From positions 1 to 48,935 of the forward strand of contig JAFGLU010000032.1 in the NCBI GenBank assembly GCA_016927865.1: DNA of 48,935 nucleotides, given 5' to 3'. This document shows, in pieces, positions 1 through 48,935 of the stretch (positions are counted from its first letter, which is position 1; the number at the start of each line of letters is the position of its first letter). Origin of the DNA: Anaerolineaceae bacterium (lineage in GTDB: Bacteria > Chloroflexota > Anaerolineae > Anaerolineales > Anaerolineaceae). A program made the position numbers and the translations under genes. Under the pieces are notes generated by a model, which saw nothing but the letters and a program-made list of their open reading frames with translations, had not been told where the DNA came from and did no database searches.

Positions 1-473
1 CCCAACTCGTAGAAGTCGGCGGCGTTGTTGCGCAGGTTTTGGGAATCAGCTTTGTTGACCACCAGGAAGATGGGTGGATAGGGCTTGCCATCTACCATGC
101 GCTGGCTGCGGCGCAGAATTTCGGCCACCTCGCGGTCGGCGGGGGTGACCCCGGCGATTGCATCGACCAGGAAGAGGACGGCGTCGGCTTCCTGAATAGC
201 AACTTTGGCCTGCAGGCGGATTTCGGCGATAAATTCAGCCGAGCCGATGGAGAGCGGGGTTTTGCCGCTGCCGCTGGCGGAGCTTGGGTCAATGCCGCCG
301 GTGTCGACAACGTCAAAGGAGATGCCGTTCCAATCGGCAGTGGAAAACAGCCGGTCGCGGGTGGTGCCGGGGGTTTCATCAACGATGGCCAGCGGTTCGC
401 CGACCAGACGGTTGAAAAATGTGCTTTTGCCGACGTTAGGCCGGCCAACTAATGCGACGATCAGGTTTGCCAT
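1..473 (-). CDS. der: GTPase Der (EngA), N-terminal part, cut by window edge
   Basis: Ribosome-assembly GTPase with two tandem G domains in the complete protein; only about the first 157 codons, most of the first G domain, are inside the window. Visible motifs: the P loop GRPNVGKST at residues 9-17, the switch region ETPGTTRDR, the G3 motif DTGG and the G4 motif NKAD near the edge. The family is recognised with high certainty. After DTGGID there is a short Ser/Gly-rich stretch (PSSASGSGKTP) before the usual helix; it looks like a loop variant. The start is the ATG at 471-473. No Shine-Dalgarno sequence precedes it; instead a TATAAA box lies 9 bases upstream, so the transcript may have almost no leader. 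Confidence 0.95.
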   Translation of the reverse strand, partial: MANLIVALVGRPNVGKSTFFNRLVGEPLAIVDETPGTTRDRLFSTADWNGISFDVVDTGGIDPSSASGSGKTPLSIGSAEFIAEIRLQAKVAIQEADAVLFLVDAIAGVTPADREVAEILRRSQRMVDGKPYPPIFLVVNKADSQNLRNNAADFYEL

Positions 474-482
474 AGGGAGTCA

Positions 483-491
483 TTTATACCA
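483..491 (-). promoter_or_regulatory. Extended -10 box before der
   Basis: Reading the minus strand, TGGTATAAA ends 9 bases before the der ATG. The TGG-TATAAA form fits an extended -10 element. No convincing -35 is seen at 16-18 bases. The implied start site lies within a few bases of the start codon. Confidence 0.4.
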
Positions 492-557
492 TGAAAAGGT
501 CTTGAATGACATAGCGGGATCGTGGGTGTGGAAAAGTATATCGGGATTATCCGTGGT

Positions 558-737
558 CGCGCGGGACTAAAGTCCCTTGCTCAGTTCGCGGAAACCCTGC
601 GGGTTCGGAAGTAGGGGCTTGCGTGTGCAAAGCCGGGGCTTCGGTTCCTGGCGCTGCCGACAATCTTTACATGCGCCTCTTTGCCCGCGCGGGACTAAAG
701 TCCCTTGCTCAGCTCACAGAAACCCTGGGGGTTCAGA
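558..737. repeat. Two direct copies of a palindromic intergenic repeat
   Basis: Copies begin at 558 and 686. The first 27 bases (558-584 and 686-712) are identical and contain the palindrome GGGACTAAAGTCCC followed by TTGCTCAG. Then comes a second small inverted repeat, AACCC(TGC or TGG)GGGTT, and both copies are followed at 649 and 749 by TGGCGCTGCC. The spacer 474-771 between der and cdaR holds nothing else that looks like a gene. Each copy could form two stem-loops. A shorter relative, AGTCCTTGCTCAG, occurs at 44666-44678. Confidence 0.8.
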
Positions 738-771
738 GGCAGCCCTGCTGGCGCTGCCACAGCGGCTAGGT

Positions 772-2055
772 TTACCGGGTGGGGGTGGGGCGGGGGGTGC
801 GGGTGGGTGTGGGAGAGGGCGTAGGCGTGCCCACTTCTTCCACGATCACTTCGATGGAGGAAGGCAGCACCGATTGAACTCTCAGTTCAGAGATAGCCAG
901 GTCAATACGCGGCACCAACTGATATGTCCCGGCGGTGACCCCACCCAGGTCGATGACCACGCGGATATCGCCGGCTACGAGGTTATCCAACAACGGCAAA
1001 GGACCGGAGAGGATCAGGTTGAGCGTTTCGGGGGATAGTTCTGCTGCCAAGCCTGGGGCAAGGTTGATCACTTCGATGGTCATATCGTTGAGGGCAATGC
1101 TGCCTTCGATGGCGGCAATGCCCACTACCACATTGACCGTCTGGTCGCCTACCACAGAGATACCTGCCGGCAGGTTGAGGTTCAGGCGCGTGTCAATATC
1201 ATCGCGCGCGCCGGTGAGGTCTACCGGGCTGGTTTCCACGTAACCAGGGAGGCTATCTACCAAAGAAGGGTCGTTGGCGAAGACAGTGACTGCGGCGGGC
1301 GAAACCGAGATGGTCGTGAGGCGATATCCGTCATCGACCAGGCCGGTGGTGACCACTTTGACCACCACGTTGCGGTAGCCGCCCATTTGAATGACAGGCT
1401 GGATGATGGTCACTTTGGACGGTTCGAGGGTTAATCCGTTGAGGACCAGGCCGTTGGCATCCACCGCCTGAATATCCAGCGAGCGGCTGATGGTATCGTT
1501 GGCCTTGGTCACATCTAACACCACCTGCAGCCCGGCGACTTGCTGCACCAGAGAGGCAGGCCCGCTCACCAGAGCTTCAGTGGTGTCTAGTGTCGGGTCG
1601 CCGGTTTTATAACCGATGGCGGGATCGCCACGACGGACCAGGCGCACTGGCATTTGCAAGCTTTGCAAACGCTCCATGGTCAGGTTGATCTTCGCGGGCG
1701 AGTAGGAAATGATCCGCACCGGCGAAGTGTTGATTTGCACCTGTACGGGTAGTTCATACTCGCCGGGTTCTAATCCTGACAGATCCACCACTGCGCGCAC
1801 CAGGCTACGTTCGTTGGTCAGCCGGTCCCAAATGGAGGTGGGAGCGCTGAGGCGCATACTGACAGTCGTCGAGCCCCCGGCGGTGAGAATGACGGAGGGA
1901 TCCTGGCCGATGAATTCAATTTCCACCTGGCGGGGGTATTGCCGCTCGGCGGTGGGGTCGGTGGAGGTGACGGCTGAGATCCATACCGTGACCGACAAGG
2001 CCAGGGCCAGCAGGAAGGTGGGGATGAGCTTGACGGTCTGTCGCAGGAGGTTCAT
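772..2055 (-). CDS. cdaR: CdaR-type YbbR-domain protein, partner of diadenylate cyclase
   Basis: 427 residues. An N-terminal membrane segment (about residues 10-28) is followed by roughly four YbbR-type repeats outside the membrane, and then a low-complexity tail rich in Thr, Pro and Arg ending PTPTR. In Firmicutes, CdaR binds CdaA and tunes c-di-AMP synthesis; here the assignment rests on the repeats and on the four-base ATGA overlap with the upstream cdaA gene. The Thr/Pro tail is unusual for CdaR and resembles wall-spanning or exposed linkers. Its codons make a very G-rich run on the plus strand (about 777-820). Confidence 0.85.
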   Translation of the reverse strand: MNLLRQTVKLIPTFLLALALSVTVWISAVTSTDPTAERQYPRQVEIEFIGQDPSVILTAGGSTTVSMRLSAPTSIWDRLTNERSLVRAVVDLSGLEPGEYELPVQVQINTSPVRIISYSPAKINLTMERLQSLQMPVRLVRRGDPAIGYKTGDPTLDTTEALVSGPASLVQQVAGLQVVLDVTKANDTISRSLDIQAVDANGLVLNGLTLEPSKVTIIQPVIQMGGYRNVVVKVVTTGLVDDGYRLTTISVSPAAVTVFANDPSLVDSLPGYVETSPVDLTGARDDIDTRLNLNLPAGISVVGDQTVNVVVGIAAIEGSIALNDMTIEVINLAPGLAAELSPETLNLILSGPLPLLDNLVAGDIRVVIDLGGVTAGTYQLVPRIDLAISELRVQSVLPSSIEVIVEEVGTPTPSPTPTRTPRPTPTR

Positions 2056-2927
2056 CCTGGGCCGTCCTTTCGGTCAGGCCGTTTGAAGAGAAAATCGAAC
2101 AGGCGGCCCAGGCCGTTGCTGGTTGGGGGAGATTGGAAGAAGGTGTTGAGGATGTTTTCCAGGCGGTCGGTGTCTAGCCGGCGAATCATGCGCCCACCGT
2201 GCGACACCGAGATCATCCCGGTTTCTTCTGAGACGACCACCGCCACAGCGTCGCTGGATTCAGAAGTGCCCAGGGCGGCGCGGTGGCGCAGACCCATCTG
2301 CCGGTCGGGGGTGCGGTTGAGGATGCCGCTGGCGGAAAGTGGCATGACGCAGGCAGCAGCGGCAATCTTATCTCCGGTGATGATGACGGCGCCGTCGTGC
2401 AGGGGGGTGTTTGGGTAGAAGATTTGCAGCAGCAGTTCGGGGGTGACTTTGGCATTCAGCCGAACGCCGGTGGTGATGTACTCTTCCAGGTTATTGCCGC
2501 GCTGCATAACGATCAAAGCGCCGTGCTCACGGTTGGACAGGCGCGAACAAGCCACCACCACGGCGTTAATGGTAGCTTCCATGCTGCCCGATTGGGCGCG
2601 CTGAAGGCCAAACGGATTGGAGCCCGCTCGGCCAATACGTTCCAGGCCGCGGCGGATTTCGGGCGCAAAGATGACCGGTATGGCCAGAAGCAGCGCCGGG
2701 AGGGTGGTGTTGATTAGCCAGGAGAAGGCGGGCAGATCGATGAGGCTGGTAAACAGGCTGATGAGGATGACCAGCAAGATGACACCGCGGAATAAAACGG
2801 TAGCCTGGGTGTCGCGGACCAGAACCAGCAGAATGAAGAAAACCACCGTAACCAGGGCCAGGTCAAGGAAACTGACCCAGGTGAGCCGTTGAAAGAGGAA
2901 GATCAATTCATTAAGCAGGTTGGTCAC
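2052..2927 (-). CDS. cdaA: Membrane diadenylate cyclase CdaA
   Basis: 291 residues. Makes c-di-AMP from two ATP. Three hydrophobic helices fill about residues 18-88, followed by a DisA_N domain. The signature residues are present: DGA at 178-180 (LHDGAVII) and RHR at 214-216 (GLRHRAALG), so the enzyme should be active. The start is GTG at 2925-2927; no in-frame ATG is available near it. It lies 24 bases after coaE and overlaps cdaR by four bases, so coaE-cdaA-cdaR is read as one operon. The cdaA-cdaR pairing is the standard arrangement; the coaE link is local. Confidence 0.95.
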   Translation of the reverse strand: MTNLLNELIFLFQRLTWVSFLDLALVTVVFFILLVLVRDTQATVLFRGVILLVILISLFTSLIDLPAFSWLINTTLPALLLAIPVIFAPEIRRGLERIGRAGSNPFGLQRAQSGSMEATINAVVVACSRLSNREHGALIVMQRGNNLEEYITTGVRLNAKVTPELLLQIFYPNTPLHDGAVIITGDKIAAAACVMPLSASGILNRTPDRQMGLRHRAALGTSESSDAVAVVVSEETGMISVSHGGRMIRRLDTDRLENILNTFFQSPPTSNGLGRLFDFLFKRPDRKDGPG

Positions 2928-2951
2928 GATAGTTGGTAAGCCCTACTCAAG

Positions 2952-4094
2952 CTAGATGGGCCGGAGGATGCGATCCTGGCGCAGCTGCTTGAAGAACAAA
3001 ACAGTGTTGGGTGTCATCGATTCTCGGGCTGCTTCCTGCCAGGCAGACACAGACAGAGAATCGGGGGCGCGCTTTTCATAGCCCATGCCCTTCCACAAGG
3101 CTTCGTTGGCCAGGGCGGTTGGGACGAAAACCAGAGAGGCTTCGCACTGCAAGTTGCGCGAAGCCTGTTCCATTTCTTCCATCATGGGGGGCAGGACCTG
3201 GTTGGCGGGGATTTCAGGGATGAGGAGAATATCGACGGTGCGGGAGACCAGGTTTTCTACCTGCCAGCCCAACACGCCGCCCAGGTTTTCGCCGACCTTG
3301 AGCAGAAGGAAGGCTTTCTCGCCAAAAGCGGCCATGATGTCATCATGGGCAAGCTTGGACGCAGCAGGGCGCACGCGGTTGATGAGCGCGGCAATGGCCT
3401 GCGAGTCCCGGGGCTTGCCGCGGATCACGCTGACCTCACCGAGGGAGATTTTTTGGGTGGCGACGGTTTTGGCGGGAGCGCTTTCTTCGGTGGCGATGCC
3501 GATTTTCTGATAAGCCGCGACGACCTGCTTCCAGGCGTCTTCAAAGCTGGTGTCGTTGCGGATGACCACGTTGGCGGCTTTGACTTTTAGATCTTGGGGC
3601 GGCTGAGAGGTGATGCGGGCCTTCGCATCGGCCTCGCTCATCTTGCGGTTGTGCAGCAGGCGGTTGTATTGGACAACAGGGGCGGAAGTGACCACCCACA
3701 CGCTGTCGCAGGATTTGTGCATGTTGGCTTCCAACAGCTTGATAGCCTCGACCACAATCACCTTTTGCGTGGAGTGTTTAATGAGCCAATCGACGCCTTG
3801 AAGTACGAAGGGATGGATGATGGATTCGAGCTGTTTGAGGGCCTCGGGGTTGCTGAAGACCAGGCGGGCCACCTTGCCGCGGTCAATCTCGCCCTCGGGG
3901 GTCACGATCCACTTGCCGAAGCTGTCGATGACCTTTTGGTAACCAGGAGCGCCTTTGGCAATGACCCGGTGAGTGAGCGAATCAGCATCAATGGTGTAGG
4001 CGCCCAAATGTTCCAACATGCGCCGCACAACACTCTTTCCGGTGCCGATGTTTCCTGTTAGTCCGATGACGTATTTTCCTGGCCAGCTGCTCAC
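2952..4094 (-). CDS. coaE: Dephospho-CoA kinase with C-terminal GNAT-like extension
   Basis: 380 residues, nearly twice the usual 200. Residues about 1-200 are a dephospho-CoA kinase, the last step of CoA synthesis: the P loop GLTGNIGTGKS is near the N terminus, with DADSLTHRVI and HPFV motifs following. Residues about 213-380 form a separate domain (from SLGEVSVIRGKPRDSQAIAA) ending in a segment with MGYEKR and VLFFKQLR, which resembles an acyl-CoA-binding GNAT fold; that reading is tentative. The start is chosen as GTG at 4092-4094, because AAGGAG lies five bases before it; the GTG six bases further upstream overlaps that ribosome binding site. Confidence 0.85.
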   Translation of the reverse strand: MSSWPGKYVIGLTGNIGTGKSVVRRMLEHLGAYTIDADSLTHRVIAKGAPGYQKVIDSFGKWIVTPEGEIDRGKVARLVFSNPEALKQLESIIHPFVLQGVDWLIKHSTQKVIVVEAIKLLEANMHKSCDSVWVVTSAPVVQYNRLLHNRKMSEADAKARITSQPPQDLKVKAANVVIRNDTSFEDAWKQVVAAYQKIGIATEESAPAKTVATQKISLGEVSVIRGKPRDSQAIAALINRVRPAASKLAHDDIMAAFGEKAFLLLKVGENLGGVLGWQVENLVSRTVDILLIPEIPANQVLPPMMEEMEQASRNLQCEASLVFVPTALANEALWKGMGYEKRAPDSLSVSAWQEAARESMTPNTVLFFKQLRQDRILRPI

Positions 4095-4225
4095 ACCCAC
4101 TCCTTTTTCCCTGGTTGCCCCTTTACAGGTTCGAGTATCTGCCCAGCCTATGGTTTACAAGATTGGTCACTGCTTGCTACCGGGTGGCACTCGATGGCTC
4201 CACCTACCATTTTATGCAGAATAGG

Positions 4226-4240
4226 CGGTTTTGTAAACCG
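4226..4240 (-). terminator. Weak dyad after the threonine-synthase operon
   Basis: CGGTTT-TGT-AAACCG, six paired bases with a three-base loop, placed eight bases past the stop codon of the upstream gene. There is no clear T run, so termination here is only possible. The rest of the spacer 4095-4247 must hold the coaE promoter, but no convincing box was found. Confidence 0.25.
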
Positions 4241-4247
4241 ATTGAGG

Positions 4248-5456
4248 TTAGTCTGGGAGCTGCTCGAGGTACTTTAAGCCGGTGCCGGTGTTGAGGAGCA
4301 GAACGCGCTCATCAGCCGATACCCATCCGCGCTGTTTCAGGATTTCCAGACCGGCCAGGGTGGCTGCGCCTTCGGGAGCCACGAACAAGCCTTCAACAGA
4401 GGCCAGTTCGAGTTGAGCAGCGGTGATAGCTTCTTCGCTGACGCCGACAGCCGTGCCATTACTTTCTTTGATGGTCTGCAGAATCAATTGATCGGCGAAG
4501 CTTTTGGGCACGCGCAGGCCCGAGGCGTGCGTCTTTGCGCCCACAAAGAAGTCACAGAAGGGCATATTGTTATCGACCGCTCGGACCACCGGTGCGCAGC
4601 CTTCAGCCTGAACAGCCACCATGCGGGGGTAGGATTTGGTTTCGAGCCAGCCCATAGCGGCCATCTCTTGAATGGCCTTCCAGATGCCCACCAGCCCGGT
4701 TCCACCGCCGGTGGGGTATAAAATTACGTCGGGCAGAGTCCAATTCATGGCCTCGGCGATCTCATAGCCCATAACTTTTTTGCCTTCAGCGCGGTAGGGC
4801 TCTTTGAAGGTGGAGACATCGAACCAGCCTTCGTTGCGGGCTTTTTCACCGGCCATACCGGCGGCTTCACTAATCAACCCTTGGATGAGGATGACGGTGG
4901 CGCCAGCGATGCGGCTCTCTTTGATATTGGCCACGGGGGTATCGCGAGGCATGAAGATGTATGACTGCATCCCGCCGCGACTAGCATAGGCAGCCATGGC
5001 GCCGCCGGCATTGCCCGCGGTGGGGATAACAACTTTGTCTACGCCTAATTCGTGTGCCCGGGAGATGGCAGCAGCCAGGCCGCGCGCTTTGAAACTTCCC
5101 GTAGGATTCAGGCTTTCGTCTTTAATCAGCAGGTTGGAAAAGCCTTTTTGAGCCCCAAGGCGCGGGAGATGGAGCAGGGGGGTGTCGCCTTCGCCCAGGG
5201 TGATAACATGTTCTGGGCTTTGTACGGGCAGCACAGCATGCCAGCGCCACATGCCGCCGTGTTGGTGGCTAATATAATCTCGATCTACCTCGGCGCGGGC
5301 TTTTTCGAGGTCATAATAGGCAACCAGGGGGGCCTGGCAGTCAGGACAATACGTTTGGATGCGTTGGGGGTCAAAAACAGTTTGGCAAGAAGAGCATTCC
5401 AGGTGAGTTAAATAGCTGAACTGTGACCCCGCGGCTTTCGTGTTTGGCGCAATCAT
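4248..5456 (-). CDS. thrC: Threonine synthase-like PLP enzyme with zinc ribbon
   Basis: 402 residues. Family reaction: O-phosphohomoserine to threonine and phosphate. A four-cysteine zinc ribbon is at the N terminus (C21, C24, C37, C40). The PLP-lysine motif is NPTGSFKARG (K123), with the phosphate-binding TAGNAGGAMA and the glycine loop PTGGGTGLVG. All key residues are intact. The start is the ATG at 5454-5456, which overlaps the stop of the upstream receiver gene by four bases (ATGA); a longer reading frame exists but runs through that gene. It is the last gene of the seven-gene signalling unit and a paralogue of the receiver-fused enzyme. Whether it serves bulk threonine synthesis or the signalling system is not known. 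Confidence 0.9.
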   Translation of the reverse strand: MIAPNTKAAGSQFSYLTHLECSSCQTVFDPQRIQTYCPDCQAPLVAYYDLEKARAEVDRDYISHQHGGMWRWHAVLPVQSPEHVITLGEGDTPLLHLPRLGAQKGFSNLLIKDESLNPTGSFKARGLAAAISRAHELGVDKVVIPTAGNAGGAMAAYASRGGMQSYIFMPRDTPVANIKESRIAGATVILIQGLISEAAGMAGEKARNEGWFDVSTFKEPYRAEGKKVMGYEIAEAMNWTLPDVILYPTGGGTGLVGIWKAIQEMAAMGWLETKSYPRMVAVQAEGCAPVVRAVDNNMPFCDFFVGAKTHASGLRVPKSFADQLILQTIKESNGTAVGVSEEAITAAQLELASVEGLFVAPEGAATLAGLEILKQRGWVSADERVLLLNTGTGLKYLEQLPD

Positions 5457-5845
5457 GCGTCGGTCTTTCCGCTGGTTTCGAGCAGCGCATCGACTCGGGC
5501 CCACAGTTCGCGAATGTTGATGGGCTTGGACATATACACGTCGCAACCGGCTTCCAGGGCTTTTTCAGCATCTCCTTTTAACGCATTGGCCGTGATGGCA
5601 ATGATCGGTACATATTGCAGATGCTCAAGGTCGCTTGCTCGCAAACGGCGGGCAATTTCGTATCCATCGATATCCGGCAGGTTGATGTCCAGAAGGATTA
5701 GATCTGGTTTGACCTCTGAAGCCAGGTCAATACCTTTCAGCCCGGTTTCGGCGGGAATAAAGTTGTGACCGATGGCTTCAATAGCCCGTTTGACAAGGGT
5801 CATGTTATCGGGATTGTCTTCAATATATAGGATCTTGGCTGCCAT
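5453..5845 (-). CDS. Stand-alone response-regulator receiver
   Basis: 130 residues, a receiver domain with no output domain. Phospho-acceptor D53 in LLDINLPDIDG, acidic pocket E9/D10, T85 and K107 (MSKPIN) are all present, so phosphorylation is expected. Single-domain receivers act as phosphate shuttles or by binding partners. It sits between two threonine-synthase-like genes: its ATG overlaps the stop of the upstream fusion gene by one base (TAATG) and its stop overlaps the downstream ATG by four bases. That tight coupling suggests the three proteins are made in fixed proportion. Confidence 0.95.
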   Translation of the reverse strand: MAAKILYIEDNPDNMTLVKRAIEAIGHNFIPAETGLKGIDLASEVKPDLILLDINLPDIDGYEIARRLRASDLEHLQYVPIIAITANALKGDAEKALEAGCDVYMSKPINIRELWARVDALLETSGKTDA

Positions 5846-7500
5846 TATTTCTTCTCCTCAGTCTTTCCCTTCTGTTCGATGACCTCCACGACTTGATTGA
5901 CAAAGGCGCGAACGGGCAAAGAACCCTTTTGATAAAGCCCTTCGATGTGGCCATTCAGGCGTTTCAAATCTGCTTCCGAGATATCCTTTGCGCTGACGAC
6001 GATCACTGGGATGTTCTGCGTACGGGCGTCCAGCTTGAGTTCTTCCACTACGCTAAAACCGTCCATTTCTGGCATGGTCAAATCGGTGATGATCAAGTCG
6101 GGCAAACGCTGGCGAGCCTGGGTGAGGCCTTCCCACCCATCCTGCGCGTGGAAGACCCGGTAGGACTTGCGAGCTTCCAGGAAGCGCCGTACCAGCAAAG
6201 CATCGTCCCCGTTATCGTCAATGAGCAAAACCGTGGTGGTCTTCTCATCCAGGTTTTCCAGGGCGGAGACAAGACCTTCGCGGGGCGCGTTGCTGGCTTG
6301 TTCAGATATGCTAATGTCCACTCGCCATTGGTCACCCAGGACATGCTTCTCCACAGGAAAGGTGTGACCGGTGCAGTTGATCATCACCAATTCGTCCGGG
6401 CGGATGACGCCTTCCTGGATCATCTTGCGTGTTCCGGCAAAGGCAACCGCGGCGGCCGGCTCAACGGCCATGCCTTCGGTTTTGGCCAGGCCCATCATGG
6501 CCTGGAAAGCCTCGCTGTCGGATACTGCTTCCATTGTACCACCAGCTTGCTGGAGGATGCGCCATAAATACGTGTAGGGTTTTCCGGGGTCGCCAGTGGA
6601 AAGGATGGCGATGCGGGTTTCAGGAACGACCGGCTCGGCGACATCTTTTCCGGCTTTGAAGGCTTTGACCATGGGGGCGCAGCCTTCAGCCTGGATGATG
6701 CCAATGTGAGGCAGGCGGTCAATGAGACCCATGTCGTACATTTCTTGAAAGCCGTGATGCACCCCCAGCGGCCCAAGGCCGCCGCTGACAGCCTGGATGT
6801 ACCAATCGGGTGCGCGCCATCCCAACTGCTCTACGATTTCGTAAGCGATGGTTTTCATGGACTCGCGGGCAGGAATGCTGCCGGCGCCACGATCCAAAGT
6901 CAATCCGCGCCGTTGGGCAAACTCGGCGGCAATTTGCTTGGTCTGGTCGTAGGTGCCGCTGACTTTGATGACCTCGGCGCCGTAGAGCGCGGATTCTCGC
7001 AGTTTTTCTTGCGGCACCAGCGAGGTCATGAAGACCCACAATTTGATCCCGGCGCGGGCACAGGCTGCGGCGTAGGCCACGGCGGCGTTGCCGGTGGAGG
7101 CGATGACGCATTCTTTGATGCCGTTCTCGACCATGGCGGCCACGGAGATGAAGGCCTGGCGATCTTTGAAGGAACTGGTTGGGCCGTAGCGCTCGTCTTT
7201 GACGTATAGTTGTTCATGCTGGTAGACGGCGGAGAGGCGCGTGGTGCGCTCCAGGGGCGTCCAGCCCACGTTGCCAAACTTGAGCTCTTTGGGTTCGGCC
7301 ACCGGCAGCAAGTCGTGGTAGCGCCAGATGTTGAGCGGGCGGCCGGGCAGCCCGCGGAATAGCTCGCGCTTGAAGGCGGCATAGTCGTAAACAGGTTCAA
7401 CCCAGCCGCATTTGCACTGGTCGCACGAGTTCGGCACGGCAGGCCGGTATTCCTGCTCGTGTCCGCATTCTTTGCATTTTACATACAATGGTTTGGCCAT
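5845..7500 (-). CDS. Threonine synthase-like PLP enzyme fused to a receiver domain
   Basis: 551 residues. Residues 1-395 are a threonine-synthase-like PLP enzyme with zinc-ribbon cysteines (C9, C12, C26, C29, with C31 nearby), the PLP-lysine motif SSFKDRQ (K112), STGNAAVAYA and SGGLGPLG. After a short linker (about 396-420), residues 421-545 are a complete receiver domain: D428/D429 pocket, phospho-acceptor D473 in ITDLTMPEMDG, S503 and K525. The reading frame is continuous and both domains keep their catalytic residues, so this is a real fusion rather than a gene-prediction error. It follows the histidine kinase by 12 bases. The inference is that kinase signalling controls the enzyme directly by phosphorylation of D473. 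The true substrate is unproven. Confidence 0.9.
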   Translation of the reverse strand: MAKPLYVKCKECGHEQEYRPAVPNSCDQCKCGWVEPVYDYAAFKRELFRGLPGRPLNIWRYHDLLPVAEPKELKFGNVGWTPLERTTRLSAVYQHEQLYVKDERYGPTSSFKDRQAFISVAAMVENGIKECVIASTGNAAVAYAAACARAGIKLWVFMTSLVPQEKLRESALYGAEVIKVSGTYDQTKQIAAEFAQRRGLTLDRGAGSIPARESMKTIAYEIVEQLGWRAPDWYIQAVSGGLGPLGVHHGFQEMYDMGLIDRLPHIGIIQAEGCAPMVKAFKAGKDVAEPVVPETRIAILSTGDPGKPYTYLWRILQQAGGTMEAVSDSEAFQAMMGLAKTEGMAVEPAAAVAFAGTRKMIQEGVIRPDELVMINCTGHTFPVEKHVLGDQWRVDISISEQASNAPREGLVSALENLDEKTTTVLLIDDNGDDALLVRRFLEARKSYRVFHAQDGWEGLTQARQRLPDLIITDLTMPEMDGFSVVEELKLDARTQNIPVIVVSAKDISEADLKRLNGHIEGLYQKGSLPVRAFVNQVVEVIEQKGKTEEKK

Positions 7501-7512
7501 AAACTCCTCGAG

Positions 7513-10428
7513 TTAGGTCGGTTTGACGGCAACGAATGGCAATTCCATGATGAAAGTTGAGCCTTCGCCCGGAATGCCGGAACTTTCGGCCCACAGTCTT
7601 CCGCCGTGCATTTGCATCAGGCGGCGGCTGATGGGCAAGCCCAGGCCGGTTCCGCCCACTTTACGGGTAGTGGAAGTGTCTACCTGGCTAAAGGCCTCGA
7701 AGATCATTTCCAGTTTGTCCGGCGGGATGCCCATGCCCGTGTCCTTGATGCGGATGCGGAAGTTAGTTTCGCTAATGGCATTTACGTGGATGCTAATACC
7801 GCCTTGCGGCGTGAACTTCACCGCATTGGAGATGATATTGATGATCACCTGGCGCAAACGAGTGCGGTCAGCGGTGATTTCGTTCACTCTCTCGTCGAAG
7901 TGGTCAATGCGGAAGTAGAGGCCCTTTTGCTGGGCCAGCGATGCAGTAATTTCCATCGACTCGGTCAGAAGATCGCGCAGGGCAAATTTCTCCAGGCCCA
8001 GGCTCATCTTGCCTGCTTCAATCTTGGACATATCCAGAACTTCATTGATCAAGCCGAGCAGGTGCTTGCCGTTCTTCTGGATCAGGTTGATGTCGTTAAT
8101 CATCTGTTCGGTCAGGGGGCCGTCCAATTCGAGCAGCAGCACCTCGGCAAAGCCCAGGATCGAGTTGAGCGGGGTGCGCAGCTCGTGGCTCATGTTGGAC
8201 ATGAAGGAGGATTTGAGGTGGTCCAGTTCGCGCAAGCGGTCCACCGTGACGGCCTGTTCCGCATACAATTCCGCGTTTTGCAGCGCGATCGAAATTTGGG
8301 AGGCCAGGGTTTGGAAGGTTCGTGCATCTTCACGACCGAAGCGGTTGGGCGTATCGGACATAGCGCTGAAGACGCCCATCAAGCGCTCGCCCACCAGCAG
8401 GGGGATGTTGATCTCGGCGCGCACCTGGGGCAGAATTGGATTGGGGACAAAACCGGGGTCTAGCTGGGAGTCATTCATGATGACCATTTGGCGAGATCGC
8501 ACGGCCCGGCTGACGGGGGCTTGATTGTCGGCGATACCGGTGAGGATGCCCGAGGAGACTAGCAGGCTTCCAGCGGTGCCTGAACCGGCGGCAACTTCAA
8601 GAGCATTGAGCTCGTAATCGTAGCGGTAGACCTGCACGTGGTACAGGTTGAAACTGGTGCGGGTCAAATCTACCACGGTTTGGAGCAGTTCTTGCGGATC
8701 GAGGATGGAAGAAGCCGCGGTACTCACCTGGGCCACGGTTTGAAGCTCGGCGGCGCGCTTGCGAGTCTGTTCCAGCAACATGCGGTTGTTGACCACCACC
8801 GCGGCCTGGCGGGCCAGGGTGGAATATAAGCGCTGCTCATGATCGGTGAATTGGTGAGGCGCTTCCCAGTGGATGAAGACGATTCCCACCCAGCGCCCGC
8901 TGATGGTGAGGGGCAGCGCAGCCAGAGATTTGGCCCCGGACTTATCGAGAATTTCGCGGGCCTGTTCGTGGAACTGGCGCGAGGTTTCCAGGTCTGCAAT
9001 CAGGATTGGCTCGTTCAGTTCCTCCAGGAAGGCAGCGTACGCGGGATAATCGGCCAGGGCCAGGCGAGTTCCCTCGGGCATGATCTGGGTGCCTTCGCCG
9101 GGATACCACACAGCGGCCAGAGAGAGCGATTCGGGCTGCCCGGTTTCGTCCAGGTTGATGATAAACAGACGGCTGTCGCGCGCGCCGGTGTCTATGGCCG
9201 GTTCAGACACGGAGGTGAGGGCTTCGTCCAGGGATTGGGCAGTGCTCAAACGGGCGCTAATGCGATAGAGCAATTCGGTTTCGGAAAGAGCTTGTTCCCT
9301 TTGGGCTGCCAGGCGCAGTCCTTCCAGATGCGTGGACAAGCGGTCGCCGATGACGTTGACCAGGTTGCTGTCTTCGGGGGCCAGATCTTGATCGCTTTGA
9401 ACACCAAACCAGCCAATGGGGTGGTCGCGGATGGTTAGCGGTTGGGAGACCACGTCGGGGATTTGCTGGGCTTCGGTTTCGGGCAGCGGTTTGACCAGGC
9501 TGCGATCATATTGGTAACTGAGGTGAGGCAGGCCGGTGCTGGCGAAGTAGGCTTCCCAGCCGCTGCGGGTCAGGTCTTGAATGGCGTGCTCGGATTGCTC
9601 GCGGTAATGGCGTGACTCTTCCAAGAAGCGCAGGTTTTGCACCTGTTGGGACAGGCGTTGCGCCACAGTTTCAACCAGAGAGGTGTCATCGGGGCTTAAT
9701 TCATGCCCGGGCGCGGCTTCGACAGCCAGTTGGCCTTTGAACAGCTCACCGCTGCGCAGTGATACGCGCAACCCGTTGATATCATCGGGCGATGTTTCGG
9801 CCGGGTGCACGTCTTCTTGCTGGTCAAACTCATAGTTGAAATCGGTGCGGGCCGTGGGGGCAGAGCCGTCAGTTCGACCAGACTCGGCAGCTTCGGCGGA
9901 CGTTTGGCGGCTCAAACGATTGACGGCTTGCTCTGCTTGCTCGCGCGAGCGGTCGGCTTCATCGATCAGTTGCAGCGTTTCGAGCTGTTGAGCAAGCCGC
10001 GCCAGCACATCCGTCACCAGTCTTGCTTCGTTCTGGCTCCATTTTTGTCCGGCTTCACGCTCCAGTTTCAAGCTGCCCACCGGGCTGCCAGAAATTTTGA
10101 CCGGAACGGTGAGTTGAGCCTTGCCCGGGTCGTCGCTTTGCCCATGACCATTGACCGGTTGCACCTGATCGGACTGGGTCTGGTAGGTGAAGCCCATTTG
10201 TTCAGTCCGGTGGATGCCGTCGAGAAACTCATTCCAGCCGGACTGGGCTTTGACGCGGAATGGGGCGGCCCGGCGGATTGATCGAGGGCTTGGGCTGCGC
10301 GGTTTGAACTCATACGACTCGGGCAGGGCTGTTTGAAGCGCTTCGGCCGGTTCCTGAGATTGCAGATCAGGCGGCGCGAAGGCCTCAAACATTTCTTTTA
10401 GTCGTTTTTCGTATTTTTTACCGGTCAT
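7513..10428 (-). CDS. Multi-GAF sensor histidine kinase
   Basis: 971 residues, no membrane segment seen, so probably cytoplasmic. Residues about 63-158, 193-272 and 289-376 are three degenerate GAF-like modules of a recurring type (SGW..., PVG or PIG, then a helix like QQLETLQL). Two fuller GAF domains follow (about 382-550 and 560-722). Then HisKA with H748 in SNMSHELRTPL, and HATPase_c with the N box NIISNAVKF (about 864-872), DTGMGIP and GGTGLGL. It is the only kinase in the seven-gene unit. The neighbouring sensors lack kinase domains and may signal through it. The partners are expected to be D53 and D473 of the two downstream receivers. The start ATG at 10426-10428 has GAGGAG nine bases upstream. 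Confidence 0.93.
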   Translation of the reverse strand: MTGKKYEKRLKEMFEAFAPPDLQSQEPAEALQTALPESYEFKPRSPSPRSIRRAAPFRVKAQSGWNEFLDGIHRTEQMGFTYQTQSDQVQPVNGHGQSDDPGKAQLTVPVKISGSPVGSLKLEREAGQKWSQNEARLVTDVLARLAQQLETLQLIDEADRSREQAEQAVNRLSRQTSAEAAESGRTDGSAPTARTDFNYEFDQQEDVHPAETSPDDINGLRVSLRSGELFKGQLAVEAAPGHELSPDDTSLVETVAQRLSQQVQNLRFLEESRHYREQSEHAIQDLTRSGWEAYFASTGLPHLSYQYDRSLVKPLPETEAQQIPDVVSQPLTIRDHPIGWFGVQSDQDLAPEDSNLVNVIGDRLSTHLEGLRLAAQREQALSETELLYRISARLSTAQSLDEALTSVSEPAIDTGARDSRLFIINLDETGQPESLSLAAVWYPGEGTQIMPEGTRLALADYPAYAAFLEELNEPILIADLETSRQFHEQAREILDKSGAKSLAALPLTISGRWVGIVFIHWEAPHQFTDHEQRLYSTLARQAAVVVNNRMLLEQTRKRAAELQTVAQVSTAASSILDPQELLQTVVDLTRTSFNLYHVQVYRYDYELNALEVAAGSGTAGSLLVSSGILTGIADNQAPVSRAVRSRQMVIMNDSQLDPGFVPNPILPQVRAEINIPLLVGERLMGVFSAMSDTPNRFGREDARTFQTLASQISIALQNAELYAEQAVTVDRLRELDHLKSSFMSNMSHELRTPLNSILGFAEVLLLELDGPLTEQMINDINLIQKNGKHLLGLINEVLDMSKIEAGKMSLGLEKFALRDLLTESMEITASLAQQKGLYFRIDHFDERVNEITADRTRLRQVIINIISNAVKFTPQGGISIHVNAISETNFRIRIKDTGMGIPPDKLEMIFEAFSQVDTSTTRKVGGTGLGLPISRRLMQMHGGRLWAESSGIPGEGSTFIMELPFVAVKPT

Positions 10429-10468
10429 GCCGTCGGACTCCTCTGAAGGCCGTGTCTGAGAGCGGACT

Positions 10469-13400
10469 CTAGTTATCCTGGCCGTCTTGCTGCTGCAAGC
10501 CCAACTGGATCACGGTGCGTTGAGCGCCAAGGGCGCGGCCCAACTCTCGGACGGCCACCTGCAGGGCGGCTTCCACCGAGGTGGTGGATTGGATGCGTTC
10601 ACTGATGGCATTGATCAAAGATTCGCGTTCGGCTTGCTGCTGGGCGCGGATGTAGGAGCGGCTGTTTTGCAGCGAGACCGCGACCTGAGAAGCCAGGGTG
10701 GTGAAAACGTTGACGTTTTCTTCGGTGAACCGCCCAACTTGATCATCCTGCACGTCCAAAACGCCCAGGAGCTGGTCGCCTGCCACCAGTGGCACCGAAA
10801 CCTCTGAGGCGGTGCTGGGCAGCAGGGGGTGGGGGAGGAAGTAGGGGTCGATATAGGTGTCGTTGACGATTTCACCCTTGCGGTCGCGAGCGGTGCGCGC
10901 CACCAGCGATTTCTCCGAGTCCATTGGAATGGAGCGGCCTTCAGCGACCATGGTTCGCCCAACTTCGCCCGCGCCGGCGCGTAGGACCAGATTCTGGCCG
11001 TCCTCGTCCAGAAGGTAAATGTGGGCATGGTATAGATGGAAGCGTTCTTTCGTCAAATCTACCACCTCTTGGAGCATCTTTTCGGGATCAAGGAGGGTGG
11101 AGATGGTGGTGGACACTTCGGCAACCGTGGCCAGTTCGGACGCGCGTTGGGCGGTCAATTCCTGCTGGCGGACCTGTTCGGTCACGTCCTGGTTGGTGCC
11201 AACTACATTGATGGCGCCATTGGGTGCGATGTCAATGCGATAGCGGGAAAGGACCGTCATTCCTTCACCGGTGCCGCGAATGACCCGGAAGGTCGTTTCG
11301 CGTTGGCCGCTCGCTTCGGAATTCCCCGCGCTTTCTTGCAGGGCAGCCACCAGCGATTCTCGATCGGCGGGGTGGATGAACTTGAGCAGCATACTGGAAA
11401 CTGGCATTTCGTAGCTGCCTTCTTCTTCCAGCGAGGTGCCAAACAGGTTGAACATGTCGTCGTTGAAGGTGAAGACGCCCTTATTGATATCGTAGCTCCA
11501 ATAGGCCATCTTAGCTACGTTCAAGGCTTCAGAAAGACGGGCGCGTTCTTCCTGCAAAATTTCGGCCTGGCGGATCTGTTCGGTCACATCCTGGTTGGAG
11601 CCATTGAGTCGAATGACCTTGCCTTGATCGTCCATTTGAATGCGGGTACGGACCGTCACGTAGATGATCTCGCCCGTAGCGCGGATCATGCGCGAAGTGC
11701 CTTCGTAGAGGTAGTTGGGGTCGGTGGTTACCAGGGCCTCTCCGATCTTATCTCCCACAATGTGCGCATCTTCTGGGTGAACGAATCGCTCCGCATATAT
11801 CTGGGCCGGCATTTCATAGGAACCTTCTTGTTCGATGCTGGTGCCCGCCAGACGGTAGAATTCGTCGTTGAAGATGAATGTGCCGGTTGCAACGTCAAAA
11901 GACCAGTTAGCCATCTTGGCGGCTTGCTGGGCTTCGGCCAGGCGCTGGCGCTCAGTGGTGAGCAGTTGTTGCTGCGTAAATTGTTCGGTGACGTCCTGAT
12001 TGGAGCCGTTGACACGGACAATTTTGCCTTCTGCATTTGTTTCAGCGCGGGTACGAACCGTTACGTAGATGATCTCGCCATCGGCGCGGATCAGGCGTGA
12101 GGTGCCCTCATATTCGAAATTGGGGTCGTCGCTTGCCAGCGCTGACAAAATGTGCGCATCCTCGGGATGGACAAAGCGTTGAGCGTAGACATAGGCGGGC
12201 ATTTCGTAGGTACCTTCTTGCTCGATGGTGGTGCCGATCAGGCGATAGAAATCATCGTTGAAGGTGAAGGTAGTAGTGGCCACGTCCAGGCTCCAACTGG
12301 CCAGCTTGGCTGCTTGTTGGGCTTCGGACAGGCGGGTTTCGGTGACGCGGCGCTCTTCCAACTCGCGTTGGGCGGTGTTGAACAGGCGCATGTTTTCGAG
12401 GTGGGCGCTCAACTGATCGCTCACTGCTTTTAGTAGTGCATTGTCGTCGCTGGAAAGCCAGTCCTTTCCGGTAATCTGCAACATGCCGATAGGTGTGTCT
12501 TGCACCTTCAGGTCATAGGTCAGGCTTTCTTCTTCGGGCAGGGCGTCGGCGTCAGATAATTCAACTGACTCTTGATCGTAGGTGAAGCCGGTTTTGCCAC
12601 GCTCGATGCTCTTGAGGTATTCTTCCCAGTTTGCGCTGGTCATTCGCTGCAAAGTGGCTTCTGTTTGTTTTTGGTAGCGTTCGGCTTGTGAAAGCAAGCG
12701 CAGATTTTCGAGCTGCTGAGCCACCTGGCCGGCCACTGTTTCGACCAGGACACGGTCCTGGTTGGCCCAGGGTTGCTCGGCGGCGAATTGGAACGTGCCG
12801 ATTGTTTCACCGCCAACTTTGATGGGGGTGAGCAGCGTGCGGTCATCTGCCGCAGGGGTGGGGATTTCTTCGGCGGGTTCAACCGTGCCGGCTTCCGCCA
12901 TATAAGCGATGCGCTCGCGCTGCTCAATGGCATCCAGATAATCTTCCCAACCGGCTCGGATGGAGCCTTGAGAGCGGGCTTCCAATTCTTTGAGGGCGTT
13001 TTCTGTTTTGGCCAGGAGGGACGCATTATAAAGCGTGGAGGCCAACTGCCCGGCCAACACCTCGTAGGCGGCGAGGTTCTCTTCAGAAAGACTGCCGGCT
13101 ACCTTACTTTGCAGGTTTAACACACCCAGAACTTGCTCGCCGGAAATGAGCGGGACTGCCATTTCGGAGTGGGTTTCGGGGAGCAGGCGATTGGGCCGGA
13201 ACATGCGGTTGTTGGCGGTGTCTGAAACGATGACGGCGTGCCGCTCGATAGCGGCGGTGCCGTTGATGGAGGTCAGGTCAAGGGGCAAGCGGTGGGCGCG
13301 CTCGAGTAGCTCGCGGCCAGCCTCGCCGGTGCCGGCTCGCAAGACCAGGTTTTTTGATTCGGCGTCCACCAGGTAGACCTGCACATAGTAAAGTTCGAAG

Positions 13401-14185
13401 CGCTCTCGGATCAGCTCAACCGCGTCGGTTACGAGGGTGGAGGTGTCTTGCGCTCTGGACATGCGCCGACCCACCTCGGCTGCCAGGGCAATGTCCCGGG
13501 TGCGTTCTGAAATACGCTGTTCCAGGCCGGTTCGCAATTCGTTTAGTTGTTGGTTGACAGCCTGGTTTTCATTAAGGCGTGCTCGCTCGATGCTGTTCCG
13601 GGCAATGGTAATGATGATCGCAACGATGCCCATGGCTATGAAAATAGGCGCCATGCTGGTGGCGTCGGTTGCCAATTCTGGAGAAATCCTCGAAACCACC
13701 CCAAGGGCGATCAGGTTGAGGACGATTAAGGCAATTTGAGCTGGGACGGTGAGAAGGCTGACGGCCAGAAGGAAGGACAACGGCGCGGTGGCAAATATGG
13801 CGGTGATGGGAGCCAGGTCGCCCACCAGGAACATGCCGAATCCTAAAGCTGAATTTGCCAGTACGTATAAGAAGGCGCTGACTTCGTAGTGACGGGTGCG
13901 GGCGAGGAAATAGCTGCATAGGGCGATCACGACCATGCCGCCCACCAGGAGTATGGTGGGATTGGACAACCTTGATGTAATTGCAAGGTAGATGGTGCCG
14001 AAGATAGCCACCACGGTCAAGGCGAGTGCCAAAGAAGCGGTCAGGGCCGCCTGGCGGCGGCGGCCTACTTCGGTTACCTTCTGGTTGGGCATGGTAAGGC
14101 TGTTCCAGAATTGGGCGAGGCCCTTGCGTAAGCTTTTAGGCTCGGTGGGCTCTGGGAAGGGGTGTCGAAGAGATTCAGAAGTCAT
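10469..14185 (-). CDS. Membrane GAF/PAS sensor protein without a kinase domain
   Basis: 1238 residues. About five or six membrane helices lie in residues 48-196. Next is a helical linker (LEQRISERTRD), a GAF domain (about 230-392), two degenerate W-type modules (RAGWEDYL at about 410 and SANWEEYL at about 518, each ending LENLRL or LENMRL), three tandem PAS domains (about 619-1010) that are close copies of each other, a final GAF (about 1020-1190) and a 45-residue C-terminal helical segment shared with the two other sensors of the unit. There is no HisKA, HATPase, GGDEF or phosphatase domain. It is therefore a pure sensor or scaffold, which may pair with the kinase encoded 40 bases downstream. 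Confidence 0.88.
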   Translation of the reverse strand: MTSESLRHPFPEPTEPKSLRKGLAQFWNSLTMPNQKVTEVGRRRQAALTASLALALTVVAIFGTIYLAITSRLSNPTILLVGGMVVIALCSYFLARTRHYEVSAFLYVLANSALGFGMFLVGDLAPITAIFATAPLSFLLAVSLLTVPAQIALIVLNLIALGVVSRISPELATDATSMAPIFIAMGIVAIIITIARNSIERARLNENQAVNQQLNELRTGLEQRISERTRDIALAAEVGRRMSRAQDTSTLVTDAVELIRERFELYYVQVYLVDAESKNLVLRAGTGEAGRELLERAHRLPLDLTSINGTAAIERHAVIVSDTANNRMFRPNRLLPETHSEMAVPLISGEQVLGVLNLQSKVAGSLSEENLAAYEVLAGQLASTLYNASLLAKTENALKELEARSQGSIRAGWEDYLDAIEQRERIAYMAEAGTVEPAEEIPTPAADDRTLLTPIKVGGETIGTFQFAAEQPWANQDRVLVETVAGQVAQQLENLRLLSQAERYQKQTEATLQRMTSANWEEYLKSIERGKTGFTYDQESVELSDADALPEEESLTYDLKVQDTPIGMLQITGKDWLSSDDNALLKAVSDQLSAHLENMRLFNTAQRELEERRVTETRLSEAQQAAKLASWSLDVATTTFTFNDDFYRLIGTTIEQEGTYEMPAYVYAQRFVHPEDAHILSALASDDPNFEYEGTSRLIRADGEIIYVTVRTRAETNAEGKIVRVNGSNQDVTEQFTQQQLLTTERQRLAEAQQAAKMANWSFDVATGTFIFNDEFYRLAGTSIEQEGSYEMPAQIYAERFVHPEDAHIVGDKIGEALVTTDPNYLYEGTSRMIRATGEIIYVTVRTRIQMDDQGKVIRLNGSNQDVTEQIRQAEILQEERARLSEALNVAKMAYWSYDINKGVFTFNDDMFNLFGTSLEEEGSYEMPVSSMLLKFIHPADRESLVAALQESAGNSEASGQRETTFRVIRGTGEGMTVLSRYRIDIAPNGAINVVGTNQDVTEQVRQQELTAQRASELATVAEVSTTISTLLDPEKMLQEVVDLTKERFHLYHAHIYLLDEDGQNLVLRAGAGEVGRTMVAEGRSIPMDSEKSLVARTARDRKGEIVNDTYIDPYFLPHPLLPSTASEVSVPLVAGDQLLGVLDVQDDQVGRFTEENVNVFTTLASQVAVSLQNSRSYIRAQQQAERESLINAISERIQSTTSVEAALQVAVRELGRALGAQRTVIQLGLQQQDGQDN

Positions 14186-14208
14186 ATTTTTTCCTTTCCC
14201 TTCCGGTA

Positions 14209-16029
14209 CTATGAGTTACCGTTTTTGCGCGAAGCAGGAGAGCGAAGCTCGACTGCTGCGCGGTCAGATTTCAAGGCCTGATTCAAGCCGTTCAGGGCTA
14301 CTTGCAGGACTTCGTCGACTGTGCCGGCGCGCTGAACTTGGGCGGCGATATTCGCTGCAATACTTTCGCGCTCGGCGCGTTGTTGCGCTTCGGTGTAAGC
14401 CTGGGCATTTTGCAGCGCGATGGCGACCTGGTTGGCGATGGTCTGCAACAGGTCAACATCTTGCTGCGTAAGGCCGTCAGGGATGTTGTGCTGCACGTCC
14501 AACACGCCCATGACATCATTGCCCAACAGAATGGGCACAGCGGCCTCGGCGCGCGTGTCGGGCAGCAGGGGGTTGGGCAGCCAGCCTTCGGCAGTGGAAA
14601 CGTCAGGTACCAGCACCGGCTGCTTGGATTCGGCGGTTCGGCCGACCAGACCCTGGCCGTGGGCCAACTTGTGGCCGCGCTCCAACATGATTTGGCCTGC
14701 TTCGCCGGTTCCGCCGGCCATGACCAGAGTTTGGTTGGTCTTGTCCACCAGGTAAATGTGAGCGTGATAGTAGCCGAAGGCGTTTTTCAGTTGCTCAACC
14801 ACCTCGCGCACCAGTTGCTGCGGGTCGAGGATGGTGGAAAGGTTGCGGCTGACCTCGGAGCTGATTTGCAACATGCGGGTGCGCTCTTGCACCTGGCTTT
14901 CCAGCGAGCCGAAGATGCCTTTTAATTGGGCGGACATGAGGTTGAATGCGTTCGCCAGGGAGCCGATTTCATCCCCGCGGTTGATATTGACGCGCTGATT
15001 CAGGTCGCCGCCGGCCATTTTTTCGGCTGCCAGGGTAAGATCTTCAACCGGTTTGAGGGTGCGGCGGATGAGGAGCCAGGCTACCAACAGGGTCAAGGCT
15101 AGCGCGATGCTAATACCGGTCAAGTTGGCGCGGCGAGCAACGTTTTGGGCGGATAAAACTTCTTGAGCGGTCTGTTGGATGATGACACCGTGTCCACTAT
15201 CGAGCTGGTCAACGTAGGAATACCATTCCTCACCGTTTTCATCGGTAAAGGTGAACAGCCCGCGGCCTCCCTCGCGCATATATTTTACCGGAGGGTATTG
15301 GCTGAAGTCGCGCAGTTCGGTGGTTAAAGAGGTGTCGGGGTGGGCGATGAGAAAGCCGTTAGGATCGATGATGTAGGAGTAGCCGGTTTGACCGACTCGA
15401 CCAACGTTGACGCCGCTGGCGACGTCGGTAATTTCGGTGGCGAAGGACACGATCTGGACGATTTGGCCCTCAACGTTATATACCGGGGCGGCGTAAATGA
15501 CAGCCGGGCGCTGGGTGGTGCGACCTATGACACTTTCAATAGCGAGCGGCGATCCTGTTACTGCACTTTGGAAGTATGCCCGGTCGCCGTAATCGGTAAG
15601 CTCTTTTCGGTCGTTACGGGCGATATCCAATCCGTTCAAATCCATCGTATGGATCAGGTATAGCTGGGGGAAGGCCTCACCGACCCCAACCATGAAAGGC
15701 TCTTGCAAGGGGGCCACCAGGCTGCGGATTTGTGGAGAGTCGGCCAGGTAACGAATCATCTGCTCGTTAAAGTTGAGCCAGATTCGCAGGCTGGTGACCA
15801 CGGCCTGGTTGGTTTGCTGAAGCTGTTGATCCGATTGAACCTGCATGGCGAGCTGCACGCGCCGGCCAACAGCGGCCGAGGAGATCAGGAAGATGGGCAA
15901 TGTAATCAGCGCAATGATGAGAATCAGGCGCGTATTGAGGCGCATATGGTGGAACAAGGTCCCCAGCCCGCGGCGGCGGGGTTTTTCCTGTCGAGCGGTT
16001 TTTTGAGCGGGATTCTGTAAATCGGTCAT
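14209..16029 (-). CDS. dCache-HAMP-GAF membrane sensor, no output domain
   Basis: 606 residues. A first membrane helix (about 34-56), a roughly 245-residue extracellular double-Cache-type domain (with YGDRAYFQSA and GYSYIIDPNGFLIAHP), a second membrane helix (about 305-325), HAMP (about 325-380, KPVEDLTLAAEKMAGGDL), a GAF domain (about 395-560) and the 45-residue C-terminal segment starting RAERESIAANIA. The architecture is that of a chemoreceptor or sensor kinase, but with neither an MCP signalling domain nor a kinase. dCache domains usually bind small molecules such as amino acids, which would fit the threonine-synthase neighbours; that is inference. Ten bases separate it from the next sensor gene upstream. 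The ATG at 16027-16029 has GGAG seven bases before it. Confidence 0.88.
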   Translation of the reverse strand: MTDLQNPAQKTARQEKPRRRGLGTLFHHMRLNTRLILIIALITLPIFLISSAAVGRRVQLAMQVQSDQQLQQTNQAVVTSLRIWLNFNEQMIRYLADSPQIRSLVAPLQEPFMVGVGEAFPQLYLIHTMDLNGLDIARNDRKELTDYGDRAYFQSAVTGSPLAIESVIGRTTQRPAVIYAAPVYNVEGQIVQIVSFATEITDVASGVNVGRVGQTGYSYIIDPNGFLIAHPDTSLTTELRDFSQYPPVKYMREGGRGLFTFTDENGEEWYSYVDQLDSGHGVIIQQTAQEVLSAQNVARRANLTGISIALALTLLVAWLLIRRTLKPVEDLTLAAEKMAGGDLNQRVNINRGDEIGSLANAFNLMSAQLKGIFGSLESQVQERTRMLQISSEVSRNLSTILDPQQLVREVVEQLKNAFGYYHAHIYLVDKTNQTLVMAGGTGEAGQIMLERGHKLAHGQGLVGRTAESKQPVLVPDVSTAEGWLPNPLLPDTRAEAAVPILLGNDVMGVLDVQHNIPDGLTQQDVDLLQTIANQVAIALQNAQAYTEAQQRAERESIAANIAAQVQRAGTVDEVLQVALNGLNQALKSDRAAVELRSPASRKNGNS

Positions 16030-16038
16030 ACCAACTCC

Positions 16039-18435
16039 TTATTCTTGCTCTTCATGGGAGCCAAGTTTGACGGAGACTTTGGGAACATTGAGTGCGCGGC
16101 CCAACTCTCGCACGGCCACCTTGAGGGCTTCCTCTGCGGTGTTGGTGCGCTGGATGCGCTGGCTGATGGAGGTGAGCAGCGCTTCACGATCGGCGCGCTC
16201 TTGAGCGCGAACAAAAGTGCGCGCGTTTTGCAAACCGATGGCAACCTGCGAACCAATGGCCTGCAGCATGTCGGCATCCGTCTGGTTTAAGCCGTCTGCG
16301 CGGTTCTGCTGCACATCCAGCACGCCGATGACATCTCCACCGAAGGTGAGGGGGACGGCGAGCTCGGAGCGGGTTTCGGGCAGGAGGGGGTTGGCCACCC
16401 AACCTTCGGCCTGAGTCACGTCGGTTACCAGCACCGGGGCGGCGGTAGAAGCGGCACGGCCCACCAACCCCTGGCCAGATGCCAGGCGGTGCCCGCGGGC
16501 CAGCATGGTTTGACCGGCTTCACCGGTGCCGCCTGCCATGACCATTTCGCGGGTGACCTCGTCCAGTAAATAAATATGGACGTGGTAATAATTGAATGCG
16601 GATTGGAGCTGCTCAACCACTTCTTTCACCAGTTGGCTGGGGTCCAAAATGGTGGACAGTCGCCGGCTTACATCGGCGGAGGTGGCCAGAGCTTTGGTAC
16701 GCTCTTCAACGCGCTGCTCCAGGCCTTCTACCATATCATTTAGCTGAGCGGTCATGCTGTTGAAGGTTCCCGCCAGGGAGCCAATTTCATCTTTTGATTC
16801 CACTTTGGCTCGCCGGCGCAGGTCGCCCGCTGCCACCTGATCGGCTACCGTGGCCAGGCGAGTGATGGGGCCGACGAAAGCCGAGGCGGCTATGAATGCG
16901 AGGGCGATGACGAAGATGCCCAGACCGATGGCTGCCAGGATGATGAAGCGGGCAATGGTAGAAGCCGCCTGTTGGGTTTCGGTCAGGCTTTGATGAATGA
17001 TGATTCTCCAGCCCAGTTGGTTGAGCAGGTTCTGATATTCCGAGTAGGGAGAAGAAACCGGTTTGATGCTCACTAGAGCCGGACGTCCCCGGTAATAAGC
17101 CATTCCGTATTCGCCTGTTACAGCGTTCAAAGCGGTGGAATCTTCACTGCTCATGGAATAGATACCCGCTTCGCTGCTATACATTAAGATATTCCCAAAG
17201 ACCAAATCAGCCTGGCCGGTTTGACCTAAGAGGACAGCTTCCACCAGGTTTGCATAGCGGCTGATGTCGACTGTTGCGCGCAGCACGCCGATGACTTCGT
17301 CGCTGGTGTGAGAGTAGATGGGAACAGCGATGATGCTGCCCAATTTTAAGATACTGGGGTCCCAATCCGGTTCTCCAACGAAAATGTTGCCGGTGCCGTC
17401 TTTGTAGGCCGCCTGCCACCACACTTCATCCGCCTGGTAATAGTCTGAAGTTCGGGCGGTGGAAGCTACCACGGCGCCGAATTTGTTGGTGACAAACACC
17501 TCCACGAAAGAGGGGAATGCGTTTTGAAAATCTTGTAATTCGAGCACCAAACGGTGCTTGGTCACTTCGACGACCAGCGGGTCGTCGTTGGGGGCGGTGG
17601 CCCACTGAATGTCGAGGGCCAACATAGTTTGTATATCGGAAGTGCCGCGGACATTACCTTCCATTACAGTGGTTTGGACCGGGTCGTTGAGGGAGAGGGT
17701 CCTCAGGGTGTCGAGGTCATCTTCCAGGGTGAAAGCCACCTGAGAGCCCGTGGACGCAGCTAACGAAGCCAGGCCCTGGCCCACACGGTCGTTGACTTCG
17801 TTGGTGGTGAGGGTAACAGAAGTGTAACCAACGACGACAATGGTGATCAGCGCGATGCTCAGGAAGGCAATGAGTAGTTTAGTGCGGATCGAGTAATCGC
17901 GGAACTGGCGGATGACGAATACGATGAACAACAACGCCATGACGGCGACAATGATTGAAACAATTCGCAACGATGAATCCAGCACCCTTCGCTCGGCGGG
18001 CATGAACTGATCTACCAAGAGAGAAAGGATCCCGGATATAAAGCCGAGGGCAATGAATACGGTGGCTTGCCGGCCCTGAAGGGTCCGGCTGACCATTAGG
18101 ATTGAGGTGAGCACTGTAAAGAGAAATACGTGGAAACCAAGCCCGGAAAACAGGAAGCAGAAACTTGAGAGAAGAACCAGCCAGCCGATACCGCTAATCC
18201 ATAAGCCTGTTTCTGGGCGGTTTCTGATGATGCCGATGCCGATAATATTGGAGAGGAGCGCAACGACAGAAATTGCGCCAATCACATACAGGTGCGTGGC
18301 AGGGTTCAGGGTGATCTGGTAGATCAGGAAGCCTAATAAGAACAGTTCTAAGGGGAGGAAAAACAACGCCACCTGGAGCGCACGACGCGCCAGAGGGGTT
18401 AATTTTTTCTTTCGAAGTTCTGAGGGTTTATTCAT
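16039..18435 (-). CDS. Polytopic dCache-HAMP-GAF membrane sensor, no output domain
   Basis: 798 residues. About six membrane helices at residues 18-172 (a MASE-like block), another at about 185-205, an extracellular double-Cache-type domain (about 205-490, with YYQADEVWWQAAYKDGTGN), a further helix (about 497-520), HAMP (GPITRLATVADQVAAGDL), GAF (about 590-745) and the shared C-terminal segment (RADREALLTSISQRIQR). There is no kinase. The HAMP-GAF-tail half is clearly paralogous to the next gene; the N-terminal membrane block is extra. The start is ATG at 18433-18435 with AGGAG eight bases upstream; a GTG at 18454-18456 is upstream of that ribosome binding site and is rejected. First gene of the seven-gene unit. 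Confidence 0.88.
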   Translation of the reverse strand: MNKPSELRKKKLTPLARRALQVALFFLPLELFLLGFLIYQITLNPATHLYVIGAISVVALLSNIIGIGIIRNRPETGLWISGIGWLVLLSSFCFLFSGLGFHVFLFTVLTSILMVSRTLQGRQATVFIALGFISGILSLLVDQFMPAERRVLDSSLRIVSIIVAVMALLFIVFVIRQFRDYSIRTKLLIAFLSIALITIVVVGYTSVTLTTNEVNDRVGQGLASLAASTGSQVAFTLEDDLDTLRTLSLNDPVQTTVMEGNVRGTSDIQTMLALDIQWATAPNDDPLVVEVTKHRLVLELQDFQNAFPSFVEVFVTNKFGAVVASTARTSDYYQADEVWWQAAYKDGTGNIFVGEPDWDPSILKLGSIIAVPIYSHTSDEVIGVLRATVDISRYANLVEAVLLGQTGQADLVFGNILMYSSEAGIYSMSSEDSTALNAVTGEYGMAYYRGRPALVSIKPVSSPYSEYQNLLNQLGWRIIIHQSLTETQQAASTIARFIILAAIGLGIFVIALAFIAASAFVGPITRLATVADQVAAGDLRRRAKVESKDEIGSLAGTFNSMTAQLNDMVEGLEQRVEERTKALATSADVSRRLSTILDPSQLVKEVVEQLQSAFNYYHVHIYLLDEVTREMVMAGGTGEAGQTMLARGHRLASGQGLVGRAASTAAPVLVTDVTQAEGWVANPLLPETRSELAVPLTFGGDVIGVLDVQQNRADGLNQTDADMLQAIGSQVAIGLQNARTFVRAQERADREALLTSISQRIQRTNTAEEALKVAVRELGRALNVPKVSVKLGSHEEQE

Positions 18436-18552
18436 ATTCGAATCTCCTGTTTTCACGCATGCCCGCCGTCACTATAAATCGTTGCAACCCTGATGCCTGC
18501 ATACGCCATGCCGGTTGTTTGTAAAGTTTACCTCTGGCGAGCCGCCAAAGCG

Positions 18553-18567
18553 TTGTGTTGAACACAA
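18553..18567. promoter_or_regulatory. Palindrome, candidate operator
   Basis: TTGTGTT-G-AACACAA, seven-base arms around one base, about 120 bases upstream of the first sensor gene. It shares the half-site TTGTG with the dyad at 18639-18654. The pair could bind a regulator of the sensor operon. No regulator is identified. The rest of the spacer 18436-18819 shows no gene. Confidence 0.35.
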
Positions 18568-18638
18568 GCAAGTTTCTTCGTTTTTATGTGTCATTGGTTG
18601 TCTATTTTGATTGCCCCCATTTTGATTATGATTTCTGC

Positions 18639-18654
18639 GTTTGTGGGCACAAAC
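18639..18654. promoter_or_regulatory. Second palindrome, candidate operator
   Basis: GTTTGTG-GG-CACAAAC, seven-base arms around two bases. The half-site resembles that of the dyad at 18553-18567; the centres are about 87 bases apart, roughly eight helical turns. Confidence 0.35.
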
Positions 18655-18681
18655 AATCCACTATCAAAGTAATTGTAAGTA

Positions 18682-18714
18682 ACAACCCCGGCGTTTACAA
18701 CGGGCCGGGGCTGT
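18682..18714 (-). terminator. Stem-loop after the HAD phosphatase gene
   Basis: CCCCGGC / GCCGGGG stem extended by ACA/TGT across one mismatch. On the minus strand it is followed by TTGTTACTT. It lies about 105 bases past the stop of the HAD gene and upstream of the sensor operon, so it plausibly insulates the two units. The T run is imperfect. Confidence 0.45.
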
Positions 18715-18819
18715 GCTCTTAAGGGATTGTAAGGTCAAACAAGAGTCTGTAAGGTTGTCGAAAGGTGTGAGAGGAAGAAAGGGCGGTAAAGAAGACCGGA
18801 ATTGAGTTGTTCGCGGCGA

Positions 18820-19509
18820 TTATTCGACCGGAGGCGTGAGGATTTGAGGGAGTTGGGCGGTGGATTGAAGGACGCAATGCGCGCCTGCCCGGCGTAGTTC
18901 GCGCTCATCGCCGAAGCCGCACAGCACGCCTACGGTTTGGGCACCGGCAGCAAGCCCGGCGCGGATGTCGACGGTGGTGTCGCCAATCATGAGCACTTCG
19001 TGCGGTTGGACGCCCATCTGCCCGGCTGCCCAGAGAATGGGGTGGGGGTAGGGCTTGGTATATTCGCAGGTTTGAGACGTGGCAACGCATTGAAAGAGGC
19101 CGCGCAGCTCAAAGTGATCGAGGAAGGCCAGGGTTGTGGCCTGGTCGCGGGCGCTGACCACCGACAGGGGGTAGCGAGGGTGCAGAGCCAGGAGGGCCTC
19201 ATGCACCTGGGGGATGATGGCAAATTTGTGTGGGGTGCGGCGCGGGCGGCGGCGGGCATACCAGTTGAACAGGCGGGCCAGGTCGTCATCCAGCCTGGCC
19301 CAATCCAGGGTTTGGTAAACCAGGTTGCCCGGCGATTCGGCAGCCATGATGGCCCAGCGGGCAAAGCGGCGCGGGTCGTGGTGTGGGAACAGGAAGCGCA
19401 AAGGCTTGAGCCAGCCGGCCAGTTTGGCCGTCCATAAGTCGTCGGTATCGCTGAGGGTGCCGTCGACGTCGAAGCAGAGGGCTTTGATGCGGCTCAGGTC
19501 GAGGGTCAC
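18820..19509 (-). CDS. HAD-superfamily phosphatase
   Basis: 229 residues. Canonical HAD motifs: DVDGTLSD (D14 nucleophile, D16), a Ser in motif II (SVVSARDQ), the motif III lysine in YTKPYPHP, and GDTTVDIRAG as motif IV. The overall pattern matches phosphoglycolate-phosphatase-like members with an alpha-helical cap; the substrate cannot be told. It starts with GTG at 19507-19509, overlapping the stop of the YbjN-family gene by four bases (GTGA), so it is translationally coupled and is the last gene of a three-gene unit. Confidence 0.88.
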   Translation of the reverse strand: MTLDLSRIKALCFDVDGTLSDTDDLWTAKLAGWLKPLRFLFPHHDPRRFARWAIMAAESPGNLVYQTLDWARLDDDLARLFNWYARRRPRRTPHKFAIIPQVHEALLALHPRYPLSVVSARDQATTLAFLDHFELRGLFQCVATSQTCEYTKPYPHPILWAAGQMGVQPHEVLMIGDTTVDIRAGLAAGAQTVGVLCGFGDERELRRAGAHCVLQSTAQLPQILTPPVE

Positions 19510-20054
19510 CGATCTTCTCCATCGTCAGTGGGGGCTGCTGGGCCTTCAATTTCCTCAATAGCTTCGAGGGGAGTGGCGCCGCCAAAGCTGACCCGCAGCA
19601 AGCCGGGCAGGTATCGATCGAGGGTGTGTACGCAGGGGTAAATGGTGTTGCGGATCATGCCGGGGGTCAGCGGTTCGTCTTCAAAGTTGAGGCTGCTTTT
19701 ATAGCGTACCTCGCCGTCGGAGTAATCCATCTCGAGGTTGCCGATGCGCATGCCGTAATTGGCACGGATGATGAACTCGGAGATAGCCGAACGAACATCT
19801 TCGGGCACCTTGATGGGAGCGACGGCATAGAAGAGGAATTCTTCCAGGTCGGGGTGGATGATAGCATAGCAGCGCAGGTCGCCGTTGCGGCCGGTGAAGC
19901 CCATGGTGAAGGCGTATTTGCCTTCCATGCGCCGCGGATACCAATCATCTTCTTTCAGGTAATCGCCGAGCGTCTGGAAGGCCAGCATCCCATTGGGATT
20001 GGGGAATTGGGCGCCGGCATCTTGCGGGGTTTGGCTGTCATCGGATGGTGTCAT
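19506..20054 (-). CDS. YbjN-family protein
   Basis: 182 residues. The core (about 25-160) has the YbjN pattern: LGDYLKEDDW near the start, alternating strands, NYGMRIGNLEMD in the middle and IRNTIYPCVHTLDRYLPGL at the end. The fold is like type III secretion chaperones; its molecular role is uncertain and it is often annotated as a sensory-transduction regulator. The ends are acidic and probably disordered. GGGAG sits six bases before the ATG at 20052-20054. It is preceded by the C39-like peptidase gene 23 bases upstream. Confidence 0.75.
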   Translation of the reverse strand: MTPSDDSQTPQDAGAQFPNPNGMLAFQTLGDYLKEDDWYPRRMEGKYAFTMGFTGRNGDLRCYAIIHPDLEEFLFYAVAPIKVPEDVRSAISEFIIRANYGMRIGNLEMDYSDGEVRYKSSLNFEDEPLTPGMIRNTIYPCVHTLDRYLPGLLRVSFGGATPLEAIEEIEGPAAPTDDGEDR

Positions 20055-20077
20055 GGGCTTCTCCCGAGCAGGGTAGA

Positions 20078-21337
20078 TTAATTGTTCTGCACGAAGTCGA
20101 TAGCATACAGCGCATCAGAGTATCCGGGGCGCTGCGCAAGGGCAGCATTGAAAGACTGCAAAGCCTGGAGGTCCTTGCCTTGGCGGTAAAGAGCCCATCC
20201 TTTCCAGAGTAGGGCTTCTTCGGAGTTGTCGGTGATGCGCAGAGCATAGTCGACAAGGGTCATCAGCTCTTCGGTACGGTTGGTGCGGAAGTAAGCGATG
20301 AAGGGGCCGAATTGGTAGCGGAGCATGCGGTTGGGCAGGCCGAGTTTTCGGGCCGTGTCGTAGGACTGGGCAGCTTCCTTATATCGTTCAAAGTACACCT
20401 GATTGGTGCCCAGGTTGAACCAGGCGTACTTGTTTTCGGGGTTTTTCTCTGTTTCTGCTTTGGCCACTTCCAGGGCGTTGCGGCGATTGGTATCCAAATC
20501 CCAGTTTTCGCCGATGATGCTCTTGACCGTGTCGGTTTGCTCGGGCGTGTAAAGGACCATGTAGACGCGGTTGAAGGTCTGCCAACTGCGGTCCAGGTCC
20601 TGATACGGGATGTGACGGTCTGGGCCAAGGTAGGTATCCTGCGCGTGGAAGTATTGAAAGTCGTCATTGTAGCCGGTGACGAGCAGGTAGTGGCCTGACC
20701 AGCCGTCATCACCCGCGTAGGAACCGGCGAGGTTGATGGATTCTTCGATCATCACCGGGATGCCGGCAGCGATGAAGCGCTTGAGCATTTCGGTGTTGCC
20801 ATTCACGCGGTATTCGGCGTTCAGCCAGCCGGTGTGGGTGCGAACAAAATACTGCAGCTCGTCAATGTTGACGTTTTTGTCTTGTTCGTTGGGGCGGATA
20901 ATCTTATCGATATCGGCCTGGTTGCCCGACCAGCCGAACATGCGCAGGTGCTGGGCCAGGGTGGCGGGGCCGCAGTTGTTGGGAGTCTGCTTCTCATACT
21001 CCGGAGGGGTGAGGGTGACGACGTTGGGGATGGCGGTGGGCGTGAGCGTGATGGTGGGAGTGGGCGAAGGCATCTCAGCGGTGGGCTGGGGGGTGGGCGA
21101 GGGGGTGATGGTGGCGGTGGGGACTTCAGTCTCTAAGGACTGAACGACCACGCGAGGCGTGGGCAGCGGTTCGACAGGATCGAACACGCCGCGCACGTAG
21201 GCAGAGGCCAATTCGGCCCGCCAACTGAGGCGAGCGCGAATGGGGGGGATTTGGTAGACCACCAGGGCCAGCAGAATGAGGACCAGAATGCCCATCAAGA
21301 CCGCGCCGGCCCGGCGGAGGGTAGGCTTTTTTTCCAT
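20078..21337 (-). CDS. Exported C39-like cysteine peptidase with TPR
   Basis: 419 residues. One membrane helix at about 12-30 anchors the protein. A Thr/Pro-rich linker (about 58-108) leads to a C39_2-type papain-like domain with catalytic C122 in NNCGPATLAQH and H216 in SGHYLLVTGYND. The C-terminal part (about 285-419) is TPR-like (KYAWFNLGTNQVYFERYKEA; EALLWKGWALYRQGKDLQAL). The peptidase probably acts outside the cell; the target is unknown. C39 peptidases often cleave double-glycine leaders, but no bacteriocin or transporter gene is near. The start ATG at 21335-21337 is seven bases after a TACAAT box, with no Shine-Dalgarno sequence. Confidence 0.85.
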   Translation of the reverse strand: MEKKPTLRRAGAVLMGILVLILLALVVYQIPPIRARLSWRAELASAYVRGVFDPVEPLPTPRVVVQSLETEVPTATITPSPTPQPTAEMPSPTPTITLTPTAIPNVVTLTPPEYEKQTPNNCGPATLAQHLRMFGWSGNQADIDKIIRPNEQDKNVNIDELQYFVRTHTGWLNAEYRVNGNTEMLKRFIAAGIPVMIEESINLAGSYAGDDGWSGHYLLVTGYNDDFQYFHAQDTYLGPDRHIPYQDLDRSWQTFNRVYMVLYTPEQTDTVKSIIGENWDLDTNRRNALEVAKAETEKNPENKYAWFNLGTNQVYFERYKEAAQSYDTARKLGLPNRMLRYQFGPFIAYFRTNRTEELMTLVDYALRITDNSEEALLWKGWALYRQGKDLQALQSFNAALAQRPGYSDALYAIDFVQNN

Positions 21338-21344
21338 AGGGCGT

Positions 21345-21353
21345 ATTGTACCA
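21345..21353 (-). promoter_or_regulatory. Extended -10 box before the C39-like peptidase gene
   Basis: Minus-strand TGGTACAAT followed by seven bases and then the ATG. The predicted start of transcription falls at or next to the start codon, suggesting a leaderless transcript. A weak -35 (TGAACC) is 17 bases upstream. Confidence 0.45.
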
Positions 21354-21395
21354 GATGTCGTAATCTCGGTTCATTGGGAATTGGCATGGTGAAAT

Positions 21396-21448
21396 CCGCA
21401 TTTAGGGATGTGTGAGTGGCTTCGCCACTCACACATCCCTAAATGCGG
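21396..21448. repeat. Long perfect hairpin, 25-bp arms, 3-base loop
   Basis: Arms 21396-21420 and 21424-21448 are exact reverse complements with loop TTC. The outer end reads CCGCATTTAGGG and the inner end GAGTGGC. It lies between two divergent genes, so it cannot be an ordinary terminator for either. One of a set of similar hairpins at 25895, 41046 and 46334. Confidence 0.95.
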
Positions 21449-21592
21449 TACCTGCCACGGCAACTCCTAGAGAGCCGTAATCTCTCAGCCAGAAGGGGAA
21501 GGGGGTGTCAATCTATCCAGAAATTAAGAGGCGTTCGGACAGGTGTGGGGATTTTCGGAAAGAACTGCATGGAAGTTGTAAGGTTTGCGCGA

Positions 21593-21621
21593 TTGACGCT
21601 GATTTTTCTTACAGGTATAAT
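21593..21621 (+). promoter_or_regulatory. Near-consensus sigma-70-type promoter
   Basis: TTGACG at 21593-21598, a 17-base spacer, TATAAT at 21616-21621. The start site would be near 21628, about 30 bases before the PATAN gene. The strongest promoter match in the window; it should drive the five-gene operon up to 25785. Confidence 0.85.
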
Positions 21622-21657
21622 CTCCAAAGAAGCCCTCCGATTTAAATTGAGGCCAGA

Positions 21658-22473
21658 ATGGCGTTAAAAGGTAATCTTCGCGATTTCACAATTACACAGC
21701 TATTGAATTTGATCAACATGGCCCAAAAGAGCGGGCTGTTGGTCATAGAGGGCCCGGGGGAAACAGCAAAAATCACGTTTCGCCAGGGTAAACTTGCGTA
21801 TGCACAGTTGGGACAGGATGATGGCAGCCTGGCTTCCATTCTGCATACGACCCGCAAGATATCACAGAGCCAATACCAGTTGTTGAGGCAGCGCACCAGC
21901 CAGATGAGCGACAAGGAGCTGGGACTGCTGTTGATCAATGCGGGGTACTTGTCGCAAGATGATATTTTGAGCAGCTTGCAGGTGCACTTTACCGAGATTG
22001 TGCGGCGGCTGTTCACCTGGGTTGAAGGGTTCTTTAAATTTGAACAGGATATTTACCCGCCGGACGGCAAGATCACCGTGCGGGTGGACCTGGAAAATCT
22101 GATCATAGAAGGGTCTCGGCAACTGCGCGAATGGGAGCAGTTGCAAGAGGAAATTCCCAGCCTGGATATGGCGATGAAATTTACCGAGCGCCCCGGCACC
22201 AATCTGCGCAGCGTGAACTTGAGCGTGGAGGAATGGCGGGTTGTTTCGTATGTGAGCCCGAAAAACTCGATTCGCATGATTGCGCGGGCAGCAAAGATGA
22301 ATGATTTAGAGATCCGCCGGGTAATTTACAGCCTGCTTCAGGCGGGGCTGGTGGAACTGGTGCGAGCTGAGGGGACCCCCGTGGCGCAGCCGGGGCGGCA
22401 GTTCCCGACCCAGAACAAAGACGAACAAAAGTCATTGGTCAACAAGTTAATTGGCCGGATCCGCTCGTTGTAA
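21658..22473 (+). CDS. PATAN/DUF4388-domain protein with winged-helix-like C terminus
   Basis: 271 residues, no signal peptide. Residues 1-110 fit the DUF4388 (PATAN) pattern: it starts MALKGNLRDFTITQLLNLI, followed by KSGLLVIEG, and continues with ITFRQGKLAYAQLG. Further on is a helical region and a C-terminal winged-helix-like segment (about 200-240, RMIARAAKMNDLEIRRVIYS). PATAN proteins are linked to gliding and two-component signalling and often sit beside small GTPases of the MglA type, as here. GAGG is five bases before the ATG. First gene of the operon. Confidence 0.8.
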   Translation: MALKGNLRDFTITQLLNLINMAQKSGLLVIEGPGETAKITFRQGKLAYAQLGQDDGSLASILHTTRKISQSQYQLLRQRTSQMSDKELGLLLINAGYLSQDDILSSLQVHFTEIVRRLFTWVEGFFKFEQDIYPPDGKITVRVDLENLIIEGSRQLREWEQLQEEIPSLDMAMKFTERPGTNLRSVNLSVEEWRVVSYVSPKNSIRMIARAAKMNDLEIRRVIYSLLQAGLVELVRAEGTPVAQPGRQFPTQNKDEQKSLVNKLIGRIRSL

Positions 22474-22500
22474 ACCTGCGATAGAGAGGAAGGAATTCTT

Positions 22501-23040
22501 ATGCAAACAGTAAAAATGGTAGTCACAGGACCTTTCAACGCAGGCAAGACGGCGTTCATCCGGTCGGTGAGCGAGATCGACGTGGTGGCAACCGAGCGAA
22601 AGATTAGCTCGGAAGCCGAAAAGGTGAAAGAGACCACCACTGTGGCGATGGACTTTGGCCGCATTACGGTGGATGATGATCTGGTGTTGTATCTGTTCGG
22701 TACGCCCGGTCAGAAGCGCTTTGACTTCATGTGGGAGATTCTTTCCGAGGGCATGCTGGGATTTATTGTGATGGTGGACAGCACCCGACCAGAAACCTTC
22801 CGCGAGGCGCGGGGCATTTTGCAAACCTTCCGCGCTTATGCTCCCACGCCCTATGTGGTGGCTGCGAACAAGCAGGATATGCCGGACGCCTGGGATTTGG
22901 AAGATATGCGGGTGGCTTTGCGGCTCGATCCGAAAGTAAAGTTTATGCCGTGCGTTGCGCAAAAACGAGATAGTGTAAAGACGGTTCTTCTGGAATTGTT
23001 GTATTCGATTCTTGCTGAAATGGAGGAAGGCCAGTCCTAA
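22501..23040 (+). CDS. Small Ras/MglA-like GTPase
   Basis: 179 residues. GTP-binding motifs: P loop GPFNAGKT (about 9-16), switch threonines (ETTTVAMDFG), G3 as GTPGQ, G4 as NKQD. It resembles the single-domain prokaryotic GTPases of the Rab-like/CvnD/MglA group used as switches in polarity or signalling. G3 is GTPGQ rather than DTAGQ, which is common in this group. GAGAGGAAGG precedes the ATG. The PATAN protein upstream and the V4R-like protein downstream may be regulators or effectors. No roadblock (MglB-type) protein is seen in this window. Confidence 0.88.
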   Translation: MQTVKMVVTGPFNAGKTAFIRSVSEIDVVATERKISSEAEKVKETTTVAMDFGRITVDDDLVLYLFGTPGQKRFDFMWEILSEGMLGFIVMVDSTRPETFREARGILQTFRAYAPTPYVVAANKQDMPDAWDLEDMRVALRLDPKVKFMPCVAQKRDSVKTVLLELLYSILAEMEEGQS

Positions 23041-23062
23041 TTCGCTGGCCCTATTCTATAAG

Positions 23063-23911
23063 TTGTCCTCGATCACGACCGATCAAGGCATTGTCCACTA
23101 CGAAGTTTATGGGCGGGGGCGGCCGGTCATCCTCTTACACGGGTGGCTTGGATCGTGGGGTTTATGGCAAGAGACCATGACCTTCCTTGGCCAATATTAC
23201 CGCGCCTATGCGATGGATTTCTGGGGTTTTGGCGAATCGGGTAGAAAAATTGAGACTTTTACCGTCTCAGACTACATCAGCATGGTGGACCAGTTTATGG
23301 ATAAGCTGGGCATCTTCAGAGCGCCACTGGTTGGGCACAGCATGGGCGGCACGGTCAGCCTGTCGGTGGCGATGAAGTATCCCGAGCGGGTATCCAAGGT
23401 GACGGTCATCGGGTCGCCGATCGCCGGGTCTTCGCTGGCGCTGCCGCTCAAATTCGCGGGCACCCGCCCCATTGCCTGGCTGTTGTTCAGGGCTTTTGGC
23501 ATTTTTCGAGCCGCCATGCGCGTGGCCTCTCCTTTTATATGCAGCGATCCGCGCTTCCCGGCGATGATGGACAGCGACCTGACCAAGCTGACCTTGAAAT
23601 CATTCTTGATCAGTATCGCCACTTTGCGGCGCACCGATTTGCGCCCCAATTTAAATCAAATTCAAGTGCCTGTGATGGGCATGTACGGCGACCGGGATAA
23701 CATTGTTCATCCGAAGCAGTGGCAGCCGCTGCTGGCCGGCGTGCCCCATGCTCGCATTGAGCGGTTCCCCAAAGCCGGGCATTTCATCATGATGGACGAG
23801 CCCAAGGATTTCATGCCGAAACTCAAAGACTTCCTGGATGCGCCACTGCCCCAGCCCGTGCCGCAGCCCCAGCCACAGCCCACGCAGCAGTCACAGGTGC
23901 CACAGCCATGA
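23063..23911 (+). CDS. Alpha/beta hydrolase, full catalytic triad
   Basis: 282 residues with the chosen start. HGWLGSW forms the oxyanion region, GHSMGG carries nucleophile S93, GDRDN the acid and GHFIMMDEP the histidine. The C terminus is a Pro/Gln-rich tail (PQPQPQPTQQ). The start is taken as TTG at 23063, because this makes the N terminus align residue by residue with the paralogue at 34416 (both have HYEV at 12-15 and the nucleophile position at 93); a TTG at 23012 lies inside the GTPase gene. Its substrate is unknown. Operon context suggests signalling, as with RsbQ-type hydrolases; this is inference. Confidence 0.8.
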   Translation: MSSITTDQGIVHYEVYGRGRPVILLHGWLGSWGLWQETMTFLGQYYRAYAMDFWGFGESGRKIETFTVSDYISMVDQFMDKLGIFRAPLVGHSMGGTVSLSVAMKYPERVSKVTVIGSPIAGSSLALPLKFAGTRPIAWLLFRAFGIFRAAMRVASPFICSDPRFPAMMDSDLTKLTLKSFLISIATLRRTDLRPNLNQIQVPVMGMYGDRDNIVHPKQWQPLLAGVPHARIERFPKAGHFIMMDEPKDFMPKLKDFLDAPLPQPVPQPQPQPTQQSQVPQP

Positions 23912-24501
23912 TTTCATCCCACAACCCCGCCAACCTGGTTGAAGAATTCCGTGCCGTCCTACTGGAGGGGGCTGAAGAGGTGTTGGGGTTGGACGAAGCC
24001 CGCGGCCTGTTTGAACAGGCGCAAGCGCGCGTTAAACATGAAGCAGAGCTTGGCCTCCACCGCGAGTTGTATCACTTTCATGAGATGCTGGAAAATGAGT
24101 ACGGGCAACCTGCGGCGCAAGGTTTGGCGCAGCGCATGGGGCGGGCAGGGTTCCGGAAGGGTCTCAAACGCTGGGGAAACGAAACCGGTTTGCTCGAACC
24201 ATCTTTCCGGTTGCTGCCGTTGACAAAGCGGATTTTGACTGGATTAACCCGCATGGCAGAGGTATTGGGCAAGAAAACGGGCCTGGCTGTGCAAGTTGGG
24301 CGGACTGACGGGCAGTGGACGATGCGATTTGGCCGCGGCCCGCAAAGCGTTGCTCCGCCGTGTCATTTAATTGTCGGAACGCTGCAGGAGTTCATGAGCT
24401 GGGCGAGCTGCGGTCGCGTGTACCAGGTGCGCGTGGTGGAATGTGCTGCCTACGGGGTAGAGCACTGCCTGTTTACGATAGATATGAAGCCGCTGGATTA
24501 A
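23908..24501 (+). CDS. V4R-like small-molecule-binding protein
   Basis: 197 residues. N-terminal helices (about 5-110) are followed by a strand-rich part ending VRVVECAAYGVEHCLFTID, close to the conserved V4R ending in which two spaced cysteines flank a G-x-x-x-C segment. V4R domains bind hydrocarbons or other small ligands and act as sensors or assembly factors. The similarity is read by eye and is moderate. It overlaps the upstream hydrolase gene by four bases (ATGA). Confidence 0.55.
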   Translation: MISSHNPANLVEEFRAVLLEGAEEVLGLDEARGLFEQAQARVKHEAELGLHRELYHFHEMLENEYGQPAAQGLAQRMGRAGFRKGLKRWGNETGLLEPSFRLLPLTKRILTGLTRMAEVLGKKTGLAVQVGRTDGQWTMRFGRGPQSVAPPCHLIVGTLQEFMSWASCGRVYQVRVVECAAYGVEHCLFTIDMKPLD

Positions 24502-24507
24502 GCTGCC

Positions 24508-25785
24508 ATGCTAAAAATTATCTTACAGTCGAAACGCTCTATTGTTCCTTTCAATGAACCTGCACGCGACCTGCGGGTGCTGAATAAGCCGTTGTGGCTC
24601 CACCAGCGGGACGTGCTGGCGCCTTACACTACGCATGAAATGGAGCTGCCCTCGGGGGCGCCGATGCCGCAGACGCGCGAGCCCTGCATCGCCTACCGAG
24701 ACAACCTGTTTTTCGACAGTGGTTATATTCAAGCTTTTATCACCGAAGCGCAAAAGAGCAGTGGGCCGGTGCGGGCGGCTTTTTCGATTAATGATCCGGC
24801 CTTTCGCGAGCACATTCTACCGCTTTCTCTCTCCTACACGCCCGCTGGAGATTTGTACCTGGCGGACCTCTGGTATTACCCGAACGGTCCCGAGCCAGGC
24901 GCCGAGCCGCTGGTCATCGATCTGCTGGCGCGCGAGGTGGGTTATTACCATGTGCCGCTGTATATGGCCTCGAAGCAGGGCGATCTGGTGTACCAGGTAC
25001 CCTTACGCAGCTTGATTGCCATTGACTCGTGGGTGCATATTTTTATCGCGGACACGGTTTTTGGGTTGTTTGGGCGTGGCGCGCGCTTTGAAGAGCGTTT
25101 GAATCGCGACCTGGGCTTTAAGTTGAAGGTGCTTGGCGCGGCGTTGTATGAAGGGCGGCAGGTGCTGAACTGCTCTCAGGTGGTGCAGGTGGGACGCAAC
25201 TGCGTCATTGACCCCGATGCGGTCATTCACGGGCCCACTACCATCGGCGATAATGTGACCATTGGGGCGAATGCTGTGATTGAAAACTGCATCATTGGCG
25301 ACAACGTGAATATTTCGCAAGGCTGCCAGTTAATGTTGTCGGTGATCGGCGACGGAACGTTCCTGCCTTTCCGCGCATCCACCTTTATGACAACCATCAT
25401 GGATAACAGCCTGGTGGCGCAGAATACCTGCTTGCAAATGTGCGTGGTGGGGCGTAACACTTTTGTGGGGGCGGGCTCTACGTGGACCGATTTCAACCTG
25501 CTTTCGGCGGAGATTAAGGCGCGAGATGGCAACGGCGCGCTGCGGACATCCAACCGCCCGGTGCTGGGCGGCTGCATTGGCCATAACTGCCGTATTGGGG
25601 CAGGGATGATTGTGTTTCCGGCGCGCATGATCGAGTCGGACGTGGTGCTGTTTTCTTCCAAAGAGCGCCGGGTGATTGACCGAGATATTTACTATGAAGA
25701 CAGCGACCATTTGAAGCTGTCCGTTGCCCACTTGCACTCTCGAATGTATCCACGCCCGGGTGAAGGCGGCGGAGAGAGTTGGTAA
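24508..25785 (+). CDS. Left-handed beta-helix protein, GlmU/pyrophosphorylase-like
   Basis: 425 residues. The N-terminal half has a pattern seen in sugar-nucleotidyltransferase-like proteins (PARDLRVLNKPLWLHQRDVL). From about 230 there are hexapeptide turns: VVQVGRNCVIDPDAVIHG, TTIGDNVTIGANAVIENC, then IGDNVNISQG, and after an insertion CIGHNCRIGAGMIVFP, as in trimeric left-handed beta-helix enzymes. The nucleotide-binding GGxGTR loop is not seen, so activity as a pyrophosphorylase is doubtful. It is the last gene of the operon and is followed by a strong terminator. Confidence 0.7.
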   Translation: MLKIILQSKRSIVPFNEPARDLRVLNKPLWLHQRDVLAPYTTHEMELPSGAPMPQTREPCIAYRDNLFFDSGYIQAFITEAQKSSGPVRAAFSINDPAFREHILPLSLSYTPAGDLYLADLWYYPNGPEPGAEPLVIDLLAREVGYYHVPLYMASKQGDLVYQVPLRSLIAIDSWVHIFIADTVFGLFGRGARFEERLNRDLGFKLKVLGAALYEGRQVLNCSQVVQVGRNCVIDPDAVIHGPTTIGDNVTIGANAVIENCIIGDNVNISQGCQLMLSVIGDGTFLPFRASTFMTTIMDNSLVAQNTCLQMCVVGRNTFVGAGSTWTDFNLLSAEIKARDGNGALRTSNRPVLGGCIGHNCRIGAGMIVFPARMIESDVVLFSSKERRVIDRDIYYEDSDHLKLSVAHLHSRMYPRPGEGGGESW

Positions 25786-25807
25786 TTGCCCGGGATGCAT
25801 CTTTGCT

Positions 25808-25849
25808 CAGGTTGGCGCTTTGATTTCCCGGCGCCAACCTGCTTTTATT
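25808..25849 (+). terminator. Intrinsic terminator of the GTPase operon
   Basis: CAGGTTGGCGC at 25808-25818 pairs perfectly with GCGCCAACCTG at 25831-25841 across a 12-base loop, followed by CTTTTATTG. It starts 23 bases after the stop codon. Confidence 0.85.
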
Positions 25850-25894
25850 GTTTCAATGCTTATCAGTAACTATTCAGCCTGAGGTAGAAGGGGA

Positions 25895-25949
25895 CTGAAT
25901 TTGAGGTATATGTAGGGTGCGAAGCACCCTACATATACCTCAAATTCAG
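25895..25949. repeat. Long perfect hairpin, 26-bp arms, 3-base loop
   Basis: Arms 25895-25920 and 25924-25949 are exact reverse complements with loop GAA. The outer part contains ATTTGAGG and the inner end is GTAGGGTGC. It lies after a separate intrinsic terminator and before the next promoter, so it is not needed to end transcription. Same design as 21396, 41046 and 46334. Confidence 0.95.
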
Positions 25950-26021
25950 GGACTTCCCCGCCCCTCTAAGCAGTTACGCTTAACAAATACATAACAGTTT
26001 TGTGAGGCGGAGTGAAAATCG

Positions 26022-26050
26022 TTTACTTATCCTTCAATTCTGAATAGAAT
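26022..26050 (+). promoter_or_regulatory. Promoter of the second signalling operon
   Basis: TTTACT at 26022-26027, a 17-base spacer, TAGAAT at 26045-26050; leader about 47 bases. Apart from the terminator, the hairpin and this promoter nothing is seen in 25786-26103. Confidence 0.6.
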
Positions 26051-26103
26051 AATATAGTGCCCTTCATAGATATTGGGAGCGATTTTTGCTGGGAGGCAGT
26101 CAC

Positions 26104-27003
26104 ATGGGTAAAGCCCGACTCTTGATCGTAGAAGACGACAATGATATTTCAAATATGCTGCGGATTTACTTCTCCAGCCAGGGTTATGACGTTGAAACGG
26201 CCCTGCGCGGCGGTGACGCCCTGGAGAAAACCCGCCAGAGCATGCCGCATCTCATCGTTTTGGATATCATGCTGCCAGACATCAACGGCTATGAAGTATG
26301 CCGGCAGCTCCGAACGACCACTCGAACCAGTCACATTCCAGTGATCTTCCTGACGCAAAAGGATGAGCGCAGCGACCGGCTGCAGGGCCTGGAGTTGGGC
26401 GCGGATGACTACATCACCAAGCCGTTCGACATTGACGAACTCAAGTTGAGAGTGCAAAACGCCATTGCCCGCTCGGAACGCGAGAGCCTGACCGACCCGC
26501 AAACCGGCTTGCCCGCCGGGCGGATGATTGAAGATCAGCTGCGCCACTTGATCCGCCAGCCAGAGGGCTGGTCGTTCATGGATGTGCGCATTAATTCCTT
26601 TGAGCCTTTCAAGAATCTGTACGGCTTTATCGCTGCCAATGACGTTCTGCGCTTCACGGCGATGCTGTTAGGCGAGGTGATCGACGAGTTGGGTACCAGC
26701 AACGACTTCCTGGGGCACGCCGGGGGCGACAACTTTGTGATCCTCACCACCCATGAACGTTCCGATGCCCTCAAACAGCGCGTGAAAGCCCGATTTAAAG
26801 AAGAAGTCCAGACGCACTACAACTTTATGGATCGCCAACAAGGTTTCATTCTCGCTCCAGATGAAACGGGGAAGGTGGAACAAACGCCGTTAATGACTCT
26901 GGCAGTGGGCAAAGTCTCGCCCGCCACCCATGTATTCGCCGACATCCGTGAGATTACGGAACTGGCTGCGGATGAGCGCCGCCAGGATGCAGCGGCGGCC
27001 TAA
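26104..27003 (+). CDS. Response regulator with degenerate GGDEF domain
   Basis: 299 residues. Receiver at 1-122 with D11/D12 and phospho-acceptor D54 (VLDIMLPDINGYE), and a TKPFD lysine. Residues about 135-280 follow the GGDEF pattern (DPQTGLPAGRMIEDQL as the first helix, NDVLRFTAMLLGEV) but the signature is GGDNF at 207-211: the acidic residue at position four is Asn. Diguanylate cyclase activity is therefore doubtful; it may bind nucleotide or act as a regulator. The start ATG at 26104 has GGGAGG seven bases upstream; an upstream TTG at 26086 is rejected. The giant kinase follows 30 bases downstream. Confidence 0.88.
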   Translation: MGKARLLIVEDDNDISNMLRIYFSSQGYDVETALRGGDALEKTRQSMPHLIVLDIMLPDINGYEVCRQLRTTTRTSHIPVIFLTQKDERSDRLQGLELGADDYITKPFDIDELKLRVQNAIARSERESLTDPQTGLPAGRMIEDQLRHLIRQPEGWSFMDVRINSFEPFKNLYGFIAANDVLRFTAMLLGEVIDELGTSNDFLGHAGGDNFVILTTHERSDALKQRVKARFKEEVQTHYNFMDRQQGFILAPDETGKVEQTPLMTLAVGKVSPATHVFADIREITELAADERRQDAAAA

Positions 27004-27033
27004 GACGCTTGAGATCAACCTCTTAATGGTCCT

Positions 27034-30000
27034 ATGATTGGTAACGAAGCGCTGGTATTGGGAATAGTCTTCGCAGTGGTCGGGTTGCTGTTCTTTGTTG
27101 CGGCCCGGCTGTTATTGCGTACGGTTCCCGGTATGCGGCCTCAATCTGAAGCGGATGTGCTGGCAGCGGAAACCGGCCTGAACGAGAACGCTGACGCGGT
27201 GTTGATCGTTCAATCGGGCGGGTGGGTTCGCTCGATCAACCAGCGCGCCCGCGAGGCATTTGCCCTGCAAAGCGGTGAAGTGCCTGACCTCGAGCGCTTA
27301 ATCCGGCGCATCCGGCCCGCCGAGGCTTTCATTGAGTTGTGCGCCAAAGAGGGCCAGGCTCGCTTTGTGCTGGATGGGCGCATGGCCGAGGGCACCTCAT
27401 ACCGCCTTCAACTTCCCGATACTCCTGCCGTTTTGGTTTCGCTGCGCTTCCCCGAGCTGGCTGCCGAATTGATCGATTCGGAATCAAGTTTGAGCGGGCA
27501 GGCGCTGAAAACCTTTACCGAGTTGAACCAGGAGATGGCTGCCAGCCTGGATTTGGATGATGCCATTCGAGCGGTGCTGGAGAACGTTGAAAAGCTCATT
27601 CCGGCCGATTTCATGGAACTGACCATTTGGGACAATGAAACACAGTCTATGGTTCCCTATCGCTTCACGGGTTTGGCTGGCGGGGAACGCAGCCTGGAGC
27701 AGGGCACGGACCGCTACCTGCCTTCGGAAGGATACGCGGGTTACCTTTATCGCGAGCGTCAGCCGCTGCTCATTCCGAACACGGAAACTCGCACTGATTT
27801 GCGCCCAACGTCACGCACGATGGGCGTCCGTTCATTTATCGGTATCCCGCTTTTGGCAGGGGATGATTTTGTGGGCACGCTGGAGTTGGGCTCGCGCACA
27901 CCGGGCTCCTTCCGCGAGCAAGATTTGGCCATGGTGCGGCTGCTTTCGGGCCAGGCGGCCATTGCGGTGCACAACGCGCTGCTGTTTCGCGAGGAGAAGC
28001 GCCGGGCTGCAGAATTGAGCGGCCTGGCTCAGGTAGCTCAGGCTTTCAGTTCGGTGCGCGACCCCAAGAGCCTCTATTCCCGCCTGGTGGGCAGCATTGC
28101 TCCGCTCATCCAGGTGAAAATCGTCGGTTTCTTGATCTATAACGAAGGCCAGCGTATTTTGGAAGGGCAAATTCCGTTTCATGGGCTGCCTGATCAGTTT
28201 GTGGAACTGTACCGCACGCCCATCCTGCCGAACAGCGCCGCCGAACAAACCCTGCTGGATCAGGATGTGTTGATCACCGAGAATGCGGCCGATGATCCGC
28301 AGTGGGAAACGCTAGGCCTCGATTACCTGGCTCAGGCAGCCAGCCTGCGGGATACGGTGCTGGTGCCGTTGAATTCCGGCGGGCGGATGATGGGGTACTT
28401 GCAGGTCTCTAATCATCTGGAAGGTGACACCTTTACCCAGTCGGAATTGCATTTGCTGATGATTGTAGCCAACCAATCGGCCTCGATCATTGAAAATGCT
28501 TCCCTGGTGCAGCAATCGCGGCTGCGCGCCCAGCGCGCCGAAGCGCTGCGCCGAATTGTTAGCCTGGCCGGGTCGGTGGCCAGCCTGGATGAGGTGCTGC
28601 AATTCTCTACGAATGAACTGGTGCGTTTGCTGCACGTCGATGTGGCGGCGGTGTTCTTGATCGACCAGGCCCGCACGCAACTTTCACTGCACAAGGGCTC
28701 GCTGTTCGGTGTTTCGACCGATTTACCCGACCGGGAAACCTGCCTTCTGGCCGACGATCCGCAGTTCCCCTTCACGGTGAGTGATTCACAGCACACCCTG
28801 CGCCTGGTGAGTGCCAGCGAAGAGCAGGAGCGCCCGGTAGTGCCGTTTTACCAAAATTTGATCCAGAAGTTGGGGATCGAATCAATGGTGCTGGTGCCTC
28901 TGGTGGTGCGAAACGAGGGAGTGGGCGAGCTGTTGTTTGCCAGCCGACAGGCGAACTTCTTTGATAATGCTGATGTGCAGATGATGGCGACAGCGGCAGG
29001 CCACCTGGCGGGTGTGGTGGAGCAGGCTTACCTGCGCACGCAGACTGACGAGGGGCTGCGCCGGCGAGTGGATCAAATGGTGTCCATCGGCCGGATCAGT
29101 CGTGGATTGACCAATACGCAAGATCCGCAGGTGTTGGCGAACCTGGTGTACGAAGAGGCCGTGCGCATCAGCGGCGCGCCATGCGGCAAGGTGATTTTGT
29201 TTGACATGACCCTGCCCAAAGACCACCCGCTGGAGGTCAAATATGCAGCGGGCGAAGGCGAGACCGGCCCGGCGCACGAGGGCGACCTGCGCATGCTGGA
29301 AGTGGGGATTAGTAACCGAGTGCAGGAGTATAACGGCGAAGCAAACCTGCCGCCCCATGAAGGCATTGTTTGCAGCCTGTCTACGCCGATTATGTACCGC
29401 AGCCATCCGGCTGGTCTGATCGTTTTACACGCGACCGAGACGGGGGTATTTGACGGGTTGGCCCAAGAGATTGTCCAGTCGCTGGCGGTGCAGGCGGCGG
29501 CGGCGCTTGGCAATGCCATCCAGTATGAAGAGCAGGCCGTGCGCAGTGCGCTGCTCAAGCGCGAGCTGGACACGCTGACCGAGTTGATGCAAATTTCTCA
29601 AATGCTGCGCCCGTCATTGCCCCTCGAGCAGTCCCTCCTGGCAATCAGCTCGGCCATTCAGCAAGCAACGCCCTTCACGGTCAACGTGATCAGCGTGAAC
29701 GACCCTGAAACCGGCATGTTGCGGCGGGTGTGCGCCACAGGCGTGCCGACAGAAAACTGGGCGGAACTGCAAGCGCACGAGCAAAACTGGGAGTCGCTGC
29801 AATCGTTGATGGACCCGCAGTTCAGGGTGGGGAATGTGTATTTCATTCCTGCCGATAATATGCCCGCGCTGCCGGAAGAACTATATTCGGTGACCCTGCC
29901 TTACAGCAGCCCGATCAGTGGACGGGATGCCTGGAACGAAAACGACTTCTTGCTCATGCCGCTTTCAGACTCGGCGGGCAACCCCATTGGCATGATCAGC

Positions 30001-33000
30001 GTGGATTCGCCTTCCGATGGTCGGCGCCCCGACCGGCCAACCTTTGAGGCCTTGGAAATCTTTGGCATTCAAGCCGCGTTGATGATCGAAAATCATTTCC
30101 GCATTTCGCGGCTGGAAGGCCAGGTGGAGCGATTGGAGTTGGATTCGGTGCGGCTGCACCAGACGGTGGAAGCCACCCGCGACAACCTGCCGATGATGCT
30201 GCGCAAGGATTTGGATCAGACCGTGGCTTTGCAGAGCATTAATCGCCGCGTTGAGCGAGTGAGAGCTTCTCTGGAGATTGGCGCGCTGGCCAGTGGACAG
30301 CCCGACACCGACAAGATTTTGCAGGTTCTGTGCAACGAACTGCTCAGCCGCTTTGCCATGCAGATGGCTTTTATTGCCGAGCAAACCCCCATCGGTCTCA
30401 GACTGGTGGAGGTGATCGGCAATATCCCTGCTGGAGCCAACCCAGATGCGCTGTTTGGCCAGCGCAACCCCCTGCGCCAGATGCTGCTGGAGCCCAAAAA
30501 CCGCGAGGTGGACGTTCTGCTGGTTGCCAACCTGGAAAACCACCCCGATTGGCACAACAACCCGCTGCTAAACAGCCTGGAAGCGCGCAGCCTGATCGTC
30601 ATGGTGATGGGCGTAGATAAGAACCTGCAGCGCGCAGTGATGTTGATTGGCCGCCGCACTTTGCCGGCTTTCTCGGCGGAAGACAAGCGCATCTTCGAGC
30701 AGTTGGGCCGCCAGGTGATGGTGGGCATGCAAAACCTGGTGCTGTTGACCGAGACACAGCAGCGCTTGACCGAAGTGAACCTGCTGCTGGAGTTTAGCTT
30801 GAAGCTGGGCACGCTTAAAGCAGAAAACATTCTAGCCGTGCTGGTGGAAAGCGTGGTGGGCGTGCTGCCCACTGCTCAGGCTGGTTGGGTGGCCATGTGG
30901 GACGACAAACAGGCTTCTCTGGTACCCAAGTCGGCAATGGGCTACACAGACAGCGCTTCGATGCTGAATATTACTTACGGATTGCTCTCGCCAACCGGTG
31001 ACGTGATGGACGCGCGGCGCATTTTGCCGTTGCGCGTGTACCGCCTGGGCGAACCAGTGCGGGCGGCGGAAGTGGACTTTACTACTCAGTATCATCTGAC
31101 CACCGAGCAATTGTTGAACTATCGCAAGGCCACCAATGGGCGCCTGCCCCTTTCGGCGATGGTGCTTCCTTTGCGGATGGGGGATGCGGTTTCGGGCGTG
31201 CTGATGCTGGAAAACTTCGACACGACCAACGCCTTCACCAGCGAGGATGAAGCTCTGGCTTATTCGTTCACCCAACAGGCTTCTCTGGCGCTGGATAATG
31301 CCCGCCTGTTCAACGCTTCGGAACGGCGCGCCAACCAACTGCAAAGCCTGACGCGAGTTTCCAGCATCCTCACCTCCAGCTTGAAGACGGAAGAACTGGT
31401 CGTCTCGCTATTGGACCTGTTGAAGCTGGTCATCCCCTTTGAGACGGCCACCTTGTGGCTGCGCCAGGGGAACAACCTGACCGTGGCCGCGACCAAGGGT
31501 TTTGAAGACGACACCAGCCGCGAGGGCCTGACCGTTGACATGGAAGACAGCGCTATGTTCCGCGATATGGTCAAGGCCGGAGAGCCCATCTCGGTGCTGG
31601 ATGTGCGTAATGACCGGCGCTTCCCGGCTTTGAGCGAACCGACCTATCTTTCCTGGTTGGGCTTGCCGCTAATCGCAAAGGGACAGATGATCGGTTTGAT
31701 CGCGATGGAAAAGCGCGAGGTCGATTTTTATACGCATGAATATGTCAACGCCGCCACCACCTTTGCCAGCCAGGCAGCGGTGGCTTTGGAGAACGCGCGC
31801 TTGTTTGAAGAGAGCTCGCGCCGGGCGACCGAGTTGGACGAGCGCTCGCAGCGCTTGGGCTTACTCAACCGCCTGTCAGAAGAGCTGAGTTCATCCCTGG
31901 AGATCGATAAGATCTTGGGAGTGACGTCGCAGCAAATTCTGGATGCTATGGAAGCGTCGGTGGTGGCCTGTGTGATGGTTGAGCCGGGCACCAACTTTGT
32001 GATCGAAAAGGAAGTTCCTGAAACCGGCGGGCGACTGCCTCTGGCGATCCTGGATGTGCCTATCTTCGAGCGGCTTTACCAGACGCAAGGCGTGTTCAGC
32101 ACGGCGGATGTGGCAAATGAGCCGATGCTGGCTTCGCTGCGCGAAGCTTACTTTGCCCCGCGCGGCGTGCAATCGGTGTTGGCGGTACCAATGGCTACCG
32201 GCTCGTTGCTGCACGGATGGTTGATGATTCAAAGCACAGAAGACCGCCGCTTCTCTCCTTCAGAGATTGAGTTGGCTCAAACAGTGTGCAACCAGGCTGC
32301 TATCGCGGTGCAAAACGCGCGCTCCTTTGAAGAAACCCGCAGCTTGACCGAGTTCTTGGAGCGACGCGTGGAAGAGCGCACCGGTGAGTTGAAAACCGAG
32401 CACAGCAATATGCAGACGCTGCTGCGGGTCATCGGCGAGTTGTCGGCCAGCCTGGATATGGGCCTGGTGCTCAACCGGGCGCTGACAGTGATCAATGAAT
32501 CGTTGAACGCAGAAGAGAGTCTGGCGGTGATGCTGCAAGGCACACAGCGCCCGTATCGCACCGGGGAGACGTTGGCTTCGGGCGAGGAAAAGAACGGGCG
32601 CACGTATGGCCTTGAACGGGATATTGCCAAGTGGGTGGCGCGACATCGCAAAGCAGTGGTGTTGGAAGACATCACCCAGGATGAACGCTGGGTGACAGCG
32701 GAAAATGAAGCTCCTGCCTACCGCAGCGTGCTGGCTGTGCCGCTGGTGATGGGCGAAGATGCCCTGGGTGGGCTGGTGCTGCTGCACCGGGAGAAAGACC
32801 ACTTCAAGACCGATCAAATCAACCTGGTCGAGGCCACCGCCCGGCAGATTGGTATTTCGTTGAACAATGCAGAGCTGTTCAACCTGATCCGCGACCAGTC
32901 TGAGCATCTGGGCAACATGCTGCGCGAACAGCAGATTGAGGCCAGCCGCTCGATTGCCATCCTGGAAGCCGTGGCGGATGGGGTAGTGGTGACTGATGAT

Positions 33001-34014
33001 CGGGGCCGGATTAACCTGTTCAATAAGTCTGCCGAGACCATCCTGGAACTGCGCGGTAACGATTTGATCGGCCAGCCGCTGGAGTTGTTCGCCGGGTTGT
33101 TTGGAAAATCGGGCTCGGCCTGGATGCGCACCATTCGCAACTGGTCGGAAGCGCCGGGAGAATATTCCGGCGAGACGTTTGCCGATGAGTTTGAGCTGGA
33201 CAACGGGCTGGTCATCGCCGTGCATCTGGCGCCGGTGTTTTATCGCTCGCAGTTCCTGGGCACGGTCTCGATTTTCCGCGATATTACTCACCAGGTGCAG
33301 GTGGACCGCTTGAAGTCGGAATTTGTGGCCAACGTCAGCCATGAACTGCGCACCCCAATGACGTCCATCAAGGGGTATGTGGAGATCATGTTGATGGGTG
33401 CGGCGGGGCAGATCACCGATCAGCAAAAGCATTTCCTGGGGATCGTCAAATCGAACACCGAACGCCTGGGTGTGCTGGTCAACGACCTGCTGGATATCTC
33501 GCGCATTGAGTCGGGGCGGGTGACGCTGAACTTGCAGTCGTTGAACCTGCGCGAGCTGGCCGAAGACGTGATTTTGGACCTGGAACGCCGGGCGCGTGAG
33601 GAGAACAAGGGCATGACCTTCAAACTGGAGTGCCCGGTGGAACCGCCGGTAGTGATGGGCGACATGGAACGTATTCGCCAGGTGTTGGGCAACCTGGTCA
33701 GCAATGGTTACAACTATTCGCCTGCGGGCAGCCTGGTGAGGGTGCGCATTACCGACGAAGGGGAGTATCTACAGGTAGATGTGATTGATAACGGTATTGG
33801 CATTGGCGCGGAAGAACGGGAGCGCATCTTCGAGCGCTTCTACCGCGGCGAGGACCCCCTGGTGCTGGCTTCGGCTGGAACCGGTTTGGGTTTGTCGATT
33901 GCTCGGACGATTGTGAATATGCACAACGGCCGGATTTGGTTCAATAGTAACGGTGTTCGGGGCGAGGGAAGCACATTCTCCTTCACCCTGCCGGTTTACA
34001 CAAGTGGAGAGTGA
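27034..34014 (+). CDS. Giant sensor histidine kinase with about ten GAF domains
   Basis: 2326 residues. One membrane helix at about 7-29, then a short PAS-like region, about ten consecutive GAF domains between residues 160 and 1955 joined by coiled-coil helices (each block opens with a helix such as LLNRLSEELSSSLEIDKIL and closes with QAAIAVQNARSFEE or a variant), a PAS domain at about 1972-2085, HisKA with H2103 in ANVSHELRTPM, and HATPase_c (VLGNLVSNGYNYS; DNGIGIG; GTGLGLS). The catalytic half is complete. The GAF blocks are well diverged from each other, so the array is old. The receiver gene eight bases downstream is the obvious partner. Ligands are unknown. Confidence 0.93.
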   Translation: MIGNEALVLGIVFAVVGLLFFVAARLLLRTVPGMRPQSEADVLAAETGLNENADAVLIVQSGGWVRSINQRAREAFALQSGEVPDLERLIRRIRPAEAFIELCAKEGQARFVLDGRMAEGTSYRLQLPDTPAVLVSLRFPELAAELIDSESSLSGQALKTFTELNQEMAASLDLDDAIRAVLENVEKLIPADFMELTIWDNETQSMVPYRFTGLAGGERSLEQGTDRYLPSEGYAGYLYRERQPLLIPNTETRTDLRPTSRTMGVRSFIGIPLLAGDDFVGTLELGSRTPGSFREQDLAMVRLLSGQAAIAVHNALLFREEKRRAAELSGLAQVAQAFSSVRDPKSLYSRLVGSIAPLIQVKIVGFLIYNEGQRILEGQIPFHGLPDQFVELYRTPILPNSAAEQTLLDQDVLITENAADDPQWETLGLDYLAQAASLRDTVLVPLNSGGRMMGYLQVSNHLEGDTFTQSELHLLMIVANQSASIIENASLVQQSRLRAQRAEALRRIVSLAGSVASLDEVLQFSTNELVRLLHVDVAAVFLIDQARTQLSLHKGSLFGVSTDLPDRETCLLADDPQFPFTVSDSQHTLRLVSASEEQERPVVPFYQNLIQKLGIESMVLVPLVVRNEGVGELLFASRQANFFDNADVQMMATAAGHLAGVVEQAYLRTQTDEGLRRRVDQMVSIGRISRGLTNTQDPQVLANLVYEEAVRISGAPCGKVILFDMTLPKDHPLEVKYAAGEGETGPAHEGDLRMLEVGISNRVQEYNGEANLPPHEGIVCSLSTPIMYRSHPAGLIVLHATETGVFDGLAQEIVQSLAVQAAAALGNAIQYEEQAVRSALLKRELDTLTELMQISQMLRPSLPLEQSLLAISSAIQQATPFTVNVISVNDPETGMLRRVCATGVPTENWAELQAHEQNWESLQSLMDPQFRVGNVYFIPADNMPALPEELYSVTLPYSSPISGRDAWNENDFLLMPLSDSAGNPIGMISVDSPSDGRRPDRPTFEALEIFGIQAALMIENHFRISRLEGQVERLELDSVRLHQTVEATRDNLPMMLRKDLDQTVALQSINRRVERVRASLEIGALASGQPDTDKILQVLCNELLSRFAMQMAFIAEQTPIGLRLVEVIGNIPAGANPDALFGQRNPLRQMLLEPKNREVDVLLVANLENHPDWHNNPLLNSLEARSLIVMVMGVDKNLQRAVMLIGRRTLPAFSAEDKRIFEQLGRQVMVGMQNLVLLTETQQRLTEVNLLLEFSLKLGTLKAENILAVLVESVVGVLPTAQAGWVAMWDDKQASLVPKSAMGYTDSASMLNITYGLLSPTGDVMDARRILPLRVYRLGEPVRAAEVDFTTQYHLTTEQLLNYRKATNGRLPLSAMVLPLRMGDAVSGVLMLENFDTTNAFTSEDEALAYSFTQQASLALDNARLFNASERRANQLQSLTRVSSILTSSLKTEELVVSLLDLLKLVIPFETATLWLRQGNNLTVAATKGFEDDTSREGLTVDMEDSAMFRDMVKAGEPISVLDVRNDRRFPALSEPTYLSWLGLPLIAKGQMIGLIAMEKREVDFYTHEYVNAATTFASQAAVALENARLFEESSRRATELDERSQRLGLLNRLSEELSSSLEIDKILGVTSQQILDAMEASVVACVMVEPGTNFVIEKEVPETGGRLPLAILDVPIFERLYQTQGVFSTADVANEPMLASLREAYFAPRGVQSVLAVPMATGSLLHGWLMIQSTEDRRFSPSEIELAQTVCNQAAIAVQNARSFEETRSLTEFLERRVEERTGELKTEHSNMQTLLRVIGELSASLDMGLVLNRALTVINESLNAEESLAVMLQGTQRPYRTGETLASGEEKNGRTYGLERDIAKWVARHRKAVVLEDITQDERWVTAENEAPAYRSVLAVPLVMGEDALGGLVLLHREKDHFKTDQINLVEATARQIGISLNNAELFNLIRDQSEHLGNMLREQQIEASRSIAILEAVADGVVVTDDRGRINLFNKSAETILELRGNDLIGQPLELFAGLFGKSGSAWMRTIRNWSEAPGEYSGETFADEFELDNGLVIAVHLAPVFYRSQFLGTVSIFRDITHQVQVDRLKSEFVANVSHELRTPMTSIKGYVEIMLMGAAGQITDQQKHFLGIVKSNTERLGVLVNDLLDISRIESGRVTLNLQSLNLRELAEDVILDLERRAREENKGMTFKLECPVEPPVVMGDMERIRQVLGNLVSNGYNYSPAGSLVRVRITDEGEYLQVDVIDNGIGIGAEERERIFERFYRGEDPLVLASAGTGLGLSIARTIVNMHNGRIWFNSNGVRGEGSTFSFTLPVYTSGE

Positions 34015-34022
34015 GGCCAAAA

Positions 34023-34400
34023 ATGGCAAAAATATTAATTGCTGAAGATGAGCCCGATATTCGCGACCTGGTGACGTTTACCTTGCGCTTTGCAGGCCAT
34101 GAGATTGTGGCGGTCACCAACGGCGCTGAGGCCGTGGAAGCCGCCAAAGAGGTTATGCCGGATATCATCCTGATGGATGTGCGCATGCCCCGCATGACCG
34201 GTTACGAAGCCTGCGCGGCGATGAAGGCCGACCCGGCCATCGCGGACATCCCGGTGGTGTTCCTGTCTGCTAAGGGGCAGGAGAACGAGATCCAGACCGG
34301 GTTGAGCGCGGGAGCCAGTGAGTACTTGCTGAAACCGTTCGCGCCGATGGAACTGAGCGAACGCGTGAACGAGCTGTTGCAGAAATACGGGAAGAAATAG
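34023..34400 (+). CDS. Single-domain response regulator
   Basis: 125 residues, receiver only. Acidic pocket in AEDEPD, phospho-acceptor in LMDVRMPRMTGYEA, S in FLSAKGQ and LKPFAP lysine are all present. The start is ATG at 34023 with GAGG seven bases upstream. Eight bases separate it from the giant kinase, so the two form a cognate pair. Without an output domain it must act through another protein, for instance the hydrolase-like protein encoded next. Confidence 0.93.
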   Translation: MAKILIAEDEPDIRDLVTFTLRFAGHEIVAVTNGAEAVEAAKEVMPDIILMDVRMPRMTGYEACAAMKADPAIADIPVVFLSAKGQENEIQTGLSAGASEYLLKPFAPMELSERVNELLQKYGKK

Positions 34401-34415
34401 GAAACCTGTGATCGA

Positions 34416-35204
34416 ATGAGCGCCGTCCTGATCGAAAACCAGATCTTGCACTATGAAGTCCTCGGCCGGGGAAGGCCGTTGATCTTCGTGCACGGCTGGG
34501 TTGGGTCGTGGCGCTACTGGATCCCAGTGATGCAGGCTGCTTCGGTCGGCTACCGCGCTTATGCGCTGGACCTGTGGGGTTTTGGCGACACCGCCAAGGC
34601 CACCGACCGTTATTCGTTGGACTTTCAGGTGAAGTTGATCGAGCAATTCCTGGATCAAATGGGCATTGGGCGAGTGGCGTTGATTGGACACGGGCTGGGT
34701 GCGGTCGTCTCGGTGATGGCAGCGCTGCGCAATCCGACCGTTGTCGACCGCGTTATGGCGATATCATATCCACTGACCGAGGCCAGCGTGAACCCGCGCC
34801 TGCGCAGCGGAGCGCCGTTGGAACTGGCCGATTGGCTGCTGGAGAAGACGCCGCAAACCGAGCCTGTGCGGGGTGATGCACCTAAAACTGACCCGCAGGC
34901 TATTGCGGCTTCGATGCAAGGGTTGAGTTTGCCGGAAGTGCGCGAAGCCAGCGCCAGGCTGCAGAACGCCTGCCTGCTGGTGAGCGGCTTGAACGATCCG
35001 GCCGTGACCGTTCCCGACCTGGATTTGGTGATGGGACTGCCGGAGCAAACCCACGGCATCCTCTTTGAACAATCGGGGCACTTCCCCATGTTGGACGAAG
35101 GCAGCAAGTTCAACCGCTTGTTGATTGATTTCCTGACGCTGGGGCAAGGTGAAAGCCCGCGCCAGATGCAGTTGAAGGAGGAGTGGAAACGGCGCGTGCG
35201 GTGA
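34416..35204 (+). CDS. Alpha/beta hydrolase fold protein lacking the nucleophile serine
   Basis: 262 residues, a paralogue of the protein at 23063-23911 (HYEVLGRGRP against HYEVYGRGRP, HGWVGSW against HGWLGSW). The nucleophile elbow reads GHGLGA: residue 93 is Gly (codon GGG at 34692-34694) where the paralogue has Ser. The candidate acid (LNDPA) and the histidine (SGHFPMLDE) remain. Normal ester hydrolysis is therefore unlikely, and a binding or regulatory role is more plausible. It follows the receiver gene by 15 bases and is the last gene of this operon. No clear terminator was found before the next promoter. Confidence 0.85.
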   Translation: MSAVLIENQILHYEVLGRGRPLIFVHGWVGSWRYWIPVMQAASVGYRAYALDLWGFGDTAKATDRYSLDFQVKLIEQFLDQMGIGRVALIGHGLGAVVSVMAALRNPTVVDRVMAISYPLTEASVNPRLRSGAPLELADWLLEKTPQTEPVRGDAPKTDPQAIAASMQGLSLPEVREASARLQNACLLVSGLNDPAVTVPDLDLVMGLPEQTHGILFEQSGHFPMLDEGSKFNRLLIDFLTLGQGESPRQMQLKEEWKRRVR

Positions 35205-35221
35205 TGACGCGCGTGATAGGG

Positions 35222-35250
35222 TTGATTTTCATCTAGCAATCTATTACAAT
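35222..35250 (+). promoter_or_regulatory. Promoter of the thiamine operon
   Basis: TTGATT at 35222-35227, a 17-base spacer, TACAAT at 35245-35250. Transcription would start about 35257, just before the TPP aptamer. Confidence 0.75.
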
Positions 35251-35262
35251 GTGAGCACAATT

Positions 35263-35355
35263 GAATGGGGAGCCCGGACCGACCGGGCTGAGAGGAGGGC
35301 TGACGGCCCTCGACCCACAAAACCTGATCCGGGTAATGCCGGCGGAGGGAACGGA
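35263..35355 (+). ncRNA. TPP riboswitch (THI element)
   Basis: Hallmarks of the thiamine pyrophosphate aptamer are all present: GGGG before the first stem at 35267, CTGAGA at 35288-35293, a short variable stem, CGACCC, then ACCTGATCCGGGTAATGCC and GGCGGAGGGAA. It lies between a promoter and thiamine pyrophosphokinase, the expected gene type. TPP binding should lower expression. Confidence 0.97.
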
Positions 35356-35371
35356 ATGACGTGAAATGGCG

Positions 35372-35398
35372 CACCCTCCCCCGGCGGAGGGTGTTTTT
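35372..35398 (+). terminator. Riboswitch-controlled terminator overlapping the ribosome binding site
   Basis: CACCCTCC at 35372-35379 pairs with GGAGGGTG at 35386-35393, followed by TTTTT. The 3' arm is also the Shine-Dalgarno sequence of the next gene, nine bases before its ATG. The same word CCGGCGGAGGG occurs inside the aptamer (35339-35349), so CACCCTCC can pair with either copy, giving an antiterminator when TPP is absent. Confidence 0.85.
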
Positions 35399-35399
35399 G

Positions 35400-36053
35400 A
35401 TGGGCAAACAGAAAGCGGTGATTTTTGCCAACGGGGAACTGTCTGACCTGGCTGCGGCGCGAGCCTTGATTGAGCCGGGCGACTTCCTGGTGGCGGCGGA
35501 TGGAGGCGCGCGACGCATGGCGGCATTGGGATTGACGCCGGCGTTGGTGGTGGGCGACCTGGATTCTCTGACTGCTGATGAGGTGCTGGCGCTGCGGGAG
35601 GCGGGCATTGAGATCCTGCAATTTCCGGCAGAGAAGGATGAAACCGATCTGGAACTGGCCTTGCTGGAGGCGGTCCGGCGAGGTTACGGGCAGATATTCA
35701 TTGCGGCGGCATTGGGCGGGCGGCTGGACCAGACTCTGGCGAATGTTTTCCTGCTGGCGCTGCCGGAACTGGCGGGGGTGGACGCGCGCCTGCACGATGG
35801 GCGTGAGGAAGCTTTTTTGATCCGTGGGGTAGGAGAGGTCACAGGGCAGGCGGGAGAGTTTGTCTCACTGCTGCCGCTGTTTGGCCCGGCAGAGGGCATT
35901 CACACCACGGGTCTGCGCTACCCGCTGCGCGGCGAGACGTTGCTGCCAGAACGCAGCCGGGGCATCAGCAATGAAATGCTGGGCGAATTGGCAGAAGTGA
36001 GCCTGGAGAAAGGCGTGCTGCTGTGTATTCACCGTTTAGGTGGAGAGGCGTAA
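35400..36053 (+). CDS. thiN: Thiamine pyrophosphokinase
   Basis: 217 residues. Transfers pyrophosphate from ATP to thiamine to make TPP. Family motifs: ADGGARRMAALG (about 30-41), VVGDLDSL, a DETDLELAL motif and ALGGRLDQTLAN. The length is usual for the family. The start is the ATG at 35400-35402, just after the terminator's T run; a GTG at 35361 would put the hairpin inside the coding region and is rejected. The gene and its riboswitch make a feedback loop, because TPP is the product. Confidence 0.93.
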   Translation: MGKQKAVIFANGELSDLAAARALIEPGDFLVAADGGARRMAALGLTPALVVGDLDSLTADEVLALREAGIEILQFPAEKDETDLELALLEAVRRGYGQIFIAAALGGRLDQTLANVFLLALPELAGVDARLHDGREEAFLIRGVGEVTGQAGEFVSLLPLFGPAEGIHTTGLRYPLRGETLLPERSRGISNEMLGELAEVSLEKGVLLCIHRLGGEA

Positions 36054-36090
36054 GGGCCGGTTTTCCCGACCCGCTATGAATTATTCCAAT

Positions 36091-36115
36091 CCGGGCGCGG
36101 AAACCGCCGCGCCGG
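36091..36115 (+). other. GC-rich stem-loop between thiN and thiB
   Basis: CCGG-G-CGCGG pairs with CCGCGCCGG with one bulged G and a six-base loop. No T run follows, so it may be an mRNA processing or stability element rather than a terminator. The spacer 36054-36196 has no clear promoter. Confidence 0.4.
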
Positions 36116-36196
36116 AATGAGCAAATGTCGATAGAGAAATAACTTGGGCCGTCAAAAGATATCAGACTCCCCGAAAAAACAATGGAGGATTTTGAG

Positions 36197-37252
36197 ATGA
36201 AGACAATTTCACGGATTATTGTAGGTGCTTTAGCAACATTGCTGTTGGCTGCTTGCGCTGCGCCCAAGGCGCCCGAAGGCCCGGCAGAGCTGGTGGTGAT
36301 GACGCACGACTCGTTTGCCATCAGCGAGGCGCTGGTGACGCAGTTTGAAGCCGAGCACAACGCCAAACTGACCTTTTTGCCCAGCGGCGATACCGGCTCG
36401 GCTCTCAATCGAGCTATTCTGACCAAGAAATCGCCCAGCGCGGATGTGTTCTACGGTGTAGACAACACCTTTCTGTCGCGGGCATTGGAGGAGGAGCTTT
36501 TTGAGGCTTACGAATCTCCCCTTTTGGAAGAGATCGATGTGGCTTTCCAAATGGATGCCTTCAACCGTGCTCTGCCGGTGAATTACGGCGATGTGTGCAT
36601 CAACTATGATAAAGCTTATTTCGTCGAGAAAGGTCTGGCGGTGCCAGGATCGCTGGACGATTTGCTCAAGCCGGAATATAACGGTCTGTTAGCGGTGGAA
36701 AACCCGGCTACTTCATCGCCGGGGTTGGCTTTCCTGTTGGCAACGGTGGCGCAGTATGGGGCAGAGGGCTTTACGGATTATTGGACAGCCCTGCGCAACA
36801 ACGGCCTGGTGGTGGTGAACGACTGGGAGACAGCATACTACGGCAACTTTAGTGGGTCGTCGGGTCGGGGGCCGCAACCGATGGTGGTTTCTTACGCATC
36901 CAGCCCGGCGGCGGAGGTGATCTTTGCAGAGCAGCCGCTGAGCGACGCGCCGACTGCTTCGATCGTTGCGCCAGGCACTTGTTTCCGGCAAATCGAGTTT
37001 GTGGGTATCCTAAAAGGCACAAAACAGCGTGCCCTGGCTGAGAAGTTTGTCGATTTCATGCTCTCTGTGGATTTCCAAGAGGACGTGCCCATGCAAATGT
37101 TCGTCTACCCGGTGAACGGGCAGGCCCAACTGCCAGAGGAGTTCGTGCAATATGCGCAAACTGCTTCGCAGCCTGCCGAGCTGAGCCCAGTGGACGTGGC
37201 TGCTAACCGGGAGAGCTGGATTCAGGCCTGGGATGAAACTGTCCTTCGCTAA
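36197..37252 (+). CDS. thiB: Thiamine ABC transporter, substrate-binding lipoprotein
   Basis: 351 residues. Signal peptide with lipobox LLAAC and lipidated C20, then a type-II periplasmic-binding fold (LVVMTHDSFAISEALVTQFE; ADVFYGVDNTFLSRAL; NYGDVCINYDKAYF) matching the ThiB/TbpA group. The substrate is thiamine or its phosphates by family and by the riboswitch upstream. The start ATG at 36197 is eight bases after GGAGG; the in-frame ATG at 36182 overlaps that site and is rejected. The next gene overlaps its 3' end by 20 bases. Confidence 0.88.
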   Translation: MKTISRIIVGALATLLLAACAAPKAPEGPAELVVMTHDSFAISEALVTQFEAEHNAKLTFLPSGDTGSALNRAILTKKSPSADVFYGVDNTFLSRALEEELFEAYESPLLEEIDVAFQMDAFNRALPVNYGDVCINYDKAYFVEKGLAVPGSLDDLLKPEYNGLLAVENPATSSPGLAFLLATVAQYGAEGFTDYWTALRNNGLVVVNDWETAYYGNFSGSSGRGPQPMVVSYASSPAAEVIFAEQPLSDAPTASIVAPGTCFRQIEFVGILKGTKQRALAEKFVDFMLSVDFQEDVPMQMFVYPVNGQAQLPEEFVQYAQTASQPAELSPVDVAANRESWIQAWDETVLR

Positions 37253-38921
37253 GCTTGGGCGGGCAGCCATGTGGCTGCTGCCGGGGTTGTTCCTGCTGCT
37301 GTTCTTTGTCCTGCCTTTGCTGCGCGTGTTTGGGGCCACGGGCGAGGACCTGGCGGGGGGCGGGCTGACCTGGGAGGCGCTGCGGCGGGCGGTGCGCCCG
37401 CTGGGCTTCACCTTTTACCAGGCGGCGCTGTCCACCCTGGCAACCCTGGCGATTGGCCTGCCGGCAGCCTATGTGTTTGGGCGTTTTGATTTTCCGGGCA
37501 AGCGCAGGCTGCGCACGCTGGTCTCATTGCCCTTCATCCTGCCCACGGTGGTGGCGGCGGCGGGCTTCAACGCTTTGCTGGGGCCGCGCGGCTGGGTCAA
37601 TTTGGGCCTGATGAACCTGCTGGGGTTAGAGCAGCCGCCGATCATCTTTTTGAATACGCTGGGCGCCATCCTGCTGGCGCATGTCTTCTACAACACAACC
37701 ATCATCCTGCGGGTGGTGGGCGGCGCCTGGGAAGGGCTGGACACGCGCGTGGAACAGGCGGCGCGGGCTTTAGGGGCTTCGCCCTGGCGAACGCTGTGGG
37801 AGGTGACCTTGCCGCTCCTGCGCCCGGCCATTTTTTCGGCTACCCTGCTGGTGTTCCTGTTTGACTTCACCAGTTTTGGGGTGATTCTGCTGTTGGGCGG
37901 GCCGAGTTTTGCTACCCTGGAGGTGGAAATTTATATCCAGGCCCTGCACATGCTCAATCTGCCGCAAGCCGGGCTGCTATCAGCGGTGCAATTGGTTTGC
38001 ACCCTGGCGGTAACGTTGATCTACCTGCGGCTGGAAGCCCGCCGCAGCGTGCCCCTGGCGCCGCGCTTGCGCGGTGAGGGGCTGCGCCGCCCTAAGGGCT
38101 GGCGGGAGAAGTTGCTGGTGGCGGGGATGAGCGCTTTGTTGATCCTGCTGGTGGTGGCTCCGCTGGGGGCCCTGGCCTTGCGCTCGGTGTCGCGATTGGA
38201 AGCCGACCGCGGGCAGCGCGGCGAAGTGCAAACAGGGCTGACCCTGGATTACTACCGCGAGTTGTTTATCAACCGGCGAGGGTCGTTTTTCTACGTTCCC
38301 CCGGCGGAGGCGGCGCGCAATTCATTGTTCTATGCCCTGGTGACCACTGGCCTGTCGCTGACCTTTGGCGGGCTGGCTGCTTACGCGCTGGCACGGCGCG
38401 GGGCGGGCGCGCGGGTGATGGATGTGCTGCTGATGCTGCCGCTGGGCACCTCGGCGGTGACGCTGGGGCTGGGTTACCTGCTGACCTTCAACCGCCCGCC
38501 GCTGGATGTACGCTCGTTTCCGCTGCTAGTCCCGATTGCGCATAGCCTTGTGGCGCTGCCATTTGTGGTGCGCACGCTGTTGCCTGCGTTGCGCTCCATC
38601 CCGCCCTCGCTGCGCCAGGCGGCGGCGGTGCTGGGCGCTTCGCCGCGGCGGGTGTGGTGGGAGGTGGACTGGCCCGTGCTGGGGCGGGCGGCTCTGGTCG
38701 GTGCCGTGTTTGCCTTTACCATTTCGATGGGCGAGTTTGGCGCGACCACTTTCCTGGCCAATCCCGAGTATCCAACCTTGCCGGTGGCAATTTTCCGCTT
38801 TTTATCCCAGCCGGGGGCAACGAACTATGGGCAAGCTATGGCCATGGCCACCCTGCTGCTGCTGGTGTGCGCGGCGGGAGTGCTGCTGCTGGAGCGCTTT
38901 CAGGAAGGGAAGGAATGGTAG
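37233..38921 (+). CDS. thiP: Thiamine ABC transporter permease
   Basis: 562 residues, a fused double permease with about twelve membrane helices. Each half has a binding-protein-dependent transport signature: EQAARALGASPWRTLWEVTL in the first half, and RQAAAVLGASPRRVWWEVDW in the second. Those EAA loops contact the ATPase. The size and two-half layout match ThiP. Its 5' end overlaps thiB by 20 bases, so the two are coupled. The stop codon lies in a TGGTAGAAT word. Confidence 0.88.
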   Translation: MKLSFAKLGRAAMWLLPGLFLLLFFVLPLLRVFGATGEDLAGGGLTWEALRRAVRPLGFTFYQAALSTLATLAIGLPAAYVFGRFDFPGKRRLRTLVSLPFILPTVVAAAGFNALLGPRGWVNLGLMNLLGLEQPPIIFLNTLGAILLAHVFYNTTIILRVVGGAWEGLDTRVEQAARALGASPWRTLWEVTLPLLRPAIFSATLLVFLFDFTSFGVILLLGGPSFATLEVEIYIQALHMLNLPQAGLLSAVQLVCTLAVTLIYLRLEARRSVPLAPRLRGEGLRRPKGWREKLLVAGMSALLILLVVAPLGALALRSVSRLEADRGQRGEVQTGLTLDYYRELFINRRGSFFYVPPAEAARNSLFYALVTTGLSLTFGGLAAYALARRGAGARVMDVLLMLPLGTSAVTLGLGYLLTFNRPPLDVRSFPLLVPIAHSLVALPFVVRTLLPALRSIPPSLRQAAAVLGASPRRVWWEVDWPVLGRAALVGAVFAFTISMGEFGATTFLANPEYPTLPVAIFRFLSQPGATNYGQAMAMATLLLLVCAAGVLLLERFQEGKEW

Positions 38922-38924
38922 AAT
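38916..38924 (+). promoter_or_regulatory. Extended -10-like word before thiQ
   Basis: TGGTAGAAT, nine bases before the thiQ ATG, overlapping the thiP stop codon. It matches the box found before other genes here. Being inside an operon, it could be an internal start or chance. Confidence 0.3.
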
Positions 38925-38933
38925 GAGAGCCAT

Positions 38934-39986
38934 ATGTTAGAAGTCCACGAAATTGAAAAGACCTATGAATTCAAGCCGCTGCTGCGCGGGGTGACCTTTA
39001 CCCTGGAGCCGGGCGAGACGCTGTGCTTGCTGGGGGCTTCGGGCAGCGGCAAGAGCACCTTGCTGCGCATCATTGCCGGGCTGGAACCAGCCGAAAGCGG
39101 CCGCGTGCTGTGGAACGGAGCGGATTTGGAGCAGGTCCCGGCATATAAGCGCAATTTCGGCTTGATGTTCCAGGATTATGCCCTGTTCCCGCACCACAGT
39201 GTGGCCGAGAATGTAGCCTTTGGGCTGCGCATGCACGGGGTGGGGCGTGAGGAGATCGGCGCGCGGGTGAAAGAGGCGCTGCGGCAGGTGAATATGGCTT
39301 CGTTTGCCGATCGGCGGGTGACCGATCTTTCGGGTGGGGAGCAGCAGCGGGTGGCCCTGGCCCGCGCACTGGCTCCCAGGCCGCGCCTCCTGATGTTGGA
39401 CGAGCCTTTGGGGGCTTTAGACCGGTCCTTGCGCGAGCAGTTGCTGGAAGAACTGCGCCACTTGTTGCACACCACCGAGATTCCCGCCATTTACGTGACT
39501 CACGACCAGGAAGAAGCCTTTGCCCTGGCCGACCGGGTGGCGCTGCTGCACCACGGGGAGTTGGTGCAAATTGGCAGCCCGCTGGCAGTGTATCAATGCC
39601 CGGCATCGCCATGGGCGGCGCGCTTTTTGGGCCAGACCAACCTGCTGGATGGGCAGGTGGTGGAGGCGCGCCCGCTGGTTGTAAACACGGCCCTGGGTGG
39701 GTTCACGGCGCATTGGGCTGGAAAACCAGCCGATGGGCCAAAGATTGGGCAGAAGGTGACGCTGTTGATCCCCAAACGGGAAGACCGCTCTACGGGGGCA
39801 AACGTACGCGGGCGGGTGACGGACGTCCTCTTCCGCGGGGATGGCTTTCACGCCGAAGTGGTCACGGCCACGGAACTCAGGCTGTCTTTCTGGCTGGCTC
39901 GCCCGGTGGAAGCGGGCGAAGAGGTGGAAATTTCGCTGCAAGCCAACGGAATCCTGGCTTGGCCGCAGTCGGAGGACTATGAATGA
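38934..39986 (+). CDS. thiQ: ABC transporter ATP-binding protein, thiamine type
   Basis: 350 residues. ATPase domain 1-230: Walker A GASGSGKST, Q loop FQDYALFPH, signature LSGGEQQRVALARAL, Walker B LLMLDEP with D loop GALD, and H switch VTHDQEEAFA. Residues about 240-350 form a TOBE-type regulatory domain that Escherichia coli ThiQ (about 232 residues) lacks, so in length it is closer to FbpC/PotA-type subunits. Thiamine specificity is inferred from thiB, thiP and the riboswitch. It overlaps the next gene by eight bases. Confidence 0.87.
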   Translation: MLEVHEIEKTYEFKPLLRGVTFTLEPGETLCLLGASGSGKSTLLRIIAGLEPAESGRVLWNGADLEQVPAYKRNFGLMFQDYALFPHHSVAENVAFGLRMHGVGREEIGARVKEALRQVNMASFADRRVTDLSGGEQQRVALARALAPRPRLLMLDEPLGALDRSLREQLLEELRHLLHTTEIPAIYVTHDQEEAFALADRVALLHHGELVQIGSPLAVYQCPASPWAARFLGQTNLLDGQVVEARPLVVNTALGGFTAHWAGKPADGPKIGQKVTLLIPKREDRSTGANVRGRVTDVLFRGDGFHAEVVTATELRLSFWLARPVEAGEEVEISLQANGILAWPQSEDYE

Positions 39987-40467
39987 GGTGGTTGTCATCA
40001 AGCTGGACGTCCAGCGGCAGGAGCGCTGGCGCTATTCCGGGCAAATTTTGGAACAAGAGCCGGGTAGGGTGCTGCTGGAAGCGTATTTCAACCGCGACGA
40101 TTCGGATTTTCACGGGATGCCATTCAAACGCGGCGACCGCTTTGTCGAAGTCTATTTTTCTGAGCGTTGGTATAACATTTTTGAGATCTATGACCGGGAC
40201 GACGGCTCGCTGAAGGGTTGGTACTGCAATGTGACCCGCCCGGCTGAGATCGAAGCAAGGGAGATCCGCTATGTGGATCTGGCCCTGGATTTGCTGGTCT
40301 TCACCGATGGGCGGCAGTTGGTGCTGGACGAGGATGAGTTCGCCGCCCTCAATATTGATGAGCGTGAACGGGCGCAGGCTCGCCGGTCGCTAGCGGAGTT
40401 ACAGAGCATCCTCCAAGCGGGCTGGAGCCTGGAACAGGGCTGGCAGGAGTGGGCTCGGGCGGGGTGA
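39979..40467 (+). CDS. DUF402-family protein, possible nucleotide phosphatase
   Basis: 162 residues. The core (RFVEVYFSERWYNIFEIYDRDDG and GWYCNVTRPAE, with the downstream YVDLALDLLVF) matches the DUF402 family, some of whose members hydrolyse nucleoside di- or triphosphates. The aspartates of the metal site appear present. The start is ATG at 39979 with GGAGG three bases before it, so the genes overlap and the protein is coupled to thiQ. A role in thiamine metabolism is possible from position only. Confidence 0.75.
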   Translation: MNEVVVIKLDVQRQERWRYSGQILEQEPGRVLLEAYFNRDDSDFHGMPFKRGDRFVEVYFSERWYNIFEIYDRDDGSLKGWYCNVTRPAEIEAREIRYVDLALDLLVFTDGRQLVLDEDEFAALNIDERERAQARRSLAELQSILQAGWSLEQGWQEWARAG

Positions 40468-40564
40468 GACCGGCCGGGGCGTGTATAGGAGAGGGTAGCT
40501 TTCGATTCTGTTAATACCGAAATTGGCTTTTAAGTTAGAATCATGTTAGGAAAATCTTTGCCTT

Positions 40565-41041
40565 ATGAATCTTGAAATTCACGAAGTCCGCAATGACGAA
40601 TTCGACGCAGTGGCCGATCTGTTTCATGAGGGCGACGATTATCACCGCGAGGCTATGCCGGAACTGTTCCGGCCCGAGTCGCCTGTGCGCACGGAAGAAT
40701 TCCTTAAGAGTTTCATCGGCAATGACGATGCGCGGATTTTTGTGGCTGTTCTAGACGGGGAAGTAATTGGGCTGGTGCAATTCAGTGTGATTGATACGGG
40801 CGACCGTCCGACCATGTTTAGCCGCAAGCTGGTGTTTGTCGATTCGCTGGTGGTGCGCACCCGGCACCGCCGTCAAGGCGTGGGAAAGGCCTTGATGTCT
40901 TATGTGCAGGATTGGGCCGCGGAACACGACATCCCCAACATTGAGTTAACTGTGTATGGGTTCAATCGGGCGGCGATCCAGTTGTATGAAGATTTGGGCT
41001 ACGAGACGATGATGCGGCGAATGCGCTTCAAAGTCGAGTAA
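40565..41041 (+). CDS. GNAT-family N-acetyltransferase
   Basis: 158 residues, one GNAT domain. The acetyl-CoA-binding motif A reads VRTRHRRQGVGKALM, preceded by a strand with VDSLVV; motif B is near NRAAIQLYEDLGYE. The family is clear; the acceptor could be a protein N terminus, an amino acid or a small amine. It has its own spacer of 97 bases upstream, with a TAGAAT word at 40537-40542 but no clear -35. Confidence 0.85.
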   Translation: MNLEIHEVRNDEFDAVADLFHEGDDYHREAMPELFRPESPVRTEEFLKSFIGNDDARIFVAVLDGEVIGLVQFSVIDTGDRPTMFSRKLVFVDSLVVRTRHRRQGVGKALMSYVQDWAAEHDIPNIELTVYGFNRAAIQLYEDLGYETMMRRMRFKVE

Positions 41042-41045
41042 ACAA

Positions 41046-41098
41046 CCGCATAAAAAAATACACGAGGCGCGAAACGCCTCGTGTATTTTTTTATGCGG
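41046..41098. repeat. Long perfect hairpin, 24-bp arms, between convergent genes
   Basis: Arms 41046-41069 and 41075-41098 are exact reverse complements with loop CGAAA. The outer half holds a run of seven A on the left and seven T on the right, so it can serve as a terminator in both directions for the convergent genes. The outer end CCGCAT matches the hairpin at 21396, the inner end is GAGGCG. Confidence 0.95.
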
Positions 41099-41113
41099 GA
41101 ATTCAAGAAATTT

Positions 41114-44100
41114 CTAGGGCAAGGTGAAGTGCAGGAGGCGGTTGTTGGAGGCGTCGGAAACCCACACGCCGCCCTGCGCATCGATGGCGACGGCTGAGGC
41201 GAAGCCAAAGCCATCGGTACCGCTGCTAAACTGACCCCAACCACGGACGAATTCGCCCTGGGGAGTAAACTCGAGGATGCGCGGGCCCTCGGGGTCGCTG
41301 ACGAACAAGTTGCCAGTGACCGGCGAGATTTTCAGGAAGGGTTTGTTGTCCAGCGACTGCCCGTACCAACCACTGATCTCGATTTGCTGGACGGGTGAGA
41401 AGTTAGTAAAGGTCTCATCGGGAGCAAAGACCTGAACGCGCTGGTTCCAGGTGTCGGCCACATACACCAGTCCTTCCGCGTCAATGGCCAGGCCAACCGG
41501 CTCGTCGAACTGGCCGATGTCAAAGCCCGCGGCGCCAAACTCGGTGACATAGGCGCCATCGGGTTCAAAGATCACGACGCGCTTGTTGCCTGTGTCGGTG
41601 ACGTAGATGCGGCCTTGCGGGTCCACGGCCAGGGCACGCGGCCCCCAGAAGGCGTCGCCGCGTTCAGCCTGCCCGAAGTAGCCCCACGTGCGGATGAACT
41701 GGCCTTCGGCGGTGAATTGCTGGATGCGGTGGTTCCAGGTGTCGGTGACGTAGACGGATCCATCCAGGCCGACAGCCACGTCCCAGGGTTCGTTGAAGGT
41801 GCCACCCGGCGCGTCACCGGCAGCCGAATCAGCGAAGGAGCCCCATTGGCGGATGAATGTTCCGTCGGCGGCGAACTGCTGGATGCGGTGATTGCGCGAA
41901 TCAGCAACGTAGAGGCTGCCATCTTGGGCCAGGGCCATGCCGCGCGGAGCTTGCAGTTGGCCGGGCTCGGCGCCGCTTTCACCAATGGTCTGGTCGGCAA
42001 GGGGGGTAATCAGCAGGTCGGCATAGGGGTCGCCGATGGGTTCTTCGATGATGGCCGGGGCAGCACCATAATTCCAAATCTCGCCAATGACGTCCTTGCG
42101 GATGTAGACATCCATTCGCGCGCTGGGCTGCCAGGTAGACAGGGTCAGGGTCGTCTTGTTCTGCAGACGGGCGTACTCGCTGTAATCGCGGTTGAGCCAG
42201 ATGTCCCATAGAGCAGCGCGCATTTCGGGGTTAGTCAAGGCTGCGCGGATGTTCTCCCGATCGGTCTTGGAGAAGATTTTCGTGCCCTCGGTGGGGTAGT
42301 AATCTTGCATGGGCCACCACAGGCGAATGTATTCAAATTTAACGTAATCGTTGCCCACGATGGGTTCCATCTTGCCGATGACATCTTCGCCGGCGATGAT
42401 GACCGGCGCCGTGTTCAGGTCGCGAGAAGGATTCTTGCCGAACCAGCGCTGGTTGGCGTAATCGCGGAAGTACCACTTGTATGGATAGATGGCGTCGTCT
42501 GAATAAGCCACAACGAGCTGTTTATCGCCTACCGTGCGAGCCGCGATCTCTTCGATCTGGTGGAGCACTTCTTTGGGGCCGGGGCCGGCGTGGGCGTAGA
42601 CGAGGAATTCGGTGGCGTAGTCATGGTTGACAAACGAGGCGCGGTAGGCGGCTCGGGCGGTGAGCACGGTGAGGAAGGCAAACAAAGTCAGCGTGGCAAG
42701 ACGCAGGATTTGGTTGGCGGACCAATCCTTGAGCAAGTAGATGATGCCCGCCGCGCTGGCAATGGCGCCGGCGAGAGCAAAAATGAACGTGTTGGTGGCG
42801 GTGAGTTGTTCGAGGCTGCTGCCGCTGAAGGGCGGGTTGGCTCCTAGCAGGGAACCGAGCCAGGCGGTGAGGCTGGTGAGGAAGACCGGGAACAGCAGCA
42901 GGGCGATGACGCCTTTGCGGTTGGCCAGGCGCGCCCATTGGGTGGTGTCTACCAGGTACCCCAAACCCCAACCGGCTGCCAGCAGCATGGGTAGGGTGAT
43001 GTGAACGGTGAGCCAGGGCATTTTTTCTCCAGCGACGCTGTAGGCCAGTAAGGCTGTGACGGACCAGAACAAGAGCAGCCACAGCACAGGCAGCGGGCGC
43101 GGAGAAGCGTAAAGGTCTGCGGGTTCTTCAACAACTGCTTCAGCGACATCGGCGTTATCCTGCTCTTTTTCGACCAACACAACCTGCGGCGCGGCAGGCG
43201 AAATGCCCGGCAGCGTGCTGAATCGGCGGTGGCGGATGGCGAAGTAGAGGGCCAGCAGCGCGCCGAGGGCAGCCAGGTATTCGTAAATCGGCACCTGCAA
43301 GAGGGCGTAATAGTAAATGGGCTGGCTGCCGCGGTTCACCTCCTGCTGCGAGATCCAGTAGCCCAGCGAGCCGATGATGCCGCTGAAGAAGCCGTTGGCG
43401 TTGGTGAACATGGTGGTATAGAAGAAGACAAACACGCCGTAGAACAGCGCTGCCTGAGATAGCCACACCCGCCAGTTCCACAGCAGGCCGATGACCGCAG
43501 AAATGGCCAGCATCAAGATCAACATGCCGCCGGAGCGGAGCATGCCGGTCGAGGAGGTGTAATCCAGCGGGTCCCAGCCGAGAATGGCGATGGGGAAGGC
43601 GGTGAGTTGGGGCAGCACCAGCGTGCCGGTGAGTAAGAGCAGGTTGGCCGAGCGCAGGGTGCGCACGCGCTGCCAGCCCAAGTCGCGGATGACCAAAGCC
43701 ACCGCGGCGATCAAACTGATAGCGGCGGCGACGGCCAGGACCACCATCACGATGGAGGAAGGGCTGGCTGGGGTGGCCACGGCAGGGGCTTCGGGGCCTT
43801 CGGTGGGCAGCGGGGTGACAGCTTCGGCAAGCGCAGCACTGCTGATGCTGTCTACTGCCAGGGCAGATCCTGCCAGCAAAACAGCCACAATGACCAGGAT
43901 GATGAAAATGTTGAACCCGTTTTGGCTCTTATATTTGACGCGGGAGAGTTCACCAACAAACACCATGCCGATAAAGAGGAGTAACTGAGCCGCATAGATG
44001 AAAGATGTTTCTTTCACCACAAAATGCAGAATCAGCGAGGTGGTCAACAAGGTCAAGGAGAGCTTATCGCCTTTTTCGAGGTGGCGCAGGGCGGCATAGA

Positions 44101-44581
44101 TCATCAACACGCCCAGCAGTTCGATGAAGCCCTCGTTGCGCGTATAGCGACCGTAGAACAGCATGTACGGAGAGATGGTGAAGAACAACCCCGCCAGAAG
44201 CGCGCCGGTACGTCCCAGGTATCGGCGGAAGCCAAACAGCACAAATGCTACCGCGGCCACGCTGAACAGGGCGGCTGGGACGCGAGCGGAGAAGTCGCTG
44301 TCACCCAGTAGGAAGTAGCTGAGGGCGACAATGTGGAATTGGAAGGGGCCATGGGTGACGGGGCTGTGGGCATAGCCGCGGCCCATGTAGAGATCGTGCG
44401 AGGGCCAGACGTGGTTCACTTCGTCGTGGCTCATCACCCGCTCACCCAGCATGGCGAACCGGCTGGCTACCGTCACCAGGAGGATCACGATGATCAACAG
44501 GGTTTGGATGGTTAGCCGGAACTGGCTGCCGAATAGGGGGCGATCTAACCAGGAAGAGGTCGAGGGTTGATCTTGCGTCAT
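41114..44581 (-). CDS. Agl23/TIGR03663-like membrane protein fused to NHL propeller
   Basis: 1155 residues. The N-terminal two thirds (about 1-690) is a polytopic glycosyltransferase-C-like protein: SHDEVNHVWPSHDLYMG with the acidic DE after the first helix, then THGPFQFHIVALSYFLLG, and about a dozen further helices, typical of the TIGR03663 (Agl23) family. The C-terminal part (about 880-1155) carries about six NHL repeats of the type GSLYVADSRNHRIQQF and GRIYVTDTGNKRVVIF, which should form a six-bladed propeller outside the membrane. It probably takes part in glycosylation of surface glycans or proteins. It has its own promoter, and no other glycosylation gene is in view. Confidence 0.85.
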   Translation of the reverse strand: MTQDQPSTSSWLDRPLFGSQFRLTIQTLLIIVILLVTVASRFAMLGERVMSHDEVNHVWPSHDLYMGRGYAHSPVTHGPFQFHIVALSYFLLGDSDFSARVPAALFSVAAVAFVLFGFRRYLGRTGALLAGLFFTISPYMLFYGRYTRNEGFIELLGVLMIYAALRHLEKGDKLSLTLLTTSLILHFVVKETSFIYAAQLLLFIGMVFVGELSRVKYKSQNGFNIFIILVIVAVLLAGSALAVDSISSAALAEAVTPLPTEGPEAPAVATPASPSSIVMVVLAVAAAISLIAAVALVIRDLGWQRVRTLRSANLLLLTGTLVLPQLTAFPIAILGWDPLDYTSSTGMLRSGGMLILMLAISAVIGLLWNWRVWLSQAALFYGVFVFFYTTMFTNANGFFSGIIGSLGYWISQQEVNRGSQPIYYYALLQVPIYEYLAALGALLALYFAIRHRRFSTLPGISPAAPQVVLVEKEQDNADVAEAVVEEPADLYASPRPLPVLWLLLFWSVTALLAYSVAGEKMPWLTVHITLPMLLAAGWGLGYLVDTTQWARLANRKGVIALLLFPVFLTSLTAWLGSLLGANPPFSGSSLEQLTATNTFIFALAGAIASAAGIIYLLKDWSANQILRLATLTLFAFLTVLTARAAYRASFVNHDYATEFLVYAHAGPGPKEVLHQIEEIAARTVGDKQLVVAYSDDAIYPYKWYFRDYANQRWFGKNPSRDLNTAPVIIAGEDVIGKMEPIVGNDYVKFEYIRLWWPMQDYYPTEGTKIFSKTDRENIRAALTNPEMRAALWDIWLNRDYSEYARLQNKTTLTLSTWQPSARMDVYIRKDVIGEIWNYGAAPAIIEEPIGDPYADLLITPLADQTIGESGAEPGQLQAPRGMALAQDGSLYVADSRNHRIQQFAADGTFIRQWGSFADSAAGDAPGGTFNEPWDVAVGLDGSVYVTDTWNHRIQQFTAEGQFIRTWGYFGQAERGDAFWGPRALAVDPQGRIYVTDTGNKRVVIFEPDGAYVTEFGAAGFDIGQFDEPVGLAIDAEGLVYVADTWNQRVQVFAPDETFTNFSPVQQIEISGWYGQSLDNKPFLKISPVTGNLFVSDPEGPRILEFTPQGEFVRGWGQFSSGTDGFGFASAVAIDAQGGVWVSDASNNRLLHFTLP

Positions 44582-44631
44582 GTGTGCTGTGCTTGCTCCG
44601 CTTATATGTAGTAGGGGAATTTACCCTTGTG

Positions 44632-44660
44632 ACTATACTTGAAAAACGTATTTCAGGCAA
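44632..44660 (-). promoter_or_regulatory. Promoter of the Agl23-NHL gene
   Basis: On the minus strand TTGCCT (plus 44655-44660), a 17-base spacer, TATAGT (plus 44632-44637). The leader would be about 45 bases. Confidence 0.7.
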
Positions 44661-44674
44661 GGAATAGTCCTTGC
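44657..44674. repeat. Small dyad overlapping a -35 box
   Basis: GCAAGGA-ATAG-TCCTTGC, seven-base arms. It overlaps the -35 of the Agl23-NHL promoter and its right part, with following CAG, resembles the end of the 558/686 repeat (AGTCCCTTGCTCAG). It is either an operator or a repeat fragment. Confidence 0.5.
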
Positions 44675-44697
44675 TCAGAGTGTGAAGGAAGTGTCCG

Positions 44698-44746
44698 AAT
44701 TTTGGGTAATGGCGGGATACTTCGCGCCTTGAAATCACCCAAAATT
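44698..44746. repeat. Inverted repeat in divergent spacer
   Basis: AATTTTGGGT at 44698-44707 and ACCCAAAATT at 44737-44746, ten-base perfect arms separated by 29 bases. It may be an older, partly decayed member of the long-hairpin set or a regulator site. Confidence 0.5.
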
Positions 44747-44787
44747 TGGGCCTGTTCCACCTCTGCCTGAATAGCTATAAGCGGGTG

Positions 44788-44796
44788 TGGTAGAAT
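44788..44796 (+). promoter_or_regulatory. Extended -10 box before the serine hydrolase gene
   Basis: TGGTAGAAT, then six bases, then the ATG at 44803. No Shine-Dalgarno sequence is present. The arrangement predicts a leaderless transcript. Confidence 0.5.
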
Positions 44797-44802
44797 CGGC
44801 GC

Positions 44803-46305
44803 ATGAGTATTGGTATGAAAAGTCGCAGTCCTTTGGTTCTGCTCCGCTGGATCTCGGTGGCGTTGATCCTGGTGGCCATGGTTCTGACGGTGACTCAACT
44901 GGCATGGTACAGCCGGATTCGCTCCAACTTCCCACCTGGAATGGTCATCGCCGGAATACCGGTGGGAGGGTTGGATACCTCGCAGGCTGCTCAACGCCTG
45001 TTGACAGCGTATACGACGGTGCCAGTAGAGGCTCGTTATCGTGATGCAGTCTTCCAGATTAAACCTGGAGTGGTCGGTTTTGAGTTGAATATTGAAGCGA
45101 TGATGACCGCCGCCGACCAGGAGCGCGTGCGCCAGCCATTTTGGCAGGGATTCTGGGATTATATGTGGAATCAGATCCCCCAACCGGCATCGGTTCCGTT
45201 AATCTCAACCATCTCTGAAGATCGTCTGCGGCAGTACCTGGAAGATGAAATTGTTTCGCGTTATGACCAACTTCCGACCGCGGCGATGCCAGTGGCGGGG
45301 AGTGTCAACTTCCAGCAGGGGCAGGCCGGGACGCAATTGGATATCGAACGGGCAGTGATTTTAATTAGCGACGCGTTCCGCTCGCCCAGCGCCCGCCAGG
45401 TGAACCTTTCCTTCAACAAGGTGGAAGCCCCGCGCGCGTCGATGGATCATCTGAGGATTCTGTTGGAACAAATCGTCACCCTGGCGGACTTTGAAGGCGC
45501 GGTGGAGTTGTATCTGAACGATCTGCAAACTGGCCAGGAAGTGCATTTTGCCTACAACCAGGGCCAGATCACTACGGCGGATATTGCCTTCACGGCTGCC
45601 AGCACGATCAAGATTCCCATTATGGTCTCGACCTTTGCCAGGGTGGGTGATGACCGCCCGCCTGAAGTGGACGAGATGCTGTCGCGGATGATTGATTTTT
45701 CGGAGAATGATCCGGCAGACACGCTGATGGAAGCGGTGATTGACCCAGCCACCGGTCCGCTGGAAGTGACCCGCGATTTGCAGACCCTGGGACTGAATAA
45801 CACCTTTCTGGCGGGGTACTTCTACGTGGGAGCGCCGCTGTTGCAGCGTTTCGATACGCCAGCCAATCAGCGTACCGATGTGGACACCGACCCAGACATC
45901 TATAACCAGACCACGGCCACCGACATGGGCTCCTTGCTCGAGGATATTTACCGTTGCTCAGAGAGCGCCGGCGGGACGTTTGCGGCGGTCTTCCCTGGGC
46001 TCATCTCCCAGTCGGAATGCCAGGCGATGGTGAACTTATTGGCCAGGAACAAGCTAGGTGTGTTATTTGAGCGCGGCTTGCCCGAAGGCACTCGCATTGC
46101 TCACAAGCACGGCTGGGTGATCGAAGCGCGGGACGGGTTGATGCACACGATATCCGATGCCGGCATTGTGTACACGCCTGGCGGGAATTTCGTTTTGACC
46201 CTGTACATGTACCACCCGGTGCAGCTACTTTGGGACCCGGCCAACGAACTGGCGGGCACCATTTCGGAAGCTGCCTACAATTACTTCAACCAGATCAGTC
46301 CGTAA
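44803..46305 (+). CDS. Exported serine hydrolase, class-A-beta-lactamase fold
   Basis: 500 residues. One membrane helix at about 12-34, a wall-facing domain (VIAGIPVGGLDTSQAAQRLL) of the VanW/PG_binding_4 type up to about 205, then a penicillin-recognising domain. The motif S-x-x-K is S267-T-I-K270; SENDPAD holds the second motif (SEN rather than SDN), and KHGW replaces the usual K-T/S-G. The changed third motif argues against an efficient beta-lactamase; a role in cell-wall turnover is more likely. It is a single gene, bounded by a leaderless-type promoter and a hairpin terminator. Confidence 0.8.
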   Translation: MSIGMKSRSPLVLLRWISVALILVAMVLTVTQLAWYSRIRSNFPPGMVIAGIPVGGLDTSQAAQRLLTAYTTVPVEARYRDAVFQIKPGVVGFELNIEAMMTAADQERVRQPFWQGFWDYMWNQIPQPASVPLISTISEDRLRQYLEDEIVSRYDQLPTAAMPVAGSVNFQQGQAGTQLDIERAVILISDAFRSPSARQVNLSFNKVEAPRASMDHLRILLEQIVTLADFEGAVELYLNDLQTGQEVHFAYNQGQITTADIAFTAASTIKIPIMVSTFARVGDDRPPEVDEMLSRMIDFSENDPADTLMEAVIDPATGPLEVTRDLQTLGLNNTFLAGYFYVGAPLLQRFDTPANQRTDVDTDPDIYNQTTATDMGSLLEDIYRCSESAGGTFAAVFPGLISQSECQAMVNLLARNKLGVLFERGLPEGTRIAHKHGWVIEARDGLMHTISDAGIVYTPGGNFVLTLYMYHPVQLLWDPANELAGTISEAAYNYFNQISP

Positions 46306-46308
46306 GGG

Positions 46309-46411
46309 CCTATCCGATAATGATTGGGGAGGTTGCGATTTTGAGGTTTTTGCGGGTGAGAAGCACCCGCAAAAACCTCAAAATCGCATCTCTTCCGTAA
46401 TTTTGGATAGG
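46309..46411. repeat. Long hairpin with 25-bp perfect core, between convergent genes
   Basis: The core arms 46334-46358 and 46364-46388 are exact reverse complements with loop AGAAG. Outside them CCTATCC (46309-46315) and GGATAGG (46405-46411) also pair, with mismatched bases between. The core contains TTTTGAGG and ends GCGGGTG. It lies just after the serine hydrolase stop and before the convergent HAD-HD gene stop, and may terminate both. Confidence 0.93.
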
Positions 46412-46422
46412 TTCAAAGGACC

Positions 46423-47493
46423 CTAGCCCTGTAGGAACGCCTGGCGCAGCCTGGGGATGAATTCGTCCGGGGGCAGGTTGAGCGCGCCGCAAACCTCGGC
46501 TTGTAGGGCTTCCAGGGCGGGCACGCTGGCGGTGATACGGGCTTCGTCGAAAGCGTAGCGGTGGCGCAGCGCAGCGATGCGCTCATCAAGTGTTACCAAC
46601 CGCGACCCCTCGATGAGCTTGTCGGCAAGGTGGACCAGTTTTTGCTCCCAGGTGGTTGGGCGCAGACCATCCTGGGTGAGGCAGAAGAGTGGGTGGCGGC
46701 GGGTGATTTCAGCCAGGACGGGCTCGCCACGATCGGCTAACATGCGCGCGCCCATCTCGCCGTGATGGATGCGCTGCTCGGGAGGTTTCTCCAGACTCTT
46801 GATCTTGGCCAGGTCGTGCAACAGACCGCCGCGGTGCGCCAGGAGCGGGTCCACGTTTTGTCCTGCGGTGCGCAGCCAAACCGCCAGGATGTAAGCGGTG
46901 GCAGCGACACTGTGAATATGACCTAGGAGGGAATGTGAGACAGGCTGTTCGATCAACCAGGCCAGGCAAGTGCGATAATCGGGCAGGGCTGGGGTTTGCA
47001 GCGCGGCGGGAAGATCGGTGAGGGTGGTGATTTCCAGGGTGTAAAGGGGCAGCGCGCCGGGGGCGAGTTTCCCTGCAGGGTTGAACCAGACTGCGTTCCA
47101 ACCGGCCTGGGTTGCGCCGAGGACGTCGGCGCGGTAATCATCGCCGATCATGGCGATTTGCTCAGGTTTGGCTCCCAGCACTCCGGCCAGAGAAGCGAAG
47201 AAGGCCGGGGTGGGCTTGCGGCTGCCTAATTCAGCGGCGGTGAAAATGGAGTGGAAGTAGTCGGCCAGCCCGACGCGCTCGAGGGCCAGGCGCACCTGGC
47301 GAGAGCGAGAGTCACCGGCGTTAGTGGCAACCACCAGCCGGAAATGCTCGGATAGCGCGGAAAGAGCTTGTGCCGCGCCTTCAACTGCCTCAACCTGGGG
47401 CCAGGAGGCCATGGGGCCGGAATATTCGGGAAAGACACGCATGAGCGTGTCGCCCCAGTCAAAGACCAGTGTGGTGAGCGGAGTGGGAGTCAT
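46423..47493 (-). CDS. HAD hydrolase fused to an HD phosphohydrolase domain
   Basis: 356 residues. Residues 1-190 are HAD-like: VFDWGDTL with nucleophile D12 (the residue two places on is Gly, a known DxG variant that lacks the acid/base Asp), ATNAGDS, RKPTPAFF and GDDYRADVLG. Residues about 200-356 are an HD domain (H near HIHSVAATAY, then LLHDLAKIKSLE, and IHHGEMGARML). The start is the ATG at 47491-47493, which overlaps the stop of the MFS gene by four bases; the longer frame runs through the MFS gene. Both domains could be phosphatases; the substrate is unknown. Confidence 0.85.
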   Translation of the reverse strand: MTPTPLTTLVFDWGDTLMRVFPEYSGPMASWPQVEAVEGAAQALSALSEHFRLVVATNAGDSRSRQVRLALERVGLADYFHSIFTAAELGSRKPTPAFFASLAGVLGAKPEQIAMIGDDYRADVLGATQAGWNAVWFNPAGKLAPGALPLYTLEITTLTDLPAALQTPALPDYRTCLAWLIEQPVSHSLLGHIHSVAATAYILAVWLRTAGQNVDPLLAHRGGLLHDLAKIKSLEKPPEQRIHHGEMGARMLADRGEPVLAEITRRHPLFCLTQDGLRPTTWEQKLVHLADKLIEGSRLVTLDERIAALRHRYAFDEARITASVPALEALQAEVCGALNLPPDEFIPRLRQAFLQG

Positions 47494-48692
47494 GTTAGGG
47501 CTCCTGGAATTTTCTGGCTTGTTTTGCGAGTGAAAATGAGCGGCATGAGCGGCAACGCCAGCAGGTTCAGCAGAGCAATGATGATGAAGGTGAGCCGGTA
47601 GCCGAGAGAGTCGGCCATTGCGCCGCTGAGCGCCAGGCCGATGCCTGTGCCGATGTTGGCGACTGCCATGAGGATGGAGAACATGGAGGCGGCGATACGC
47701 GGGTCGCTGGCACGCATGGAAATGGCAAAGTAGACGGTTTCGTAATATCCGAAAGCCAGGCCAAAGAGAATGATGAGGGGCCAGGCCAGCCAGGGCACGA
47801 CGATCCCGGCCAGTGCCAGGATGGACGCTCCGGCAATGATCAGTGCGACCCACACGGCGCGGTTCTGCCCAAAGCGATCTACCAGGCGACCGCCGGACAG
47901 GCCGCCCAACACTACGCCAATGCCCCAGGCCGTGGTGAGAAATCCGGCGGTGGACACGCTGATGCCAAATTCTGCTTGCATGAAGGGGTTCACAATCTGA
48001 TTAGCGCCATTGATGATGAGCGAATATAATGCGCCGAGCAGGCCGAGGGCAATAATGCTCTTGTTGGCGAAGGCCTTGAATGCGCCCCATTCAAACTTCC
48101 GCTCGGCGGGGCGGGGGGCTTCACGAGCACCCAGCACAAGCACGAGAGGCAGCAGGGTTAGCCCGGCCAGGGTGTAGAACATGACTGCCCAGGAGGAGTG
48201 TTGGGCGATGAGGCCGATGACAGCGGAAAGCACCACCACCCCCAGGGCGCGCCCGCCGACCATGAAGCCTTGCACGGTGCCTTGCTCTTCGGACGAGGTG
48301 GTATCGAGGGCCAGGCCGTCGGTGCAGGTGTCATAGAGAGCCATGCCTGCCATGAGCAGGAAGCCAACCAAGGCGAAGAGGGCAAAGTTTGCGCCAGGGT
48401 CAATGGTGGGCACGATCACCAGGCAGATGGCCTGGATGAACAATCCAATGATGATGTAAGGTTTGCGGTGTCCAAAGCCCAGCAAGTTGACCCGGTCACT
48501 GAGCATGCCCATGAAGATTTTGAGGACAAAGGGAATGAGGGCGATGGCGCCCATCAAGCCGATTTGGGTCAGACTGACGTCGAAAGAGAGCAGGTAGACG
48601 GCGTTGAGCGCGGTGAAGTAGCTCATGATGGCGCCCTGGGCAAAGTAGAGCAGGGCAAAGAGGGTGTAGCGGAATGTTTTTGAGGCGGCCAC
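47490..48692 (-). CDS. MFS transporter
   Basis: 400 residues, twelve membrane helices. The cytoplasmic loop between helices 2 and 3 has the MFS motif (GMLSDRVNLLGFGHRKP) and the second half repeats it (GRLVDRFGQNRA). It resembles the BT1/PucC-like or sugar-transport MFS groups but no substrate can be named. The start is taken as GTG at 48690-48692, because AAAGGAG lies six bases upstream; the ATG at 48723-48725 overlaps a TATAAT box and has no ribosome binding site. It is followed by the HAD-HD gene in a two-gene unit. Confidence 0.85.
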   Translation of the reverse strand: MAASKTFRYTLFALLYFAQGAIMSYFTALNAVYLLSFDVSLTQIGLMGAIALIPFVLKIFMGMLSDRVNLLGFGHRKPYIIIGLFIQAICLVIVPTIDPGANFALFALVGFLLMAGMALYDTCTDGLALDTTSSEEQGTVQGFMVGGRALGVVVLSAVIGLIAQHSSWAVMFYTLAGLTLLPLVLVLGAREAPRPAERKFEWGAFKAFANKSIIALGLLGALYSLIINGANQIVNPFMQAEFGISVSTAGFLTTAWGIGVVLGGLSGGRLVDRFGQNRAVWVALIIAGASILALAGIVVPWLAWPLIILFGLAFGYYETVYFAISMRASDPRIAASMFSILMAVANIGTGIGLALSGAMADSLGYRLTFIIIALLNLLALPLMPLIFTRKTSQKIPGALT

Positions 48693-48723
48693 GGGCGGCT
48701 CCTTTGGGTTTGGTGGTTGCTCC

Positions 48724-48733
48724 ATTATAACCA
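48724..48733 (-). promoter_or_regulatory. Extended -10 box before the MFS gene
   Basis: Minus-strand TGGTTATAAT. The start site would fall about seven bases downstream, leaving about 25 bases of leader that holds the AAAGGAG site. No clear -35 is seen. Confidence 0.5.
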
Positions 48734-48770
48734 CAAAGGGAATTGCTCAGTCAGAGAGAGAAGAGACCGG

Positions 48771-48817
48771 AATTTGAGATGCACGAGCGTGTGGCACGCC
48801 TTCACGCACCTCAAATT
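48771..48817. repeat. Imperfect hairpin related to the long-hairpin set
   Basis: AATTTGAG (48771-48778) pairs with CTCAAATT (48810-48817), and CGTG-TGG-CACG closes the centre, with mismatched bases between. It shares TTTGAG and the GC-rich centre with the perfect hairpins and looks like a diverged copy. The rest of 48734-48935 shows no gene. Confidence 0.65.
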
Positions 48818-48935
48818 TTGAGATTTTTACGAATTTTGGTGAAAAGAGGAGTGTGCACGCAAAAGATGTCAGATGCCCAAGGGAAGAGCGGAACGGGCCT
48901 GACATAAAGACTGCCAGGTTCCACTGAGCCAGGAG

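What the first reader, a model, noticed from the sequence alone, without database searches (positions are those of the whole stretch)
4248..18435. Seven-gene two-component unit with threonine-synthase-like enzymes as output
One tightly packed minus-strand unit encodes three kinase-less sensors, one histidine kinase, a PLP enzyme fused to a receiver, a free receiver and a second PLP enzyme. The only candidate outputs are the two threonine-synthase-like enzymes. All catalytic lysines, the kinase H748 and both receiver aspartates are intact. I know of no described system in which phosphorylation of a fused receiver controls a threonine synthase. The proposal that amino-acid or energy signals gate threonine-type chemistry is inference.
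Basis: partly seen in the sequence, partly recalled or inferred. Interest (0 to 1): 0.93.

Follow-up and report, generated by a model that had tools for sequence, protein, structure and literature searches.

The report
Receiver-fused threonine-synthase-like enzyme in signalling operon
A bacterial signalling gene cluster carries an amino-acid-type vitamin-B6 enzyme joined to the switch domain that a sensor kinase normally phosphorylates, and the pairing is kept across many related bacteria, which suggests that a sensor may switch metabolism directly rather than through genes.

Summary
In detail: seven packed minus-strand genes (4248-18456) encode three kinase-less sensors, a histidine kinase (HK), a PLP-enzyme-receiver fusion, a free receiver (REC) and a second PLP enzyme. 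The core, HK - [PALP-REC] - REC, is no local oddity: the fusion was found in 147 of 396 class genomes and 42 of 400 phylum genomes, 7 outside the class. In 97 distinct fusion ORFs gathered, the PLP lysine (96/96 readable), receiver aspartate (97/97) and receiver lysine (97/97) are invariant. An HK lies directly upstream in 75 of 90 testable loci and a REC downstream in 78 of 95, against 2 and 1 of 22 unfused controls. The 55 fusions put in a tree form one clade. The second enzyme, a PRK08197 threonine synthase, is optional: 6 of 17 window-type loci. 'Threonine synthase' is not secured for the fused enzyme: it misses the curated cut-offs, one aligned residue differs invariantly, and the genome has a separate thrC-thrB pair. 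Best reading: a two-component system whose direct output is a phosphorylation-gated PLP enzyme of the threonine-synthase family, substrate unknown. Gating is inferred, not shown.

The parts
16039..18456 (-). kinase-less transmembrane sensor (dCache-HAMP-GAF), P0007; alternative start 18435
   Evidence: Pfam: HAMP and GAF over, dCache_1 under the gathering score; no HisKA/HATPase_c
14209..16029 (-). kinase-less transmembrane sensor (dCache-HAMP-GAF), P0006
   Evidence: Pfam
10469..14185 (-). kinase-less GAF and PAS sensor, hydrophobic N-terminus (by eye), P0005
   Evidence: Pfam; sequence
7513..10428 (-). histidine kinase with GAF domains, HisKA (H748) and HATPase_c, P0003
   Evidence: Pfam; position
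5845..7500 (-). PALP-REC fusion, P0001: four conserved cysteines (C9, C12, C26, C29), PLP lysine K112, low-confidence linker about 380-420, receiver with D473 and K525
5453..5845 (-). free single-domain receiver, D53, P0004
   Evidence: Pfam; position
4248..5456 (-). standalone threonine synthase (NF006050/PRK08197), K123, P0002; optional member of the unit
   Evidence: NCBIfam 551 bits against cut-off 303

Best explanation
The locus is a two-component signalling operon of Chloroflexota whose direct output is an enzyme. Kinase-less sensors feed a GAF-type histidine kinase; the kinase phosphorylates the receiver (D473) fused behind a PLP-dependent enzyme of the threonine-synthase family, and the free receiver (D53) acts as a shared, competing or relay acceptor. 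Phosphorylation changes the activity (or oligomer state) of the PLP domain, so a signal gates an amino-acid reaction without a transcription step. The reaction is a beta/gamma replacement or elimination of the threonine-synthase type; whether it is O-phosphohomoserine to threonine is open, and a different substrate is more likely than not. Shown: gene order, intact catalytic and phosphoacceptor residues, one clade of fusions, long conservation. Inferred: sensor-kinase coupling, phosphotransfer to D473, its effect on catalysis, the substrate and the signal.
For: Fusion in 147 of 396 class genomes (91 of 233 good-quality; at most 2 candidates scored per genome) and 42 of 400 phylum genomes, 7 outside the class. 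The 55 fusions in the careful tree need one change of state; window-type clade 100/100. In 97 distinct fusion ORFs K112 is K in 96/96 readable, D473 97/97, K525 97/97, T136-G137-N138 96/96, G378-H379-T380 97/97. HK within 400 nt upstream on the same strand in 75 of 90 loci with at least 700 nt held, REC within 400 nt downstream in 78 of 95 with at least 500 nt; 22 unfused threonine-synthase-type loci, either side counted, give 2 and 1. In the 17 window-type loci with upstream sequence HK is adjacent in 17 and REC in 17 (16 by script; L152 by eye, where its REC lies in an overlong frame). Nearest solved relatives are threonine synthases by sequence and by fold. PRK08197 synthases sit beside the unit in the window, L125, L143, L149, L151, L152 and L128, and an EamA transporter follows the fusion in 14 of 69 loci, which points to real small-molecule chemistry.
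Against: No biochemistry. Residue conservation fits a PLP- or amino-acid-binding sensor domain as well as an enzyme. The enzyme precedes the receiver, the reverse of most response regulators (recalled). PALP/REC packing is undetermined (linker pLDDT under 50, pTM 0.67). 15 of 90 loci lack an adjacent HK, among them L016 and five near-alike loci (L018, L020, L022, L039, L042). A serine that I recall as part of the substrate-phosphate site of threonine synthase aligns with glycine in 97 of 97, so the chemistry may differ. Many of the 97 are close relatives, I chose which loci to fetch, and 20 of the 22 controls were chosen from synthase copies that do not lie beside a fusion, which lowers their HK count.
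Confidence: 0.52

Rival explanations
1. The PALP domain is not the output but a metabolite sensor or allosteric input: it binds PLP and an amino acid (as the aminotransferase-like domain of MocR/GabR regulators does, recalled) and tunes phosphorylation of its receiver, so the fusion is a phosphate sink or relay node that reads amino-acid status.
For: The enzyme domain sits N-terminal, where inputs usually sit, with one or two C-terminal receivers as in hybrid kinases; many fusions are PALP-REC-REC. The second receiver keeps Asp in 34 of 46 by a motif search (1 Asn, 11 unmatched). Some loci have another output downstream, e.g. a REC-adenylate/guanylate cyclase in L011 and L126.
Against: In the window operon no other output gene follows. 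Catalytic residue set invariant in the 97 ORFs. Recurrent neighbouring enzymes and EamA transporters.
Confidence: 0.25
2. The fused and the neighbouring enzymes are simply extra threonine synthases whose expression is tied to the sensors; the receiver serves for assembly or localisation and phosphorylation does not change catalysis.
For: Best profile for both is threonine synthase; PRK08197 enzyme beside the unit in 7 genomes, the window's included.
Against: Receiver D473 and K525 in 97 of 97, hard to explain if phosphorylation is idle. Fused form below the threonine-synthase cut-offs. A separate thrC-thrB pair exists in this genome.
Confidence: 0.15
3. Substrate variant of the best explanation, not exclusive of it: the PALP-REC fusion acts on a different phospho- or hydroxy-amino acid (cysteate-, homocysteine- or dehydratase-type chemistry), still gated by phosphorylation.
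For: Below threonine-synthase cut-offs; higher cysteate-synthase score than the standalone enzyme (130 against 76 bits, cut-off 325); invariant G205 aligned with a recalled phosphate-site serine. A ThrC family member was shown to act also as a threonine deaminase (PMC12172450, abstract and passages seen).
Against: Closest solved relatives and best profiles are still threonine synthases.
Confidence: 0.6
4. Chance clustering or assembly artefact.
For: None beyond the genome being a draft (147 contigs, 84.5% complete).
Against: Same gene order in several other genomes, one fusion clade, other families of the phylum outside the class.
Confidence: 0.01

Closest known systems
Response regulators with enzymatic output domains (CheB, PleD/GGDEF, EAL, HD-GYP, PP2C, REC-cyclases; recalled)
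   Same: Receiver with canonical Asp/Lys fused to a catalytic domain, histidine kinase next door
   Different: The known outputs that I recall make or break signals or modify proteins; here the domain belongs to an amino-acid biosynthetic PLP family and lies N-terminal of the receiver
Threonine synthase ThrC (TIGR00260; NF006050/PRK08197; PDB 1uim, 2zsj, 2d1f)
   Same: PALP domain, PLP lysine, STGN and glycine-loop motifs, nearest solved relatives
   Different: Fused form misses family cut-offs, carries one or two receivers, differs invariantly at a recalled phosphate-site residue, and coexists with a thrC-thrB pair in this genome
Cysteate synthase (TIGR03844; PDB 9k3c)
   Same: PALP enzyme of the same wider family (derived from threonine synthase, recalled); 130 bits to the fused protein
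   Different: Far below the family cut-off of 325
MocR/GabR regulators (recalled)
   Same: PLP enzyme-like domain joined to a regulatory domain
   Different: Those use a fold type I aminotransferase domain and a DNA-binding domain, no receiver

Membership tests
Response regulator with enzymatic output | Receiver domain with phosphoacceptor Asp and conserved Lys | tested here: met
   Pfam Response_reg 60.4 bits; D473 97/97, K525 97/97
Response regulator with enzymatic output | Histidine kinase encoded alongside | tested here: met
   75 of 90 loci; control 2 of 22. That it is the cognate kinase is inferred
Response regulator with enzymatic output | Phosphorylation changes activity of the attached domain | not testable with these tools
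   needs purified proteins
Threonine synthase (fused enzyme P0001) | Score above a curated threonine-synthase cut-off | tested here: not met
   NF006050 244.3 of 303; TIGR00260 160 of 167.1; the other threonine-synthase models listed are further below their cut-offs
Threonine synthase (fused enzyme P0001) | PLP lysine and PLP-binding motifs | tested here: met
   K112 96/96, N138 96/96, G240/G241/G243 97/97
Threonine synthase (fused enzyme P0001) | Substrate-phosphate site residues (Asn154, Ser155, Arg160 of the T. thermophilus enzyme, recalled) | tested here: inconclusive
   aligned residues R204 (R/K in 69 of 97), G205 (97/97), R212 (K 49, R 34, other 14); the function of these sites is recalled
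Threonine synthase (standalone enzyme P0002) | Score above curated cut-off | tested here: met
   NF006050 551 of 303
Cysteate synthase | Score above curated cut-off | tested here: not met
   TIGR03844 130 of 324.9
dCache_1AA amino-acid sensor (sensors P0006, P0007) | Aromatic, Arg, aromatic pair, aromatic, Asp motif | tested here: inconclusive
   fixed-spacing check without a structural alignment: P0006 has the Arg and aromatic pair but not the first or third aromatic nor Asp at the expected place; P0007 has Glu for the Arg and no third aromatic (motif from passages of PMC10104139, and recall)

The most novel reading that the evidence does not exclude
A conserved family of two-component systems in Chloroflexota in which the phosphorelay ends on a metabolic, threonine-synthase-family PLP enzyme rather than on DNA, a second messenger or the flagellum: sensors switch an amino-acid reaction directly, without new gene expression, with the chemistry itself probably not ordinary threonine synthesis.
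Probability: 0.5. Interest if true: 0.87.

Novelty: new variant of a known kind. Interest (0 to 1): 0.74.

Why it matters
Response regulators are usually read as gene switches, chemotaxis parts or second-messenger enzymes. A widely kept receiver-PLP-enzyme fusion would show that histidine kinases can gate intermediary amino-acid metabolism directly, and it comes with a ready test system: kinase, receiver and enzyme in adjacent genes, one catalytic lysine and one phosphoacceptor aspartate to mutate.

Tried and rejected
Chance or artefact: rejected by recurrence. A seven-gene unit fixed as such: rejected, the standalone synthase is present in 6 of 17 window-type loci, and 128 of 396 class genomes carry it with only 7 copies placed beside a fusion from the printed rows. 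In trees of 7 linked and 16 unlinked copies (16 of the 20 unlinked loci fetched) linkage changes at least 5 times on starred branches, and one clade of the linked copies is rejected (p-AU 2e-72); gain and loss cannot be told apart. Fusion replacing the genome's ThrC: rejected for this genome. HK-PALP single polypeptides: the two long frames that I looked at, in L120/L161 and L128, are open frames overlapping a separate HK frame. Conserved neighbours of the standalone synthase elsewhere: nothing general in 20 loci, but L181 and L183 have an HK 13-14 nt away and L186 a receiver gene just upstream. Amino-acid-sensing motif in the dCache domains: not found by a crude check. Literature for a threonine-synthase- or PLP-enzyme-receiver fusion: of searches (20 of 2,972 papers listed; 20 of 113; 15 of 43; 7 of 7; 10 of 13) I saw the listings, and none of the listed titles or abstract openings describes one; in PMC4558063 the words PALP and pyridoxal do not occur in the main text, and the two passages of PMC7090099 on threonine synthase concern transcript levels. 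The library lacks most subscription papers. Searches were for enzymes and motifs. My label of L127 as the hybrid-kinase type was wrong: it groups with the PALP-REC-REC clade.
Full report
Observation. The minus strand of 4248-18456 holds seven ORFs with spacings of 9, 23, 40 and 12 nt followed by overlaps of 1 and 4 nt (coordinates, sequence). Pfam gives dCache-HAMP-GAF twice (one dCache hit under the gathering score), a GAF and PAS protein, a GAF-HisKA-HATPase_c kinase, PALP + Response_reg, Response_reg and PALP.

Which enzyme is what. The standalone enzyme P0002 is a threonine synthase by NCBIfam (NF006050, 551 bits, cut-off 303). The fused enzyme P0001 has the same best profile but misses the cut-offs (244 of 303; TIGR00260 160 of 167.1), with cysteate synthase at 130 of 324.9. 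Solved relatives by sequence and by fold (3aey, E 2e-24; the first 13 matches are bacterial threonine synthases) are threonine synthases first. The genome's TIGR00260 thrC (288 bits) sits at C73 directly before thrB, and two homoserine dehydrogenase hits exist, so an ordinary threonine pathway need not rely on the window enzymes.

Conservation of the fusion. A scan of bacterial and archaeal genome contigs found 207 relatives and kept the best 80. Of these, 32 (L011-L042, titled Chloroflexi, Anaerolineae, Anaerolineales, Ardenticatenia or Phototrophicales) encode the PALP part with receiver; the other 48 match mainly by the receiver. Profile searches with alignment A1 at E<=1e-100 found the fusion in 147 of 396 class genomes (83 of 222 genera) and 42 of 400 phylum genomes, 7 of them outside the class. 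Only the best two candidates per genome were scored, and six class genomes (G104, G132, G251, G261, G312, G355) have a much weaker best match that I did not inspect. The genome of the window has two: the window copy and C21, of the hybrid-kinase type.

Architectures. Three types emerged: window type, HK - [PALP-REC] - REC, 17 loci with upstream sequence (L023, cut at its upstream end, looks like an eighteenth); HK - [PALP-REC-REC] - REC; and hybrid HK-REC-REC - [PALP-REC] followed by REC-HK and/or an EamA transporter. In 97 distinct fusion ORFs an HK ends within 400 nt upstream on the same strand in 75 of the 90 loci with at least 700 nt held, and a receiver gene follows within 400 nt in 78 of the 95 with at least 500 nt. 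Fifteen lack an adjacent HK: L016, L018, L020, L022, L039, L042, L110, L117, L119, L121, L122, L127, L154, L212, L215; in L117, L119, L121 and L122 another receiver gene stands in that place. Most of the 17 without an adjacent receiver are of the hybrid-kinase type, and one (L152) is an artefact of an overlong frame. The 97 were deduplicated only for exact identity of an inner stretch, several are close relatives, and the fetched regions were my choice, so they are not independent draws. A like test on 22 unfused threonine-synthase-type loci, counting either side, gives 2 HK and 1 REC neighbours; 20 of these were chosen from synthase copies not lying beside a fusion, which biases that control downwards.

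Residues. K112 is Lys in 96 of 96 readable ORFs, T136-G137-N138 96 of 96, G240/G241/G243 97 of 97, G378-H379-T380 97 of 97, D429, D473 and K525 97 of 97, position 503 Ser (73) or Thr (24). Both active sites therefore look selected. The residue aligned to Ser155 of T. thermophilus threonine synthase is Gly in 97 of 97 and that aligned to Asn154 is Arg or Lys in 69 of 97; the numbering and that these residues bind substrate phosphate are recalled, not retrieved.

History. In a careful tree of 93 proteins (4 long-branch rows of the 97 left out) the 55 fusions need a single change, the window type is one clade (100/100) and the 23 standalone PRK08197 enzymes form another (100/100). The standalone synthase is beside the unit in the window, L125, L143, L149, L151, L152 and L128. 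Of 14 window-type genomes searched whole (G000, G061, G111, G148, G164, G179, G280, G298, G314, G327, G340, G345, G372, G382), 7 carry it and 6 of those 7 have it in the operon, G280 being the exception (matched by contig position). It is also present without the window-type unit in many genomes. The seven linked copies are not one clade. Another threonine-synthase-like gene lies about 3.8 kb downstream of the fusion in L135, L188 and L205, with MoaA on the other strand between in L135, and about 4.8 kb downstream in L213.

Structure. AlphaFold2 on alignment A2 gave mean pLDDT 78, pTM 0.67 and a low-confidence linker 380-420: two folded domains on an apparently flexible tether, relative placement unknown.

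Mechanism. Most likely the kinase phosphorylates D473 and the free receiver, and phosphorylation gates the PLP enzyme. This fits the invariance of both active sites, the fixed HK and REC neighbours, and the company of further small-molecule genes (PRK08197 synthase; EamA transporter in 14 of 69 loci, GNAT protein in 12 of 69). The chief rival is that the PLP domain is an amino-acid-reading input. Sequence cannot separate the two; an activity assay with and without phosphorylation can. The signals are unknown: a crude check did not find the published amino-acid motif in the dCache domains.

Novelty. Receivers on enzymes are known; a receiver on a PLP enzyme of amino-acid metabolism, with the enzyme in front, was not seen in the listings of five literature searches of an open-licence library, of which only 69 was listed in full. 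I therefore call it a new variant of a known kind, with a real chance of being a new principle if the gating is shown.

Noticed in passing
window 772-4100: YbbR-domain protein, DAC-domain (diadenylate-cyclase-type) protein and dephospho-CoA kinase lie in a row just downstream on the same strand, a likely c-di-AMP gene pair.
   Followed up: no
window 26086-34014: A REC-GGDEF protein followed by a 2326-residue histidine kinase with seven GAF_2 stretches: a second two-component unit in the window.
   Followed up: no
L011:12294-13325 and L126:7307-8353: In place of the standalone synthase, a receiver fused to an adenylate/guanylate cyclase follows the unit.
   Followed up: partly
L165:6807-7757 and 13 other loci: An EamA-family transporter gene follows the fusion in the type with a hybrid kinase (14 of 69 loci).
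   Followed up: partly
L165:14130-14912 and six other loci (L011, L123, L124, L138, L139, L142): A ParA-like ATPase gene lies in the unit, in the hybrid-kinase type next to the kinase gene on its sensor side.
   Followed up: no
L021:13014-13910 and eleven other loci: A GNAT-domain protein of about 300 residues is a recurrent downstream neighbour.
   Followed up: no
L181, L183 and L186: Standalone PRK08197 synthases without the fusion beside them still have an HK 13-14 nt away (with an asparaginase II gene further on in L183) or a receiver gene just upstream.
   Followed up: partly
window P0005, P0006, P0007 C-termini and P0003 N-terminus: Sensors end in what looks like the first half of a GAF domain and the kinase begins with what looks like a second half; by eye only.
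   Followed up: no
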